DNA from: Macrocybe gigantea | Taxonomy: Eukaryota; Basidiomycota; Agaricomycetes; Agaricales; Callistosporiaceae | DNA length: 64,000 nucleotides | Assembly: GCA_011319805.1 (NCBI GenBank) | Contig: SJRY01000328.1 | Location: 1 to 64,000, forward strand | Direction of reading: 5' to 3' | Shown: positions 1 to 64,000 of the stretch, in pieces | Layout: each line of letters begins with the position of its first letter | Numbering within the stretch: position 1 is the stretch's first letter | Notes under the pieces: model-generated | What the model saw: only the letters and a program-made list of their open reading frames with translations | Databases searched by the model: none | Told to the model about the DNA's origin: nothing | Made by a program: the position numbers and the translations under genes

Positions 1-139
1 CCCCACTTGTAAACAACTGTAAACAACTCTCACAAATCGCACTCCTCATTCTACGGCGACAACACTTGGGACGATCTTTGATCAGGTTGCAGATCCGGAT
101 ACCTATATCCTTGAGCACTCCCCGTTCTTAAAATCGCGA

Positions 140-164
140 AAATCGGCTGAAAATCCACCGATTT
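140..164 (+). promoter_or_regulatory. Conserved stem-loop in LINE 5'UTR upstream of ORF1
   Basis: An AAATCGG / CCGATTT inverted repeat with an 11-nt loop lies just upstream of the ORF1 ATG. The same arrangement is seen at 14126-14150 and 32134-32158 on the minus strand, and in decayed form near 38752 and 44807. Its position suggests an RNA structure near the ORF1 start. The function is unknown. Confidence 0.6.
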
Positions 165-178
165 ATTAGAGTTTTTCA

Positions 179-2037
179 ATGAGCGACGATCCGCTCAACA
201 TTGTTGGCGGCGGTGGGCCTCTACCGCTAAATCCGCACCCTGGGCGGACCCCCGCGGGCCCCTCTCGATCCTCCGCTCCTTCCCCCTCGGGGGACAGGAG
301 CCTTCTCTTCCAAGGCGGCGACGGTTTAATGGATACCGACGACGCTGGCCCTCGAATCGGACTGGGTCTACCGAACCCCCCGTTCCTCCATCTCCGTCGA
401 TGCTGTCCACGGAGGCAGCTTACAATGACAATTCTATCGGTATTGCAATCTTTCCTGAAGGGCATCGGTTCCTTCACGGTGAAGCGAAGGCCGCCACCGA
501 GTCCCTCGCCGCCCTTAAGGATTGGATCCTCAAGGTCGGCAAAGCATCTGTCTCCATCCCGGCGGGCTGCCAGTATGCCATCGCTGAGGGTATTGCAGCC
601 TTGGTCGCTACTGCTGGCGATGTTAACATGTTCTCCATCCCTACTCTTCAGGGACCTCAGCATGAACTCGGAGCGCGCTTGCAGAGTATTGTAAATGCGC
701 ATCTTCCCTCGCGCGGGAAATCAACTCGCTTTGCTGATCCCACCACTCATCACTCCCCCTCTGGTACAGTGCGACCAGAGGACTCTCGTTCGAATCAGGG
801 CGCTCCCCCTCCAAGACCGGCTTGGAACCCAAACCGCCCTCCTCCACCCCCTCGTGCGCAATCTCGTTCCCGGACTCCTGGACGTGGACCGCCTCCTCCG
901 GTCAATAGGGCTACTCGCCCATCTTCCGGCAAGCGCTCCTATGCGCAAGCCCTGGCCCAACCGGCCAACACTCCTGCCGAGGCTATTGTAGCCCTGGCAA
1001 AGACATTCCCACACCTCCCCGCAGAAAAGATTGTCTCCTTGCAAAAGGAAGCAACCGGGGAGCCGTCTGGACCACCTAAGAAGAAGGCGAAGTCCACCTC
1101 TCATGGACCGTCCCGTCGTAACGTCCAGGTCAGTTACTCTTTTCCGGCTGACAACGATTCTGTTGCTGCCGGAGCTCTCCTTAATGCCCTTAATAGGGCG
1201 TTGACCACTGGTAAGTCCTGGATTCGATGCGAATCTATCCAGGATCATTCCGCCTCCTCGTTCTCTTGCTTGATGACGAGGGTGGCTTGTCCGAAAGACC
1301 TCAGCATTTTGCATGAGGCCGCTCTCCGCTGTGCTCCGGCAGGATCTACTGTCGAGCTCGCAATCCCGACAAGCGTTTCTTATTTGAAACTGCTCGATGT
1401 TCCCTATTTCAATGCCGATGGTAGCATTATCACTGCCCGGCAGGCTTACGAGATTCTCTGAGATTCTTCCTTCTCGGATCTCATTACTCTTGTTGGAGTA
1501 CCGCATGTCATGCGCAACTCCAAGAATTCCGATACTGCAACCATCTGGTTCAACATCGAAGACACATCAACTGGCCAGAACGTAAAGGCTCTGGACAATT
1601 GTACAGTTATGGTCAGGAATTGGCGTTGCCGATTCAAGGCCGCTCTCTCTTTGCCGGGAGTTCCTCTTTGCGAACGCTGCTGGCGCTGGGGGCACTCTGC
1701 GTTGAAGTGTAACCAGCAATCTCTCCGCTGCCTGATCTGTGGGGAATCTCACAGAAAGGAACACCATCGTACCCTGGCATCGTGCTGCAAGGCTCGACCC
1801 AAGGCTAACCCTCCTCGCGAGGCTACTCCGGCGGGCCAGCCCTGCCCTCATCCTCCTAAGTGTCTCAGCTGCAGCCGAGACCATTCCACCGACGACCGGA
1901 AGTGTCCCTTCTGGAAAAATCGCTTTGATCCAGATTGGATCAAGGAACACTATAAGCTGGTACGTGATCGCAAACGATCAGGTAGCAATCATCCTAATGC
2001 CTCCCCGCAGCGTAATGCGGAGGCCGACGCATCATGA
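179..2037 (+). pseudogene. LINE ORF1 (gag-like nucleic-acid-binding protein), broken
   Basis: This is ORF1 of the Tad1-like LINE and would encode the RNP-forming protein that coats the element RNA. It starts MSDDPLNIV and has a Pro/Arg/Ser-rich N-terminal half. The middle is conserved (VSYSFPADNDSVAAG to ARQAYEIL) and shared with the copies at 12723-14111 and 31129-32119. Three zinc-knuckle-like clusters end it: CERCWRWGHSALKC, a CLICGESH-type one and CLSCSRDHSTDDRKC. A frameshift just after MDTDDAGP (about 350) moves reading from frame 2 to frame 1. The TGA at 1459-1461 replaces the Arg codon kept in the 12.7-14.1 kb copy. The stop at 2035-2037 overlaps the ORF2 ATG at 2034. Confidence 0.88.
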
Positions 2038-2270
2038 GTGTCTCCTCGGTAGCACAGCCTCGGCTGTGGTCCCCGTTCAAGGGGACGCTCATTGATTTCT
2101 TCTTTTCGTATTTTCTCTCAGAATGTAAATAGAAAATATGTACACATGGACATGCTCCTCTCTACTCTCGGGAGGGATTATGATATTCTGTTTTTCCAAG
2201 AACCCGCTTGGAATCTCATAAGACACGCTCCGTCTGCCCACAATGTTGAGGGTGAGGCAGTAATTGGTGA
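2034..2270 (+). pseudogene. LINE ORF2 N-terminus (endonuclease start), truncated
   Basis: This is the start of ORF2, with ATG at 2034 overlapping the ORF1 stop (ATGA). After about 20 codons a frameshift moves the recognisable sequence into another frame, which reads SSFRIFSQNVNRKYVHMDMLLS and then DILFFQEPAWN. The QEP motif carries the catalytic Glu of EEP-type (APE-like) endonucleases. Compared with the copy at 28948-29781, only about the first 65 residues remain before S1a interrupts it. It cannot be functional. Confidence 0.8.
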
Positions 2271-3206
2271 GGGCTGGTTGGCATAGCGGTAAACGCAAGT
2301 CAGGTAGTCCTGTGGCTGTGGCAAGCCACAAAGCCGCGGGTTCTAGTCCTGGAGGTGGCATCTTCAGGTTTGCATCCGGAAGTGTCCGGAGCTGGTTCCA
2401 CGTGACGCGGGCAGGAAGTATCACAACCCTGTGACAGTTGTTCCCACGAGGGAGGTGACTTGGTCATGTGACTAAGCAGCTGGCACGTGACGTAAGCTGG
2501 GTTATGCGTCACACATGTGACTTACCCCACTATGTGGGTCAAGTGTCACATGACCCTAACTCACGTGACCGGGTTTCCCTTGGCGTGGATGGCCTTGGGA
2601 TGTAAGTGCCGGACAATGCCTTAATCCGGCAGACCACACGTGATCCCCGATCTTAAAAGGTAGGGCCGAAAGGATAAGGGACCATACCGGGAATTAGGCT
2701 GATAACCACCGATGGCGTTTGAGCCAACAGGGTACCCGGTCTAAGTGGGAGCCGTTGGCAATGATCACGAGATGGTTAGTCACGTGCAGTATGCCAAAGG
2801 CAGAAGCAGATCCAGACCCGTTCAGTAAGGGCTTCCCCTGTGGGAACCTGTCATGGGAGGACCATGGACCTTGCTGTGATATCGGATGCCAGTCTGGGAG
2901 GCACGTGGCAAGACAGAGACCTTGGACAGATGGGGATCCGTGCCTAAGGGCATCAGCGAACCATCTGCTGGGGGACGGGAAGGCAGGCACGTGGGTAGCG
3001 CCCGGACACCGCTGGGCCGTAGCAAGGCTGGACAGTCTCCAGTCCTTGGCTCGAGAGACCTAACTCCTCTGTCGGTGGACCCTGGACTAATACAACCAGG
3101 TAACTGCTTAAGTTGAAGCCGGAGTGCGAAGCTCCTGGGCTAAACGGTCCGATCATAGGACTGGGCCTGGGCTAGCAGCCTCCCCCGCAAGGGGGGGCTA
3201 AACTTC
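2271..3206 (+). mobile_element. S1a: tRNA-headed non-autonomous retroelement, fused to LINE 3' part
   Basis: This copy begins gggctggttggcatagcgg, which is tRNA-like, and ends with a C/G-rich hairpin (cccccgcaaggggggg) followed by ctaaacttc. It matches S1b-f but lacks about 260 bp found in the 1.2-kb copies. The body is rich in CACGTG and CATGTG palindromes (for example near 2398, 2465, 2485, 2563 and 2637). It has no poly(A) of its own. Its 3' end is joined directly to LINE ORF2 sequence at 3207, which continues to a poly(A) at 4752-4779. I see no convincing target-site duplication. Confidence 0.85.
2279..2349 (+). promoter_or_regulatory. Pol III-type A and B boxes at the head of S1a
   Basis: TGGCATAGCGG at 2279-2289 fits the tRNA A box (TRGCNNAGYNG). 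GGTTCTAGTCC at 2339-2349 fits the B box (GGTTCGANTCC) except at one or two bases. The 60-nt spacing is typical of tRNA-derived SINE promoters. The same boxes sit at the heads of S1b-f (for example 18698-18708 and 18758-18768 in S1c). Confidence 0.75.
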
Positions 3207-4377
3207 GCGCCTCAGTTGGGGGTGACCCATCTAAAGTGAGAAATCTCGCTTCTTTGTCAGACAGACAGCGTGCTGCGCTCAAGTCCCCTCTCAAGGATCT
3301 GGTGGATCTGAAACCACCACTCTTTTTAACCACGGATTATTTCGCTGATGCAAATAACCCGGGCAGGCGGCTTGTCGACGAGTTTGGCAGTCGCTTTGAG
3401 ATCCATAAGTTACTTGGCCGAGATGAGGACTCGGTCAAGGCTTATCGTGCATCGCTGGATCAGGCACTTGCTCAGTGTTCAATCCAGCATGATTGCTCTT
3501 ATGTGAGTAGTGATGGCTCCGTGCCTGCGAAAGCAGAAGCGCCACTTAAGCAGTCTGTGTCAGCTTCACGTGTGTATCGTGAGGGCAGACTGGTTTCTGA
3601 GATTCGTCAGCCGGTTGGCAAAGCAACGAGTGACGATGCTGAGCTTATTGGATTGTGAATGGCGATCCAGAAGGCTATCGCACAAGATGGAGTTAATTCT
3701 GTCGTGTGCTTTTTGGACTCGATGAATGCAATCAATCGCATCATTGATTGTAACCCCCACTCTGTGCAGTCGCATTCTATTGCACTGTGCAGATCATTGA
3801 AAGCTTGGCTCTCAGAAACTGAGCAGCGCCGGATTGAATTCTGGCACGTCCCTTCCAAATGGAAGTGGACAATACAAGTCGAGGCCCACGAGTTTGCCCA
3901 GAGCCTTGACATCCCCCTGGGACTTCGTCCCTCTATACCACCGACGGCCTTCAAAAGGAGGCTGCCGATGATATGCATAGCACTTGGTTCCAGAATTCTG
4001 GGAACAAGAAATATATTGGTGCTTCCACATTTCATTTTCATGAAGCAGGAAAGCCAAATTCCTATGAACGCCCCTCTCGGAAGAGAATTGGCTTCATGAA
4101 GCTTGTGACAGAGAATGAGCTTTATGCCCGCTGTTCACGTCTCGCATGCAGCCATGCTCCGATCAATGCGTATCGGGCACGGTTTAAGTTTGTAGAGAGC
4201 GATCTATGCTCATGCGGACGAGGGCCTGAAGACTCCGTCCACGTTTTGACTCAGTGCCGTAAATGGCACAGGCCAACCGAACGCCAATTTGACGCATTTG
4301 TGCATCACTGGTTCATTAAGTATCTTGCATCTAATAAAGCTGCAGGTGCTTTCATTCCGGATCCAGGCGGCGGGTGA
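3207..4377 (+). pseudogene. LINE ORF2 C-terminus: RNase H and zinc motif, broken
   Basis: This is the C-terminal part of ORF2. RNase H motifs are visible: YVSSDGS (first Asp), ELIGL (Glu) and VVCFLDS (Asp). The fourth position reads VEAHEFA where NExAD is usual. After RNase H comes a C-x-C-x8-H-x4-C motif (LCSCGRGPEDSVHVLTQC) like those following RNase H in other LINEs. TGA at 3656-3658 replaces CGA of other copies (LIGL then stop), and a missing C near 3930 causes a frameshift. The true stop is TGA at 4375-4377. Confidence 0.87.
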
Positions 4378-4748
4378 CTGCCGTTCTGTAGCGGAGATCG
4401 TCCGGGGTGACCTAGGCAATCTTAAAACAGTCGGACCAGCGACCCAAGCACTGATCGAGCACTATGCGAAACGCAAACTTCGCGACAGTATCCGTTATAG
4501 GTCCTCTTGGACCTTTTACGTGGAACTGACCACATCCGGCCCTTTGGGGCTGGGGACGGTGCTCGAGCGAGTGTGTACGCACGAGCTCGAGTCATATGGT
4601 TCGAGCACGGGCATGAGAGAGCAGGGCAGTGCAGCCCTCTATGTATTTTCCTTCAGTCTGGTTTGGATCGGACTTGTCATATTTATAGTAGGTACCTGGG
4701 TGTATTTACAAGCGGACTGCCATCGTGCACCGCTATATAAATTGTTGA

Positions 4749-4779
<31 letters not shown>
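3207..4779 (+). mobile_element. LINE 3' fragment forming the 3' half of the S1a chimera
   Basis: This is a 5'-truncated LINE of subfamily A, starting in ORF2 between the RT and RNase H domains (GGDPSKVRNLASL). It ends with a 3'UTR, the terminal ctatataaattgttgat motif and a poly(A) at 4752-4779. It directly continues S1a. The next base (4780) belongs to another truncated LINE in the same orientation. Confidence 0.88.
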
Positions 4780-4783
<4 letters not shown>

Positions 4784-5650
4784 CTCACGAGCTTGCCCGG
4801 AGCCTGGATGTTCCCCTGGGACGTTGTCCCCTCTATACCACTGATGGCCTTCAAAAGGAGGCTAACGATGATATGCATAGCACTTGGTTCCAGAATTCTG
4901 GGAACAAGAAATATATTCGTGCTTCCACGTTTCATTTTCATGAGGCAGGAAAGCCAAATTCCTATGAACGCCCCTCTCGGAAGAGAATGGGCTTCATGAA
5001 ACTTGTGACAGAGAATGGGCTTTATGCTCGCTGTGCATGACTTGCATGCGGCCATGCCCCGATCAATGCGTATCGGGCACGGTTTAATTTCGTGGAGAGC
5101 GACTTATGCTCTTGCAGACGAGGGCCCGAAGACTCTGTCCACGTCATGACTCAGTGCTGCAACTGGCACAGGCCAACTGAATGCCAGTTCGACACATTTG
5201 TGTGCTACTGGTTTATCAAGTACCTCGCATCCAACAAGGCCCAGGTGGCGGGTGACTGCCGCTCTATAGCGGAGATTGCGTGGGCAACCTAGGCAATCTT
5301 AAAGCAGTAGGACCAGGGACTGAAGCGCTGATCAAGCATTATGCGAACCGCAAACTTCGCGACAGCATCCGTCATAGGTCCTTTTGGACCTTTTATGTGG
5401 AATTGACCACAACCGGCCCTTCGGGGCTGGGGACGGTGCTCAAGCAAGTGAGTATGCATGAGCTCGGGTCTTTTAGCTCAAGCGCAGGCATGAGAGAGCA
5501 GGGCACTGTAGCCCTCTATGTACTCTCCTTCAGTCTGGTTTGGATCAGACTCATTGTATTTATAGTAGGTACCGTTGTGTATTTACAAGCGGACTGCCAT
5601 CGTGCACCACTATATAAATTGTTGATTTAAAAAAAAAAAAAAAAAAAAAA
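4780..5650 (+). mobile_element. LINE T2, 5'-truncated, with ORF2 C-terminus and poly(A)
   Basis: It starts mid-RNase H (EAHELARSLDVPLG), directly after the poly(A) of the previous copy. It carries the zinc-motif region with stops and frameshifts (for example TGA at 5038-5040), then the 3'UTR and a poly(A) at 5629-5650. It belongs to subfamily A. There is no intervening sequence on either side. Confidence 0.85.
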
Positions 5651-5651
5651 C

Positions 5652-6999
5652 AAAACCAAACTGCAGCATTTTTCGTGCAATAGCAACGATCCCCGTCCTG
5701 CTATTGATTTGGGTTCTGCCCCGTTCACAGGCAATACTCTCTTACGGCCTAAGGATGTTTGGAGATACCTTGGGTTCTTCCTGGATGTGTGCCTATCCTT
5801 CAAGGAGCACGTCTGTTTCTATGCAACAAAAGTACTAACTACTGCTAGGGCTTTCTAGACGTTGGGCAATTCCATGCGAGGGCTATCCCCTCAACAAAAG
5901 CGCATCCTCTACCTGTCATGCGTGCATCCCATCGCAACATATGGCTGTTTGATATGGAACTTCAATGGTATGTGCAATGTTGCACTGTTGAAGCAACTAT
6001 GCCAGATGCAATGCAAAGCTTGCATTTGGATCAATGGTCAGTTCCACACCACTCCGGAGGGTGCGGCTGAAATGATGGCCTGTGTCGAGCCTATCACCAG
6101 GTTCATCAAGCATCTTAAAGTCGGGTCCTCTGCCCAACTGGCCAACTCGAACCTGAGGCACAGCCTCAGATCTTTAACTACCCCGCCTGTAGTGGGGGGT
6201 GATCCTTTGAGGTCGAAAAACTTGACCTCCCTCTTGGACAGGCAGCATATTTCGCTAAAGTCCCCTCTCAAGGATTTGGTGGATCTTAAACTACCTAACT
6301 TTTTATCCACAGACTATTTTGCAGATGCAAATAATCTGGGCAGGTGGCTCATTGACCAGTTTAGCAGCTGCCTTGAGATCCATAAGCTCCTTGGCAAAGA
6401 TGAGGACTCTGTCAAGGCTTATCACACATCACTCAAACAGGTGCTTGCTAAGTGCCAGCTTGAGCCTAATTGTGTATATACCAGTAGTGATGGCGCCATG
6501 CCCATGAAAGCAGATATACTCAGACAGTCAGGGTATTCATCCCGGGTTTACCGAGGCAATACACTTGTTTTCGAATCTCGTCAGCCTGTCAGCAAAGTGA
6601 CAAGTGATGACTCTAAGCTGATTGGACTGTGGATATCAATCCAAAAGGCCATTGCACAGGGTGGAGCTACATCCATCGTGTGCTTTCTCGACTCGATGAA
6701 TGCAATCAATTGCATTATCGATTGCAACCCTCACTCTGTGCAGTCACATTCTATTGTACTGTGCACCTCACTGCAAGCTTGGTTTACCCAATCTGAGCTG
6801 CACAGGATTACATTCTGGCATGTCCCTTCCTCTTGGAAGTGGGCTATTCAAGTCGAAGCACACAAGTCAGCACGTGGCCTCGACATCCCTCAGGGACTTC
6901 ATCCCTTCTATACTACAGATGCACTCCGGAAGGAGGCAGATGATGATATGCATGCCTCCTGGTTCCATGAATCTGGAATCAAGAAATATATTGGCATTC
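5652..6999 (+). mobile_element. LINE T3, internal ORF2 fragment (RT thumb to RNase H)
   Basis: This fragment is truncated at both ends. It begins in the region downstream of the RT catalytic motif (KLQHFSCNS, GSAPFTGNTLLRPKDVWRYLGF) and runs through RNase H to DDMHASWFHESGIKKYIG. An in-frame stop at about 5856 is followed by an uninterrupted stretch of about 380 codons (5862 onward). At about 7000 it flips into LINE sequence on the opposite strand, with GGC shared at the join, and it has no poly(A). It belongs to subfamily B (QLEPNCVYTSSDG). Confidence 0.8.
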
Positions 7000-7098
7000 G
7001 GTTGGTCTGTCCCAGTTACAGCACAAAGTCATAATGTGGATGGAGTCCTCAGGCCCACGTCTGCAAGAGCATTCATCGCTCTCGACAAAATTAAACTA
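7000..7098 (-). mobile_element. Short inverted LINE ORF2 fragment
   Basis: The minus strand encodes the post-RNase H zinc-motif region (VESDECS..., GPEDSIHIMTLC). It abuts T3 head-on at about 7000 and the poly(T) of T4 at 7099. Such a flip could come from twin priming or recombination. Confidence 0.7.
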
Positions 7099-7958
7099 TT
7101 TTTTTTTTTTTTTTTTAAATCAACAATTTATAAAGTGGTGCTCGATGGCAGTCCGCTTGTAAATACACAACGGTACCTATGATAAATATGACTAGTCCAA
7201 AAGAAACTGGACTGAAGGGATGTACATAGAGGGCATATTCACCCTGTTGTCTCCTGCCCATGCGCGTGCCTCTTAGGCGCGCGCTCATGCTAACTCGCTT
7301 GCTCGACCCGCATCCCCCAGCTTCTAAGAGCTAGACATGGTCATTTCCATGTAAAGGGTCCCAACGGGCCCATAACGACGGGTGTCGCACAGTCTGCGAT
7401 GCGCAATACTGCTCGGTGCTCGCTTTCATCAAGCACCAAGTTGAATTGATTCTCTGGGTCCCCCAGCCCAAAGGCCAGTTGCAGTTACTTCCATGCAAAG
7501 GCCCCGTGAGGAGCCATAACCCTGAGTATCCCCCGCCGAAGAGGCAGTTACCCGCCCCCCAGATCCAGAATGAAAGCACTTGCTGCCTTATTAGACGTTA
7601 GGTACTTGACAAACCAGGAACGCACAAAGGCATTGTACTGGCGTTCGGCTGGCCTGTTCCAGTTACGGCACAGCGTCATAACATGAACAGAGTCCTCAGG
7701 ACCCCGTCCGCATGAGCACTCCTCGCTCTTGACAAAACTAAACCGCGCTCGATACGCATTGATCGGTGCGTGTCCGCATGCAATGCGACAGCAGCGAGCA
7801 AATAGCTCGTTGCCTGTCACCAATTTCATGAAGCCCTTTCTCTTACAAAGCGGGCACTCATAGGACTCAGGCTTTCCAGCATTGTGGAATCGAAATGTGG
7901 AGGCGCCAATGTATTTCTTGATTCCAGAATCATGGAACCAGGAGGTATGCATATCATC
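7099..7958 (-). mobile_element. LINE T4 (subfamily B), 5'-truncated
   Basis: Poly(T) at 7099-7116 marks its 3' end. The 3'UTR runs to about 7550 and is distinct from subfamily A. The ORF2 C-terminus reads leftward from 7952 (MHTSWFHDSGIKKYIGAS to AFILDLGGG, stop about 7548), with the zinc motif ECSCGRGPEDSVHVMTLC intact. Its truncated 5' end touches the poly(T) of T5, so on the minus strand T5-poly(A) runs directly into T4. Confidence 0.85.
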
Positions 7959-10900
7959 TTTTTTTTTTTTTTTTTTTTAATTCAACAATTTATATAGCGG
8001 TGCACAGTGGCAGTCCGCTTGTAAATACACCCAGGTATCTACAATAAATATGACTAGTCCGAGATAAAACAGACTGAAGGGAGCTACATGGAGGGCTACA
8101 CTGCCCTGCTCTCTCGTGCCCGCGCTCGAACCATATGGCTCGAGCTCGAGCGTAGTCACTCGCTCGAGCACCGTCCCCCAGCCCAAAGGGCCGGTTGTAG
8201 TCAATTCCACATAAAAGGTCCAAGAGGACCTATAACGATACTGTTGCGGAGTTTGCAGTTCGCATAACGCTTGGTCAGTGCTTCGGTCACCGACCCGACT
8301 GTTTCCAGATTGTCCAGGTTGCCCCGGACGATCTCCACTACAGAACGGCAGTCACCCACCACCTGGATCCGGAATGAAAGCACCTGCAGCCTTATTAGAT
8401 GTCAAGTACTTAATGAACCAGTGACGCACAAAGGCGTCGAACTGGCATTCAGTTGGCCTGTGCCAGTTACGGCACTGAGTCATGACGTGGACGGAGTCTT
8501 CAACCCCTCATCCGCAAGAGCATAAATCGCTATCGACAAAATTAAACCGTGCCTGATATGCATTGATCGGAGCATGGCCGCATGCAAGACGTGAACAGCG
8601 AGCATAAAGCTCGTTGTCTGTCACTAACTTCATGAAGCCCATTCTCTTCCGAGAGGGGCGTTCATAGGAATTTGGCTTTCCTGCTTCGTAAAACGAAATG
8701 TGGAAGCACCAATGTATTTCTTGTTCCCAGAATTCTGGAACCAAGTGCTATGCATATCATCATCAGCCTCCTTTTGAAGGCCGTCAGTGGTATAGAGGGG
8801 ATGAATCCCCAAGGGAATGTCAAGGCTCCGAGCAAACTCGTGAGCTTCGACTTGTATTGTCCACTTCCATTTAGAAGGGACGTGCCAGAATTCAATCCGG
8901 CGCTGCTCGGACTCAGAGAGCCAAGCTTTCAGTGATGCACAAAGTGCAATAGAGTGCAACTGCACAGAGTGGGGATTGCAATCGATGATGCGATTAATTG
9001 CATTCATCGAATCCAAAAAGCACACGACAGAATTAACTCCATCTTGTGCGATAGCCTTTTGGATTGCCATTCACAACCCAATAAGCTCAGCATCGTCGCT
9101 CGTTGATTTACCAACTGGCTGATGAATCTCGGAGACCAGCCTGCCCTCTCGATAAACACGCGAAGCTGACACAGACTGCTTAAGTGGCACTTCTGCTTTC
9201 GCAGGCACGGAGCCATCACTACTCACATAAGAGCAATCATGCTGGATCGAACACTGGGAAAGTGTTTGATCCAGCGATGCGCGGTAAGCCTTGACTGAGT
9301 CCTCATCTCGGCCAAGTAACTTATGGATCTCAAAGCGACTGCCAAACTCATCGACAAGCCGCCTGCCTGGGTTATTTGCATCAGCAAAATAATCCGTGGT
9401 TAGAAAGAGTGGTGGTTTCAGATCCACCAAATCCTTGAGTGGGGACTTAAGCGCAGCACGCTGTCTGTCTGACAAAGAAGCGAGATTTCTCACTTTAGAT
9501 GGGTCACCCCCAACTGAGGCGGGCATACTAATGGATCTGAGGGCATGCCTCAGATTGGAATTAGCTAAGCGGGCAGACGAGCCGACTTTCAGCCTTTTAA
9601 TGAACCCGCTGATAGGTTCGACGCAGGCCATTGTCTCAGCTGCACCCTCAGGAGTGGTGCGAAACTGTCCGTTAATCCAAATGCATGCTTTACGCTGCAT
9701 TTGGCGTAGTTGTTTCAACAGTGCGACATTACGCATGCCATTGAAGTTCCACAATAAACAGCCGTACGTTGCGATGGGACACGCGCACGACAAGTAGAGA
9801 ATGTGTTTTTGTTGAGGGGATAAGCCCTGAACAGAATTGCCCAACATTTGGAAGGCCCTGGTGGTAGTCAAGGCCTTCGTAGCGTAGAATCGAACATGCT
9901 CCTTAAAAGAAAGGCACGCGTCCACAAAGAAACCAAGGTATCGCCAGACATCCTTGGGTCGAAGCGGGGTATTGCCCGTAAATGGAGCAAAACCCAAGTC
10001 AATAGACGGACGAGGGTCCATACTATTGTGCAAAAAGTGCTGTAGTTCAGTTTTGTTGTGTTCTACAACAAGACCGAAGTCAGTGAAGAGGTTATGCACA
10101 GAGGCATAAGCCCTCTGCAGTTTCGGAACATTGTCCGATGTGGATTTGGACTGAGCGATGATCAGTCCGTCATCGACAAATGACATGATTACTGGCATAT
10201 CACCAGCTTTCTGATAAAGTTTCAGTACCGGCACCAAGTAAAGCACTAACAATACTGGGGAGAGTGCAGAGCCTTGACCAACTCCCATGTCGGCATTGAA
10301 CTCTGGAGAGAAGGCACTACGCCAGGCATAAGAAGTTTTGCACCCAACGAGATATAATTCAAAGAACTTTGACACCTGTCGTGCAAAGCCTCCGTGTTGA
10401 AGAATCTTTACCAACATACGATGGTTGAGTGAAGGAAAATACTGAGCGACATCAAAAGCGATGACACTCGTTTTGAATCCCTTAGACCACCCCTGACGGA
10501 TGATATGGGTAAGGAAGACCCCAGCATCCTCAGTTGAGTTCTGACGGATGCCGCCGAACTGCTTCGGATCGAAGACAGCAAATTTGGTCGCTTCGTACTG
10601 CATATGTTGCGCCAGCATCTTCTCGACAAGCTTGCCAAGGGTATTCAAAAGCACAATCAGACGAAAGGCTTTCGGGGTATCGTATGCAGGTTTGCCAGGT
10701 TTCGGAATGATAACCGACAAACTCTGCTTGGAAGTAAGAGGGCCAGTGCCCCAAATCTAGACATGCATTTGCAATGTTCAAGATGAATGCAGCTATGTGA
10801 GGAAATTTCACCAGCTGTTTGATGTGGTTCCAAGACAGATGGTCTGGTCCTGGTGCCGACGTATTGCTACAGGGCTCTAAGGACTCTCGGAGCTTGGTAG

Positions 10901-11532
10901 CAGAGAATGGGACCCAGTCCCATACTGGATGCGCTTCGAGATCATTGAGGCGATCCAAATTAACTGTGCGATCAGACGCAGCATTATAAGACTTATCAAG
11001 CGCATTCCAAAGCGCTTCGATAGAATTACAAGGCTGTCCCTGGAACGAGATAGCTTCGTAGTCAGGTAGGGGTCTCTGCCTTGTCCATGCAGCTAGATCC
11101 CATGGACGACGAGACTTTTCTGCAACCTCCCTGATCCGTTGATCAAAGAAAGCACGCTTGGCATCTTTGACAGCTCGCTGCCAGATGCAATGATCTCTTT
11201 CAGACCGGGTTTGTCTGAAAGTATCAAGAGTCTCAGAGCAGTGTTGGTTCCACCAACCCATTTTGAGAGCTTGCATTCCTTAGAATGGAGATTCCAAGCT
11301 CGATCAATGGCCTTTGATAGTGTCGACAAGAGCTCTCGAGGTCGTTGTTAGTCTCGATAGGGACAATGTCCATTCCGAGAAGATCACCGGCAATATCGGA
11401 TATAAACTCCGGCATGCTGTCCTTACTTAACGTTCGTCACTGGACAGATAGGTCTAGCAGAGGAACATCCAATACAAGTGACAATGGGACATGGTCCGAT
11501 GTCAGCTTGAGCGCATCAATCATGCGAGGATC
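7959..11532 (-). mobile_element. LINE T5, 3' part (subfamily A), fused to S1b
   Basis: It runs from poly(T) at 7959-7978 through the 3'UTR and most of ORF2 up to the end of the endonuclease region (IDALKLTSDHVPL) at 11532. There the 3' terminus of S1b is joined. With about 3.57 kb of LINE it is the longest LINE partner among the S1 chimeras. Confidence 0.88.
8352..11532 (-). pseudogene. LINE ORF2: endonuclease end, RT, RNase H (near-complete but broken)
   Basis: On the minus strand this reads the SDH motif of the EEP endonuclease (TSDHVPL), a linker (DKSYNAASDRTVNLD), then the RT. The RT has SVIIPKPGKPAYDTPKAFR, motif A AFDVAQYFPSLNH, GQGSALSPVL and the catalytic FVDDGL. RNase H and the Cys/His motif follow. 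The RT residues look intact in a 549-codon stretch (9071-10720). Breaks: frameshifts near 11330 and 10720, TGA for CGA at 9071, a frameshift near 8700 and TGA for CGA at about 8507. The ancestral stop is at 8352-8354. It has lost its 5' third to the S1b junction. Confidence 0.88.
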
Positions 11533-12722
11533 GAAGTTTAGCCCCCCCCTTGCGGGGAGGCTGCTACCTAGGTGGGTCTGCCAGATTAAGCTATTGTCCA
11601 GCACTTTCACCCCAGGGCCATCCACGCCCAGGGGAACCCTAACCTAGGACTCCTATGTGGGTTCCAGTTGCATCCGTCGGGCTTACGCCCTTCCTATTTG
11701 GTCTGCAGACCCCCCTTGCCAACGGCCGAGGCCTCCCCAAATTGGGTGTGGACTCAGGGATGGTACCGTCTTACTCAGCTGCGGTCTGCCGGATTAAGGC
11801 TTTTTGTCCGACACTTGCACCCCAAGGCCATCCACGCCAAGGGGAACCGTTTAAGCCTGCCAAGTAGGTCGGCATGGACTTTCACCTACACACTGGGGTC
11901 CCCAGAGTCCCACGGAGCCCAGGAGTTCGCACTTCAGATTCAACTTAAGCGGCAACCTGGGTGTATTATCCCAGAGCCACCGACAGAGGAGTTAGGTCTC
12001 TTGAGCCAAGGACTGGAGACTGTCCAGCCTTGCTACGGCCCAGCGGTGTCTGGGGCGCGACCCCCAGTCCTGCCTTCCCGTCCTCTGGCAGATGGTTCGC
12101 TGATGCCCCTTAGGGCGCGGATCCCCATCTGTCCAAGGTCTCTGTCTTGCCATGTGCCTGCCAGACTGGCCTCCGATATCACAGCAAGGTCCATGGTCCT
12201 CCCATGACAGGTTCCCACAGGGGAAGCCCTTAGCTGAACAGGTCTGGATCTACTTCCGCAAAGTGTACTGCGCCATGACTAACCTCCGTGGACCCCTACT
12301 TCAGGCAGCTCACATGGTACCGGGTGCCCTGTTGGCTCAAACGCCATCGGGTGGTTATCAGCCCAATTCCCGGTATAATCCCTTATCCCTTTCGGCCCCT
12401 ACACTTTTAGATCGGGGATCACGTGCTTGCACGTGAGTTAGGGTCATGTGACACTTGACCCACATAGTGGGGTAAGTCACATGTGTGACGCATAACCCAG
12501 CTTACGTCACGTGCCAGCTGCTTAGTCACATGACCAAGTCACCTCCCTCGTGGGAACAACTGTCACAGGGTCGTGATACTTCCTGCCCACGTCACGTGGA
12601 ACCAGCTCCGGACACTTCCGAATGCAAACCTGAAGATGCTACTCCAGGACTAGAACCGCGGCTTCATGGCTTGCCACAGCCACAGACTACCTGACTCGCG
12701 TTTACCGCTATGCCAACCAGCC
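11533..12722 (-). mobile_element. S1b: tRNA-headed retroelement, about 1.19 kb
   Basis: This is a long-form copy of the S1 family. On the minus strand it begins ggctggttggcatagcgg (12722 leftward) with A and B boxes, and ends at the C/G hairpin and ctaaacttc (11533). Both flanks are LINE sequence in the same orientation: ORF1 upstream and ORF2 downstream. The intervening LINE (ORF1 knuckles and most of the endonuclease) is missing, so this is not a simple insertion. An antisense ORF (11668-12207, plus strand) is open throughout. Confidence 0.87.
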
Positions 12723-14111
12723 TTAGTGTCTCGATGAAGCAGACGGTAGTATCGGAATTTTTAGAGTTGCACATAACAGGCGGAACTCCAACGAGAGTGA
12801 TGAGATCCGAGAACGAAGAATCTCGGAGAATCTCATAAGCTTGTCGCGCAGTGACAATACTGCCATTGGCATTGAAGTAGGGCACATTGAGCAGTTTCAA
12901 ATAGAAAACGCTTGTTGGAATAGCGAGCTCGACAGTAGAACCTGCCAGAGCACAGTGGAGAGCAGCCTCGTGCAAAATGCTGAGGTCCTTCGGAGAAGCC
13001 ACCCTCATCATCAAACAGGAGAACGAGGAGGCGGAGTGATCCTGGATGGATTTGCAGCGAATCCAGGACTTGCCAGTAGTCAATGCCCTATTAAGGGCAT
13101 TCAGGAGAGCTCCAGCGGCAACGGAATCACTGTCACCTGGGAAAGAGTAACTGATCTGGACATTACGCCGGGACGGTCCATGAGAGGTGGACTTCACCTT
13201 CTTCTTGGGCGGTCCCGATGGCTCCCCGGTTGCTTCCTTTTGCAAGGAGACAATCTTCTCACCAGGGAGGTGTGGAAATGTTTTTGCCAGGGCTACAATA
13301 ACCTTGGCGGGAGTCTTGGCCGGTTGGGCCAAGGCTTGCGCATAAGAGTGCTTGCCAGAAGATGGGCGAGTAGCCCTATTGACCAGGGGGGGCAGTCCAC
13401 GTCCAGGGGTCTGGGAGCGAGATCGTGCACAAGGGGGTGGAGGAGGGCGGTTTGGGTTCCGAGCCAGTCTTGGAGGGGGAGCGCCCTGATTCGAACGAGA
13501 GTCCTCCGGTCGCACGGTACCAGAAGGAGAGTGGTGAGTGGCAGGGTCGGCAAAATGGGTCGACTTCCCGTGCGAGGGAAGGTGCATGTTTACAATACTC
13601 TGCAAGCGCGCACCGAGTTGATGCTGAGGTCCCTCCAATGTAGGGACGGAAAACATGTTGACATCGCCAGCAGTGGCGACCAGGGCCGCAATACCCTCAG
13701 TGATGGCAAACTGGTAGCCCGCCAGAATGGAGACAGAGGCTTTGCTGACCTTAAGGATCCAATCCTTGAGGGCAGCGAGGGACTCGGTAGCGGCCTTCGC
13801 TTCACCGTGAAGGAACTGATGCCCTTCTGGAAAGATCACTATCCCGATAGAATTGTCATTGTAAGCTGCCTCAGTGGACAGCATCAATGGAGAGGGGGGC
13901 ACAGTGGGTTCGGCAGACCCACCAGTGTTAGAAGGGCCAGCGTCGTCGGTGTCCATAAGGCCATCGCCGCCTTGAAAGAGGAGACTCCTGTCTCCAGAGC
14001 GAGCTGGGGTGGAGCAGGGGATCGAGAAGGACCAGAGGAGGTCTGACCCAGGTGGGGATTTAGCAGTGGGGGTCCACCACTGCCGACAATATTGAGCAGA
14101 TCGTCGCTCAT
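12723..14111 (-). pseudogene. LINE ORF1, 3'-truncated by S1b
   Basis: It starts MSDDLLNIVGSGG at 14111. A frameshift around 13950 separates this from the long stretch MDTDDAGPSNTGG... (13956 leftward), which is otherwise open through the Pro-rich region (APPPRLARNPNRPPPPP) and the conserved VQISYSFPGDSDSVAAG to ARQAYEILRDSSFSDLITLVG. Here the Arg of YEILRDS is intact, unlike at 1459. The three Cys/His clusters are missing because S1b replaces them. Reading then runs into S1b and stops at 12664. Confidence 0.85.
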
Positions 14112-14312
14112 CGAAAAACTCTAATAAATCGGTGGATTTTTAGCCGATTTTCGCGATTTTAAGAACGGGGAGTGCTCAAGGATATAGGTATCTGGATCTG
14201 CAACCTGATCAAAGATCGTCCCAAGTGTCGTCACCATAGAATGAGGAGTGCGATTTGTGAGAGTTGTTTACAGTGGTTTACAAGTGGGGGTTGTGGAAAG
14301 AGAAGCATCACA
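12723..14312 (-). mobile_element. LINE T5, 5' portion (5'UTR and ORF1) upstream of S1b
   Basis: It reaches the true LINE 5' end (about 14302-14312 on the minus strand, ctctttccacaac...). The 5'UTR with its hairpin (14126-14150) leads to ORF1 starting at 14111. ORF1 is cut at 12723, within NSKNSDT..., by the head of S1b. Confidence 0.85.
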
Positions 14313-14602
14313 GGTGAGGGAATTTCACCAGCTGCTTAATGTGGCCCCATGACAGATGATCAGGTCCTGGAGCAGAGGTATTGCTGCATGGCTCCAAAGA
14401 CTCTCGGAGTTCTGCAGCAGAGAACGGGACCCAGTCCCAACTTGGATGAGGCTCGAGCTCATCGAGCTTATCTAGATTAACTGGCCTGTCAGACGCAGCG
14501 TTATAGGACTTGTCAAGCGCATCCCAAAGCGACTCGATAGAATTGCAAGGTTGCCCCCGAAAGGAGATAGCCTCGTAGGCTGGAAGTGGCCTTTGCTTCG
14601 TC
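14313..14602 (-). mobile_element. LINE T6, ORF2 RT N-terminal fragment
   Basis: On the minus strand it reads QRPLPAYEAISFRGQPCNS through NTSAPGPDHLSWGHIKQLVKF. It has no end of its own: its right edge meets the 5' end of T5 at about 14312 and its left part is followed by the poly(T) of T7 at 14603. Confidence 0.8.
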
Positions 14603-14692
14603 TTTTTTTTTTTTTTTTTTTTTTTAAATCAACAATTTATATAGCGGTGCACGATAGCAGTCCACTTGTAAATACACACCGGTACCTACTAT
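14603..14692 (-). mobile_element. LINE T7, 3' terminus (separated from its body by T8)
   Basis: Poly(T) at 14603-14625 is followed by the conserved LINE 3' end (aaatcaacaatttatatagcgg). It stops at acctactat (14684-14692). The same nine bases reappear at 16091-16099, where T7 resumes, so T8 inserted here with a 9-bp target-site duplication. Confidence 0.85.
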
Positions 14693-16090
14693 CAATAAGT
14701 TTGGCAGTCGCTTTGAGATTCATAAGTTACTTGGCCGGGATGAAGACTCGGTCAAGGCTTATCGCGCATCGCTAGACCAGACACTTGCTTTGTGTTCGAT
14801 CCAGCATGATTGCTCTTATGTGAGTAGTGACGGTTCCGTGCCCACGAAAGCAGAAGGACCTTTCAAGCAGTCTGTTTCCGCGTCGCATGTTTATCGCGAA
14901 GGCAGACTGGTTTCTGAATTTCGTCAGCCAGTTGGCAGAGCAACGAGCGACGATGCTGAGCTTATTGGATTGCGAATGGCAATCCAAAAGGCTATCGCAC
15001 AAGATGGAGTTAATTCTGTCGTGTGTTTTTTGGACTCGATGAATGCAATCAATCGCATCATCGATTGTAATCCTCACTCTGTGCAGGCGCATTCTATTGT
15101 ACTGTGCAGATTATTGAAGACTTGGCTCTCAGACACGGAGCAGCGCCGGATCGAACTCTGGCACATCCCCTCAAAGTGGAGGTGGACAATACAAGTCGAG
15201 GCTCATGAGTTAGCTCGAAGTCTTGATGTTCCTCTGGGGCTTCGCCCCCTCTATACCACCGATGGCCTTTGAAAGGAGGCTGACGATGATATGCACAACA
15301 CTTGGCTCCAGAATTCTGGAAACAAGAAATACATCGGTTCTTCCACGTTTCGTTTTCATGATGCAGGAAAACCAGACTCTTATGAATGTCCCTCTCAGAA
15401 GAGGATGGGCTTCATGAAACTTGTGACAGAAAATGAACTTTATGCTCGCTGTTCACGTCTAGCATGCGGCCAAGCTCCGATCAATGCATATCGGGCATGG
15501 TTTAAGTTTGTAGAGAGCGATCTATGCTCATGCGGACGAGGGCCTGAAGACTCCATCCACGTTTTGACTCAGTGCCGTAAATGGCACAGGCCAACCGAAC
15601 GCCAATTTGACGCATTTGTGCGTCACTGGTTTATTAAGTACCTGACAGCTAACAAGGCTGCAGGTGCCTTTATTCCGGATCCAGGCAGCGGGTGACTGCT
15701 GTTCTGCAGCGGAGATCGCCCGGGGCAACCTGGACAATCTTGGAGCAGTTGGATCAGCGACCGAAGCGCTGATCAAGCATTATGCGAACTGCAAGCTTCA
15801 CAACAGCATCCGTTATAGGTCCTATTGGACCTTTTACGTGGAATTGACCACAACCAGCCCTCAGGGGCTGGGGGACGGGGCTCGAGTGAGCGAGTATGCA
15901 TGAGCGTGCGCCTAAAGGCGCGTGCACGGGCAGGAGACAACAGGGTGAATATGCCCTCTATGTACATCCCTTCAGTCCGGTTTCCTTCGGACTAGTCGTA
16001 TTTATTGTAGGTACCAATGTGTATTTACAAGCGGACTGCCACCGAGCACCACTATATAAATTGCTGATTTAAAAAAAAAAAAAAAAAAAA
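14693..16090 (+). mobile_element. LINE T8 (subfamily A), 5'-truncated insertion within T7
   Basis: It starts at the RNase H N-terminal region (KFGSRFEIHKLLGRDEDS) and ends in the 3'UTR and poly(A) (16071-16090). It is flanked by ACCTACTAT on both sides. Its ORF2 piece has RNase H motifs (YVSSDGS, VVCFLDS), a frameshift near 15270 (LYTTDGL then shift) and ends at TGA 15693-15695. Confidence 0.88.
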
Positions 16091-18689
16091 ACCTACTATA
16101 AATACGACGAGTCCGATCCAACCCAGACTGAAGGAGAATACATAGAAGGCTACAATGCCCTGCTCTCTCGTGCCCGCGCTCGAGCTAAAAGACCCGAGCT
16201 CATGCATACTCACTTGCTTGAGCACCGTCCCCCAGCCCCGAAGGGCCGGCTGTGGTCAATTCCACGTAAAAGGTCCAAAAGGACCTATAACGGATGCTGT
16301 CGTGATGTTTGCAGTTCGCATAGTGCTCGATCAGCGCTTCGGTCACTGGTCCTACTGCTTTAAGATTGCCTAGGTTGCCCCGGGCAATCTCCGCTACAAA
16401 GCGGCAGTCACCCGCCGCCTGGATCCGGGATAAAAGCTCCCGCCGCCTTGTTGGATGCGAGGTACTTGATAAACCAGTGATGCACAAATGCATCAAACTG
16501 GCATTCAGTTGGCCTGTGCCAATTGCGGCACTGAGTCATGACGTGGACGGAGTCTTCGGGCCCTCGTCCGCAAGAGCATAAGTCACTCTCCACGAAATTA
16601 AACTGTGCCCTATATGCATTGATCGGAGCATGGCCGCATGCAAGACGTGAACAGCGAGCATAAAGCTCGTTGTCTGTCACTAACTTCATGAAGCCCATTC
16701 TCTTCCGAGAGGGGCGTTCATAGGAATTTGGCTTTCCTGCTTCGTAAAAACGAAATGTGGAAGCACCAATGTATTTCTTGTTCCCAGAATTCTGGAACCA
16801 AGTGCTATGCATATCATCATCAGCCTCCTTTTGAAGGCCGTCAGTGGTATAGAGGGGATGAATCCCCAAGGGAATGTCGAGGCTCTGAGCAAACTCGTGA
16901 GCTTCGACTTGTATTGTCCACTTCCATTTAGAAGGGACGTGCCAGAAATCAATCCGGCGCTGCTCAGTTTCTGAGAGCCAAGCTTTCAAAGATCTGCACA
17001 GTGCAATAGAATGCGACTGCACAGAGTGAGGATTGCAATCGATGATGCAATTGATTGCATTCATCGAGTCCAAAAAACACACGACAGAATTGACTCCATC
17101 TTGTGCGATAGCCTTTTGGATCACCATTTGCAATCCAATAAGCTCAGCATCATCGCTGGTTGCTTTACCAACCGGTTGACGAATTTCAGAAACCAGTCTG
17201 CCCTCGCGATAAACACGCGAAGCTGACACAGACTGCTTAAGTGGCACTTCTGCTTTCGCAGGCACGGAGCCACCACTACTCACATAAGAGCAATCATGCT
17301 GGATCGAACACTGGGAAAATGTTTGATCCAGCGATGCGTGGTAAGCCTTGACCGAGTCCTCATCTCGGCCAAGTAACTTATGGATCTCAAAGCGACTGCC
17401 AAACTGGTTGACAAGCCACCTGCCCGGGTTATTTGCATCAGCAAAATAATCCGTGGTTAAAAAGAGTGGTGGTTTCAGATCCACCAGATCCTTGAGAGGG
17501 GACTTGAGCGCAGATCGCTGCCTGTCCGATAGAGCAGTGAGATTTCTCACTGTAGATGGGTCGCCCCCAGCTGAAGCGGGCATACTAATTGATCTGAGAG
17601 CATGTCTTAGATTGGAATTGGCGAGGCGGGCAGAGGACCTGACTTTCAGCCTTTTGATGAACCCGCCGATAGGTTCGACACAGGCCATCATCTCAGCCGC
17701 ACCCTCGGGAGTGGTGCGAAACTGTCCATTGATCCAAATGCAAGCTTTACGCTGCATCTGGCATAATTGTTTCAACAGTGCAATGTTACACATGCCATTG
17801 AAGTTCCATAATAAACAGCCATACGTTGCGATCAGACGCGTGCATGACAGGTAGAGGATGCGCTTCTGTTGAGGGGATAAGCCTCGGACAGAGTTGCCTA
17901 ACATCTGAAAGGCTCTGGCCGTAGTCAGGGCCTTTGTGGCGTAGAAACGAACATGCTCCTTAAACGAGAGGCGCGCGTCCAAGAAGAAGCCAAGGTATCG
18001 CCAGACATCCTTGGGTCGAAGAGGGGTATTGCCCGTGAACGGAGCAAATCCCAAGTCAATAGACGGATGAGGGTCCGCACTATTGCGCGAAAAGTGCTGT
18101 AGTTCAGTCTTGTTGTGTTCTACAACAGGGCCGAAGTCAGTGAAGAGGTTGTGCACAAGTGCGTACGCCCTCTGCAGTTTCGGGACATTGTCCGCTGTGG
18201 ATTTGGACTGAGCAATAATCAGTCCATCATCGACGAATGACATGATAACTGGCATATCACCAGCTTTCTGATATAATTTCAGCACCGGCGCTAAATAAAG
18301 CGCTGACAATACTGGAGAGAGAGCAGAGCCTTGACCAACTCCAATGTCGGCATCGAACTCTGGAGAAGTAGTGCTGCGCCAGGCATAGGAAGTCTTACGC
18401 CCAACGAGATATGATTCGAAGAACTTTTTGACACTTGTCGTGCAAAGCCTCCATGTTGAAGAATCTTCACTAACATACGGTGGTTGAGTGAAGGGAAATA
18501 TTGAGCAACATCAAAGGCGATGACACTCGTTTTGAAGCCCCTAGACCATCCTTGGCGGATAATGTGGGTAAGGAAGACTCCGGCATCCTCAGTTGAATTC
18601 TGACGGATGCCGCCGAACTGTTTCGGATCGAAAACAGCAAATTTGGTCACTTCGTACTGCATACATCACGCCAGCATCTTCTCGACAAA
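16091..18689 (-). mobile_element. LINE T7 body (subfamily A), 5'-truncated
   Basis: This continues the LINE whose 3' tip lies at 14603-14692. It runs through the 3'UTR and ORF2 to 18689 (RT N-terminal region), where it meets the 5' end of S1c head to head: T7 reads leftward and S1c rightward. Its 5' truncation is immediately at the S1c head. Confidence 0.87.
16408..18689 (-). pseudogene. LINE ORF2 (RT and RNase H), long open stretch, 5'-truncated
   Basis: On the minus strand, 633 codons are open from about 18309 to the terminal stop at 16408. They include FVDDGLIIAQS (RT catalytic motif), the thumb region, RNase H (YVSSGGS, ELIGLQ, VVCFLDS) and the Cys/His motif LCSCGRGPEDSVHVMTQC. Upstream, 18662-18310 carries QFGGIRQNSTEDAG and AFDVAQYFPSLNH, but a frameshift near 18425 separates it. 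It has no N-terminus or endonuclease. RNase H has SGGS where other copies have SDGS, so the first catalytic Asp is lost here (GAT to GGT). Confidence 0.88.
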
Positions 18690-19888
18690 GGGCTGGTTGG
18701 CATAGCGGTAAACGCGAGTCAGGTAGTCCTGTGGCTGTGGCAAGCCACGAAGCCGCGGGTTCTAGTCCTGGAGGTAGCATCTTCAGGTTTGCATTCGGAA
18801 GTGTCCGGAGCTGGTTCCACGTGACGTGGGCAGGAAGTATCACGACCCTGTGACAGTTGTTCCCACGAGGGAGGTGACTTGGTCATGTGACTAAGCAGCT
18901 GGCACGTGACGTAAGCTGGGTTATGCGTCACACATGTGACTTACCCCACTATGTGGGTCAAGTGTCACATGACCCTAACTCACGTGCAAGCACGTGATCC
19001 CCGATCTAAAAGTGTAGGGGCCGAAAGGATAAGGGATTATACCGGGAATTGGGCTGATAACCACCTGATGGCGTTTGAGCCAACAAGGCACCTGGTACCG
19101 TGTGAGCTGCCTGAAGTAGGGGTCCACGGAGGTTAGTCATGGTGCAGTACGCTTTGGCGGAAGTAGATCCAGACCCGTTCAGCTAAGGGCTTCCCCTGTG
19201 GGAACCTGTCATGGGAGGACCATGGACCTTGCTGTGATATTGGAGGCCAGTCTGGCAGGCACATGGCAAGACAGAGACCTTGGACAGATGGGGATCCGCG
19301 CCCTAAGGGGCATCAGCGAACCATCTGCCAGAGGACGGGAAGGCAGGACTGGGGGTCGCGCCCCAGACACCGCTGGGCCGTAGCAAGGCTGGACAGTCTC
19401 CAGTCCTTGGCTCAAGAGACCTAACTCCTCTGTCGGTGGCTCTGGGATAATACACCCAGGTTGCCGCTTAAGTTGAATCTGAAGTGCGAACTCCTGGGCT
19501 CCGTGGGACTCTGGGGACCCCAGTGTGTAGGTGAAAGTCCATGCCGACCTACTTGGCAGGCTTAAACGGTTCCCCTTGGCGTGGATGGCCTTGGGGTGCA
19601 AGTGTCGGACAAAAAGCCTTAATCCGGCAGACCGCAGCTGAGTAAGACGGTACCATCCCTGAGTCCACACCCAATTTGGGGAGGCCTCGGCCGTTGGCAA
19701 GGGGGGGTCTGCAGACCAAATAGGAAGGGCGTAAGCCCGACGGATGCACACTGGACCCACATAAGGAGTCCTAGGTTAAGGGTTCCCCTGGGCGTGGATG
19801 GCCCTGGGGTGAAAGTGCTGGACAATAGCCTTAATCTGGCAGACCCACCTAGGTAGCAGCCTCCCCTGCAAGGGGGGGGCTAAACTTC
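18690..19888 (+). mobile_element. S1c: tRNA-headed retroelement, full-length form (about 1.2 kb)
   Basis: This is the best reference copy of S1. The A box is at 18698-18708 and the B box at 18758-18768. The middle is rich in CACGTG/CATGTG palindromes. A roughly 60-bp internal direct repeat (19571-19632 and 19788-19850, both with gcgtggatggcc and ttaatc.ggcagac) precedes a terminal hairpin (ctcccctgcaagggggg) and ctaaacttc ending at 19888. It is joined directly to LINE ORF2 on the same strand. The antisense strand holds a 183-codon ORF (19209-19760). Confidence 0.88.
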
Positions 19889-20825
19889 ATACCGCACATC
19901 GCTAGATCAAACACTTTCCCAGTGTTCGATCCAGCATGATTGCTCTTATGTGAGTAGTGATGGCTCCGTGCCTGCGAAAGCAGAAGTGCCACTTAAGCAG
20001 TCTGTGTCAGCTTCGCGTGTTTATCGCGAGGGCAGGCTGGTCTCTGAGATTCGTCAGCCAGTTGGTAAATCAACGAGCGACAATGCTGAGCTCATTGGAT
20101 TGCGAATGGCAATCCAAAAGGCTATCGCACAAGAGGGAGTTAATTCTGTCGTGTGCTTTTTAGATTCGATGAATGCAATTCATCGCATCATCGATTGCAA
20201 CCCCCACTCTGTGCAGTCGCATTCTATTGCACTTTGTGCATCACTGGAAGCTTGGCTCTCTGAGTCCGAGCAGCGCCGGATTGAATTCTGGCATGTCCCT
20301 TCCAAATGGAAGTGGGCAATACAAGTCGAGGCTCATGAGTTTGCCCGGAGCCTTGAGGTTCCCCTGGGACTTCGTCCCCTCTATACCACCGATGGCCTTC
20401 GAAAGGAGGCTGACGATGATATGCATAGCACTTGGTTCCAGAATTCTGGGAACAAGAAATACATTGGTGCTTCCACATTTCGTTTTTACGAAGCAGGAAA
20501 GCCAAATTCCTATGAACGGCCCTCTCGAAAGAGAACGGGCTTCATGAAGTTAGTGACAGAGAACGAGCTTTTTGCTCGCTGCGCACGACTTGCATGCGGC
20601 CACGCCCTGATCAATGCGTATCGGGCACGGTTTAATTTCGTTGAGAGCGACTTATGCTCTTGCGGACGAGGGCCGGAAGACTCCGTCCACGTCATGACTC
20701 AGTGCCGCAACTGGCACAGGCCAACTGAACGCCAGTTCGACGCATTTGTGCATCACTGGTTTATCAAGTACCTTGCATCCAACAAGGCGGCAGGAGCTTT
20801 TATTCCGGATCCAGGCGGCGGGTGA
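19889..20825 (+). pseudogene. LINE ORF2 C-terminal fragment, open to its stop
   Basis: It is open from MSSDGSVPAKAEV (19950) to TGA at 20823-20825 (291 codons), with no internal break. It contains RNase H (SSDGS, ELIGLR, VVCFLDS, WHVPSKW, VEAHEFA) and the Cys/His motif LCSCGRGPEDSVHVMTQC. It is a fragment only because of 5' truncation at the S1c join. The fourth RNase H position is His in VEAHEFA. Confidence 0.85.
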
Positions 20826-20947
20826 CTGCTGCTCTGTAGCGGAGATCACCCGGGGCAACCTAGGCAATCTTTAGGCAGTAGGACCAGCGACCGAAGCGCT
20901 GATCAAGCATTATGCGAACCGCAAACTTTGCGATAGCATCCGTTATA

Positions 20948-20961
20948 GGTCCTTTTGGACC
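20948..20961 (+). promoter_or_regulatory. Conserved 3'UTR hairpin of the LINE (example in T10)
   Basis: GGTCC-tttt-GGACC, a perfect 5-bp stem about 240 bp before the poly(A). Equivalent hairpins are present in nearly all LINE 3'UTRs here: GGGCCC-ttt-GGGACCC in subfamily B (24553-24568), and on the minus strand near 8217, 16271, 26431 and 40078. It could be part of the RNA feature that the LINE RT recognises. Confidence 0.55.
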
Positions 20962-21194
20962 TTTTATGTGGAATTGACCACAACCGGCCCCTCGGGGCTG
21001 GGGGACGGTGCTCAAGCAAGCGAGTATGCACGAGCTCGGGTCTTTTAGCTCGAGCCGGGGCACGAGAGAGCAGGGCACTGTAGCCCTCTATGTATTTTCC
21101 TTCAGTCTGGTTTGGATCGGACTCGTCGTATTTATAGTAGGTACCTGTGTGTACTTACAAGCGGACTGCCACCGTGCACCGCTATATAAATTGT

Positions 21195-21227
<33 letters not shown>

Positions 21228-21230
<3 letters not shown>

Positions 21231-24200
21231 GTTGACATCAGACCATGCTCCACTGTCACTTGTGTTGGACGTTCCCCTGCTTGACTTATCTGTCTGGCAT
21301 CGAACACTAAGCAAAGACAGTGTGCCGGAGTTTATCTCTGACATTGCTGCTGATCTTCTCGGGATGGACATAGTCCCTATCGAGACTAACAACGACCTCG
21401 AAAGTGTCTTGCTGACACTCTCAAAGGCCATTGACCGAGCTTGGAACCTCCATTCTAAGGAATGCAAACTTTCAAAATGGAGCAAAGATTGGTGGAACCA
21501 GCACTGCTCTGAGACCCTTGATACTTTCAGGCAAAGCCATACTGAAAGGGATCATCGCATCTGGTGGTGAGCTGTCAAAGATGCTAAACGTGCCTTCTTT
21601 GATCAGCGGATCAAAGAGGTTGCCGAGAAATCTCGTCGTCCATGGGACCTAGCTGCGTGGATGAAACAGAGACCTCTACCAGACTACGAAGCTATCTCTT
21701 ATCAGGAACAGCCGTGCAACTCTATCGAAGCGCTTTGGAGTGTGCTTGATAAGTCTTATAACGCTGCGTCTGATCATGCAGTTAATTTGGATTGCCTTAA
21801 TGACCTCGAAGCGCATCCGGTAAGGGACTGGGTCCCTTTCTCTGCTACAGAACTCCGAGAGTCCTTGGAGCCTTGCAGCAATACCTCTGCTCCAGGACCA
21901 GATCACCTGTCCTGGGGCCACATTAAACAGCTGGTGAAGTTCCCTCACGTAGCTGCATTTATCTTGAACATTGCAAATGCATATTTAGACCTGGGGCATT
22001 GGCCCTCTTACTTCAAGCAGAGCTTGTCCGTTATCATTCCGAAACCTGGCAAACCTGCATACGATACCCCGAAAGCCTTTCGTCCAATTGTGCTTTTGAA
22101 CACTCTCGGCAAACTTGTCGAAAAAATGCTAGCGCGGCGTATGCAATACGAAGCAACCAAATATGCTGTCTTTGATCCGAAGCAGTTTGGTGGCATTCGT
22201 CAGAACTCTACGGAGGATGCTGGTGTCTTTCTGACCCATATTATCCAGCAGGGCTGGCTAAAGGGTCTCAAGACGAGCGTTATTGCTTTCAATGTTGCTC
22301 AATATTTTCCCTCTCTCAACTATGGGATGTTGGTGAGGATACTTCAACATGGGGGCTTTGCACGTCAAGTGTCTAAGTTCTTCGAGTCTTACCTCGTCGG
22401 ATGTAAAACTTCCTATGCTTGGCGTAGTGCCATCTCACCAGAGTTCAATGCCAATGTTGGTGTCGGCCAAGGCTCTGCTCTATCTCCGGTACTGTCAGCC
22501 TTGTACTTGGCACCAGTACTGAAAATATACCAGAAGGTTGACAATATGCTGACCATCATGTCGTTTGTAGATAATGGGCTGATTATCGCTCAGTCCAAAT
22601 CCATCCCGGACAAGAGGGCGTATGCATCTGTGCACAACCTCTTTACAGACTTCAGTCTTGTTGTTGAACACAACAAAACTGAATTGCAGCATTTTTCGCG
22701 CAATAGCAAGGACCCGCGTCCTTCTATTGATTTGGGCTTTGCCCCGTTCACGGGCAACACTCCCTTGCAACCCAAGGAGGTGTGGAGATACCTTGCGTTC
22801 TTTCTGGACGCGTGCCTGTCTTTCAAGGAACACGTCCGCTTCTACGCAACAAAAGCACTGACTATGGCCAGGGCCTTCCAGATGTTGGGCAACTCTGTGC
22901 GAGGGCTATCCCCTCAACAGAAGCGCATCCTCTACCTGTCGTGCACGCATCCTATTGCGATGTATGGCTGTTTGTTATGGAACTTCAATGGTATGCGCAA
23001 TGTCGCACTGTTGAAGCAGCTATGCCAGATGCAGTGTAAGGCTTGGATTTGGATTAATGGTCAATTCTGCACCACTCTGGAGGGCGTGGCTGAAATGATG
23101 GCCTGTGTCAAACCTATCGCCGGGTTTATCAAGCATCTGAAAGTCAGGTCCTCTGCCCAGCTGGCCAACTCCAACTTGAGGCATGCCCTTAGAGCTTTGA
23201 CCACCCCACCTGCAATGGGGGGTGACCCCTCGAGGTCAAAAAACTTGACCTCTCTCTCAGACAGGCAGCGTATTGTGCTCAAGTCCCCTCTCAAGGATTT
23301 GGTGGACCTTAAACCACCTAACTTTTTATCCATGGACTATTTTGCAGATGTGAATAATCTGGGCAGGCAGCTCGTTGACCAGTTCAGCAGCCACCTTGAG
23401 ATCCATAAGCTTCTTGGCAGAGATGAAGACTCTATCAAGGCATATCGCGCATCGCTCGAACAGGCACTCGCTGAGTGTCAGCTTGAGCCCAACTGTGTAT
23501 ACATGAGTAGTGATGGCGCCGTACCCACGAAAGCTGATACACTTAGACAGTCAGTGTATTCGTCCCGGGTCTACCGAGGCAATACACTTGTTTTCAAAAC
23601 TCATCAGCCTGTCAGTAAAGCGACAAGCGATGACTCTGAGCTAATTGGATTGCGTATATCGATCCAGAAGGCTATCGCACAGGATGGAGCCATATCCATC
23701 GTGTGCTTCCTCGACTTGATGAATGCAATCAATCGCATCATCGATTGTAACCCTCACTCTGTGCAGTTGCATTCTATTGCACTGTGCACCTTATTACAGG
23801 CTTGGTTTGCCCGGTCCGAGCTGCACCAGATTTCATTCTGGCACGTCCCCTCCTCTTGGAAGTGGGCTATCCAAGTTGAAGTGCACGAGTCAGTGCGTGG
23901 CCTCGACATACCTCAGGGGCATAGTCCCCTCTATACCACAGACGCTCTCCACAAGGAGGCAGATGATGATATGCATGCCTCTTGGTTCCATGATTCTAGA
24001 ATCAAGAAATACATTAGCGCCTCCACATTTTGATTCCATGATGCTGGAAAGCCTGAGTCCTATGAGTGCCCGCTTTGTAAGAGAAAGGGCTTCATGAAAT
24101 TGGTGACAGGCAACGAGCTATTTGCTCGTTGCTGTCGCGTTGCATGTGGACACGCGCCAATCAATGCATATCGAGCGCAGTTTAATTTTGTCGAGAGCGA

Positions 24201-24375
24201 TGAGTGCTCGTGCGGGTGGGGTCCTGAGGACTCTGTTCACGTTATGACTCTGTGCCATAATTGGAACAGACCAGCTGAATGCCAGTATGATGCCTTTGTG
24301 CGTCCCTGGTTTGTCAAGTACCTAACGTCCAATAAGGCAGCGGGTGCTTTTATCCCAGATCCGGGGGGCGGGTAA
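21228..24375 (+). pseudogene. LINE ORF2, longest open stretch in the window but catalytically dead
   Basis: Endonuclease end and linker, then 790 open codons (21661-24033) with RT and RNase H. Although long, the RT has lost both catalytic aspartates. Motif A reads AFNVAQYFPSL (AFDVAQYFPSL in the copies at 8.4-11.5 and 24.8-26.2 kb) and the FVDD box reads FVDNGL; both are G-to-A changes. Six residues (NVPKLQ) after SIPD are replaced by one. Other breaks are TGA at about 21568 (IWW then stop) and TGA for CGA at 24031-24033. The Cys/His motif ECSCGWGPEDSVHVMTLC and stop TAA 24373-24375 follow. Confidence 0.9.
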
Positions 24376-24800
24376 CTGCCCCTTCGTAGCAGGGGATACT
24401 CAGGTTATGGCTCCTCGCGGGGCCTTTGTGTGGAAGCAACCGCAACTGGCCTTCGGGCTGGGGGACCCACAGCATCAATTCAACATGGTGCTCGATGAAA
24501 GCGAACACCGAGCATTATTGCGCATCACGGACTCTGTGACACCTGTCGTTATGGGCCCTTTGGGACCCTTTATGTGGAAGTGACCACGTCTGGCTCTTAG
24601 GAGCTGGGGGACACGGGTCGAGCGAGCGAGTCAGCACGAGCGCGCGCCTGGCAGGCGCGCTCTCGGGCAGGAGACAGCAGGGTGAATATGCCCTCTATGT
24701 ACATCCCTTCAGTTCGGTTCTTTTTGGACTAGTCATATTTATTGTAGGTACAATGTGTATTTACAAGCGGACTGCCATCGAGCACTGCTATATAAATTGT

Positions 24801-24831
<31 letters not shown>
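21228..24831 (+). mobile_element. LINE T11 (subfamily B), 5'-truncated
   Basis: It starts at the endonuclease SDH region (LTSDHAPLSLVLDVPL), directly after the T10 poly(A), and runs through most of ORF2, the 3'UTR (hairpin GGGCCC-ttt-GGGACCC, 24553-24568) and poly(A) 24807-24831. It is followed without a gap by T12 on the opposite strand. Confidence 0.88.
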
Positions 24832-26177
24832 GTCCATAAAGAGGTTGTGCACCGATGCGTACGCCCTCTGAAGCTTCGGAACATTGTCTGGGATGGATTT
24901 AGACTGAGCAATAATCAGTCCGTCATCCACGAATGACATGATAGTCAGCATATTGTCAACCTTCTGGTATATTTTCAGTACTTGTGCCAAGTACAAGGCT
25001 AACAGTACTGGAGATAAAGCAGAGCCTTGGCTAACACCAATGTCAGCATCAAACTCTGGCGAGACGGCACTGCACCAGGCATACGAAGTCTTATGCCCAA
25101 TGAGGTAGGATTCAAACAACTTTGACACTTGATGTACAAAGCCTCTGTGTTGTAGTATCCTTACTAACATATGATGGTTAAGTGAAGGAAAATATTGAGC
25201 AACATCAAAAGCAATAACACTTGTTTTAAACCCCTTAACCCAACCCTGACGGATGATATGGGTTAGGAAGACTCCAGCATCCTCCCTAGAGTTCTGCCAA
25301 ATGCCACCGAACTGCTTCAGATCGAAAACAGCAAATTTGGTGGCTTCGTATTGCATACGCTGCACTAGCATTTTTTCGATGAGTTTGCCAAGGGTATTCA
25401 AAAGCACAATTGGGCGAAAGGCCTTTGGGGTATCGTATGCAGGTTTGCCAGGTTTCGGAATAATCACCGACAGGCTCTGCTTGAAGTAGGAGAGCCAGTG
25501 GCCCAGTTCCAAACATGCATTAGCAATGTTCAAGATAAAATCAGCCAAGTAAGGGAATTTCACCAGCTGCTTAACATGGCCCCAGGACAGATGATCTGGT
25601 CCTGGAGCAGAGGTGTTGCTACAAGGCTCCAGGGACTCTCAGAGTTCTGCAGCAGAAAACGGGACCCAGTCCTGAATTGGATGAGGCTCGAGTTCATCGA
25701 GCTTATCCAAATTAACTGGCCTGTCAGACACAGCATTATAGGATTTGTCAAGCACATTCCACAGTGACTCAATAGAGTTACAAGGCTGTTCCCGAAAGGA
25801 GATAGCCTCATAGGCCGGAAGCAGCCTTTGCTTCATCCATGCAGCTAGATCCCATGGATGTCATGATTTTTCAGCAACTTCCTTGATTCGTTGATCAAAG
25901 AAAGTGTGTTTAGCATCTTTAATAGCTCGTCGCCAGATGTGATAGTTGCCTTCAGACCGGGTCTGCCTGAAGGTATCCAAAGTTTCGGAACAATGCTGAT
26001 TCCACCAGCCTTTGCTCCGCTTCGATAGCTTGCACTCCTTAGAGTGGAGGTCCCAAGCATGGTCAACTGATTTGGAGAGAGTCTGGAGGATGCTCTCTAA
26101 ATCCTCTAGTGACTCAATTGGCACTAAGTCTATACCGAGCAGATCGCCGGCAATGTCAGAGATAAACTCAGGCACAC
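24832..26177 (-). mobile_element. LINE T12, segment 3 (ORF2 RT region), 3'-truncated
   Basis: This is the 3'-most surviving part of T12. It runs on the minus strand from the endonuclease/RT linker (PEFISDIAGDLLGIDLVP) to the region after the RT catalytic box (SFVDDGLIIAQS, ending HNLFMDF at 24832). Motif A (AFDVAQYFPSLNH) is intact. Stops occur at about 25637 and 25860. It continues 28933-30333 across the inserted S1d-LINE chimera: the 15-bp duplication GTGTGCCTGAGTTTA lies at 26163-26177 and 28933-28947 (minus reading). Confidence 0.88.
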
Positions 26178-26568
26178 TTTTTTTTTTTTTTAATTCAACA
26201 ATTTATATAGCGGTGCACGGTGGCAGTCCGCTTGTAAATACACCAAGGTACCTACTATAAATACGACTAGTCTGAGGCAAACCAGACTGAAGGGAGATAC
26301 ATAGAGGGCTGCACTGCCCTGCTCTCTCGTGCCCGCGCTCGAGCTATGGGACTCGAGCTCACGCATACTCACTCGCTCGAGCACTGTCCCCCAACCCCAG
26401 AGGGCCGGCTGTGGTCAATTCCATGTAAAAGGTCCAAAAGGACCTATAACAATGCTGTTGCAGAGTTTGCGATTCGCATACCGCTTGGTCAGTGCTTCGG
26501 TCACTGACCCAACTGTTTTAAGATTGTCCAGGTTGCCCCGGACGATCTCCGCTACAGAACGGCAGTCA

Positions 26569-27733
26569 CCCGCCGCCTGGATCCGGAATGAAAGCACCTG
26601 CAGCCTTATTAGATGTCAAGTACTTAATGAACCAGTGATGCACAAAGGCGTCGAACTGGCGTTCAGTTGGCCTGTGCCAGTTACGGCACTGAGTCATGAC
26701 GTGGACGGAGTCCTCAGCCCCTCGTCTGCAAGAGCATAAATCGCTATCGACAAAATTAAACCGTGCCCGATACGCATTGATCGGGGCATGGCCGCATGCA
26801 AGACGTGAGCAGCGAGCGTAAAGCTCATTATCTGTCACTAACTTCATGAAGCCCATTCTCTTCCGAGAGGGGCGTTCATAGGAATTTGGCTTTCCTGCTT
26901 CGTAAAAACGAAATGTGGAAGCACCAATGTATTTCTTGTTCCCAGAATTCTGGAACCAAGTGCTATGCATATCATCGTCAGCCTCCTTTTGAAGGCCATC
27001 GGTGGTATAAAGGGGATGAAGCCCCAGAGGAACGTTCAGGCTTCGAGCGAACTCATGAGCCTCGACTTGTATTGCCCACTTCCATTTGGAAGGGACGTGC
27101 CAGAATTCAATCCGGCGCTGCTCGGACTCTGAGAGCCAAGCTTTCAATGATCTACAAAGTGCAATAGAATGTGACTGCACAGAGTGGGGATTGCAATCAA
27201 TGATGCGATTAATCGCATTCATCGAATCCAGAAAGCACACGATGGAGTCAACTCCATCTTGTGTGATAGCCTTTTGGATTGCCATTCGCAATCCAATAAG
27301 CTCGGCATCATTGCTCGTTGATTTGCCAACAGGCTGACGAATTTCGAAAACCAGCCTGCCCTCGCGATAAACACGCGAAGCTGACACAGACTGCTTAAAT
27401 GGCACTTCTGCTTTCGCAGGCACGGAGCCATCACTACTCACATAAGAGCAATCATGCTGGGTCAAACACTGGGTAAGTGTTTGATCCAGCGATGCGCGAT
27501 AAGCCTTGACCGAGTCCTCGTCTCGGCCAAGTAACTTATGAATCTCAAAGCGACTGTCAAACTCATCGACAAGCCGCCTGCCCGGGTTATTTGCATCCGC
27601 AAAATAATCCGTGGTTAGAAAGAGTGGTGGTTTCAGATCCACCAAATCCTTGAGTGGGGACTTAAGCGCAGCACGCTGTCTGTCTGACAAAGAAGCGAGA
27701 TTTCTCACTTTAGATGGGTCGCCCCCAGACGAC
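26569..27733 (-). pseudogene. LINE ORF2 C-terminus within the S1d chimera, open to its stop
   Basis: On the minus strand 380 codons are open from about 27708 (RNLASLSDRQRAALKSPLK) through RNase H (YVSSDGS, ELIGLR, IVCFLDS, VEAHEFA) and the Cys/His motif LCSCRRGAEDSVHVMTQC to AFIPDPGGG and the stop near 26567-26569. It lacks RT and endonuclease. It is subfamily A, nearly identical to the part at 3207-4377 but without that copy's breaks. Confidence 0.85.
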
Positions 27734-28931
27734 GAAGTTTAGCCCCCCCCTTGCGGGGGAGGCTGCTACCTAGGTGGGTCTGCCAGATTAAGGCTATTGT
27801 CCAGCACTTTCACCCCAGGGCCATCCACGCCCAGGGGAACCCTTAACCTAGGACTCCTTATGTGGGTCCAGTGTGCATCCGTCGGGCTTACGCCCTCCCT
27901 ATTTGGTCTGCGGACCCCCCTTGCCAACGGCCGAGGCCTCCCCAAATTGGGTGTGGACTCAGGGATGGTACCGTCTTACTCAGCTGCGGTCTGCCGGATT
28001 AAGGCTTTTTGTCCGACACTTGCACCCCAAGGCCATCCACGCCAAGGGGAACCGTTTAAGCCTGCCAAGTAGGTCGGCATGGACTTTCACCTACACACTG
28101 GGGTCCCCAGAGTCCCACGGAACCCAGGAGTTCACACTTCGGATTCAACTTAAGCGGCAACCTGGGTGTATTATCCCAGGGCCACCGACAGAGGAGTTAG
28201 GTCTCTTGAGCCAAGGACTGGAGACTGTCCAGCCTTGCTACGGCCCAGCGGTGTCTGGGGCGCGACCCCCAGTCCTGCCTTCCCGTCCTCTGGCAGATGG
28301 TTCGCTGATGCCCCTTAGGGCGCGGATCCCCATCTGTCCAAGGTCTCTGTCTTGCCATGTGCCTGCCAGACTGGCCTCCAATATCACAGCAAGGTCCATG
28401 GTCCTCCCATGACAGGTTCCCACAGGGGAAGCCCTTAGCTGAACGGGTCTGGATCTACTTCCGCCAAAGCGTACTGCACCATGACTAACCTCCGTGGACC
28501 CCTACTTCAGGCAGCTCACACGGTACCGGGTGCCTTGTTGGCTCAAACGCCATCAGGTGGTTATCAGCCCAATTCCCGGTATAATCCCTTATCCTTTCAG
28601 CCCCTACACTTTTAGATCGGGGATCACGTGCTTGCACGTGAGTTAGGGTCATGTGACACTTGACCCACATAGTGGGGTAAGTCACATGTGTGACGCATAA
28701 CCCAGCTTACGTCATGTGCCAGCTGCTTAGTCACATGACCAAGTCACCTCCCTCGTGGGAACAACTGTCACAGGGTCGTGATACTTCCTGCCCGCGTCAC
28801 GTGGAACCAGCTCCGGACACTTCCGAATGCAAACCTGAAGATGCTACCTCCAGGACTAGAACCCGCGGCTTCGTGGCTTGCCACAGCCACAGGACTACCT
28901 GACTTGCGTTTACCGCTATGCCAACCAGCCC
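27734..28931 (-). mobile_element. S1d: tRNA-headed part of the inserted chimera
   Basis: This is a full-length S1 of about 1.2 kb, nearly identical to S1b and S1c. Head (A and B boxes) at the 28931 side, terminal hairpin and ctaaacttc at 27734. Its LINE junction lies within about 10 nt of the S1a junction. The antisense 179-codon ORF (27873-28412, plus strand) is open. Confidence 0.9.
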
Positions 28932-28947
28932 TTAAACTCAGGCACAC

Positions 28948-29781
28948 TGTCTTTCAAAAGAGTCCAGCGTGGATCAGAGAGGTCCAGCAATGGGATATCT
29001 AGAGACAGAGACAACGGACAATGGTCTGAAGTCAGTCTCAGGTCATCACGAATGACTGGTGCCACCCCACCACATCAATAGGAGTAAACATCAAATCGAT
29101 AACTGAGGGCTGCAGCTCTGCATTATGTGAGATGAAAGTCAGGCCATGGTTAGATCGCTCCACCCATTCAAGACCAAGGTCAAGTGCTGCATTGCACAAC
29201 ATCTCTCCTCATGTATGCTGTAAAGTATGGACTCCATCCCAGAGTTCATAATGACAATTGAAGTCCCCTCCTAGATAAGATAGGTTGGGGAAGTCAGGTC
29301 TTTCAGCACAATCATGCAGCAAATGAATAGCACTCCCGTCTACATCAGAGTAGGCGCTTGCAAGGAATAGAGGCTCCTCCAGAGTGGAGAAGCTGATGAT
29401 CATCAGGTTGTAACTATCGATGAGACTGCGTCTAAGGGAGGGACACAACTGATGTAAGTGGTTGTGAACATATGCCATTACACAAGGAGAATCCTCATAT
29501 GAAGACCAGCCAATGATGCAAGTCCAGTCGGGATGACTGGGGCCTCTGACTACTGGCTTGCCATCAGTGCTGTGCATTGATGGAGCTTGTCTTAGCAGGT
29601 TCCAAGTGGGTTCTTGGAGAAACAAGATATCATAGTCCTCTCCAAGAGTGGAGAGGAGAACGTCCATATGTACATATTTCCTATTTATATTTTGAGAGAA
29701 AATATGAAATGAAGAAATCAATGAGTGCTTGCCTGATCCAGGGACAACAGCCAGAGCTAATCCACTGGAGGTGTCGCTCAT
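28948..29781 (-). pseudogene. LINE ORF2 N-terminus: EEP (APE-like) endonuclease, broken
   Basis: On the minus strand it starts MSDTSSGLALAV at 29781. It shows the endonuclease landmarks DILFLQEPTWN (catalytic Glu), SAYSDVDGSA and LGGDFNCHYELWDG. The open stretch ends at 29209 with a frameshift; the following region up to 28948 (VERSNHGLTF..., RDIPLLDLSD) continues in other frames. It is the best endonuclease copy in the window. The ATG overlaps the ORF1 end, as in T1. Confidence 0.85.
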
Positions 29782-30322
29782 GATGCATCAGCCTCTGCAT
29801 TACACTGTGGGGAGGTGTTAGAATGTTTGGGACTTGATCATGTTCAATCATGTACCAGCTGATAGTGTTGTTTGATCCACTCGGAATCAAAGTGATTCTT
29901 CCAGAATGCACACTTCCGGTCATCAGGGGAGTGGTCTTTGCCGCAGCTAAGACACTTTGGAGCATGGGGCAGGGTTGGCCTGCTGGAGTTGCCTCACGAG
30001 GAGGGTTAGCCTTAGGTCTTGCCTTGCAGCAAGACATGAGTGTGCGGTGGTGCTCCTTTCTATGGGACTCTCCACAGATTGGGCACCAGAGGGATTGCTG
30101 GTTACACTTCAGAGCAGAGTGTTCCCAGTGCCAACAATGCTCGCAGAGAGGAACTCCTGGCAAGAAGAGAGTGGTGCAGAAGTGGCATCGCCAGTTCCAG
30201 ACCATGACCATGCAATTGTCCAGAGCCTTGACATTTTGGCCAGTTGACATATCCTCGATATTGAACCAAACGGTCATAGTATCAGAATTCTTGGAGTTAT
30301 GCATGATGCGGGGAACTCCAAT
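29764..30322 (-). pseudogene. LINE ORF1 C-terminal zinc-knuckle region (T12)
   Basis: On the minus strand this reads NSKNSDTMTVWFNIEDMSTGQNVKALDNCMVMVWNW in conserved alignment with 1510 onward. Then come CEHCWHWEHSALKC (first knuckle), CPICGESHRKEHHR and LAAAKTTPLM, where the last cluster has decayed and the frame shifts near 29900. It belongs with the ORF1 part at 31129-32119, separated by T13. Confidence 0.83.
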
Positions 30323-30333
30323 GAGGGTGATGA

Positions 30334-31095
30334 CATGATGCCGGAAAGCCTGAATCCTATGAGCACCCGCTTCGTAAAAGAACGGGCTTCATGAAGTTGG
30401 TGACAGGCAACAAGCTATTTGCTCGCTGCTGTCGCGTCGCATGCGGACACACACTGATCAATGTGTATCGGGCATGGTTTAACTTTGTCGAGAGCGATGA
30501 GTGCTCCTGCGGGTGGGGTCCTGAGGACTCTGTTCACATTATGACCTTGTGCCATATTTGGGACAGGCCAGCTGAATGCCAGTATGATGCCTTTGTGCAT
30601 TCCTGGTTTGTTAAGTACCTAATGTCTAATAAGGCAGCGGGTGCCTTTATCCCGGATCTGGGGGGTGGGTAACCGTGTCCTCGCAGTGGGGGATGCTAAG
30701 GGTTATGGCTGTTTGCGGGGCCTTTGCATGGAAGTAACCGCAGCTGGCCTTCAGGCTGGGGGACCCAGAGCGCCTATCATAGTGTTTGATGAAAGTGAAC
30801 ACCGAGCTTCATTGCGCAGTGCATGCTCTGTGACACCTGTCGTTATGGGCCCTTTGGGACCCTTTATGTGGAATTGACCACGTCTGGCTCCTAGGAGCTG
30901 GGGGACATGGGCTGAGCAAGTGAGCCAGCATGAACACGTGCCTAAGAGGCATGCGTACAGGCAGGAGACAACAGGGTGAATATGCCCTCTATGTACATCC
31001 CTTCAGTCCAGTTTCCTTCGGACTAGTCATATTTATTGTAGGTACCAATGTGTATTTACAAGCGGACTGCCATCAAGTACCGCTATATAAATTGT

Positions 31096-31127
<32 letters not shown>
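30334..31127 (+). mobile_element. LINE T13 (subfamily B), 5'-truncated insertion in T12 ORF1
   Basis: It begins at the post-RNase H region (HDAGKPES), has one short ORF2 stretch (30391-30672: MKLVTGNKLFARCC..., CSCGWGPEDSVHIMTLC, stop TAA) after a frameshift, a 3'UTR and poly(A) 31102-31127. It is flanked by the 11-bp duplication GAGGGTGATGA. Confidence 0.9.
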
Positions 31128-31128
31128 C

Positions 31129-32119
31129 GAGGGTGATGAGGTCCAAAAATGAAGAATCTTGGAGAATCTCATATGCTTGCCGGGCAGTGATGACACTTCC
31201 ATCAGCATTGAAGTATGGTACGTCAAGCAGCTTCACATAGAAAACACTCATAGGAATAGTGAGCTCGACAGTGGATCCCGCTGGAGCACATTGGAGAGCA
31301 GCCTCACCCAAAATACCGAAGTCCTTGGGTGATGCACCTTTGTCATCAAACAAGAAAACAAGGAGACAGAGTGGTCCTGGATGGACTTGCATTGGATCCA
31401 GGATTTACTAGCCATCAGCCCTCGATTGAAGGCAGAGAGAAGAGTTCCAGCGGCAACAGAAGTATTGTCTGCAGGGAAAGTGAAGGTCACCCTAACATTA
31501 TGTCAGGATGGCCCATAGGAAGTGGACTTTGCCTTCTTCTTGGGCAGTCTGGAAGACTCCTCAGTTCCTTCCTTTTGCAAGAAGATGATCTTCTCCATGG
31601 AGAGGTGTGGGAATGTCTTTTCCAGAGCTATGTGGCCCATCAAGCATAGAGACAGAGAACATGTTGACGTCACTGGCACTGCTGACCAGAGTTGCAATGC
31701 CCTCAGCGATAGCATATTGATATCCCACCAGGATGGAGATGGAAGATGAGCTGACCTTCAAGATCCAGGCCTTGAGGGTGGCGAGAGACTCGGCTGTGGC
31801 CTTAGCTTCACCATGAAGGAACTGGTCACCTTTGGGGAAGATCGCAATGCCGATAGCATTATCATTGTATGCTGCCTCGGTGGACAGAATTGACAGAGAG
31901 GGGGGAGCAGAAGGTCTGGTAGGTCCACCTGCATTAGAAGGATTGGTGTCATCGGTGTCCATGAGACCATTGCCACCTTGAAAAAGGAGGCTCTCACCCC
32001 CCCCGGGCTAGTGGAGGTGGAGCAGAAGAGTGGGATGGACCAGCAGTAGGCTGTCCAGGGTGCAGATTGAGCAGTGGTGGGCCACCACTGCCGATGATGT
32101 TGAGCAGGTCATCGCTCAT
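31129..32119 (-). pseudogene. LINE ORF1 5' part (T12), with internal deletion
   Basis: It starts MSDDLLNIIGSGG at 32119, followed by frameshifts around 31990 and MDTDDTNPSNAGG. After VSMLDGPH about 100 codons of the Pro-rich region are deleted and reading resumes at the KDIPTPLHGE equivalent of KTFPHLPGEK. The conserved block (FTFPADNTSVAAGTLL to ARQAYEILQDSSFLDLITLV) follows in another frame and runs to the T13 insertion. Confidence 0.82.
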
Positions 32120-32312
32120 GGAAAAACTCTAATAAATCGGGCGATTTTCAGCCGATTTTCACGATTTCAAAAACAGGGGGTGCTCAAGGATAACAGAATC
32201 TGGGTATGCAATTTGATCGAAGATCAGCCCAGCTGTTGATGCTGTAGAACAGTGGATGTGATGTGTGAGTGTTGTTTATAGATATTTACAAGTGGGTGTT
32301 GCAGAAAGAGGT
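31129..32312 (-). mobile_element. LINE T12, segment 1 (5' end, 5'UTR and ORF1 5' part)
   Basis: It reaches the LINE 5' terminus near 32312 (minus: cacctctttctgcaacaccc). The 5'UTR hairpin is at 32134-32158 and the ORF1 start at 32119. With segments 2 and 3, T12 spans from the 5' end to past the RT box, which makes it the most complete single LINE in the window once the nested insertions are removed. Confidence 0.87.
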
Positions 32313-33903
32313 GGAACAGGCACTCATCGAGTGCCAGCTTGAGCCTAATTGTGTATATACCAGTAGTGATGGCACCGTGCCCATGAAAGCAGATACACTC
32401 AGACAGTCAGTGTATTTGTCCCGGGTCTACTAAGGCAATACACTTGTTTTCGAAACTCATCAGCCTGTCAGCAAAGCGATAAGCGATGACTCCAAACTAA
32501 TTGGATTGCGTATGTCAATTCAAAAGGCTATCGCACAGGATGGAGTTACATCCATTGTGTGCTTCCTTGACTTGATGAATGCAATCAATTGCATCGTCAA
32601 TTGCAATCCCCACTCTGTGCAGTTACATTCCATTACACTGTGCACTTCATTGCATGCTTGGTTCACCCTATCCAAGCTGTACCAGATTACATTCTGGCAT
32701 GTCCCTTCCTCCTGGAAGTGGGCTATTCAAGTTGAAGCACACAAGTCAGCACATGGCCTTGACATTCCTCAGGCACTTCATCCCTTCTACACCACAGACG
32801 CACTCTGGAAGGAGGCAGATGATGACATGCATGCCTCTTGGTTCTATGATTCCAGAATCAAGAAATATATTGGCACTTCCACATTTCAATTTCATGATGC
32901 AGGAAAGCCTGAATCCTATGAGTGCCCACTGTTAAACAGAAAAGATGTCCTGACTAGGGATTGAACCCAGGACCTCCTGGACATATACCAGTAGCTCTAC
33001 CACTGAGCTATCAGGCCTGATGGATCAACTTAGAAGTTGTATTTATAACCACCTCATCCTATATACCTTCACTCCAAGACACTATTTTGGTCTAGGTTCT
33101 TCGGTATCTTTGATATTAGTGGAGACAACAATGTGTCTGAATACACACAATCTAACACCCACTTCATAAAAGAACGGGTTTCATGAAGTTGGTGACCAGC
33201 AATGAGCTATTTGCTCGCTGCTGTCGCATTGCATGCAGACACGTGCCGATCAATGTGTATCGAGCACAGTTCAACTTTGTCAAGAGCGATGAATGCTCCT
33301 GCCGATGAGGGCCTGAAAACCCCGTCCATGTCATGACCCTGTGCCGTAATTGGACAAGGCCAGCTGAATGCCAGTATGACACCTTTGTGCATGCCTGGTT
33401 TGTTAAGTACCTCATATTGAATAAGGCAGTGGGTACTTTTATCCTGGATCCGGGGGGCAGGTAACTGCCCTGTCACAGTGGGGATAGGGTTATGGCTCCT
33501 CGCAGAGCCTTTGCACAGAAGTAACTGCAGCCAGCCTTGGACTGGGGGACCTAGAGCATTAAACTAGTGGGGTGTTTGACAAAAGCGAATACCAAGCTTC
33601 ATTGTGATTCGCAGTTTTGGTGATGCTTGATCGTTATGGGCCCTGTTGGACCCTTTATGTAGAACTGACCACATCTGGCTCCTAGGAGCTGGGGGACGCA
33701 GGCCAAGCGGGTGAGCTAGCATGAGCACGAGTCTAAATAGTGCACGCATGGACATGACAGAACAGGGTTAGTGTGCCCTCTATGTATATCTCCTCAGTCT
33801 GGTGTAAGTCAGACTAGTTGTATTTATTGTAGGTACCTCTGTGTATTTACAAGCAGACTGCTATCAAGCACCCCTTTATAAATTGTTGATTTAAAAAAAA
33901 AAA
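32313..33903 (+). mobile_element. LINE T15 (subfamily B), older, carrying an LTR-like insertion
   Basis: This is a 5'-truncated LINE beginning EQALIECQLEPNC at the RNase H region, directly beside the T12 5' end. It ends in a 3'UTR and poly(A) (33893-33903). ORF2 pieces: about 32313-32929 (stop for Arg in SRVY; RNase H motifs IVCFLDL, HVPSSW) and 33163-33464 (C-terminal motif with CGA-to-TGA, stop TAA 33462-33464). It is split by the 228-bp element at 32930-33157. It is CpG-poor, so older than T5 or T7. Confidence 0.85.
32930..33157. repeat. Small LTR-like element (solo LTR?) with an internal tRNA-like sequence
   Basis: It is 228 bp, starts TGTTAAACAG, ends CAATCTAACA (TG...CA with TGTTA/TAACA ends) and is flanked by a perfect 5-bp duplication CCCAC (32925-32929 and 33158-33162) inside T15. 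These are hallmarks of an integrase-type LTR insertion. On the minus strand (about 33018 to 32943) it contains a tRNA-like sequence: a D-arm-like GCTCAGTGGTAGAGC, a T-arm GGTTCAATCCC and a near-complementary acceptor (GGCCTGA / TCAGGAC). It could be a solo LTR, a TRIM-like element or an LTR that captured a tRNA gene. Confidence 0.75.
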
Positions 33904-33998
33904 TGAAAATGAAAGGTGGAAGTACCAATATACTTCTTGACTCCAGACATCTGGAACCAAGTGAGGTGTATATCATCATCTACCTCTTTTTGAAGAGC
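33904..33998 (-). mobile_element. LINE T16, short ORF2 fragment
   Basis: The minus strand matches DDDIHLTWF...SGVKKYIGTSTFHF of the ORF2 post-RNase H region. It lies between the T15 poly(A) and the poly(T) of T17. Confidence 0.75.
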
Positions 33999-34070
33999 TT
34001 TTTTTTTTTTTTTTAAATCAACAATTTATATAGCGGTGCTTGATGGCAGTCTGCTTGTAAATACACGACA
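33999..34070 (-). mobile_element. LINE T17, 3'-terminal fragment
   Basis: Poly(T) 33999-34014 plus about 55 bp of conserved LINE 3' end (atttatatagcggtgcttga). The next 17 bp (34071-34087) before S2a are not recognised. Confidence 0.8.
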
Positions 34071-34087
34071 AAGTTTAGGGCCCTCAT

Positions 34088-34863
34088 GGGCCCCAGTAGC
34101 CCAGTAGTTTAATCACCACTAAGACTAGAGAGGTGGCTATGCAGTCACTGGAAAGGTTGTGGGTTCAATTTCCACTCATCCCCTGTACCTTAAAAATAGG
34201 GATAGGCATGTGACTCATTATCAGTTACAGTTATGTGCTCAGTGACTCAGGTTGGTAATCAACTCTGAGGCAGTATCATAGTTATGTGACCTTCCATAAC
34301 TAGGGTGGTAACCTGGTCACATGATAGGGATGATTGTGGGAGCCCAAAGTAGCAGGTCAGGTGATCCCTGATAGGCCATGTCTGAAATAGTCATATGATT
34401 AGTCATGTGATCAAGTAGGGAGTGAAAGCACAGGGCATGGTAAGCAGGGGAGAAAGGTGAGAACCACCCAACCTATGATGCGCACCCTGTAATGGGGCAT
34501 TTCAGAGCATGTGTGCTTCTGGAAGGTGTGCGCACTCTGTAATAGGGAGTCTCTTTGGACTGCAAGCTTAGGACAGGACACCCCCCACCAGTTAATCTCA
34601 GGCCCAGTCTAACTAACTGGATTAGGCAGAGAACCTGGTCGTTAGTTAGTGTTGGTAGTGTGGACTGGTCCTTGGGCACACTTGGAAGTCCCCAGGCCCA
34701 GGGGTAGCCACTACATGATCATAAAGCAACTACTCAGATGGGCTAAGACCTTCTCATGGGGCATGCATAACTGGGTTAAGCATGGGTGTAGAACTCCCTG
34801 GCCTAGGCCTTAGGTCTAGAATGCACACTGGAGCTAGATGCTGGCAAGGCAAGACCTAAGGCT
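34088..34863 (+). mobile_element. S2a: second tRNA-headed (SINE-like) family
   Basis: It begins gggccccagtagcccag with A-box-like TAGCCCAGTAG (34097-34107) and B-box-like GGTTCAATTTCC (34162-34173). The stretch between them contains a long, variable-arm-like segment, as in class II tRNAs (Leu/Ser), so the spacing is wider than in S1. The body has scattered CATGTGA/CACATGA motifs, as S1 does, but otherwise does not match S1. It matches S2b (57779-58186) and S2c (47906-48079, minus). The true 3' end is not seen because LTR-B begins at 34864. No ORF. Confidence 0.72.
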
Positions 34864-35206
34864 TGTTAGAAATGCCCCTCCTGTCCAGACTTGTGCATAG
34901 GACAAGACCCAGGCTATACACCTAGCAATGCACAGCACAAGCTATGCACGTAGTAATGCGTAGTAAATGGCTGTGTCCGCAGCAGTGCACAGCCTACAGC
35001 TGTGCCCGCAGCAATGCGCAGCCTATGGCTGTGCACACAGCCTTCTACACGTATATATAGGTAGCACAGAGCGCCTTGAAGTCCCCAGTATTCTCACTCA
35101 GGACTTCTAGGCAAGTACTTGTACATAACTCAATTACTAGTGTTCTCACTCAGGACTTCTAGGTTCTAAGACTCATCCAGAGTGTTCCCTGTGCCTAGTT
35201 TTAACA
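34864..35206. repeat. LTR-B (putative LTR, 343 bp)
   Basis: It starts TGTTAGAAATG and ends GTTTTAACA (TG...CA, TGTTA/TAACA), with a TATA-like tatatatagg near 35047. It contains three imperfect copies of a cagc..tgcgcagcc motif around 34980-35035. The final part is repeated at 46886-46970. Immediately downstream is ggttatgggcctcagcc, which could be a primer-binding region. I found no target-site duplication. Confidence 0.6.
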
Positions 35207-35352
35207 GGTTATGGGCCTCAGCCTCTAACAGCCTTATCAGACATATACCAAGAGTCCGGATTTCCTTCCATCTTTCCCCTTCTTTGACTGTACTAGCCTG
35301 GAGTTCACTCTCCTTATAGGGTGTGTGTCTAAGTTTAGTAGTTAGGAGCACC
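35207..35352. other. Unassigned stretch between LTR-B and LINE T18
   Basis: It may be the start of the internal region of the LTR-B element (ggttatgggcc right after the LTR). I see no ORF or repeat match within the window. Confidence 0.35.
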
Positions 35353-35576
35353 AACTTAAAGTACGAGGGCCAGTGTCCCAGTTCCAAATATGTATTAGCA
35401 ATGTTCAGGACAAAACCAGCTAAGTGAGGGAATTTCATCAGCTGCTTGATATGGCTCCAAGATAGGTGATCTGGGCCTGGAGCAGACATGTTGCTACAGG
35501 GCTCTAAGGACTCTCAGAGTTCTGCAGCAGAGAACGGAATCCAGTCCCAAACCAAATAAGACTCAAGATCATCAAG
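35353..35576 (-). mobile_element. LINE T18, ORF2 RT N-terminal fragment
   Basis: The minus strand reads SAPGPDHLSWSHIKQLMKFPHLAGF through LGHWPSYF, with a stop upstream. It is directly followed by the poly(T) of T19 at 35577. Confidence 0.8.
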
Positions 35577-37143
35577 TTTTTTTTTTTTTTTTTTAAATCA
35601 ATAATTTATATAGCAGTGCTCAGTAGCAGTCTGCTTGTAAATACATGAAGGTACCTACAATAAATACAACTAGTCCAATAGGAGCAGACTGAGGGAATGT
35701 ACATAGAGGGTGCACTAACTCTGTTGTCTCCTGCCTGTGCCCATGCCAGTTAGGCTCACACCCATGCTTACTCATCTGCTAGGCCTGCATCCCCCAGCTC
35801 CTAGGAGCCAGATGTGGTCATTTACATGTAAAGGGTCTAAAGGGGTGAATAATGACAAGTGTTGCAGAATCTGCAATATGCAATGAAGCTCAGTATTCGC
35901 TTTTGTCAAACACCCCACTGGATCGATGCTCTAGGTCTCTCAGCCTAAAGGCTGGCTGCGGTTGCTTCCATGCAAAGGCCCTGCAAGGAGCCATAACCCA
36001 GAGAGTCTCCCACTGTGAAAGGGCAGTTACCTGCCCCCTGGATCTGAGATAAAAGCACCTGCTGCCTTATTAGATGTTAGATATGTATTTAATGAACCAC
36101 AAAGGCATCATACTGGCATTCAGTTGGTCTATTCCAGCTATAGCACAGACTCATAATATGGATGGAGTCCTCAGACCTATGTCCATAAGGGCATTTATTG
36201 CTCTCGACAAAATTGAACCATGCTTGATATACATTAATCAGCATGTAGCCACAAGCAATGTGACAGCAATAAGCAAACAGCTCATTGCCTGTCACCAACT
36301 TCATGAAGCCCATTCTTTTATAGAGCGGGCACTTATAGGACTCTAGCTTTCCTGCCTCATGAAAGTGAAACATGGAAGTGCCAATGTATTTCTTGATCCC
36401 AGTGTTGTGGAACCAAGAGGTATGCTTATCATCATCTGCCTCCTTGCAGAGTGCATCAGTAGTGTAAAGAGAATGGAGTCCTTGAGGGATATCGAAGCCA
36501 TGTGCCAACTTGTGTGCCTCGACTTGAATAGCCCATTTCCAATGGGAAGGGACATGCCAGAATGTAATCTGGTGCAGCTCGGATTGGGCACACCAAGCAT
36601 GCAATGAAGTGCATAGAGCAATGGAATGTATCTGCACAGAGTGAGAATTGCAATCGACAATATAGTTAATAGCATTCATCAAGTCAAGAAAGCACATGGC
36701 AGTTATAACTCCATCTTGTATGATGGCCTTTTGGATTGACATGCATAATCCAATCAGCTCAGAATACACTGACTATTTGTTGAGTGCATCTACTTTTATG
36801 GGCATGGCACTATCACTACTGGTATATATGCAATTAGACTCAAGCTGGCACTCAGCGAGTGCCTGCTCAAGAGATGTGCAGTAGGCCTTGATAGAGTCTT
36901 TATCTTTGCCAAAAAGCTTATGGATCTCAAGGCAGCTGCTGAATTCATCAATGAGCAGCCTGCCTGGATTATTCACATCTGTGAAATAGTCCATGGATAA
37001 AAAGTTTGATGGTTTAAGGTCTACCAAGTCCTTGAGGGGGGACTTTAGCACATTGCACTGCCTGTCTGATAAGGAGGCCAGATTCTTTGACCTAGAAGGA
37101 TCACCCCCACAATGGGTGGGGTAGTCAGCAATCTGAGGGCATG

Positions 37144-37147
<4 letters not shown>
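35577..37147 (-). mobile_element. LINE T19 (subfamily B, old), 5'-truncated
   Basis: Poly(T) 35577-35594, a 3'UTR with subfamily-B features, then ORF2 leftward-reading from 37147 (LRHALRSL-like region) to the stop at 36027-36029. It is strongly CpG-depleted. Its 5' edge touches the poly(T) of T20. Confidence 0.84.
36027..37147 (-). pseudogene. LINE ORF2 C-terminus (T19), decayed
   Basis: On the minus strand: GGDPSRSKNLASLSDRQ, the DYFTDVNNPGR region, RNase H (IYTSSDSAMP in one frame, then SELIGLCMSIQKA, AMCFLDLMNA and WHVPSHWKWAIQVEAHKLA in another) and a Cys/His remnant CPYGHRSEDSIHIMSLC, where the second Cys is now Tyr-Gly. A frameshift and deletion near 36770 remove part of RNase H. It is non-functional. 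Confidence 0.82.
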
Positions 37148-37174
<27 letters not shown>

Positions 37175-37444
37175 CTTTAAATCAACAATTTGTATAGCAG
37201 TGCTCGATAGCAGTCCGCTTGTAAATAGACATGGGTACCTATGATAAATACAACTAGTCTGAGTAAGACCAGACTGAGGGGATGTACATAGAGGGTGCAC
37301 TAACCCTGCTGTCTCCTGCCTATGTGCATGCCATTTAGGTGCACACTTGTGCTGGCTCGCCTGCTTGGCCTGCGTCCCCCAGCTCCTAGGAGCCAGATGT
37401 GGTCAATTCCATGTAAAGAGTCCAAAAGGACCCATAACAAACAT
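37148..37444 (-). mobile_element. LINE T20 3'UTR, LINE part of the S1e chimera
   Basis: Poly(T) 37148-37174 (then ctttaaatcaacaatttg), followed by about 250 bp of subfamily-B 3'UTR. It ends at 37444, just past the GGTCC/GGACC-type hairpin, where S1e's ctaaacttc end is joined. This is the shortest LINE partner of any S1 copy. Confidence 0.82.
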
Positions 37445-38379
37445 GAAGTTTAGCCCCCCCCTCTTGCAGGAGAGGCGGCTTATCCTAGCTTCAGGCCTGA
37501 CCCTCTGTTGTGCTATGGAGGTGGCCCATTATCTGGGAGTTTCACACTTCAGATTCAACTTAAGCAGTTACCTGGATGTATTATCCTAGGAACCACCAAT
37601 AGAGGAGTTAGGTCTCTCGAGCCAAGGACTGGAGACTGCCCAGCCTTGCTACATTCCAGTAGTGTCAGGGGCACAATTCCCAGTCCTGCCTTTCTGTTCC
37701 TCAGCAGATGGTTTACAGATGCATCATGTGCATGGATCCCCATCTGTCCAAGGTCTCTGTCATGCTATATGCCTGCCAGACTGGCATCCAATATCACAGC
37801 AAGGTTGCCCTTACTGAACGGGTCTGGATCTACTTCCGCCAACTTAAGCAAGTGATGTACTGCAGTGGCTAACCTCTGTGGACCCCTACTTCAGGCAGCT
37901 CATACAGTACTGGGTACCATGTTGGCTCAAACACCATCAGGTGGTTATTAGCCTGATTCCCAGTATGGTCCCTTATCCTTTTGGCCTCTATGCTTTGAAA
38001 TCAGGGATTATGTATAGTCTGCCAGATTAAGGCATTGTCTGGCACTTACATTCCAAGGCCATCCATGCCAAGGGAAACCCAGTCATATGAGTTAGGGTCA
38101 TGTAATACTTGACCCACATAGTGGGATAAGTCACATGTGTGACACATAACCCAGCTTATATCATGTGCCAGCTGCTTAGTCATATGACCAAGTCACCTCC
38201 CTCATGGGAACAACTATCTCAAGGTTGTGATACTTCCTATCTGTGTCATGTGGAACCAGCTCCAGACACTTCTGAATACAAATCTGAAGATGCCACATCT
38301 AGGACTAGAACCTGCAGCTTCATGGATTGCCACATCCACAGGACTACCTGACTGCATTTACTGCTATACCAACCAGCCC
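37445..38379 (-). mobile_element. S1e: older tRNA-headed retroelement copy
   Basis: On the minus strand it runs from the head (38379, ggctggttggtatagcagtaaatgc) to the terminal ctaaacttc (37445). It is CpG-depleted relative to S1b-d: many CACGTG motifs now read CATATG or CATGTG. It is joined to T20, again in the same orientation. Its head abuts the copia fragment. Confidence 0.82.
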
Positions 38380-38593
38380 TGCAAGATCTCTGACTAAAAC
38401 CTTTAGCAATACAACAAGCTTTGTAGCACTCAATCAAGCCATCTGCATTGTGTTTGACCTTGAAAACCCCATCCACAACCAATAGCCTTCTTTTCTAGAG
38501 GCAAGTCCACAATCTCCCATGTCCCATACTTTATAAGAGATATAATCTCTTCATTATATGCTTTCTGCCACTTGTGAGCATCCAGACATTCAA
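38380..38593 (-). pseudogene. Ty1/copia reverse transcriptase fragment
   Basis: On the minus strand two frames give typical copia RT (RVT_2) N-terminal sequence: CLDAHKWQKAYNEEIISLIKY, then GTWEIVDLP and KKAIGCGW, then VFKVKHNADGLIE and IAKGFSQ after a frameshift. About 70 codons remain. It is flanked by S1e on the left and by a LINE 5' end on the right. It is the only copia coding sequence I see. Confidence 0.8.
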
Positions 38594-39208
38594 CACCTCT
38601 TTCTGCAATGCCCACTTGTAAATAATTATAAATGACACTCACACATTGCACAACTCATTCTCAGTGTCGATACTTGAGCCAATCTCTGATCTTGTTGCAT
38701 ATCTGGAGTTATACATCCTTAAGCACTTCCCATTTCTCATATTGCAAAAATCAGCTAAAAATCAACCGATTAAAACTAGAGTTTATCAATGAGCAATGAC
38801 CCACTCAATATCATTGGTGGCAGTGGGGGTGCTGGGCCTCCATCACTCAATCTGAATTCCGGTCAGCATGCAGTTCCTACTGCAGGCTTTTCAAGCACCC
38901 AGGTGCTTCTCTTCCCATCATTGGATAGGAGGGACAGCCTCCTCTTTCAAGGCAATGACAGTCTCATAGACACTGACATTCCTCAGTTTGGTGATGTTGG
39001 AGGACCCTTCAGCCCCTCTGCTCTACCTTTCCTATCTGTACTCTCTACTGAGGTAGCCTACAATAATGATTCTATTGTCATTGTAGCCTTTGCAGAAGGA
39101 GACTGATTCCTTTATGGTAAAGCTAAGGCTGCTGCTGAATCCCTCACTAGCCTTAAGGACTGGTTCCAAAAGGTTGGCTTTTCATGTGTCTCTATTTTGG
39201 CAGGCTAT
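38594..39208 (+). mobile_element. LINE T21, 5' end, 5'UTR and ORF1 5' part (outermost host of a nest)
   Basis: It starts at cacctctttctgcaatgccc. ORF1 begins at 38789 (MSNDPLNIIGGSG) and is decayed: a stop at about 39104 and frameshifts. It stops at attttggcaggctat (39194-39208). A near-identical attctggcatgctat at 43609-43623 restarts the same ORF1, so T22 and T23 are nested here. Confidence 0.86.
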
Positions 39209-39814
39209 TTTTTTTTTTTTTTTAAATCAACAATTTATAAAGCAGTGCTCAGTGGCAGTCTGCTTGTAAATACATGAGGGTACCTATAATAAATACAACT
39301 AGTCTGACTAAAACCAGATTGAGGAGATATACATGGAGGGCACACTAACCCTGTTCTCTTGTGCTTATGCCCAGGCCACTTAGACTCACACTTGTGCTAA
39401 CTCGCCTGCTCAGCCTGCATCCCCAGCTCCTAGGAGCCAGATGTGGTCAATTCTATGTAAAGGGTCCAAAAGGGCCCATAATAAACAAGTATCGCAGAGT
39501 CTGCAAATCACAATAAAGCTTGGCATTTGCTTTCATCAAATACCATACTGACTTGATGCTCTGAGTCCCCCAGCCTGAAGGCTGGCTGTGGTCACTTCCA
39601 AGCAAAGGCCCTGCAAGGAGCCATAACCCAAAGCATCCCCTGCTATGAAAGGGCAGTTACCCACCCTCCCAATCCGGGATAAAAGCACCTGCTGCCTTAT
39701 TCGATGTTAGATACTTAACAAACCAGGAATGCACAAAGGCATCATACTGGCATTCATTTGGCCTGTTCCAGTTATGGTACAGAGTCATGACATGGATAGA
39801 GTCTTCAGGCCCTC
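39209..39814 (-). mobile_element. LINE T22, 3' part (inserted in T21, interrupted by T23)
   Basis: Poly(T) to 39223, then a subfamily-B 3'UTR and the last ORF2 codons (stop 39657-39659). It ends at gtcttcaggccctc (39801-39814), which recurs at 42126-42139 where T22 continues. Confidence 0.88.
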
Positions 39815-42125
39815 TTTTTTTTTTTTTTTTTTTTTTTTAAATCAACAATTTATATAGCGGTGCACGATGGCAGTCCGCTTGTAAATACACACAGGTACCT
39901 ACTATAGATACGACGAGTCCGATCCAAACCAGACTGAAGGAAAATACATAGAGGGCTGCACTGCCCTGCTCTCTCGTGCCCGTGCTCGAACCATATGACT
40001 CGAGCTCACGCGTACTCACTCGCTCGAGCACCGTCCCCAGCCCCAAAGGGCCGGATGTGGTCAGTTCCACGTAAAAGGTCCAAGAGGATCTATAACGGAT
40101 ACTGTCGCGAAGTTTGCGTTTCGCATAGTGCTCGATCAGCGCTTGGGTCGCTGGTCCGACTGTTTCCACTACAGAACAGCAGTCACCCGCCGCCTGGATC
40201 CGGAATGAAAGCACCTGCAGCTTTATTAGATGCGAGATACTTAATGAACCAGTGATGCACAAAGGTGTCAAACTGGCGTTCAGTTGGCCTGTGCCAGTTA
40301 CGGCATTGAGTCATGATGTGGACGGAGTCTTCAGGCCCTTGTCCGCAAGAGCATAAGTCGCTCTCCACGAAATTAAACCGTGCCCGATACGCATTGATCG
40401 GAGCATGGCCGCATGCGAGACGTGAACAGCGAGCATAGAGCTCGTTCTCTGTCACAAGCTTCATGAAGCCTATTCTCTTCCGAGAGGGGCGTTCATAGGA
40501 ATTTGGCTTTCCTGCTTCATGAAAACGAAATGTGGAAGCACCAATGTATTTCTTGTTCCCAGAATTCTGGAACCAAGTGCTATGCATATCATCGTCAGCC
40601 TCCTTTCGAAGGCCGTCGGTGGTATAGAGGGGACGAAGTCCCAGGGGGACGTCGAGGCTCCGGGCAAACTCGTGGGCCTCGACTTGTATTGTCCACTTCC
40701 ATTTGGAAGGGATGTGCCAGAATTCAATCCGGCGCTGCTCAGTTTCTGAGAGCCAAGCTTTCAATGATCTGCACAGTGCAATAGAATGCGACTACACAGA
40801 GTGGGGGTTACAATCGATGATGCGATTGATTGCATTCATCGAGTCCAAAAAGCACACGACAGAGTTAACTCCATCTTGTGCGATAGCCTTCTGGATCGCC
40901 ATTCGCAATCCAATGAGCTCAGCGTCGTCGCTCGTTGCTTTGCCAACCGGCTGATGAATCTCGGAGACCAGTCTGCCCTCACGATACACACATGAAGCTG
41001 ACACAGACTGCTTAAGTGGCACTTCTGCTTTCGCAGGCACGGAGCCATCACTACTCACATAAAAGCAATCATGCTGGATTGAACACTGAGCAAGTGCCTG
41101 ATCCAGCGAAGCACGATAAGCCTTGACCGAGTCCTCATCTTGGCCAAGTAACTTATGGATCTCAAAGCGGCTGCCAAACTCGTCGACAAGCCGCCTGCCC
41201 GGGTTATTTGCATCAGCGAAATAATCCGTGGTTAAGAAGAGTGGTGGTTTCAGATCCACCAGATCCTTGAGAGGGGACTTGAGCACAGCACGCTGTCTGT
41301 CTGACAAAGAAGCGAGATTTCTCACTTTAGATGGGTCACCCCCAACTGAGGCGGGCGTACTAATGGATCTGAGGGCATGCCTCAGATTGGAATTGGCGAG
41401 GCGGGCAGAGGACCCGACCTTCAGCCTTTGAATGAACCCGCCGATGGGTTCGACACAGGCCATTGTCTCAGCCGCACCCTCGGGAGTGGTGCGAAACTGT
41501 CCATTAATCCAAATGCAAGCTTTACGCTGCATCTGGTGCAGTTGTTTCAATAGTGCGACATTATGCATGCCATTGAAATTCCATAATAAACAGCCGTATG
41601 TTGCGATCGGACGCGCACACGACAGGTAGAGAATGCGTTTCTGTTGAGGAGATAAACCCCGGACAGAATTGCCCAACATTTGGAAGGCTCTGGCCGTAGT
41701 CAAGGCCTTCGTAGCGTAAAACCGAACATGCTCCTTAAAAGAGAGGCGTGCATCCAGAAAGAAACCTAGGTATCGCCAGATATCCTTGGGTCGAAGTGGG
41801 GTATTGCCCGTAAATGGAGCAAAACCCAAGTCAATAGACGGACGAGGGTCCATACTATTGCGCGAAAAGTGCTGTAATTCAGTCTTGTTGTGTTCTACAA
41901 CAAGACCGAAGTCAGTGAAGAGGTTATGCACAGAAGCATAAGCTCTCTGCAGTTTCGGGACATTGTCCGATGTGGATTTGACTGAGCGATGATCAGTCCA
42001 TCATCGACGAATGACATGATTACTGGCATGTCACCAGTTTTCTGATATAGTTTCAGCACTGGTGCTAAGTAGAGCGCTGACAATACTGGAGAGAGTGCAG
42101 AGCCTTGACCGACTCCAACGTCGGG
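39815..42125 (-). mobile_element. LINE T23 (subfamily A), youngest layer of the nest
   Basis: Poly(T) 39815-39838, 3'UTR, ORF2 up to the RT GVGQGSALSPVL region at 42125. It is flanked by the perfect 14-bp duplication GTCTTCAGGCCCTC. It is CpG-rich, unlike T22 around it, which agrees with its being the later insertion. Confidence 0.92.
40183..42125 (-). pseudogene. LINE ORF2: RT and RNase H (T23), few breaks
   Basis: On the minus strand: FVDDGLIIAQS with a one-base deletion just after it (about 41980), then 379 open codons (41931-40792) through GFAPFTGNTPLRPKDIWRYLGF and RNase H (YVSSDGS, ELIGLR, VVCFLDS). TAG replaces CAG at about 40792, and the region then continues (WHIPSKW, VEAHEFA, Cys/His LCSCGQGPEDSVHIMTQC) to the stop at 40183. 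It is 5'-truncated, so it has no endonuclease. Confidence 0.88.
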
Positions 42126-43608
42126 GTCTTCAGGCCCTCATCCGCAAGAGCATTCATCACTCTCAACAAAGTTGAATCACGCTCGATATGCATTGATCGG
42201 TGCGTGTCTGCAAGCAATATGACAGCAATGTGCAAAAAGCTTATTGCCTGTCACCAACTTCATGACACCTGTCCTCTTGCGAAGTGGGCACTCATAGGAC
42301 TCTGGCTTTCCTGTGTTGTGAAAACGAGACGTAGAGGTGCCAATGTATTTCTTGATTCTAGTATTGTGGAACCAGGAGATATGCATGTCATTATCTGCCT
42401 CTTTCCAGAGTGTGTCTGTGGTATAGAGAGGATGAAGTTCCAGAGGAACATTAAGCTCACGTACAGAGTTGTGTGCCTCAACCTGAATAGCCCACTTCTA
42501 TTGGGAAGGGACGTGCCAGAATGTAAGCTGGTGCAGCTTGGATTGGGAGAGCCAAGCGCATAGTGAAATGCACAGGGCAATAGAATGCGATTGTGCAGAG
42601 TGGGGGTTGCAATCGATAATGAAATTGATTGCATTCATTGAGTTGAGAAAGCAGATGATGGATGTAACTCCAACTTGTGCAATAGCTCTTTGGATGGACA
42701 TACGCAATCCAATAAGCTCTGAATCATCGCTTGTCACTTTTCCGACAGGCTGATGCATTTCGTAAATAAGTGTATTGCCCTGGTAGACCCGGGACAAGTA
42801 TACAGACTGCTTAAGTCTATCTGCTTTCATGGGCATGGTGCCTTCACTAGTGGTATATACACAATTAGGCTGAAGCTGGCACTCAACGAGTGCCTGTTCA
42901 AGCAATATGCGGTAAGCCTTGACAGAATCTTCATCCCTGCCAAGGAGCTTATGGATCTCAAGGCGACTGCTGAATTCATCAACAAGCTGCCTGCCTGGAT
43001 TATTTGCATCTGCAAAATAATCAGTGAATAAAAAGTTAGGTGGTTTAAGGTCTACCAAGTCCTTGAGGAGAGACTTGAGCACACTGTGCTGCCTGTCCAA
43101 TAGAGAGGCCAAATTCTTTGACTTCGAAGGATCACCCCCTGCCTGTGGCAGGGTAGTTAGAGACCTGAGGGCATGCCTCAGGTTGGAATTAGCAAGACGG
43201 GCAGAGGACCCAACCTTCAAACACTTGATGAACCCAGCGATTGGCTCGACACAGGCCATTGTTTTAGCCATACCTTCTGGAGTGGTGTGAAACTGACCAT
43301 TAATTCAGATGCAAGCTTTGTGCTACATCTGGTGTAACTGCCTCAACAGTGCGATATTGCGCATACCATTGAAGTTCCATAGCAAACAGCCATATGTTGC
43401 GATAGGATGCGCACACGACAGGTAGAGAATGCACTTCCATTGAAGGGATAAGCCCTGAACAGAATTGCCCAGCATCTGAAATGCGCTAGCAGTAGTCAGT
43501 GCCTTCATTGCATAGAAATGGACATGCTCCTTAAAGGAAAGGCGCATGTCCAAGAAAAACCCAAGGTATCTCCAGACATTCTTGGGCTGTAAGGGAGTGT
43601 TGTCCGTG
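42126..43608 (-). mobile_element. LINE T22, 5' part (ORF2 from RT thumb to zinc motif)
   Basis: It continues T22 across T23. On the minus strand from 43608: the WRYLGFFLDM region, thumb, RNase H (VYTTSEGTMP, where the first catalytic Asp is replaced, SELIGLR, ICFLNSMNA) and the post-RNase H region, with stops and frameshifts (for example near 42497 and 42260). It is decayed and CpG-poor. Confidence 0.84.
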
Positions 43609-43993
43609 ATTCTGGCATGCTATCAATATGCCCTGGCTGAGGAGATCACATCTTTGGTTGCAACCACTGGCCAGGTCTATATGTTTTCCATCCCCACCCT
43701 TGAGGGACTACAACAGCATCTCAGTGCATGGCTTCAGAATATTGTCAGTACTCATTTCTTGTCTTGCAGAAAGGCTACTTGTTTTGCTGATCCCATTTCT
43801 CACATGTTCCTCTCAGATACAATTTGCCTGCAGGACTCATACTTGAATCTGGGTGCTCACCTTCCAAGACCGCCTCAGAATCTGAACTGCCCCCCTCCCC
43901 CTCAGCTGCACTCTTGCTCCCAGACTCCTGAACAAGGCCCACCACCTCCTATTAATAGGGCTACATGCCCCACTTCTGGCAAGTGCTCCACTG
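43609..43993 (+). pseudogene. LINE T21 ORF1, continuation after the nest
   Basis: It resumes LACYQYALAEEITSLVATTG, VYMFSIPTLEG and the Pro-rich part (PPINRATCPTSGKCS), matching ORF1 of T1 at 560-940. It ends where LTR-C begins (about 43994). The open stretch reaches 44085 only because it runs into unrelated sequence. Confidence 0.82.
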
Positions 43994-44388
43994 CAGGACT
44001 GGGTTCCTGCTATGCAAAACCAAATCTATGCATAAGTTACTTGAGTTTTGCAGACTCTCACAAGAGGCAGAGAGAAGAGTGCTAGTTATTAGCTAGCTCA
44101 AAGCTAGATTCTATCATACAGGTTCTATCTACTTATATAGAGTTATGCTACTCACCATATGTTATTCTCATGCTATGAGAAACTTTTGCTACTAGTCATC
44201 TAAACTGTTGCTGACTGAGCACCTCATATCATCCAGCAGGTAATGAGTAATATTGTCTTGGCACTGACATGTCCTTGTCATGTGACTTCCTTGTAGTTTC
44301 CTCATGTTATATCTCATATGTATGTTTATCATAGAACTGATGTTTGTCACAGATTCATTGTCATGGTAACTATTAGCTTCAAAATCAT
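43994..44388 (-). repeat. LTR-C (putative 3' LTR of a minus-strand retroelement)
   Basis: On the minus strand it starts TGTTATGATTTTGAAGC (44388) and ends near CCTGCA (43994), with a TATA-like CTATATAAG near 44130. Immediately upstream on that strand is the purine-rich CCTAAGAAGGGGTAA, as expected for a polypurine tract. A similar start (TGTTATGACTTCAAAGCC) occurs at 48362. The exact ends are uncertain and I see no target duplication. Confidence 0.55.
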
Positions 44389-44652
44389 AACATTACCCCT
44401 TCTTAGGAATCACATCCTTGTGATGATTCTCTTCTTAATCTTCATACTCCTAGTTATCATCACTCTTCTTTTTTTGTGTAACTGGCTTGTTCTATCATTG
44501 TTGCCATGTGTCCCATACTGCATCAAGTCATTGTTTGACTTCTGTCAGATCCATCATCTAGCCAGTAAGTGTCTGTTTTCTAGGCATTGTTTTCAGCTAT
44601 TGGTTCAAGGGGTAGACCCAGATTTCATCAACCATATGGTCGAAGAGGCAAT
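44389..44652 (-). other. Probable 3' internal remnant of the LTR-C element
   Basis: It lies between the putative polypurine tract (44389-44403) and a LINE 5' end at 44653. Minus-strand translation is full of stops but has a stretch like LDAVWDTWQQ followed by Lys/Glu-rich residues. I cannot assign it to a known domain. Confidence 0.4.
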
Positions 44653-45316
44653 CACCTCTTTTTGCAATGCTCATTTGTAAATAAGTATAAATAACTTGCA
44701 TTCATTGTCTTCATCATTCTACACCACCATCAACTGGGCCAATTTCAAATCAAGTTGCATACCCAAGATTTATATACTCTTGAGCACTTCCATTCTTCAT
44801 ATTGTGAAAATCGGCTGAGAATCAACCGACATATTAGAGTTTCTTGATGAGCAATAATCTGCTCAACATTATAGATAGTGGTGGGGGCTCCAGTCCTCCA
44901 CTGCTCAACCTGCATCCTGGATGTCCTAGTCTACCCAATCTGCAGCCCCTGTTGTCTAGCAAGGGCCTTTTCTTCCAGGAGAATGACAGTCTCATAGATA
45001 CTGATAAATCCCAATCTTCTTCCTTGGCTCACTCGAGCACCCCTCATCCCTGTCTATAGTGTCTACTAGGGCAGCATATAATGATAACTCCATCGGTATT
45101 GCAACCTTCCCAGAGGGATACCATCTTCTCCACAGTGAAGTGAAGGCTGCTGCTGAATCTCTTGCTAGCCTTAAGGATTGGTTCTGAAAGATTGGGTCTT
45201 CTCCTGTCTCTATCCCAGCAGGTTATTAATATGCCCTCACTGAGAGGATTGCAGCCTTGGTCACTACCACTGGCAAGGTCAATATGTTCACAGTCCCTAC
45301 ACTGGATGGACCCAAG
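44653..45316 (+). mobile_element. LINE T26, 5' end with ORF1 start, interrupted by S1f
   Basis: It begins cacctctttttgcaatgctc. The ORF1 ATG is at 44847 (MSNNLLNIIDSGG); stops and shifts follow (for example TGA 45187-45189), with recognisable AAYNDNSIGIAT and a remnant of the VNMFTVPTLDGPK equivalent just before S1f at 45317. Confidence 0.82.
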
Positions 45317-45773
45317 GGGCTGGTTGGCATAGCAGTAAATGCAGTCAGATAGTCCTGTGGATGTGGCAATCCATGAAGCCACGGGTTCTAGTCCTGGAGG
45401 TGGCATCTTCAGGTTTGCATTCAGAAGTGTCTGGAGCTGGTTCCACATGACACAGATAGGAAGTATCACAACCTTGTAATAGTTGTTCCCATGAGGGAGG
45501 TGACTTGGTCATATGACTAAGCAGCTGGTATGTAATATAAGCTGGGTTATGTATTACACATGTGACTTATCCCACCACGTGGGTCAAGTATCACATGACC
45601 CTAACTCATATGACTGGGTTTCCCTTGGTGTGGATGGCCTTGGGATGTAAGTGCTGGACAATGCCTGTAGCAAGGCTGGACAGTCTCCAGTCCTTGGCTC
45701 GAGAGACCTAACTCCTCTGTCAGTAGTCCCTGGGGTAATACACCTAGGTAACTGCTTAAGTTGAATCTGAAGT
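45317..45773 (+). mobile_element. S1f: tRNA-headed retroelement, 3'-truncated
   Basis: The head gggctggttggcatagcag is followed by the CATGTG-rich body. An internal deletion at about 45664 joins tgcct to gtagcaaggctgg. It is cut at gaatctgaagtg (45773), where the decayed Tc1-like element starts, so its 3' junction is unknown. Confidence 0.8.
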
Positions 45774-46789
45774 GAGCTGCGATCTCTTATCTATCACAAA
45801 TCCAAAGAAAACATGCCAATTCAAGATATTGCCACTTTTATTGGAAGGGACTACAGCACCATTTTTCACATTCTCAAAAACTATGATATCCGAGGTCATT
45901 TTAATGATACTCCATGCTTGGGTAGACCACCCAAGCTAGATGAGTGGTCCATATGACATCTCAAAGTTTCTTTAGATGGAAACAGATGCCAAACTCTTTC
46001 TGAGCTCACACAAAATGTCAATACCTCTCGAGATGATCCTGTCCATCCAGACACTGTTAGGAGGGCTATCAGCAATCATTTAGGCATGAAAGGACATGTT
46101 GCAGCTAAGAAACCTTATCTCAAGCCTGAGCATCAGAAGGCACAGCTTGTATAGGCGAAGGAACACCAGGGTTGGGGGAGTGAGGACTGGAACTGGATGA
46201 TTTGGACAGATAAGTCATCTGTGGAGATTGGGAAAAACTCTAGGGTGGTCTGGGTATGCAGGAGACCTAGAGAGAAGTATGACAAGAAGTGTCTCACTCC
46301 AACTTTCAAGTCAGAAAGGCAAAGTTTGATAATTTGGGGGTGTATGGCATATGGGAGGCTTGGTCCTCTTATTAGAATCCTAAAGAATGCCAGAAAAGGG
46401 TCAGATTATATCAGATTAATCCTTTCTGGTCCCTTTGGGATATCTATGAGGAGCTAAGTGAAGAGAGAGGGCAGGTAGCAGTCATGGAAGATGGGGCCCC
46501 TATTCACCACACCAAGGCTTCACAAGAATGGCGAAAAAATCAGAACATGGTCATTCTCCCTCACCCAGCACAGTCTCCAGACCTCAATCCCATTGAACAT
46601 GTTTGGATTCTGCTCAAAAGTAGGATCAATAGCAGGCCAACTCTTTCTCAGAATGTGGATAAATTGTGGAGTATGCTTCAGGCAGAGTGGGCAAAACTGG
46701 ACTTGGAATTGATAAATACTTTAGTTGGAAGCATGCCAGACAGGGTAAAAGATGTTATAGAGGCCAAAGGTGGATCTACCAAGTACTAG
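45774..46789 (+). pseudogene. Tc1-like DD34E transposase, broken
   Basis: A cut-and-paste DNA transposase. The N-terminal helix-turn-helix region (ELRSLIYHKSKE, IQDIATFIGRDYSTI, LGRPPKLDE) is followed by the catalytic domain: first Asp in WIWTDKSS, second in VMEDGAPIH, Glu in SPDLNPIEHVW. Exactly 34 residues separate the second Asp from the Glu. TGA at about 45957 and TAG at about 46153 interrupt it, and a frameshift near 46430 precedes the last third (46484-46789, ending GGSTKY). The first few residues are missing. Confidence 0.88.
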
Positions 46790-46885
46790 ATTATATAGCA
46801 TAGAGTTGTGGTAGTGTAAAAATGAATTCTTTCAAGAGTATGTTTTTATTTATTTATATGTTGCAAAACTTTTGCAAGGGGACTG
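45774..46885 (+). mobile_element. Tc1/mariner element M1, left end missing
   Basis: The right end is a terminal-inverted-repeat-like TTTTGCAAGGGGACTG ending at 46885, followed by TA (46886-46887) and LTR-B sequence that is continuous with LTR-B at its own TA. It therefore inserted at a TA in LTR-B. The left inverted repeat is absent: the element starts abruptly at the transposase N-terminus beside S1f. Confidence 0.82.
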
Positions 46886-46970
46886 TACATAACTCAATTA
46901 CTAGTATTCTCACTCAGGACTTCTAGGTTCTAAGGCTTGTCCAGAGTATTCCCTATGCCTAGTTTTAACA
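46886..46970. repeat. LTR-B 3' fragment
   Basis: It matches the last roughly 85 bp of LTR-B (cataactcaattactagt, ctcactcaggacttctagg, agttttaaca). It is the right flank of the M1 insertion. Confidence 0.8.
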
Positions 46971-47180
46971 GGCCTAGTGGGCGAGTCAGCATGAGCATGC
47001 GCCTAACTGGCACGCACACAGGCAGGAGACAACAGGGTGAGTGCGCCCTCTATGTATATCCCCTCAGTCTGGTTGTACTTGGACTAGTTGTATTTATCAT
47101 AGGTACCCTTGTATATTTACAAGCAGACTGCCCTCGAGCACTGCTATATAAACTGTTGATTTTAAAATAAAAAAAAAAAA
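46971..47180 (+). mobile_element. LINE 3'UTR fragment with A-rich tail
   Basis: It matches the final roughly 190 bp of subfamily-B 3'UTRs (gggcgagtcagcatgagc, then the atataaactgttgatttt end) and an interrupted A tract at 47164-47180. Confidence 0.8.
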
Positions 47181-47345
47181 TTTGCTTTTGTCAAACACCA
47201 TACTGACTTGATACTCTGAGTCCTCCAGCCCGAAGGCCAGCTGTGGTTACTTCCGTATAAAGGCCCTACAAGGAGCCATAACCCAAAGGATCCCCCACCG
47301 CAAAGGGCAGTCACCCGCCCTCTGGATCTGGGATAAAAGCACCTT
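47181..47345 (-). mobile_element. LINE 3'UTR fragment, minus strand
   Basis: It matches the ORF2-proximal part of the subfamily-B 3'UTR (ctgagtcc.ccagcc, aggagccataaccc, gggataaaagcacc). It ends at an abrupt switch to LINE ORF1 sequence. Confidence 0.75.
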
Positions 47346-47741
47346 CTCATAGAAAGGCAACTCGTTTCGCTGACCCTGCCCCTCACAACTCTCCATCTGG
47401 TACTGTCACCCAGAGGACTCTCATTTGAATCAGGGCACTCACCCTCTGAGACTGCCTCAGAACCTGAACCGCCCTCCTCCTCCTCAGTTGTGGTCCCACT
47501 CCTGCATGCCTGGTTGTGGACCCCCCCTTCTGTAAACAGGACTACTCACCCTGCAGCTGGCAAGTATTCTTATGCACAAGCCTTGGCCCAACCAGCCAAT
47601 ACCCCTGCCAAGGCTATCATAGCCTTGGCAAAGACCTTTCCACACCTCCTCATGGAAAAGATTGTCTCCTTGCAAAAGAAAGCAACTGGAGAGTCTTATG
47701 GGCCACCTAAGAAGAAGGTGAAGTTCACTTCTCATGGCCCA
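47346..47741 (+). pseudogene. LINE ORF1 fragment (Pro-rich region)
   Basis: In shifted frames it matches ORF1 of T1 at about 700-1110: RKATRFADPAPHNSPSGTV, YAQALAQPANTPAKAIIALAKTFPH and LMEKIVSLQKKATGE. It is cut by the Tc1-type end at 47742. Confidence 0.8.
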
Positions 47742-47779
47742 ATTTATTTATATATTACACAACTTTTGCAAGGGGACTG
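47742..47779 (+). mobile_element. Second Tc1-type right end (terminal inverted repeat fragment)
   Basis: The sequence ttatttatatattacacaac followed by TTTTGCAAGGGGACTG closely matches the right end of M1 and is followed by TA (47780-47781). No transposase or left end accompanies it, so it is a fragment or a deletion derivative of the same family. Confidence 0.7.
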
Positions 47780-47781
47780 TA

Positions 47782-47905
47782 CATTTAGAGTTATTTCAGT
47801 CACTCCAACATTTTATAAAAATGCCTGTATGATGCTACACAAACTCTGGGCAACTCACTATGCATGCATCAGAGTTTCAACTGGCAGGTAGTTGCACTAC
47901 ACCAT
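47782..47905. other. Unassigned sequence
   Basis: About 120 bp between the Tc1-type end and S2c, AT-rich, with no ORF and no match that I can see elsewhere in the window. Confidence 0.4.
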
Positions 47906-48079
47906 GATTACCAACTTGTGTCACTGAGCATATGACTGTAACTAATAATGGATCACATGCCTATCCCTGCTTTTTTAGGTACAGGAGATGAGTGGGAATC
48001 GAATTCACAACCTTCCCAGTGACTGCACAGCCACCTCTCCAGTCTTTAGTGGCAATTAGACTACTAGGCTACTGGGGCC
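47906..48079 (-). mobile_element. S2c: tRNA-headed S2 family fragment
   Basis: On the minus strand the head ggccccagtagcctagtagt, the class II-like arm region and a B-box-like sequence (attcgattccc) match S2a and S2b. It diverges after about 170 bp (ttggtaatcat). Confidence 0.72.
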
Positions 48080-48361
48080 TTTTGCTAAGGGTATTCAAAA
48101 GCACAAAGATGAAAGGCTTTCACAGTATTATATGCAGGCTTGCCAGGTTTCAGAATGATGACCAATAGGCTCTGCTTGAAGAAAGAAGGCCAATAGCCCA
48201 GCTTTAAATATGCATTTGCAATGTTTAGAATAAAGATGGCAAGGTGAGGGAATTTCACCAGCTGCTTAATGTGACCCCATGACAAGTGATCAGGTCCAGG
48301 GGCAGAAGTATTGCTACAGTGCTCCAAAGACTCTCAGAGTTCTGCAGCAGAGAATGGAACT
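48080..48361 (-). mobile_element. LINE ORF2 RT N-terminal fragment
   Basis: The minus strand reads NTSAPGPDHLSWGHIKQLVKFPHLA through SLLVIILKPGKPAYNTVKAF, an old copy with a small deletion after it. It starts abruptly at S2c and ends at 48361, where an LTR-C-like start follows. Confidence 0.8.
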
Positions 48362-48476
48362 GTTATGACTTCAAAGCCAATAGTTATTATGATGATGAAC
48401 ATGTAATGAATACTTGTACCCACAAAAAGTGATGATAATTCCATTTTTAGCATAATTTCACCATCACCACAACTTG
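48362..48476. other. LTR-C-like start and AT-rich sequence left of M2
   Basis: The first roughly 45 bp (tgttatgacttcaaagcc...) resemble the LTR-C start at 44388 on the minus strand. The remainder is AT-rich with repeated atgatgatg-like triplets and no recognisable inverted repeat for M2. Confidence 0.4.
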
Positions 48477-49610
48477 TCATGCTTCGCCAACAAGGTAGAC
48501 AGAGGCCAATGAAAACATATATTTGTCAGAGGGATATATCAGTATCCAAAATAAACTACTAGTATCTAGTGTGCCTACCACAGTTATGTTGTATAGCTGC
48601 AACTCAACTTGGCTTAAAATATACTTGTCTATGTCGTCCTGTGGAAGTGCATCCCAGGCTTTACATACAGACATCTTGAGTTTGTCAACAGTTGTTGGAG
48701 GGTGGGATCAATGTTTGATCAGATTTTTGAGCTCGTGCCATACCAGCTCAATGGGGAAGAGGTCAGGTGAGTTGGGTAGATGAAAAAGGAGAGGGATGTT
48801 GTGCTTGGTGAACCAAGATTTCGTGTACTTGCTGGTGTGGCAAGAGGCATTGTCCTGCTAGAATAATATATGACCTCTCTCACCTCTCATCTCCTTGAAA
48901 AAACTCTCAAGCACCCCATCCAGGACTTGCTCATAGTATCTCTTGCTATTCATTCCACTACCCTTCCCTCCCAGATACTCAAGCACAACTAGCAGCCCTT
49001 TCTGACCCTCTATGATGCATCCCCATATCATGACATGGATTGGTGATTGCTTGAAGGTCAGAACAATACAGCCCTCCATGAATTCTTCATCAGCACGGCA
49101 TGTGATAAAGACCTGATTATGATTGTCACTGATATAAACATATGCCTCATCTGACCACATGACCTTGTTCCATTGGCAGTGTGAAAAGCGACAATAGAGG
49201 CAAGCCCAAGATATGTGAAGGGAATGATGGTGTCAGCTGAGGAAGAGCTTCTTGCGGGCAACCCATTGGTGATAGCCTGCTTGAGCAAGAACAGTGCAGA
49301 TGGTTGTTATGCTAACATTTAGACCAAGTTGATTTTTGATCTCGGAAAAAGGTGCCCTGTGCTGTCTTCAGGCAGTCTGTATGATCTGATGTTTGTCGTG
49401 CTCTGTAAGCTTGAGTGGTCGACCAGAATGGGGGAGATTCTCGGTGGAGTGGGTTTTTTTGTACTTTTTCCAAATGTGTCATGCCATGGGATCATGGACG
49501 TGGATGAGGCAGACAGCTTCGGCAACTGTTTTGCCAGCAAGGATGGCTCCAATAAGCTGATTCTTCTGCTCAGGGGATATCTCATGATGACTAGTTTTGG
49601 GTGGTACCAT
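48477..49610 (-). pseudogene. Tc1-like DD34E transposase (M2), broken
   Basis: On the minus strand it starts MVPPKTSHHEISPEQKNQLIG (ATG at 49608-49610). A paired-type DNA-binding region follows (AGKTVAEAVCLI, ENLPHSGRPLKLTEHDK, FSEIKNQLGLNVS). The DDE core has WSDEAYVYI (Asp), QDNASCHTS (Asp) and NSPDLFPIELVW (Glu), with 34 residues between the second Asp and Glu. At least four stops interrupt it (after DPMA, IQTA, KKLFLS, GHILF), plus one in KNLIKH. It differs clearly from M1 and is another Tc1 lineage. It lies within gypsy G1 sequence, which is lost to its left. Confidence 0.87.
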
Positions 49611-49639
49611 GAACAATAGGTGTACATTACACTCACTCA

Positions 49640-49835
49640 CAAGTTCTGATAGACTATTGATGGACTTCTGATAGACTCTTGATAGACTCTTGGTAGAATG
49701 TTGAGAGTCTTGATACAGTCTTGATATAGTCTTGATTAGTCTTGATCCATTCTGGTTCACTTTAGATAGGATATTGATAGGGTTCTGATAGACTCTTGTT
49801 TGCACTTAAGAGTCTTGATACAGTTCTGATAGACC
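49640..49835. repeat. Degenerate short direct repeats upstream of the M2 transposase
   Basis: Multiple imperfect copies of ttgatagactct / ttgatacagtctt (about 11-13 bp period) lie between the transposase start and the G1 sequence. Their position fits a subterminal repeat region of M2, though no clear terminal inverted repeat can be paired at the other end. Confidence 0.6.
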
Positions 49836-49889
49836 TGTTTTCACTACTATCATAGTGTTGATGTATCTGCTCCACTATCGACTTCTGGT

Positions 49890-50207
49890 TGTTAGGCTAG
49901 ATGAATCTTAAAGGACTCGGGCAGACTAAGTGCGAGAGTGGTTTAAGACGATGGCAAATGGAATATTAAGCCTAGCGCTGCTGGTACATCTGGGAGTCCT
50001 TATATACATTACAGTACTCGAGCACGGACCATGGGCTGCGCAATGCTGTGGACTGCGGATGAGTAAGACTGGAAGGAGATAACTCAGGATGACTAGGGAA
50101 GTGGGATGACTCGATGGCTGCATGCTGCGCAGCATGACGGGGAAGATAAGGGATGTGGGAAAGATAAGATAAGAAAATGAATGGTCCTTTGGGCAATGTC
50201 TGTAACA
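49890..50207 (-). repeat. Solo LTR of the G family inside G1
   Basis: 318 bp, sense on the minus strand (TGTTACAG... to ...CTAACA), flanked by the perfect 5-bp duplication CTGGT (49885-49889 and 50208-50212). It interrupts the G1 protease region; the uninterrupted counterpart is at about 62670 in G2. Confidence 0.9.
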
Positions 50208-50299
50208 CTGGTGTTATCATAGCTATTTCTTTTCGCATTCATATCCTAGCTGGTACTGCAAGTTCTTTCTTCTTTGGTGGTTTGTCCCCTCAGATAGTT

Positions 50300-52213
50300 T
50301 TCCTTGGTGCTTCAGACCACTTGGCAGGAATGGTGTATTTCAGAGTATGGGATGATCTACATCTGGTATCGAAGCGAGTCTGTTTCAGTTGTATGGGTCG
50401 CGATTTAGCACCTCCTAGTCGGACCCTTCAGCAAAACCCTCTTTGTCAGAGCTTTCTTCATCCTTATCTTCTTCGTCCTCTCCTTCTTCTTCTTTCACTT
50501 CTCTGACTCAGGATTTTCCTTTCTTCTTCTTCTTGCAGTTCCATGCATAGTGTCCCTTTAAGCCACAGTTGAAACATGTGACATTTGCTGCTCCCTTTCG
50601 TAGTTCTGGGCAGTTTCGTGAGAGGTGTCCTGGTTTATTACAGTTGAAGCAGTTGTTGCTTCGTACTTTGTCGACTTCCATGGCCTGTCCTGCTCCTCAG
50701 CTTGGATTCCCGGGCTTGCACTGATTGCTTGTGAATTCTCCTCTCATCACATTCTTGTGTTCATTGATATTTCGTCCAATCGCTTGAGCTGTTTTGATAT
50801 ATTCATCTCTATCCATTGGAAGTGTGGAGATCGAGTGTATGGCTTCTGCTGTCCTTCAGTTTAAGCTCTTCTCAAGTAGGAAATAAGGGGCTGTTCCTGT
50901 CATCCCTGCTTTTTCTGCAAGGTCTATGAATTCATCCAGAAATTTGTCAATGGGTCAGTTTCCCTGTCTGATATTGAATAGTTTGCTTCCTGCTTGTGAT
51001 GGTGACATGACATTGCTGAATCATGTCTCTATCTCGGTTATGAAGTCAGCCCATGTACTTTGGTTGGTAGTGGTGTCGATCTTCTTTGACGCCCAGTGGG
51101 CTTCTGGTCCGTCGGTCATTCTGGACAGGACCGCTCTGATCTTTTGTATATCTGTGAGGTCTCCATGTGCAGTTATATAAAGCTTCATCTTCCTCTACCA
51201 AATGTCGAAGGATGTTCAATCTCCTATGAAGGATTTCAGATCAGCGATGATTCCCTTGTATTCTGTCGTCATCCTTTGGGAAGTTTCTTTATCATTATCT
51301 TGGTCTTGGTTTTCTTCCTGGATCTGTTGTCCTTGGGTCTGCTGCGCTTGTACTTGGGCTTGCTGTTCTTGAAGTTGTTTCTGTCTTCGCTCCTCTCTCT
51401 GTTCTTTCCAGTAGTCTAGGTCGACTCCTGCAATTCTACAAGCTTGTTCAAAATCAGCCCACTCTGCGGCAGTCGGTCTGTTTGTCTTTGGTAGTCCTTT
51501 TTGCTCCCTCCACTGATAGTATTCATCCCAGTCATTGTTGCTTACTTTTACCATGGTGGTGTGATTCTCTCCTTATGCAGTGCTTTAGCAGATTGGTCCT
51601 CTGACGGGGTTCAGCAGTTTCATTCCTATGTGTCCTTGACTTTGGTATTGTTCTCGTTGGTTCTGTCATATGCTCTATGCATTGTGCCCTCTCTGTATCG
51701 GTATGTCTTCTTCCTGTGTTTGGCAATTATAGTTCTCAATCTGTTATCATCTGAAGTCTCGGGCTTGCATTTGTTCTTCTCTTATTTTTTGCAGATAGGT
51801 TCATTCTCTTCTTCAGCAAGAAGATTCTGGTCTGACCACAGCTCTTCTGGGCTTATCCCATATTCTCCTTCTAGGAAAAGTTCTGCAATGAGTTGTGCTG
51901 CTCCTTCGCTGAGGATCTCAGTAGGCTTGTCTGTGGTGGTGAAGGCAAACTCTCTCAGAAATGCCTGTTCTTTGTCATCACTACTTGGTGTAGGTGTGCG
52001 CTCTCTCTTTCATTTGTTTGGATTGCTAGTGCCTCTGCAGGTAGTGTGGACTGTCTCTGTGAATGGCGTGGACTGCAATGTCTGGTCTACTTCCTTGAGC
52101 CAAGTACTCTTGTCACTCGTACTAGTGCTCACTGGGTCGGCGACTGCTTGTTGTCGAATGTTGATCAAGTCTTTGATAAAGCATGACGTGGTGTGAGTCT
52201 GAGCGAGTCTCAA
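50300..52213 (-). pseudogene. Gypsy gag (G1), with two CCHC zinc knuckles, broken
   Basis: On the minus strand the N-terminal region (TSCFIKDLINIRQQAVAD, FAFTTTDKPTEILSEG) leads to an open 112-codon part (MVKVSNNDWDEYYQW..., Gln-rich QEQQAQVQAQQ), the gag core (W-K-LYITAHGDLTD, SRMTDGPEAHWASKK), MDRDEYIKTA... and CCHC knuckles [14 protein letters not shown] and [14 protein letters not shown]. Most stops are TGA where CGA is expected. An acidic linker (KEEGEDEEDKDEESSDKEG) follows. The true start codon is uncertain. Confidence 0.83.
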
Positions 52214-52228
52214 TGAGGCTTAATATCT

Positions 52229-52548
52229 TGTTAGGCTAGACAAATCTCAAAAGAACTCGGGCAGACTAAGTGCGAGAGTGGTCTTGAGATGATGGCAAAA
52301 GGAATATTAAGCCTAGCACTACTGGTACATCTGGGAGTGCTTATATATGTTACAGTACTCAAGCACGGACCACGGGCTGTGCAATGCTGTGGACTGTGGA
52401 TGAGTAAGACTGGAAGGAGATGACTCAGGATAACTAGGGAAGTGAAGTGACTTGATGGCTGCACACTGCGCAGCATGATGGAAAGGATAAGGGATATGGG
52501 AAAGATAAGATAAGAAATTGAATGGTCCTTTGGACGATGTCTGTAACA
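52229..52548 (-). repeat. 5' LTR of G1
   Basis: 320 bp, TG...CA with TGTTA/TAACA ends and a TATA-like tatataag. It matches the other three G-family LTRs. No duplication is visible because the partner LTR of G1 is missing. Confidence 0.88.
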
Positions 52549-55500
52549 AGGATACACTCTATCCCTGGATAGCTCAACAGATTTATTAGCAGGATGAGTC
52601 CACAGTATACTCAATCCTTAAGGCATAGACAGACCAATCATAACAGAAGGATATCTTTCTAGAAAGACTCCATGAGATCAACCAAATGAATGATCATAAT
52701 GCACTCCACACATTATTCAACCTCAGACAAAAACCACAATTTGTCAGAGGGATGAACAGAAATCAGATGAATATATCTTTGATAATCATAACCTTGGACA
52801 CTGGATGGATATACAGCATAATGGCCCTACTGGTCATGGAATGTACCAGATCTTGCATAGATCAGAAATTTGTAAAGAAAAAGGAAATCAACACAAAATG
52901 ATATCCTATTCCTATTCCAGTCCATAATGCAGATGGAACCTGTAACATGGCAAATAACATATACAGTAACATAGACAAATATGTTGAGCTAAAAGTCTGA
53001 ATCCAGGATTACATCAAGTGAATGGTCTTCTTAGTCACTAAACTTGGAAAGGGTCAGATTTTCATTGGCTATGAATGGGTCAAGCATCATAACCCTCAAA
53101 TTGATTGGAAAACAGAAAAGATCACATTTGATTGATGCTCTAAAGAGTGTCAGCAGATTGTCCAAATGGAAAACCCTGAAGATGATGATACATCTATCTG
53201 GATGAATGAGGTTGACTTTGAAAATGGAGAGAAACTCTTAATGATCAATGTAAATCAAGAGTTTCATCTAAGAGCTTTCCAAATGATAGCTTCCAAACTG
53301 GTGGAAGCAATGGCAAAAGCAACAAAGGTAAAAACCTTTGAAAAAATCATACCAGAAAAATACCACTGTTTCAAGGATTCAGTATTCAGAAAGGAGTTGT
53401 TCAATGAACTACCACTGTGACAACCCTGGAACCACACAATTGCACTTGTTTCAGAAGTGAAGCTCTAGGATTGCAAAGTCTATCCTCTGATGCTGGACAA
53501 ATAAAAACAATTGAATGCCTTTTCAGATGAAAATCTAAAAACTAGATGAATTAGGCCATTAAAGTCACCTATGGCATCACCTTCCTTCTTTATAAAAAAG
53601 AAGGACAGATCCCTATGACCTGTACAGGATTATCAAAAGCTTAATGATATGACAATAAAGAATAAATATCTGCTCCCTTTGATCCAAGAATTAGTCAATA
53701 AATTGAAGGGAGCGAAGTCCTTTACAAAGCTTGATATCCAATGGGAATATAATAATATCTGCATGAAAGAAGATGATGAGTAGAAAGCTGCTTTTCAAAC
53801 AAACCAGGGAATGTTTGAACCCCTGATCATGTTCTTTGGACTTAAAAATTCACTGGCTACTTTCCAAATAATGATAAATATGATTTTTAAAGAAATTGAT
53901 CAGGAACATGTTATTTACATGAATGACATCCTCATCTTCAATAAAGATCTGAATGAACATAGACAACTCATTCAATGTGTATTGGAAAAGCTTAAAAACA
54001 ACAAGCTTTATCTGAAACCTGAGAAGTGTTTGTTTCATTAGATAGAAGCAGAGTACCTGAGAATGATCATCTCTGAGAACAGTATCAAGATGAATCCTGT
54101 TAAAGTCGAAGGCATCAAAGGATGGCTAAAACCCATCTAAAAAAGGAACATCTAATAATTCTTAGGCTTTTGTAACTTCTATTGGTGCTTTATTGAAGAA
54201 TTCACAAAGATCATGAAACCTTTAACAAAGCTAATCAGAAAAGCTAGTTGGACATAGGGAAAAGCCCAAGATGGCATATTCAAAGGATTGAAAAATTAGA
54301 TCTGCTAAGCACCAATTATTGCAATACTTTGAGATGATGGAAAGTTCTGAATAGAAGTTAATACTTCAAATTATACAATAAGAGGCATCCTTTTCCAGAA
54401 ACAATCCAACAGTACTTGGAGACCAGTAGCTTTCATGTCAAAGTCATTGAACTCAACAGAATAGAACTATGAGATCTATGACAAAGAGATGCTCACGATC
54501 ATGACTGGACTTGAGGAATGGCACCAATATCTCTGTAGCACTAAATACAAATTTGAGATTTGGATAAATCATAAAAATCTTGAATATTTCCAAAAGCCCT
54601 AGAAGTTAAATTACTGACATGCTTGTTGGATCTCAGAACTCCAAGACTATGACTTTATCTTAGAACATAAATTTAGAAAGTTGATGACTAAAGCAGACAG
54701 TCTGTCAAGACAACCAGACTATGAGAAGGGGAAGAATGATAATGAGAATGTCATACTTCTAAAACTAGAAACTTTTCACTGAATCTTTATAGCAAATGTC
54801 ATATTGATACCAGAATTCTAGGATATTTTGAATCAAATTAAGTGGGCTTAGAAACAAAGAGAGCCTGAAGTTCAAAAATGTTTTGATGAAGATGAATATG
54901 GCTAGAAGAAAAACAACTGAATTGTTACATGGTTAAAACAGTACTATATCCCAAAGAGCCAAAAGATAAGGGAGCATATCATCGAAATCCATCATTCTAA
55001 TCAGATCTCAGGATACCTAGAACAGACAAAGATGCATGAACTGATCATGCATAACTTCTGGTGGTCCAAGATGATGAATGATGTCAAGGCATATGTCAAA
55101 GGATGTAACAAATGCCAACAGATAAAAATCATCAGAAATTGGAAACATGCTCTGCTACATCTGAATGAAGTACTGAAGAAACTATGGGAAATCATATCAG
55201 TAGATCTTATCAGACCCCTTTCTAAATCACAAGGGTTCAATAGCATCATGGTAATGGTAGACTGGTTCATGAAAGGAGCCAAATTATACTAGTCAATATG
55301 GAAATCATAGCAGAGGGAATCATTTGTAAACTATGCAACATCATATTCTTGGATTATAGACCTCTGAAGAAAGTTATCAGTGATAGAGGATGCCAATTTG
55401 TCTCAAACTTCATGAAAGACCTCTACACACTTCTGGGAGTCAAAGGAACCCCCTCAATACTACATCATCTACAGACCAATAGACAGACAGAAAGAGTTAA

Positions 55501-56354
55501 TCAGGAATTCAAACAGTATCTGAAACTCTTCATAAACTATTGACAAACAAACTAGGCAGACTGGTTACCAACAGCCAAATTCTCTTACAACAATTGGATT
55601 CATTTGGAAATAGAATACTCTCCATTTTACTTAAATCACAGATAACATCCATATACTGGAAAGGATCCCCTGAAACATAATGCAAAGTTGCAATCTACAG
55701 AGGAGATCACCAACATGATGAAGGAAATCTGAACTAAAGCCAAGACTTCTCTTCTGAAGGCTGTAGAAATGATGAAACAGACCTACAACTGAATGTAAAA
55801 ACTGTCCTGAGAGTACTATAAGAGTGATCAAGTCTGGTTGGAAGGAACAAATATTACAACTGACTGCCTGACTGACAAACTTAATGATAAATAGTTCAGT
55901 CCCTTCAAAATTAAGTGATGAGTAGGAGAATCGGCATATGAACTTGAATTACCAGAACATTGGAGAATTCACCCTATCCAAAATAAGTCCAAGCTCACCC
56001 CTTATATAACACTGGCATTTCCACAACAAAAAATGGTAATGATTCTTAAATAACCTCTACCTATCATTGTGGAAGGAAAGGAATGATATGAGATCAAGGC
56101 TGTGGTAAATTCCCAATGGAATCAGGAAAAGCTATAGTATAGAATACAATAGAAGGGATATTCTATAGAAGACGCTATATGGGAACCTGCAGAGAATGTT
56201 GCACCTGATGCAGCTGCAAAATTCTATTGAAAGAATTCTGAGGTGCCATCTCTAGAATAAGAGTAATGTCAGCTACCACTATGATCACTGCCAAAGAGAG
56301 TTGTATGCACCTGCCTCTATCAAACCCAGATATTGAAGGTCCTCTTTGACCATA
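52549..56354 (+). mobile_element. Ty3/gypsy chromovirus G3, old, LTRs not seen
   Basis: An AT-rich, heavily mutated gypsy element, different from G1/G2. Order gag end, protease, RT, RNase H, integrase, chromodomain. The 5' side is lost at the G1 LTR and the 3' side ends at LINE poly(T) 56355. Confidence 0.87.
52680..56260 (+). pseudogene. Gypsy pol polyprotein (G3), many stops
   Basis: Gag end and a protease region (IITLDTGWIYS, where DTG survives; FIGYEWVKHHNPQIDW). RT: KLDIQWEYNNI, then VIYMNDILIF, where the YMDD box has become YMND. Then YLKPEKCLF, the RNase H region (YEIYDKEMLTIM, EIWINHKNLEYF, TDH now INH), and integrase (GCNKCQQIK zinc region; SVDLIRP, ISDRGCQF and NRQTERVNQEF around the DDE sites). 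Near 56060-56200 a chromodomain remnant reads YEIKAVVN and WEPAENV. Over 20 stops make it a fossil. Confidence 0.87.
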
Positions 56355-57778
56355 TTTTTTTTTTTTTTTTTTAAATCAACAATTTTTATAGCAGTGCTCA
56401 GTAGCAGTCTACTTGTACATACATAAAGGTATCTATGATAAATATGATGTGTCTGATGATACAGAAGCAAAGGGATGAACATAGAGGGCTCACTAACTCT
56501 GTTGTCTCCTGCCCATGCATGACCATTCACTACTTGTGCCTATACTAACTTGTTTGCTAGTCAATGTCCCCCAGCTCCTAAGAGCCAGACATGGTCAATT
56601 CCATGTAAAGGGTTCAAAAGGGCCCATAACAACTGATGTTGCAAAACCTGTGATGCATAGTAAAGCTTGGTGCCTACTTTTGTTGATCACCACAATGATT
56701 TGATGCTCTGAGTTCCCCAGTCCAAAGGCCAATTGCAGTTATTTTCATGAAAAGGCTCCACAAGGAGCCATAATCCAGAGGATCCCTTGCTACAAAGGGG
56801 CAGTTATCCATTCCCTGGATCCAGAATGAAAGCACCTGCCACCTTATTCGACATTAGATACTTAACAAACTAGGAGCATACAAAGGCATTGTACTGGCAT
56901 TCAGTTGGCCTGTGCCAGTTACAGCACAGAGTCATGATGGAGTCTTCTGGCCCTCATCCACATGAGCATTCTTTGCTCTTGACAAAATTGAACCATGCTC
57001 AATATGTATTGATTGGTACATGTCTGCAAGCAATGTGACAGCAATGAGCATATAGCTCATTATCTGTCACCAACTTCATGAAGCCCATTCTCTTATGAGA
57101 TGGGCACTTATAGGACTCCGGCTTTTCTGTGTCATGGAATCAAAATGTGGAGGTGCTAATGTATTTCTTGTTTCTAGAGTCATGGAATCAAGAAGTGTGC
57201 ATATCATTGTCTGCCTTCTTGTAGAGTGCATCCATGGTATAGAGAGGACAAAGTCCCTGAGGAACGTCAAGCCTATGTGCAAACTCATGTGCCTCGACCT
57301 GAATAGCCCACTTCCAATGGGAAGGGATGTGCCAGAGCATAATTTGATGCTGCTCGGATTGGGCCAACCAAGCATGACATGAAGTGCACAGAGCAATAGA
57401 ATGTGACTGCATAGAGTGGGGGTTGCAATTGACAATGCAGTTTATTGCATTCATCAAGTTTAGGAAGCACACAATGAATGTAACTCCATCTTGTGCAATG
57501 GCCTTTTGGATTGATATACATAATAATCCAATCAGTTCAGAATCATTGCTGGTCACTTTACTGACAGGCTGACATACTTCTTGGATGAGTCTAGTGCTCC
57601 AGTAGACCCAGAAAGAGTACACTGACTGTTTATTGAGTGCATCTGCTTTCATAGACATGGTACCATCACTACTGGTATAAATACAATGGGGCTCAAGCTG
57701 GCACTCAGCAAGTGCCTGCTCAAGTGATACATAGTAAGCCTTGATAGAGTCTTTATCCTTGCCAAGGAGCTTATGGAT
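56355..57778 (-). mobile_element. LINE (subfamily B, old), 5'-truncated
   Basis: Poly(T) 56355-56372, a 3'UTR, then ORF2 from the stop at 56804-56806 rightward to RNase H (HKLLGKDKDSIKAYYVSLEQ at 57778). It is CpG-depleted. Its 5' truncation point abuts the S2b head. Confidence 0.86.
56804..57778 (-). pseudogene. LINE ORF2 C-terminus, decayed
   Basis: On the minus strand: IYTSSDGTMS (first RNase H Asp), SELIGL, IVCFLNLMNA (third Asp now Asn), WHIPSHWKWAIQVEAHEFAH, then frameshifts into the post-RNase H region (KKYISTSTF, decayed Cys/His around 56950). It is an old copy. Confidence 0.82.
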
Positions 57779-58186
57779 GGGGCTCCAGTAGCCCAGTGGT
57801 TTGATTGCCACTAAAGACTGGAGAGGTGGCTATGCAGTCACTGGAAAGGTTGTGGGTTCGATTCCTACTCATCCCCTGTACCTTGAAAGTAGGGATAGGC
57901 ATATGACCCATCATTGGTTACAGTCATGTGCTCAGTGACTCAGGTTGGTAATCAACTCTGAGGCAGTACCATGGTTATGTGACCTCCTATAACTAGAGTG
58001 GTGACCTGGTCATGTGATAGGAATGATCGTAGAAGCCCAAAGTAGCAGGTCAGGTGACCCCTGACAGGCCATGCCTGAAATGGTCATGTGATTGATCATG
58101 TGATCAAGTAGAGAGCAAAAGCATAGGGCACAATAAGTGGGGGAGAGACATGAGAACAACCTGACCTATAATGCATACTCTGTAAT
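57779..58186 (+). mobile_element. S2b: tRNA-headed S2 family copy, truncated by G2
   Basis: Head ggggctccagtagcccagtgg with A box TAGCCCAGTGG (57789-57799) and a perfect B box GGTTCGATTCC (57855-57865), plus the class II-like arm between them. The body aligns with S2a for its whole length and is cut by the G2 LTR at 58187. Confidence 0.75.
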
Positions 58187-58506
58187 TGTTAGGCTAGACG
58201 AATCTCAGAAGGACTCAGGCAGACTAAGTGCAAGAGTGGTCTTGAGATGATGGCAAAAGGAATATTAAGCCTAGCACTACTGGTACATCTGGGAGTCCTT
58301 ATATACATTACAGTACTCGAGCACGGACCATGGGCTGCGCAATGCTGTGGACTGCAGATGAGTAAGACTGGAAGGAGATGACTCAGGATGACTAGGGAAG
58401 TGGGATGACTCGATGGCTGCATGCTGCGCAGCATGACGGGGGAGATAAGGGATATGGGAAAGATAAGATAAGAAAATGAATGGTCCTTTGGGCGACGTCT
58501 GTAACA
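58187..58506 (-). repeat. 3' LTR of G2
   Basis: 320 bp. On the minus strand it starts TGTTACAGACGTCG and ends GTCTAGCCTAACA; TATATAAGGAC provides a TATA-like box. It is adjacent to the polypurine tract at 58507. Confidence 0.9.
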
Positions 58507-58517
58507 TCACCCTCTCT
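58507..58517 (-). other. Polypurine tract of G2
   Basis: AGAGAGGGTGA on the minus strand lies directly upstream of the 3' LTR, where plus-strand DNA synthesis of LTR retrotransposons is primed. Confidence 0.7.
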
Positions 58518-58543
58518 GTAGATTCGTGTCCTCGTGAAAAACC

Positions 58544-58942
58544 TTAGTCCAGCTGTCCCCACCCAGTATTGGTCTCCCAGGCAGTCGCAGCATGTGGGGC
58601 CCATGTATGAATGAGCTCTTCATTATAGGCACGGATATGATGGAGTGTGGTGGCAAGGAGTTTAAGTCGCCGGTTTTCTGTGCAAAGCATTTCCATCGCC
58701 TCGCGAAGTGCGATACGTTCAGCTGCAGTGGGGCCGGTCCCATCAGGGGTTCGCCCGGTCCAGAGGTGCATGCGGACGGTCATAACATAGTGCATATACA
58801 TGCCAAGTGTGATGGCGAGGGGGTCCATGTAGTCACTGCCATTGAGAATCCTTGCTAGATTCTTATGGTCGTTTGGATAGTTGGGGGTAGGTGCGCAGCT
58901 GTCGTCACTGCTGTCAATGCTGATGGGGGCGTTGGTGGTCAT
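58544..58942 (-). CDS. Third ORF of gypsy G2 downstream of the chromodomain, unknown function
   Basis: 132 codons, intact, starting MTTNAPISIDSSDDS at 58942. The ATG overlaps the pol stop (ATGA, 58939-58942), so it may be translated by coupled reinitiation. The protein has an acidic, Ser-rich N-terminus and a predicted helical middle (TAAERIALREAMEMLCTENRRLKLLATTLHH). It ends near TAWETNTGWGQLD, 27 bp before the polypurine tract. There is no signal peptide, membrane segment or known motif, so an envelope is unlikely. It has no stop although pol beside it has many. I do not recognise a family. Confidence 0.6.
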   Translation of the reverse strand: MTTNAPISIDSSDDSCAPTPNYPNDHKNLARILNGSDYMDPLAITLGMYMHYVMTVRMHLWTGRTPDGTGPTAAERIALREAMEMLCTENRRLKLLATTLHHIRAYNEELIHTWAPHAATAWETNTGWGQLD

Positions 58943-61900
58943 GAAGTGCGATTTTTGGTCTTCTTCCCTCTTGTCATGATCCTTTTATCCTGGTTCGCAG
59001 TGTTCTTTAGGAAGTGGTCTAGAGCTTGCTGCACATTCCCCAGTTCCTTCTCTTTGATCTATGTGTTCTCTTCGTATCCGTATCCTTTCCATTTGACCAG
59101 GAATAGCATCCCCTCCCTTGTTTCTTCCTTTTTAGGATCTCTTCTATCTCGTACTCTTCTTCATCATTTATGATTTCAGGGGGTGGTGGTGATGGTCGCT
59201 CTTGTATCTTGAAACGGGGTCCTTTGTAAGGCATGAGCAGTGTTTCATTGAACATGGGGTGTATCAGCTGCCATGATGCTGGGAGTTCCAGGCGATATGC
59301 CGAGGCTTCTTTCTTTTCAACCACCTTGAATGGTCCGTATCGGAGTGCCGATAACTTCTTTGATGGTCGATTGACTGTGATATTGGTGGCTTCTAGCCAT
59401 ACTCCATTCCCTTTCTTGTATTCACAGGCTGGTTTTTGCCTTGCATCGTAATTGTCTTTGGCTCGTGTTTGTGCATATTGCAGTGCAGCATTTGCTTCCT
59501 TTCGTATTTGGTTCATTCTTTTGACGAAGTCTTTTGCTGCAGGGTTATTCCCTTCTGTCGTCTGTGGCTCTCCCTTCCAGGGGTGCATTCCATAGTTGAG
59601 GTAGAATGGTGTCTCCTTCATTCCCTGGTGTGCTTTGTCATTGTATTGGTACTCTGCAATTGCTATCCATTCTGCCCAATCGTCCTGTAGGTTGTTTGTG
59701 AAGCTTCTGAAGAAGGCTTCCATTTCTTGATGAGATCATTCTGCCTGTCCATCTGTCTGTAGGTGGTAGGTCATTGATAGGTTTTGTTTTGTTCCAAGTA
59801 ATTTTAGAAGTGCTGTTATGAATTGCACTGCAAATTGGAGTCCTCAGTTGCTGATGATCTTTCATGGAATTCCATGAAGTCACCATACATTGTCTCAGTA
59901 TAGTCATGTGAGACCTTCTGCTGTGAGTTCAGTGTTTGTGGAGATTAGGTGGATCATCTTAGTCAGGCAGTCTGTGACTGCGGCGATGGCATTAAAGCCA
60001 TTCAAGCTGGGTAGCAGTCCTATGAGATCTACTCCGATATCTTCCCATGGTTGTTGTGGGACTTCGTGCGGGTGCAGGGGTGCGTGTTTCTTTTGTCGGA
60101 TGATTTTGTTTCGCTGACATGTTTCGCATCCATTGACATACTTCTTGATGTCCGTTAGCATTGATGGCCACCAATAGGTGTGGCTTATGAGCTCGTGCAT
60201 GCGGTATTGCCCTGGGTGTCCTCCGATGGGTGTGTCATGGTATTCAAACATGATGTTTCCTTCAGTTTGTTGTCTGGAGGAACGTAGATTTTTCCTCCTA
60301 CATATACGATGTGGTCGTCTTCTGTGAACCAGTGTGGTTTTTCCTTCAGTCCTGTTGTTACGATCATCTCCCTTCATGTGCATTGTCGAATTTGTTCTAT
60401 CCTTGAGGATTCGATCATCGTGATTCCTCTTGTTTGTATTGTTTCATTATTTTGTGCTTCTTCTTTCCATGGGTGTTCATCCTTGAACATCATAATTTCA
60501 AAGTCTCATTCATTATTCTCTTCCAGATGTCGAATGAATGCTGCTTCTTTGATCATTTGTATGTCGTCCTTCTCTGCTAGGTTTTCTTCATATCCTGCTA
60601 TCCATGACAGGACATCTGCTTTTCCATTCGCCTTTCCTGATATGAGTCATAGTTCATAGTCATATTCCTGTAATTTCAGGTACCAGCCAATCTGTCTCGA
60701 ATTGAGTCACTGTGGCTTCCGGAAGTATGATAGGTTTTTGTGATCTGTCAATATTTCAAACTTCTCTCAAGCTTTGAGGAGGTATTGTCTCCATGTCTTT
60801 AGTGTGATCATTATCACAAGAAGTTCCTTGTCATAGATTTCATAGTTCTGCTCTGCTGGAGTCATGCATCTAGAAATGAAGGCAATTGGATGCTATAGTC
60901 CTTTCCGTTGTTGTGATAGTACTGCTCTAATGGCATATCCTAAGGCATCTGTTTCAACTTGGAATTTTCCTTCTGTTTGTGGTAGTGCTAGGATGGGTGC
61001 CGAGGTTATATATCGAATCAGCTCCTTGAAAGCATTTTGTTGCTTGTCTGTCTACTGGAATGTTTTGTTTCCAGTCAGCTCCATCAGGGATTTAGCAACC
61101 TTTGCATATCCCTTGATGAATCATTGGTAAAAGTTCGTGAATCCCAAGAACTTTTGTAGTTCTTTCTTTGTCTTTGGGGTTGGCCAGGATTGTATGGCTG
61201 TGATCTTTTCTGGTTCCATTTCTACCTTCCCTTCTCCTATGATGTATCCTAGTACTGGGACTTTTGATGATTCCCAGATGCATTTTGGTCCTTTGATAAA
61301 TAAGTTGTTCTTGTTCAGTATCTCCATGACTTCTATGGTATTCTTTTGGAGTTCCTCTCATATTCATCTGATGATTATGATGTCGTCCATATAGATTATG
61401 CACACTCTTTTTTGTATTTGGTCTTGGAAGAGGCTTGCCATCATTCAGCTAAATGTGCCTGGTGCATTGCACTATTCAAAGTACATGTTACAGACGCCGC
61501 CCAAAGGACTATTCATTTTCTTATCTTATCTTTCCCACATCCCTTATCTCCCCCATCATGCTGCGCAGCGCGCAGCCATCGAGTCATCCCACTTCCCTAG
61601 TCATCCTGAGTCATCTCTTTCCAGTCTTACTCATCCGCAGTCCACAGCATTGCGCAGCCCATGGTCCGTGCTCGAGTACTGTAATGTATATAAGGACTCC
61701 CAGATGTACCAGTAGCGCTAGGCTTAATATTCCTTTTGCCATCATCTCAAGACCACTCTCGCACTTAGTCTGCCCGAGTCCTTCTGAGATTCGTCTAGCC
61801 TAACAGTACATGACTGTCAGTTTGAAGAGTCCTCTTGCTGTTAGGAAGGCTGCCTTCCATTCGTCCCCTTTCCAGATGCATATGTTATTGTATCCCTAGA

Positions 61901-62680
61901 TGATGTCAATCTTGCTAAAGTACTTTGCCCCTTGTAGTATGTCGAGGAGTTTACTAATGCATGGTAATGGGAACTTATCTTTAACCATATATTTGTTTAT
62001 CTCCCGGTAGTCTTGGATGAGTCGTTTGCTTCCATCCTTCTTGTTGCGAAAGAAGCAGGATGCTGCATAAGGTGATTTCGATGGGTGTATTTTTCCTGTT
62101 CGTAATCCTTCTTCGATGAAGGCATCTAGTTCCTCTAGTTCTTTCTGTGTCATCGGATAGACCTTGCTCGGTATCATTTTGGGTGCATCCTTCATTAAGT
62201 TTATTTCATGGTCCCATTCTTTGTAGTCTGGTAAGCGATCAAAGTTCTTCTCCTTGAAGAGGTGTTTGAATCTGATCAGATATGGGGGTATCTGGGTTCC
62301 TGTCTTGTCGCTGGCTGTGGTTTTCGCTGGTTCAGCCACCTTCTGTATCTTAATCGTCTGGTGGTTTATTTTGCACGTTTTAGAGCATCTGTTGAAGACA
62401 ATTTCTCCTGTCCTCCATTTGATTGTTGGGTTGTGGTAGACAAGCCAGTCATGTCCTAGTAGCATGTCAGTTTTTCCAATGTCGAATACGATGGCTTCCA
62501 TGTGCTCCTTGTGTCCTTTGATGTCAATGTTGACTTCCGCTACTCAGTCTGCTGTTTTCTGGCGGTTGGGTGATCCGTCTGCATTTATGATTGGAATCTT
62601 CTTGATTTGTCATGTCTTCAGTCCTGTTTTTGCTACTATTGCGGTGTTGATGCAGGTCCTATCTGCTCCGCTGTCAACTT
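58939..62680 (-). pseudogene. Gypsy pol (G2): protease, RT, RNase H, integrase, chromodomain, broken
   Basis: On the minus strand: protease remnant VDSGADRTC, long open RT start (62501-61896: IPSKVYPMTQKELEELDAF, SPYAASCFF, FSKIDII), a solo LTR, then RT YMDD (61382-61393), the RNase H region, integrase zinc region (CETCQRNK) and GVDLIG (first Asp). The second integrase Asp region reads ISN-stop-G where ISDRG is usual. C-terminal part: NYGMHPWKGE, AYRLELPASWQ. Chromodomain YEIEEIL then, after a frameshift, FLVKWKGYGYEENT with the next Trp codon now TAG. It ends TGA 58939-58941. Confidence 0.88.
61486..61805 (+). repeat. Solo LTR of the G family inside G2 pol
   Basis: 320 bp, sense on the plus strand (opposite to G2), flanked by the 5-bp duplication GTACA (61481-61485 and 61806-61810). 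It splits the RT domain between the FSKIDI motif and YMDD. Confidence 0.92.
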
Positions 62681-62689
62681 CCGGTGTTA

Positions 62690-64000
62690 TCATTGTGATT
62701 CCTTTTCGCATTCGTATCCTTGCTGGTACTGCAAGTTCTTTCCTCTTTGGTGGTTTGTCTCCTTGGATGGTTTTCCTTGGTGCTTCAGATCGCTTGGCGG
62801 GAATGGTGTATTTCAGAGTATGGGATGATCTACATCTGGTATCGAAGCGAGTCTGTTTCAGTTGTATGGGTCACGATTTAGCACCTCCTAGTCGGACCCT
62901 TCAGCAAAACCCTCTTTGTCAGAGCTTTCTTCATCCTTATCTTCTTCGTCCTCTCCTTCTTCTTCTTTCACTTCTCTGACTCAGGATTTTCCTTTCTTCT
63001 TCTTCTTGCAGTTCTGTGCATAGTGTCCCTTTAAGCCACAGTTGAAACATGTGACATTTGCTGCTCCTTTCGTAGTTCTGGGCAGTTTCGTGAGAGGTGT
63101 CCTGGTTTATTGCAGTTGAAGCAGTTGTTGCTTCGTACTTTGTCGACTTCCATGGCCTGTCCTGCTCCTCGGCTTGGATTTCTGGTCTTGCGCTGATTGT
63201 TTGTGAATTCTCCTCTCATCACATTCCTGTGTTCATCGATATTTCGTCCAATCGCTTGAACTGTTTTGATATATTCATCTCTATCCATTGGAAGTGTGGA
63301 GATCGAGTGTATGGCTTCTGCTGTCCTTCAGTTTAAGCTCTTCTCGAGTAGGAAATGAGGGGCTGTTCCTGTCATTCCTGCTTTCCCTGCGAGGTCTACG
63401 AATTCATCCAGAAATTTGTCAATGGGTCAGTTTCCCTGTCTGATATTGAATAGTTTGCTTCCTGCTTGTGATGGTGACATAACATTGCTGAATCATGTCT
63501 CTATCTCGGTTATGAAGTCAGCCCATGTGCTTTGGTTGGTAGTGGTGTCGATCTTCTTTGATGCCCAGTGGGCTCCAGGTCCGTCGGTCATTCTAGACAG
63601 GACCACTCCAATCTTCTGTGTATCTGTGAGGTCTCCATGTGTGGTTATGTAAAGTTTCATCTTCCTCCACCAAATATCAAAGGACGTTCGATCTCCTGTA
63701 AAGGATTTCAGGTCAGCGATGATTCCCTTGTGTTCTGTCATCATCCTTTGGGGGGTTTCTTCATCGTTCTCTTGGTCTTGGCTTTCCTGTTCCTGGATCT
63801 GTTGTTCTTGGGTCTGCTGTGCTTGTACTTGGGCTTGCTGTTCTTGGAGCTGTTTCTGTCTTCGCTCCTCTCTCTGTTCTTTCCAGTAGTCTAGGTCGAC
63901 TCCTGCGATTTTACAAGCTTGTTCAAAATCGGCCCACTCTGCGGTGGTCGGTCCGTTTGTCTTTGGTAATCCTTTTCGCTCCCTCCACTGATAGTATTTG
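62690..64000 (-). pseudogene. Gypsy gag (G2), truncated by the window edge
   Basis: On the minus strand: gag core (MMTEHKGIIADLKSFTGD, WWRKMKLYITTHGDL, RMTDGPGAHWASKK), MDRDEYIKTVQAIGRNIDE, CCHC knuckle [14 protein letters not shown], a second knuckle region in a shifted frame and an acidic linker. Stops after ITEIET, IRQGN, KSLN and in the linker are TGA (CGA expected) or TAG (CAG expected). It is near-identical to the G1 gag. Confidence 0.85.

Follow-up and report, generated by a model that had tools for sequence, protein, structure and literature searches.

Full-length S1 RNA joined to 5'-truncated LINE copies: a MINE-like system with a three-base joint rule, probably in another fungal phylum

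A composite insertion within a host LINE

The window, that is, the whole stretch of 64,000 nucleotides of DNA that was analysed, contains on its minus strand a LINE of an older subfamily (24829 to 29496) that is split by a composite insertion. Homology to the host covers 24829 to 26174 and approximately 28933 to 29496. The reference LINE P3, which is a real copy from locus L033 and not a consensus sequence (as is P5, a LINE piece from L015), aligns on the same strand over its positions 6 to 564 before the insert and 554 to 1898 after it. Since both flanks align to P3 in the same orientation, the host is one interrupted element. The inserted unit, read on the minus strand, consists of S1d, a full-length copy of a non-coding RNA of subfamily S1A (27733 to 28931), and a 5'-truncated LINE part with poly(A) (26178 to 27732) that starts at P3 position 2457 in the template context CGCC|TCGTCTGG. 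A 15-bp target-site duplication, TAAACTCAGGCACAC on the plus strand, lies after the LINE poly(A) at 26163 to 26177 and before the S1 head at 28933 to 28947. The order on the minus strand is thus GTGTGCCTGAGTTTA, one extra A (28932), S1 from GGGCTGG to CTAAACTTCG, LINE from TCGTCTGG to TTGAATTAAAAAAAAAAAAAA, and GTGTGCCTGAGTTTA, with host LINE on both outer sides. The extra A separates the duplication from S1, and in other duplication-flanked copies zero to four such bases were counted by eye.

This direct reading agrees with an earlier note on this DNA, which had described a read-through host LINE interrupted by S1d fused to a truncated LINE and flanked on both sides by a 15-bp repeat. The repeat is exact (16 bp if one A common to the poly(A) tail is counted), and identity over this length in the two positions where it is required lies far outside what chance would give. 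The duplication encloses both parts, which almost certainly entered as a single unit, as the note had proposed.

Within S1d, the 3' end (27733 to 27764, minus strand) is formed by a hairpin at 27741 to 27764 and a tail ending in CTAAACTTCG, a structure common to the S1 subfamilies and to a second RNA, S2. Words resembling an A box (TGGCATAGCGG, 28913 to 28923, minus) and a B box (GGTTCTAGTCC, 28853 to 28863, minus) were recognized against the consensus sequences.

The window holds four further chimeras. S1a (2270 to 4778, plus strand) joins a copy of the short subfamily S1B (2270 to 3207) to a LINE part (3208 to approximately 4778) at GCC|C; S1b (locus L026; 7959 to 12722, minus) joins S1A to approximately 3.57 kb of LINE at GCC|A; and S1c (L002; 18689 to 21228, plus) joins S1A to LINE at GCT|T. 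No duplication was found around any of these three. The fourth, at 37143 to 38380 on the minus strand, is older and consists of an S1O copy (approximately 78 to 89% identical to S1A, by segment) and an older LINE 3' end, with a joint that is not clearly GYY. Directly after the poly(A) of S1a, at 4779 to 5655, lies a LINE 3' piece (template GTC|GAGG), possibly created by a jump to the poly(A) end of a LINE; no duplication was found around that unit.

Inspected S1 copies across the genome are followed by LINE sequence

The genome assembly (41.2 Mb in 333 contigs) was searched for S1. A first look gave 149 candidates, 40 of which were scored, so that the count of at least 31 near-full copies, with identities of 93 to 100%, is a lower bound. 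Thirty S1A loci were inspected, each with 1.5-kb flanks, and in all 30 a sense LINE piece directly follows the S1 3' end. The S1 ends are nearly fixed: the 3' end reads CTAAAC in every copy and CTAAACTTCG in 26 of the 30, and the 5' end lies at query nucleotides 1 to 3 in 29 and at nucleotide 27 in one. The LINE joints, counted manually, fall at 25 distinct positions, and the LINE parts start anywhere from near the LINE 5' end (L015 and L004) to its last 100 to 110 nucleotides (L006, L028, and L030). Variable LINE joints together with fixed S1 ends are as predicted by joining during or before LINE reverse transcription.

The earlier note had named S1 copies with tails and duplications of their own, free of LINE sequence, as the observation that would speak against it. 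None of the 30 copies is a solo S1 with its own tail; two that at first appeared solo (L004 and L015) join the LINE 5' region. The solo-copy count applies to these 30 S1A copies, not to S1B and S1O as a whole or to the candidates left unscored. In L012 and L024 the LINE piece ends short of the LINE 3' end. These two copies have an identical 98 nucleotides before S1 and different LINE joints, a pattern explained either by two insertions at one site or by recombination among S1 copies.

Both ends could be assessed for duplications in 25 of the 30 copies (L004, L012, L015, L024, and L027 were left out). A clear duplication of 11 to 17 bp lies outside S1 plus LINE in 11 of these, 2 are ambiguous, and 12 have none next to S1. 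The expectation that the 5' flank would equal the sequence after the poly(A) in most copies was therefore not quite borne out. The duplication is exact in L001 (15 bp), L005 (14 bp), L008 (16 bp), L013 (15 bp), L018 (17 bp), L019 (16 bp), L020 (14 bp), and L021 (11 bp), and imperfect in L022 (14/15), L028 (13/15), and L030 (10/11). Several were spotted by eye and all were rechecked; for L008 the fetched piece starts one base before the repeat, which leaves its poly(A) unseen. The ambiguous cases are L009, which has an indel, and L014, which lies in the poly(A) of another LINE and thus has a poly(A) target. Because the duplication lies outside both parts, S1 was joined before or during first-strand synthesis, and the poly(A) tails and duplications show that insertion was carried out by the LINE machinery.

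No duplication next to S1 was found in L002, L003, L006, L007, L010, L011, L016, L017, L023, L025, L026, and L029. For these 12 copies, target deletion or later recombination must be assumed. In several of them the two flanks are LINE pieces that differ in orientation or position, suggestive of deletion or recombination amid dense repeats. At L010, a single duplication, AACTCTGTTTCAGGC, encloses a LINE 5' part, S1, and a LINE 3' part, as would arise either from a double switch or from a nested insertion that has lost the 3' half of its host.

The 12 copies without duplication, the dense nesting of the region, and the position of L014 within the poly(A) of another LINE would also suit independent, sequential insertions, with S1 entering beside or into LINEs or LINEs landing behind S1. 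This explanation is refuted for the 11 copies in which one duplication lies outside both parts. The identical S1 3' end in all 30 copies, the lack of any S1 tail among them, and the GYY joint described below make it scarcely credible as a general account.

Three uncopied template bases mark the joints

The template assigned to a joint was its nearest relative, LINE or S2, within the sequence analysed, and the cut was set right after the S1 tail. Forty-five joints entered the automated count, from which L039 and the L042 joint at 2927 were dropped for want of an aligned template at that point; L039, by eye, has GTA and not GYY. An S1B copy at L045 that is followed by poly(T), an antisense LINE end, was left out. 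In 37 of 43 joints the template reads GYY immediately 5' of the cut (GCC in 14, GCT in 14, GTC in 8, and GTT in 1), and these three bases are themselves absent from the element. At thirteen other offsets GYY occurs in 0 to 8 joints, and it occupies 6.6% of LINE positions in P3 plus P5. The enrichment is very strong, with a binomial probability of approximately 1e-37 if the joints are taken as independent. The six exceptions are L005 (GCA), L028 (GTC if shifted by one base), an old joint at window position 26546 on the minus strand (84% identity), L038 (AGT), and two joints of L041, at 4093 (AGT) and 8560 (GGA). Both S2-to-LINE joints are among these six.

Some joint positions occur in more than one copy. 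In pairs of copies with the same joint, the identities of the LINE and S1 parts are 93 versus 98%, 84 versus 93%, and approximately 86 versus 91 to 95%; the L022/L025 pair is closer, with 96.3 versus 97.4%. Since the LINE parts are less alike than the S1 parts, most joints common to two copies seem to have arisen separately at preferred sites. This bears on the reading in which S1 is the LINE's own 5' end, standing ahead of TCTCTTTCC, and the copies are deletion derivatives or progeny of one master chimera. Such an origin would account for S1 preceding the LINE in sense orientation in all 30 copies. Eleven S1-less LINE copies (L007, L010, L013, L018, and others), however, start with TCTCTTTCCACAACCC, preceded by GCT in 10 of the 11 and by otherwise unlike flanks. 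With 25 joints among 30 copies and LINE parts that are differently diverged at shared joints, this origin is very improbable, and we reject it on the S1-less starts and the same-joint divergence. We take the TCTCTTTCCACAACCC start to be 5' TOP-like, its first G possibly being a copied cap.

Stronger local folding at used GYY sites was not found when 21 used sites were compared with 236 other GYY sites on P3 (minimum free energy on the 5' side, P = 0.92, and on the 3' side, P = 0.33; accessibility, P = 0.97). Used and unused sites on P3 thus do not differ by a strong hairpin directly upstream, the feature proposed for the Magnaporthe LINE MGL, and this argues against hairpin-induced pausing. 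Spliceosomal trans-splicing was also rejected: no AG stands ahead of the LINE part in the templates listed, and GYY does in most.

Truncated LINEs that lack S1 are too few for comparison; in the sequence analysed a clear duplication flanks two of them, and one of 8 to 9 bp a third. By the most direct placement their 5' ends are TTC|C (31094), ATG|CCGACG (24155, minus strand), and TTG|TCGATG (14692), none of them GYY, with GYY possible under other placements for 24155 and 14692. These few ends tell, if anything, against GYY as a rule for the LINE in general. Among twelve further LINE 3' ends, each followed over 1 kb, none is truncated within that 1 kb.

Template switching and its alternatives

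The observations can be accommodated by a model in which S1, an RNA of approximately 1.2 kb, becomes attached to the 5' side of a LINE 3' fragment and reaches the genome in this way. The LINE endonuclease would nick the target and the reverse transcriptase (RT) would start at the LINE poly(A), for which the poly(A) tails and duplications are indirect evidence. The enzyme would copy the LINE RNA up to the next template GYY and leave these three bases uncopied, which is what the sequences at the joints show. It would then move onto the 3' end of S1 RNA, the hairpin followed by CUAAACUUCG; here the joint is observed and the act of switching is inferred. Copying of S1 would proceed to its 5' end, in keeping with the ends observed, and completion of the chimeric cDNA would yield one insertion with an 11- to 17-bp duplication. 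We consider a template switch by the RT, and not RNA ligation, the likeliest route, and a probable one. The earlier note had expected such a switch by the LINE RT, and the joints fit it; the switch is not the sole fitting route, since RNA cleavage and ligation fits as well.

Because the bases that define the rule are not copied, it points either to an RT halting ahead of GYY or to cleavage behind it, and so bears directly on the choice between template switching and RNA ligation. Indeed, a template cut explains the uncopied GYY at least as well as RT stopping does. In the ligation scheme, LINE RNA would be cut after GYY, the 5' end of the fragment ligated to the S1 3' end, and the chimera copied. 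A rule bearing on three bases missing from the product resembles a cut site, and the S1-side joints are nearly exact to the base. Two joints are awkward for this scheme. The S1B joint at L005 (reverse strand) lies 3 nucleotides inside the apparent LINE 5' end, with GCT skipped, an odd place for a nuclease. The other is the GTC| LINE piece that directly follows a LINE poly(A) at window position 4780, in the unit without duplication; a LINE poly(A) end is not an expected substrate for such ligases. We also know of no nuclease of GYY specificity, and overall we regard ligation as possible but rather unlikely, bearing in mind that it is one of two models published for U6/LINE-1, as presented in the sections consulted (PMC13174262).

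A ribozyme activity of S1 would be another way to select GYY. Its 3'-terminal G would attack LINE RNA after GYY in a reaction like the opening step of reverse splicing; a GGC guide, wobble pairing included, would choose this motif. Most S1A copies do end in G, and S1 starts with GGGC. Some S1 copies, however, end in A, S2 has the same tail and little else in common, and S1 gave no group I or group II match at E values up to 10. We therefore hold this alternative to be quite unlikely and retain template switching as the preferred route. An assignment of S1 to the group I or group II introns is itself rejected, with no match at gathering scores or at E values up to 10.

The S1 RNA and its conserved 3' end

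S1 is non-coding and approximately 1.2 kb long. The short subfamily S1B measures approximately 0.94 kb (33 rows cover at least 870 of 937 nucleotides), and the older subfamily S1O is represented by 18 rows that cover at least 800 of 938 nucleotides and are not S1B, the window copy included. In both, identity is 88 to 98% in the head and 78 to 87% in the body.

The S1 3' end consists of a hairpin and the tail CUAAACUUCG; the ends seen read hairpin and then CTAAACTTC followed by G or A, with a few variants of one or two bases. In 13 distinct 45-nucleotide ends, 96.9% of the pair cells are standard pairs, versus at most 74.6% in slid controls. Three pairs are changed on both sides (6 cells), in an alignment that is short and G-rich. 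Of 500 shuffles, 1 attains the covariation score, and 1 the count of cells altered on both sides; the count of pairs so altered is attained by 84 and is thus not above shuffles. Folding of the 3' end relative to shuffles gave z scores of −2.7 for S1A and −3.4 for S2, and was little better than shuffles for S1O (−1.0). The genome contains 74 exact occurrences of the 14-mer GGGGGCTAAACTTC and none of its reversed control.

The description of S1 as tRNA-headed finds partial support: A- and B-box-like words are suitably placed (P of approximately 0.0005 versus 2,000 mononucleotide shuffles), and no tRNA was called at the S1 head by ARAGORN, or by Rfam at E values up to 10. Rfam gave no known RNA in S1 at gathering scores and just four chance-level matches at E values up to 10. 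TTTT is absent from the S1A, S1B, and S1O reference copies and occurs once in 35.9 kb of S1A copies, versus 66 occurrences of AAAA. This scarcity is in keeping with transcription by RNA polymerase III, a weak argument since the copies are related, and S1 RNA is possibly made by that polymerase. An S1 source gene was not found among the copies examined.

A second RNA, S2, with the same tail

S2 is a second RNA family that starts with GGGCCCCAGTAGCCCAGTGG and has, by eye, good A- and B-box words. Rfam called no tRNA in it, giving instead a 17-nucleotide tmRNA piece at 12.8 bits. With S1 it has in common an 80-nucleotide block (76% identity, E value of 1e-8) and a weaker stretch; at its 3' end, a hairpin of different sequence is followed by the same CTAAACTTCG as in S1. 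Copies were seen at L009 (3580 to 4199), L038, L044, and in the window at approximately 34090 to 34860 and 57780 to 58186, the window copies lacking the 3' end. At 34066 to 34116 of the window, the tail of an antisense S2-like unit abuts the 5' head of another S2 copy.

S1 and S2 occur together in one insertion. At approximately 2240 to 4205 of L041, an S1-S2-LINE triple is flanked by a 15-bp duplication (GTGAACGCGCACCTT/GTGAACGCACACCTT). It consists of S1 without approximately nucleotides 622 to 824, S2 truncated after GGAGCC|, and the last LINE nucleotides with poly(A). The S1/S2 joint follows GCC, a GYY, and the S2/LINE joint follows AGT, which is not. At L044, an S2 copy without its tail is, by eye, followed directly by LINE sequence, which argues against a fixed capture point.

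Relation to known chimeric retroelements

The LINE encodes an ORF2 with endonuclease and RT domains, open over 1,295 codons in L046. An RNase H match fell below the cut-off, and a protein search with the RNase-H-side ORF gave no match at E values up to 0.001. The RT (window 21661 to 24033) has 486 database relatives. Among the best 120 of these, the named ones come from Candolleomyces, Tricholoma, Cyclocybe, Agaricus, Psilocybe, and Leucocoprinus, and the top-scoring named ones are approximately 40 to 53% identical. Candolleomyces and Cyclocybe belong to the Agaricales, Basidiomycota; Tricholoma, Agaricus, Psilocybe, and Leucocoprinus are likewise Agaricales. The rDNA spacer at L047 also has an agaricomycete look, and the DNA most likely comes from a basidiomycete.

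The earlier note had put forward a chimera with a 1.2-kb tRNA-headed partner as a new example. The kind is already known from the Magnaporthe MINE elements (WEIRD-MGL), with a 1.1-kb partner and 31 copies (PMC2104539). As far as the accessible sections of that report go, both systems place a full-length non-coding RNA of approximately 1.1 to 1.2 kb ahead of a 5'-truncated LINE, and both have unit-flanking duplications, variable joints, reused preferred sites, a GYY-type joint motif, and no solo copies; the L041 triple is the counterpart of the WEIRD-MgSINE-MGL triple (PMC2104539). The focal unit has the MINE-type features of a full-length RNA, a sense truncated LINE, direct repeats, no solos, and a joint like GCC*A/U, the Magnaporthe joint in Table 3 of Gogvadze et al. 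2007 (PMC2104539). By our own count, the "representative" sites of that table are GYY| in 17 of 18 rows (PMC2104539). In the S1 system 33 of 43 joints continue with a pyrimidine directly behind the cut, and the A/U part of GCC*A/U is not reproduced.

The S1 system is not MINE itself, judged from one primer, 12 short strings, one LINE copy, and the RT relatives. No stretch of 340 kb of sequence matches the MINE primer MNR2 with fewer than 5 mismatches, one LINE copy contains none of 12 MGL joint 11-mers, and the named RT relatives are Agaricales, so that the phylum is probably another one. The S1 system moreover comprises several S1 subfamilies and a second RNA with one common 3' end, and lacks stronger folding at used sites. 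We therefore regard it as a MINE-like system, probably from another fungal phylum, in which the joint rule is sharper and the RNA 3' end is conserved. With MINE known, the novelty lies in these three features and not in the principle. No fungal LINE chimera of such kind outside Magnaporthe appeared among the matches listed, in titles and abstract beginnings of a mostly open-access literature.

Mammalian LINE-1 chimeras, including U6/LINE-1 and Alu/LINE-1, also combine a full-length 5' RNA with a truncated LINE in sense orientation between duplications, as described in the sections consulted (PMC13174262, PMC4476161). S1 differs in forming a repeat RNA family of its own, whose 3' end is conserved and acceptor-like, and in its strong three-base donor rule, none having been noticed in those sections (PMC13174262, PMC4476161). 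The 5' tRNA-like promoter words (clear by eye in S2, weaker in S1), the block common to families, and the LINE-driven spread recall tRNA-derived SINEs. Unlike these, S1 has no fixed LINE-derived tail, and its 30 copies carry 25 different LINE pieces; 1.2 kb is also long for a SINE.

Tentatively, S1 and S2 may represent a long-lived class of parasitic RNAs that spread through capture on the 5' side when LINEs are copied, with the hairpin and CUAAACUUCG as a portable capture signal and a GYY hand-over conserved between Ascomycota and Basidiomycota. If this is true, SINEs would first gain their LINE tails through capture of this kind. The Magnaporthe pattern recurs here with another LINE and another RNA, very probably in a second phylum, with a joint rule of the same kind that is sharper. 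The 3' end common to largely different RNAs offers a defined acceptor for in vitro testing, and the joints are a natural record of a retrotransposon joining two RNAs. With dozens of them in one genome, the acquisition of LINE tails by SINEs becomes testable.

Other features of the window include a tRNA-Ile (TAT) gene on the minus strand at 32946 to 33017, among LINE pieces, and ORFs at 59019 to 59723 and 61896 to 62501, which we take to resemble parts of a Ty3-type LTR retrotransposon.
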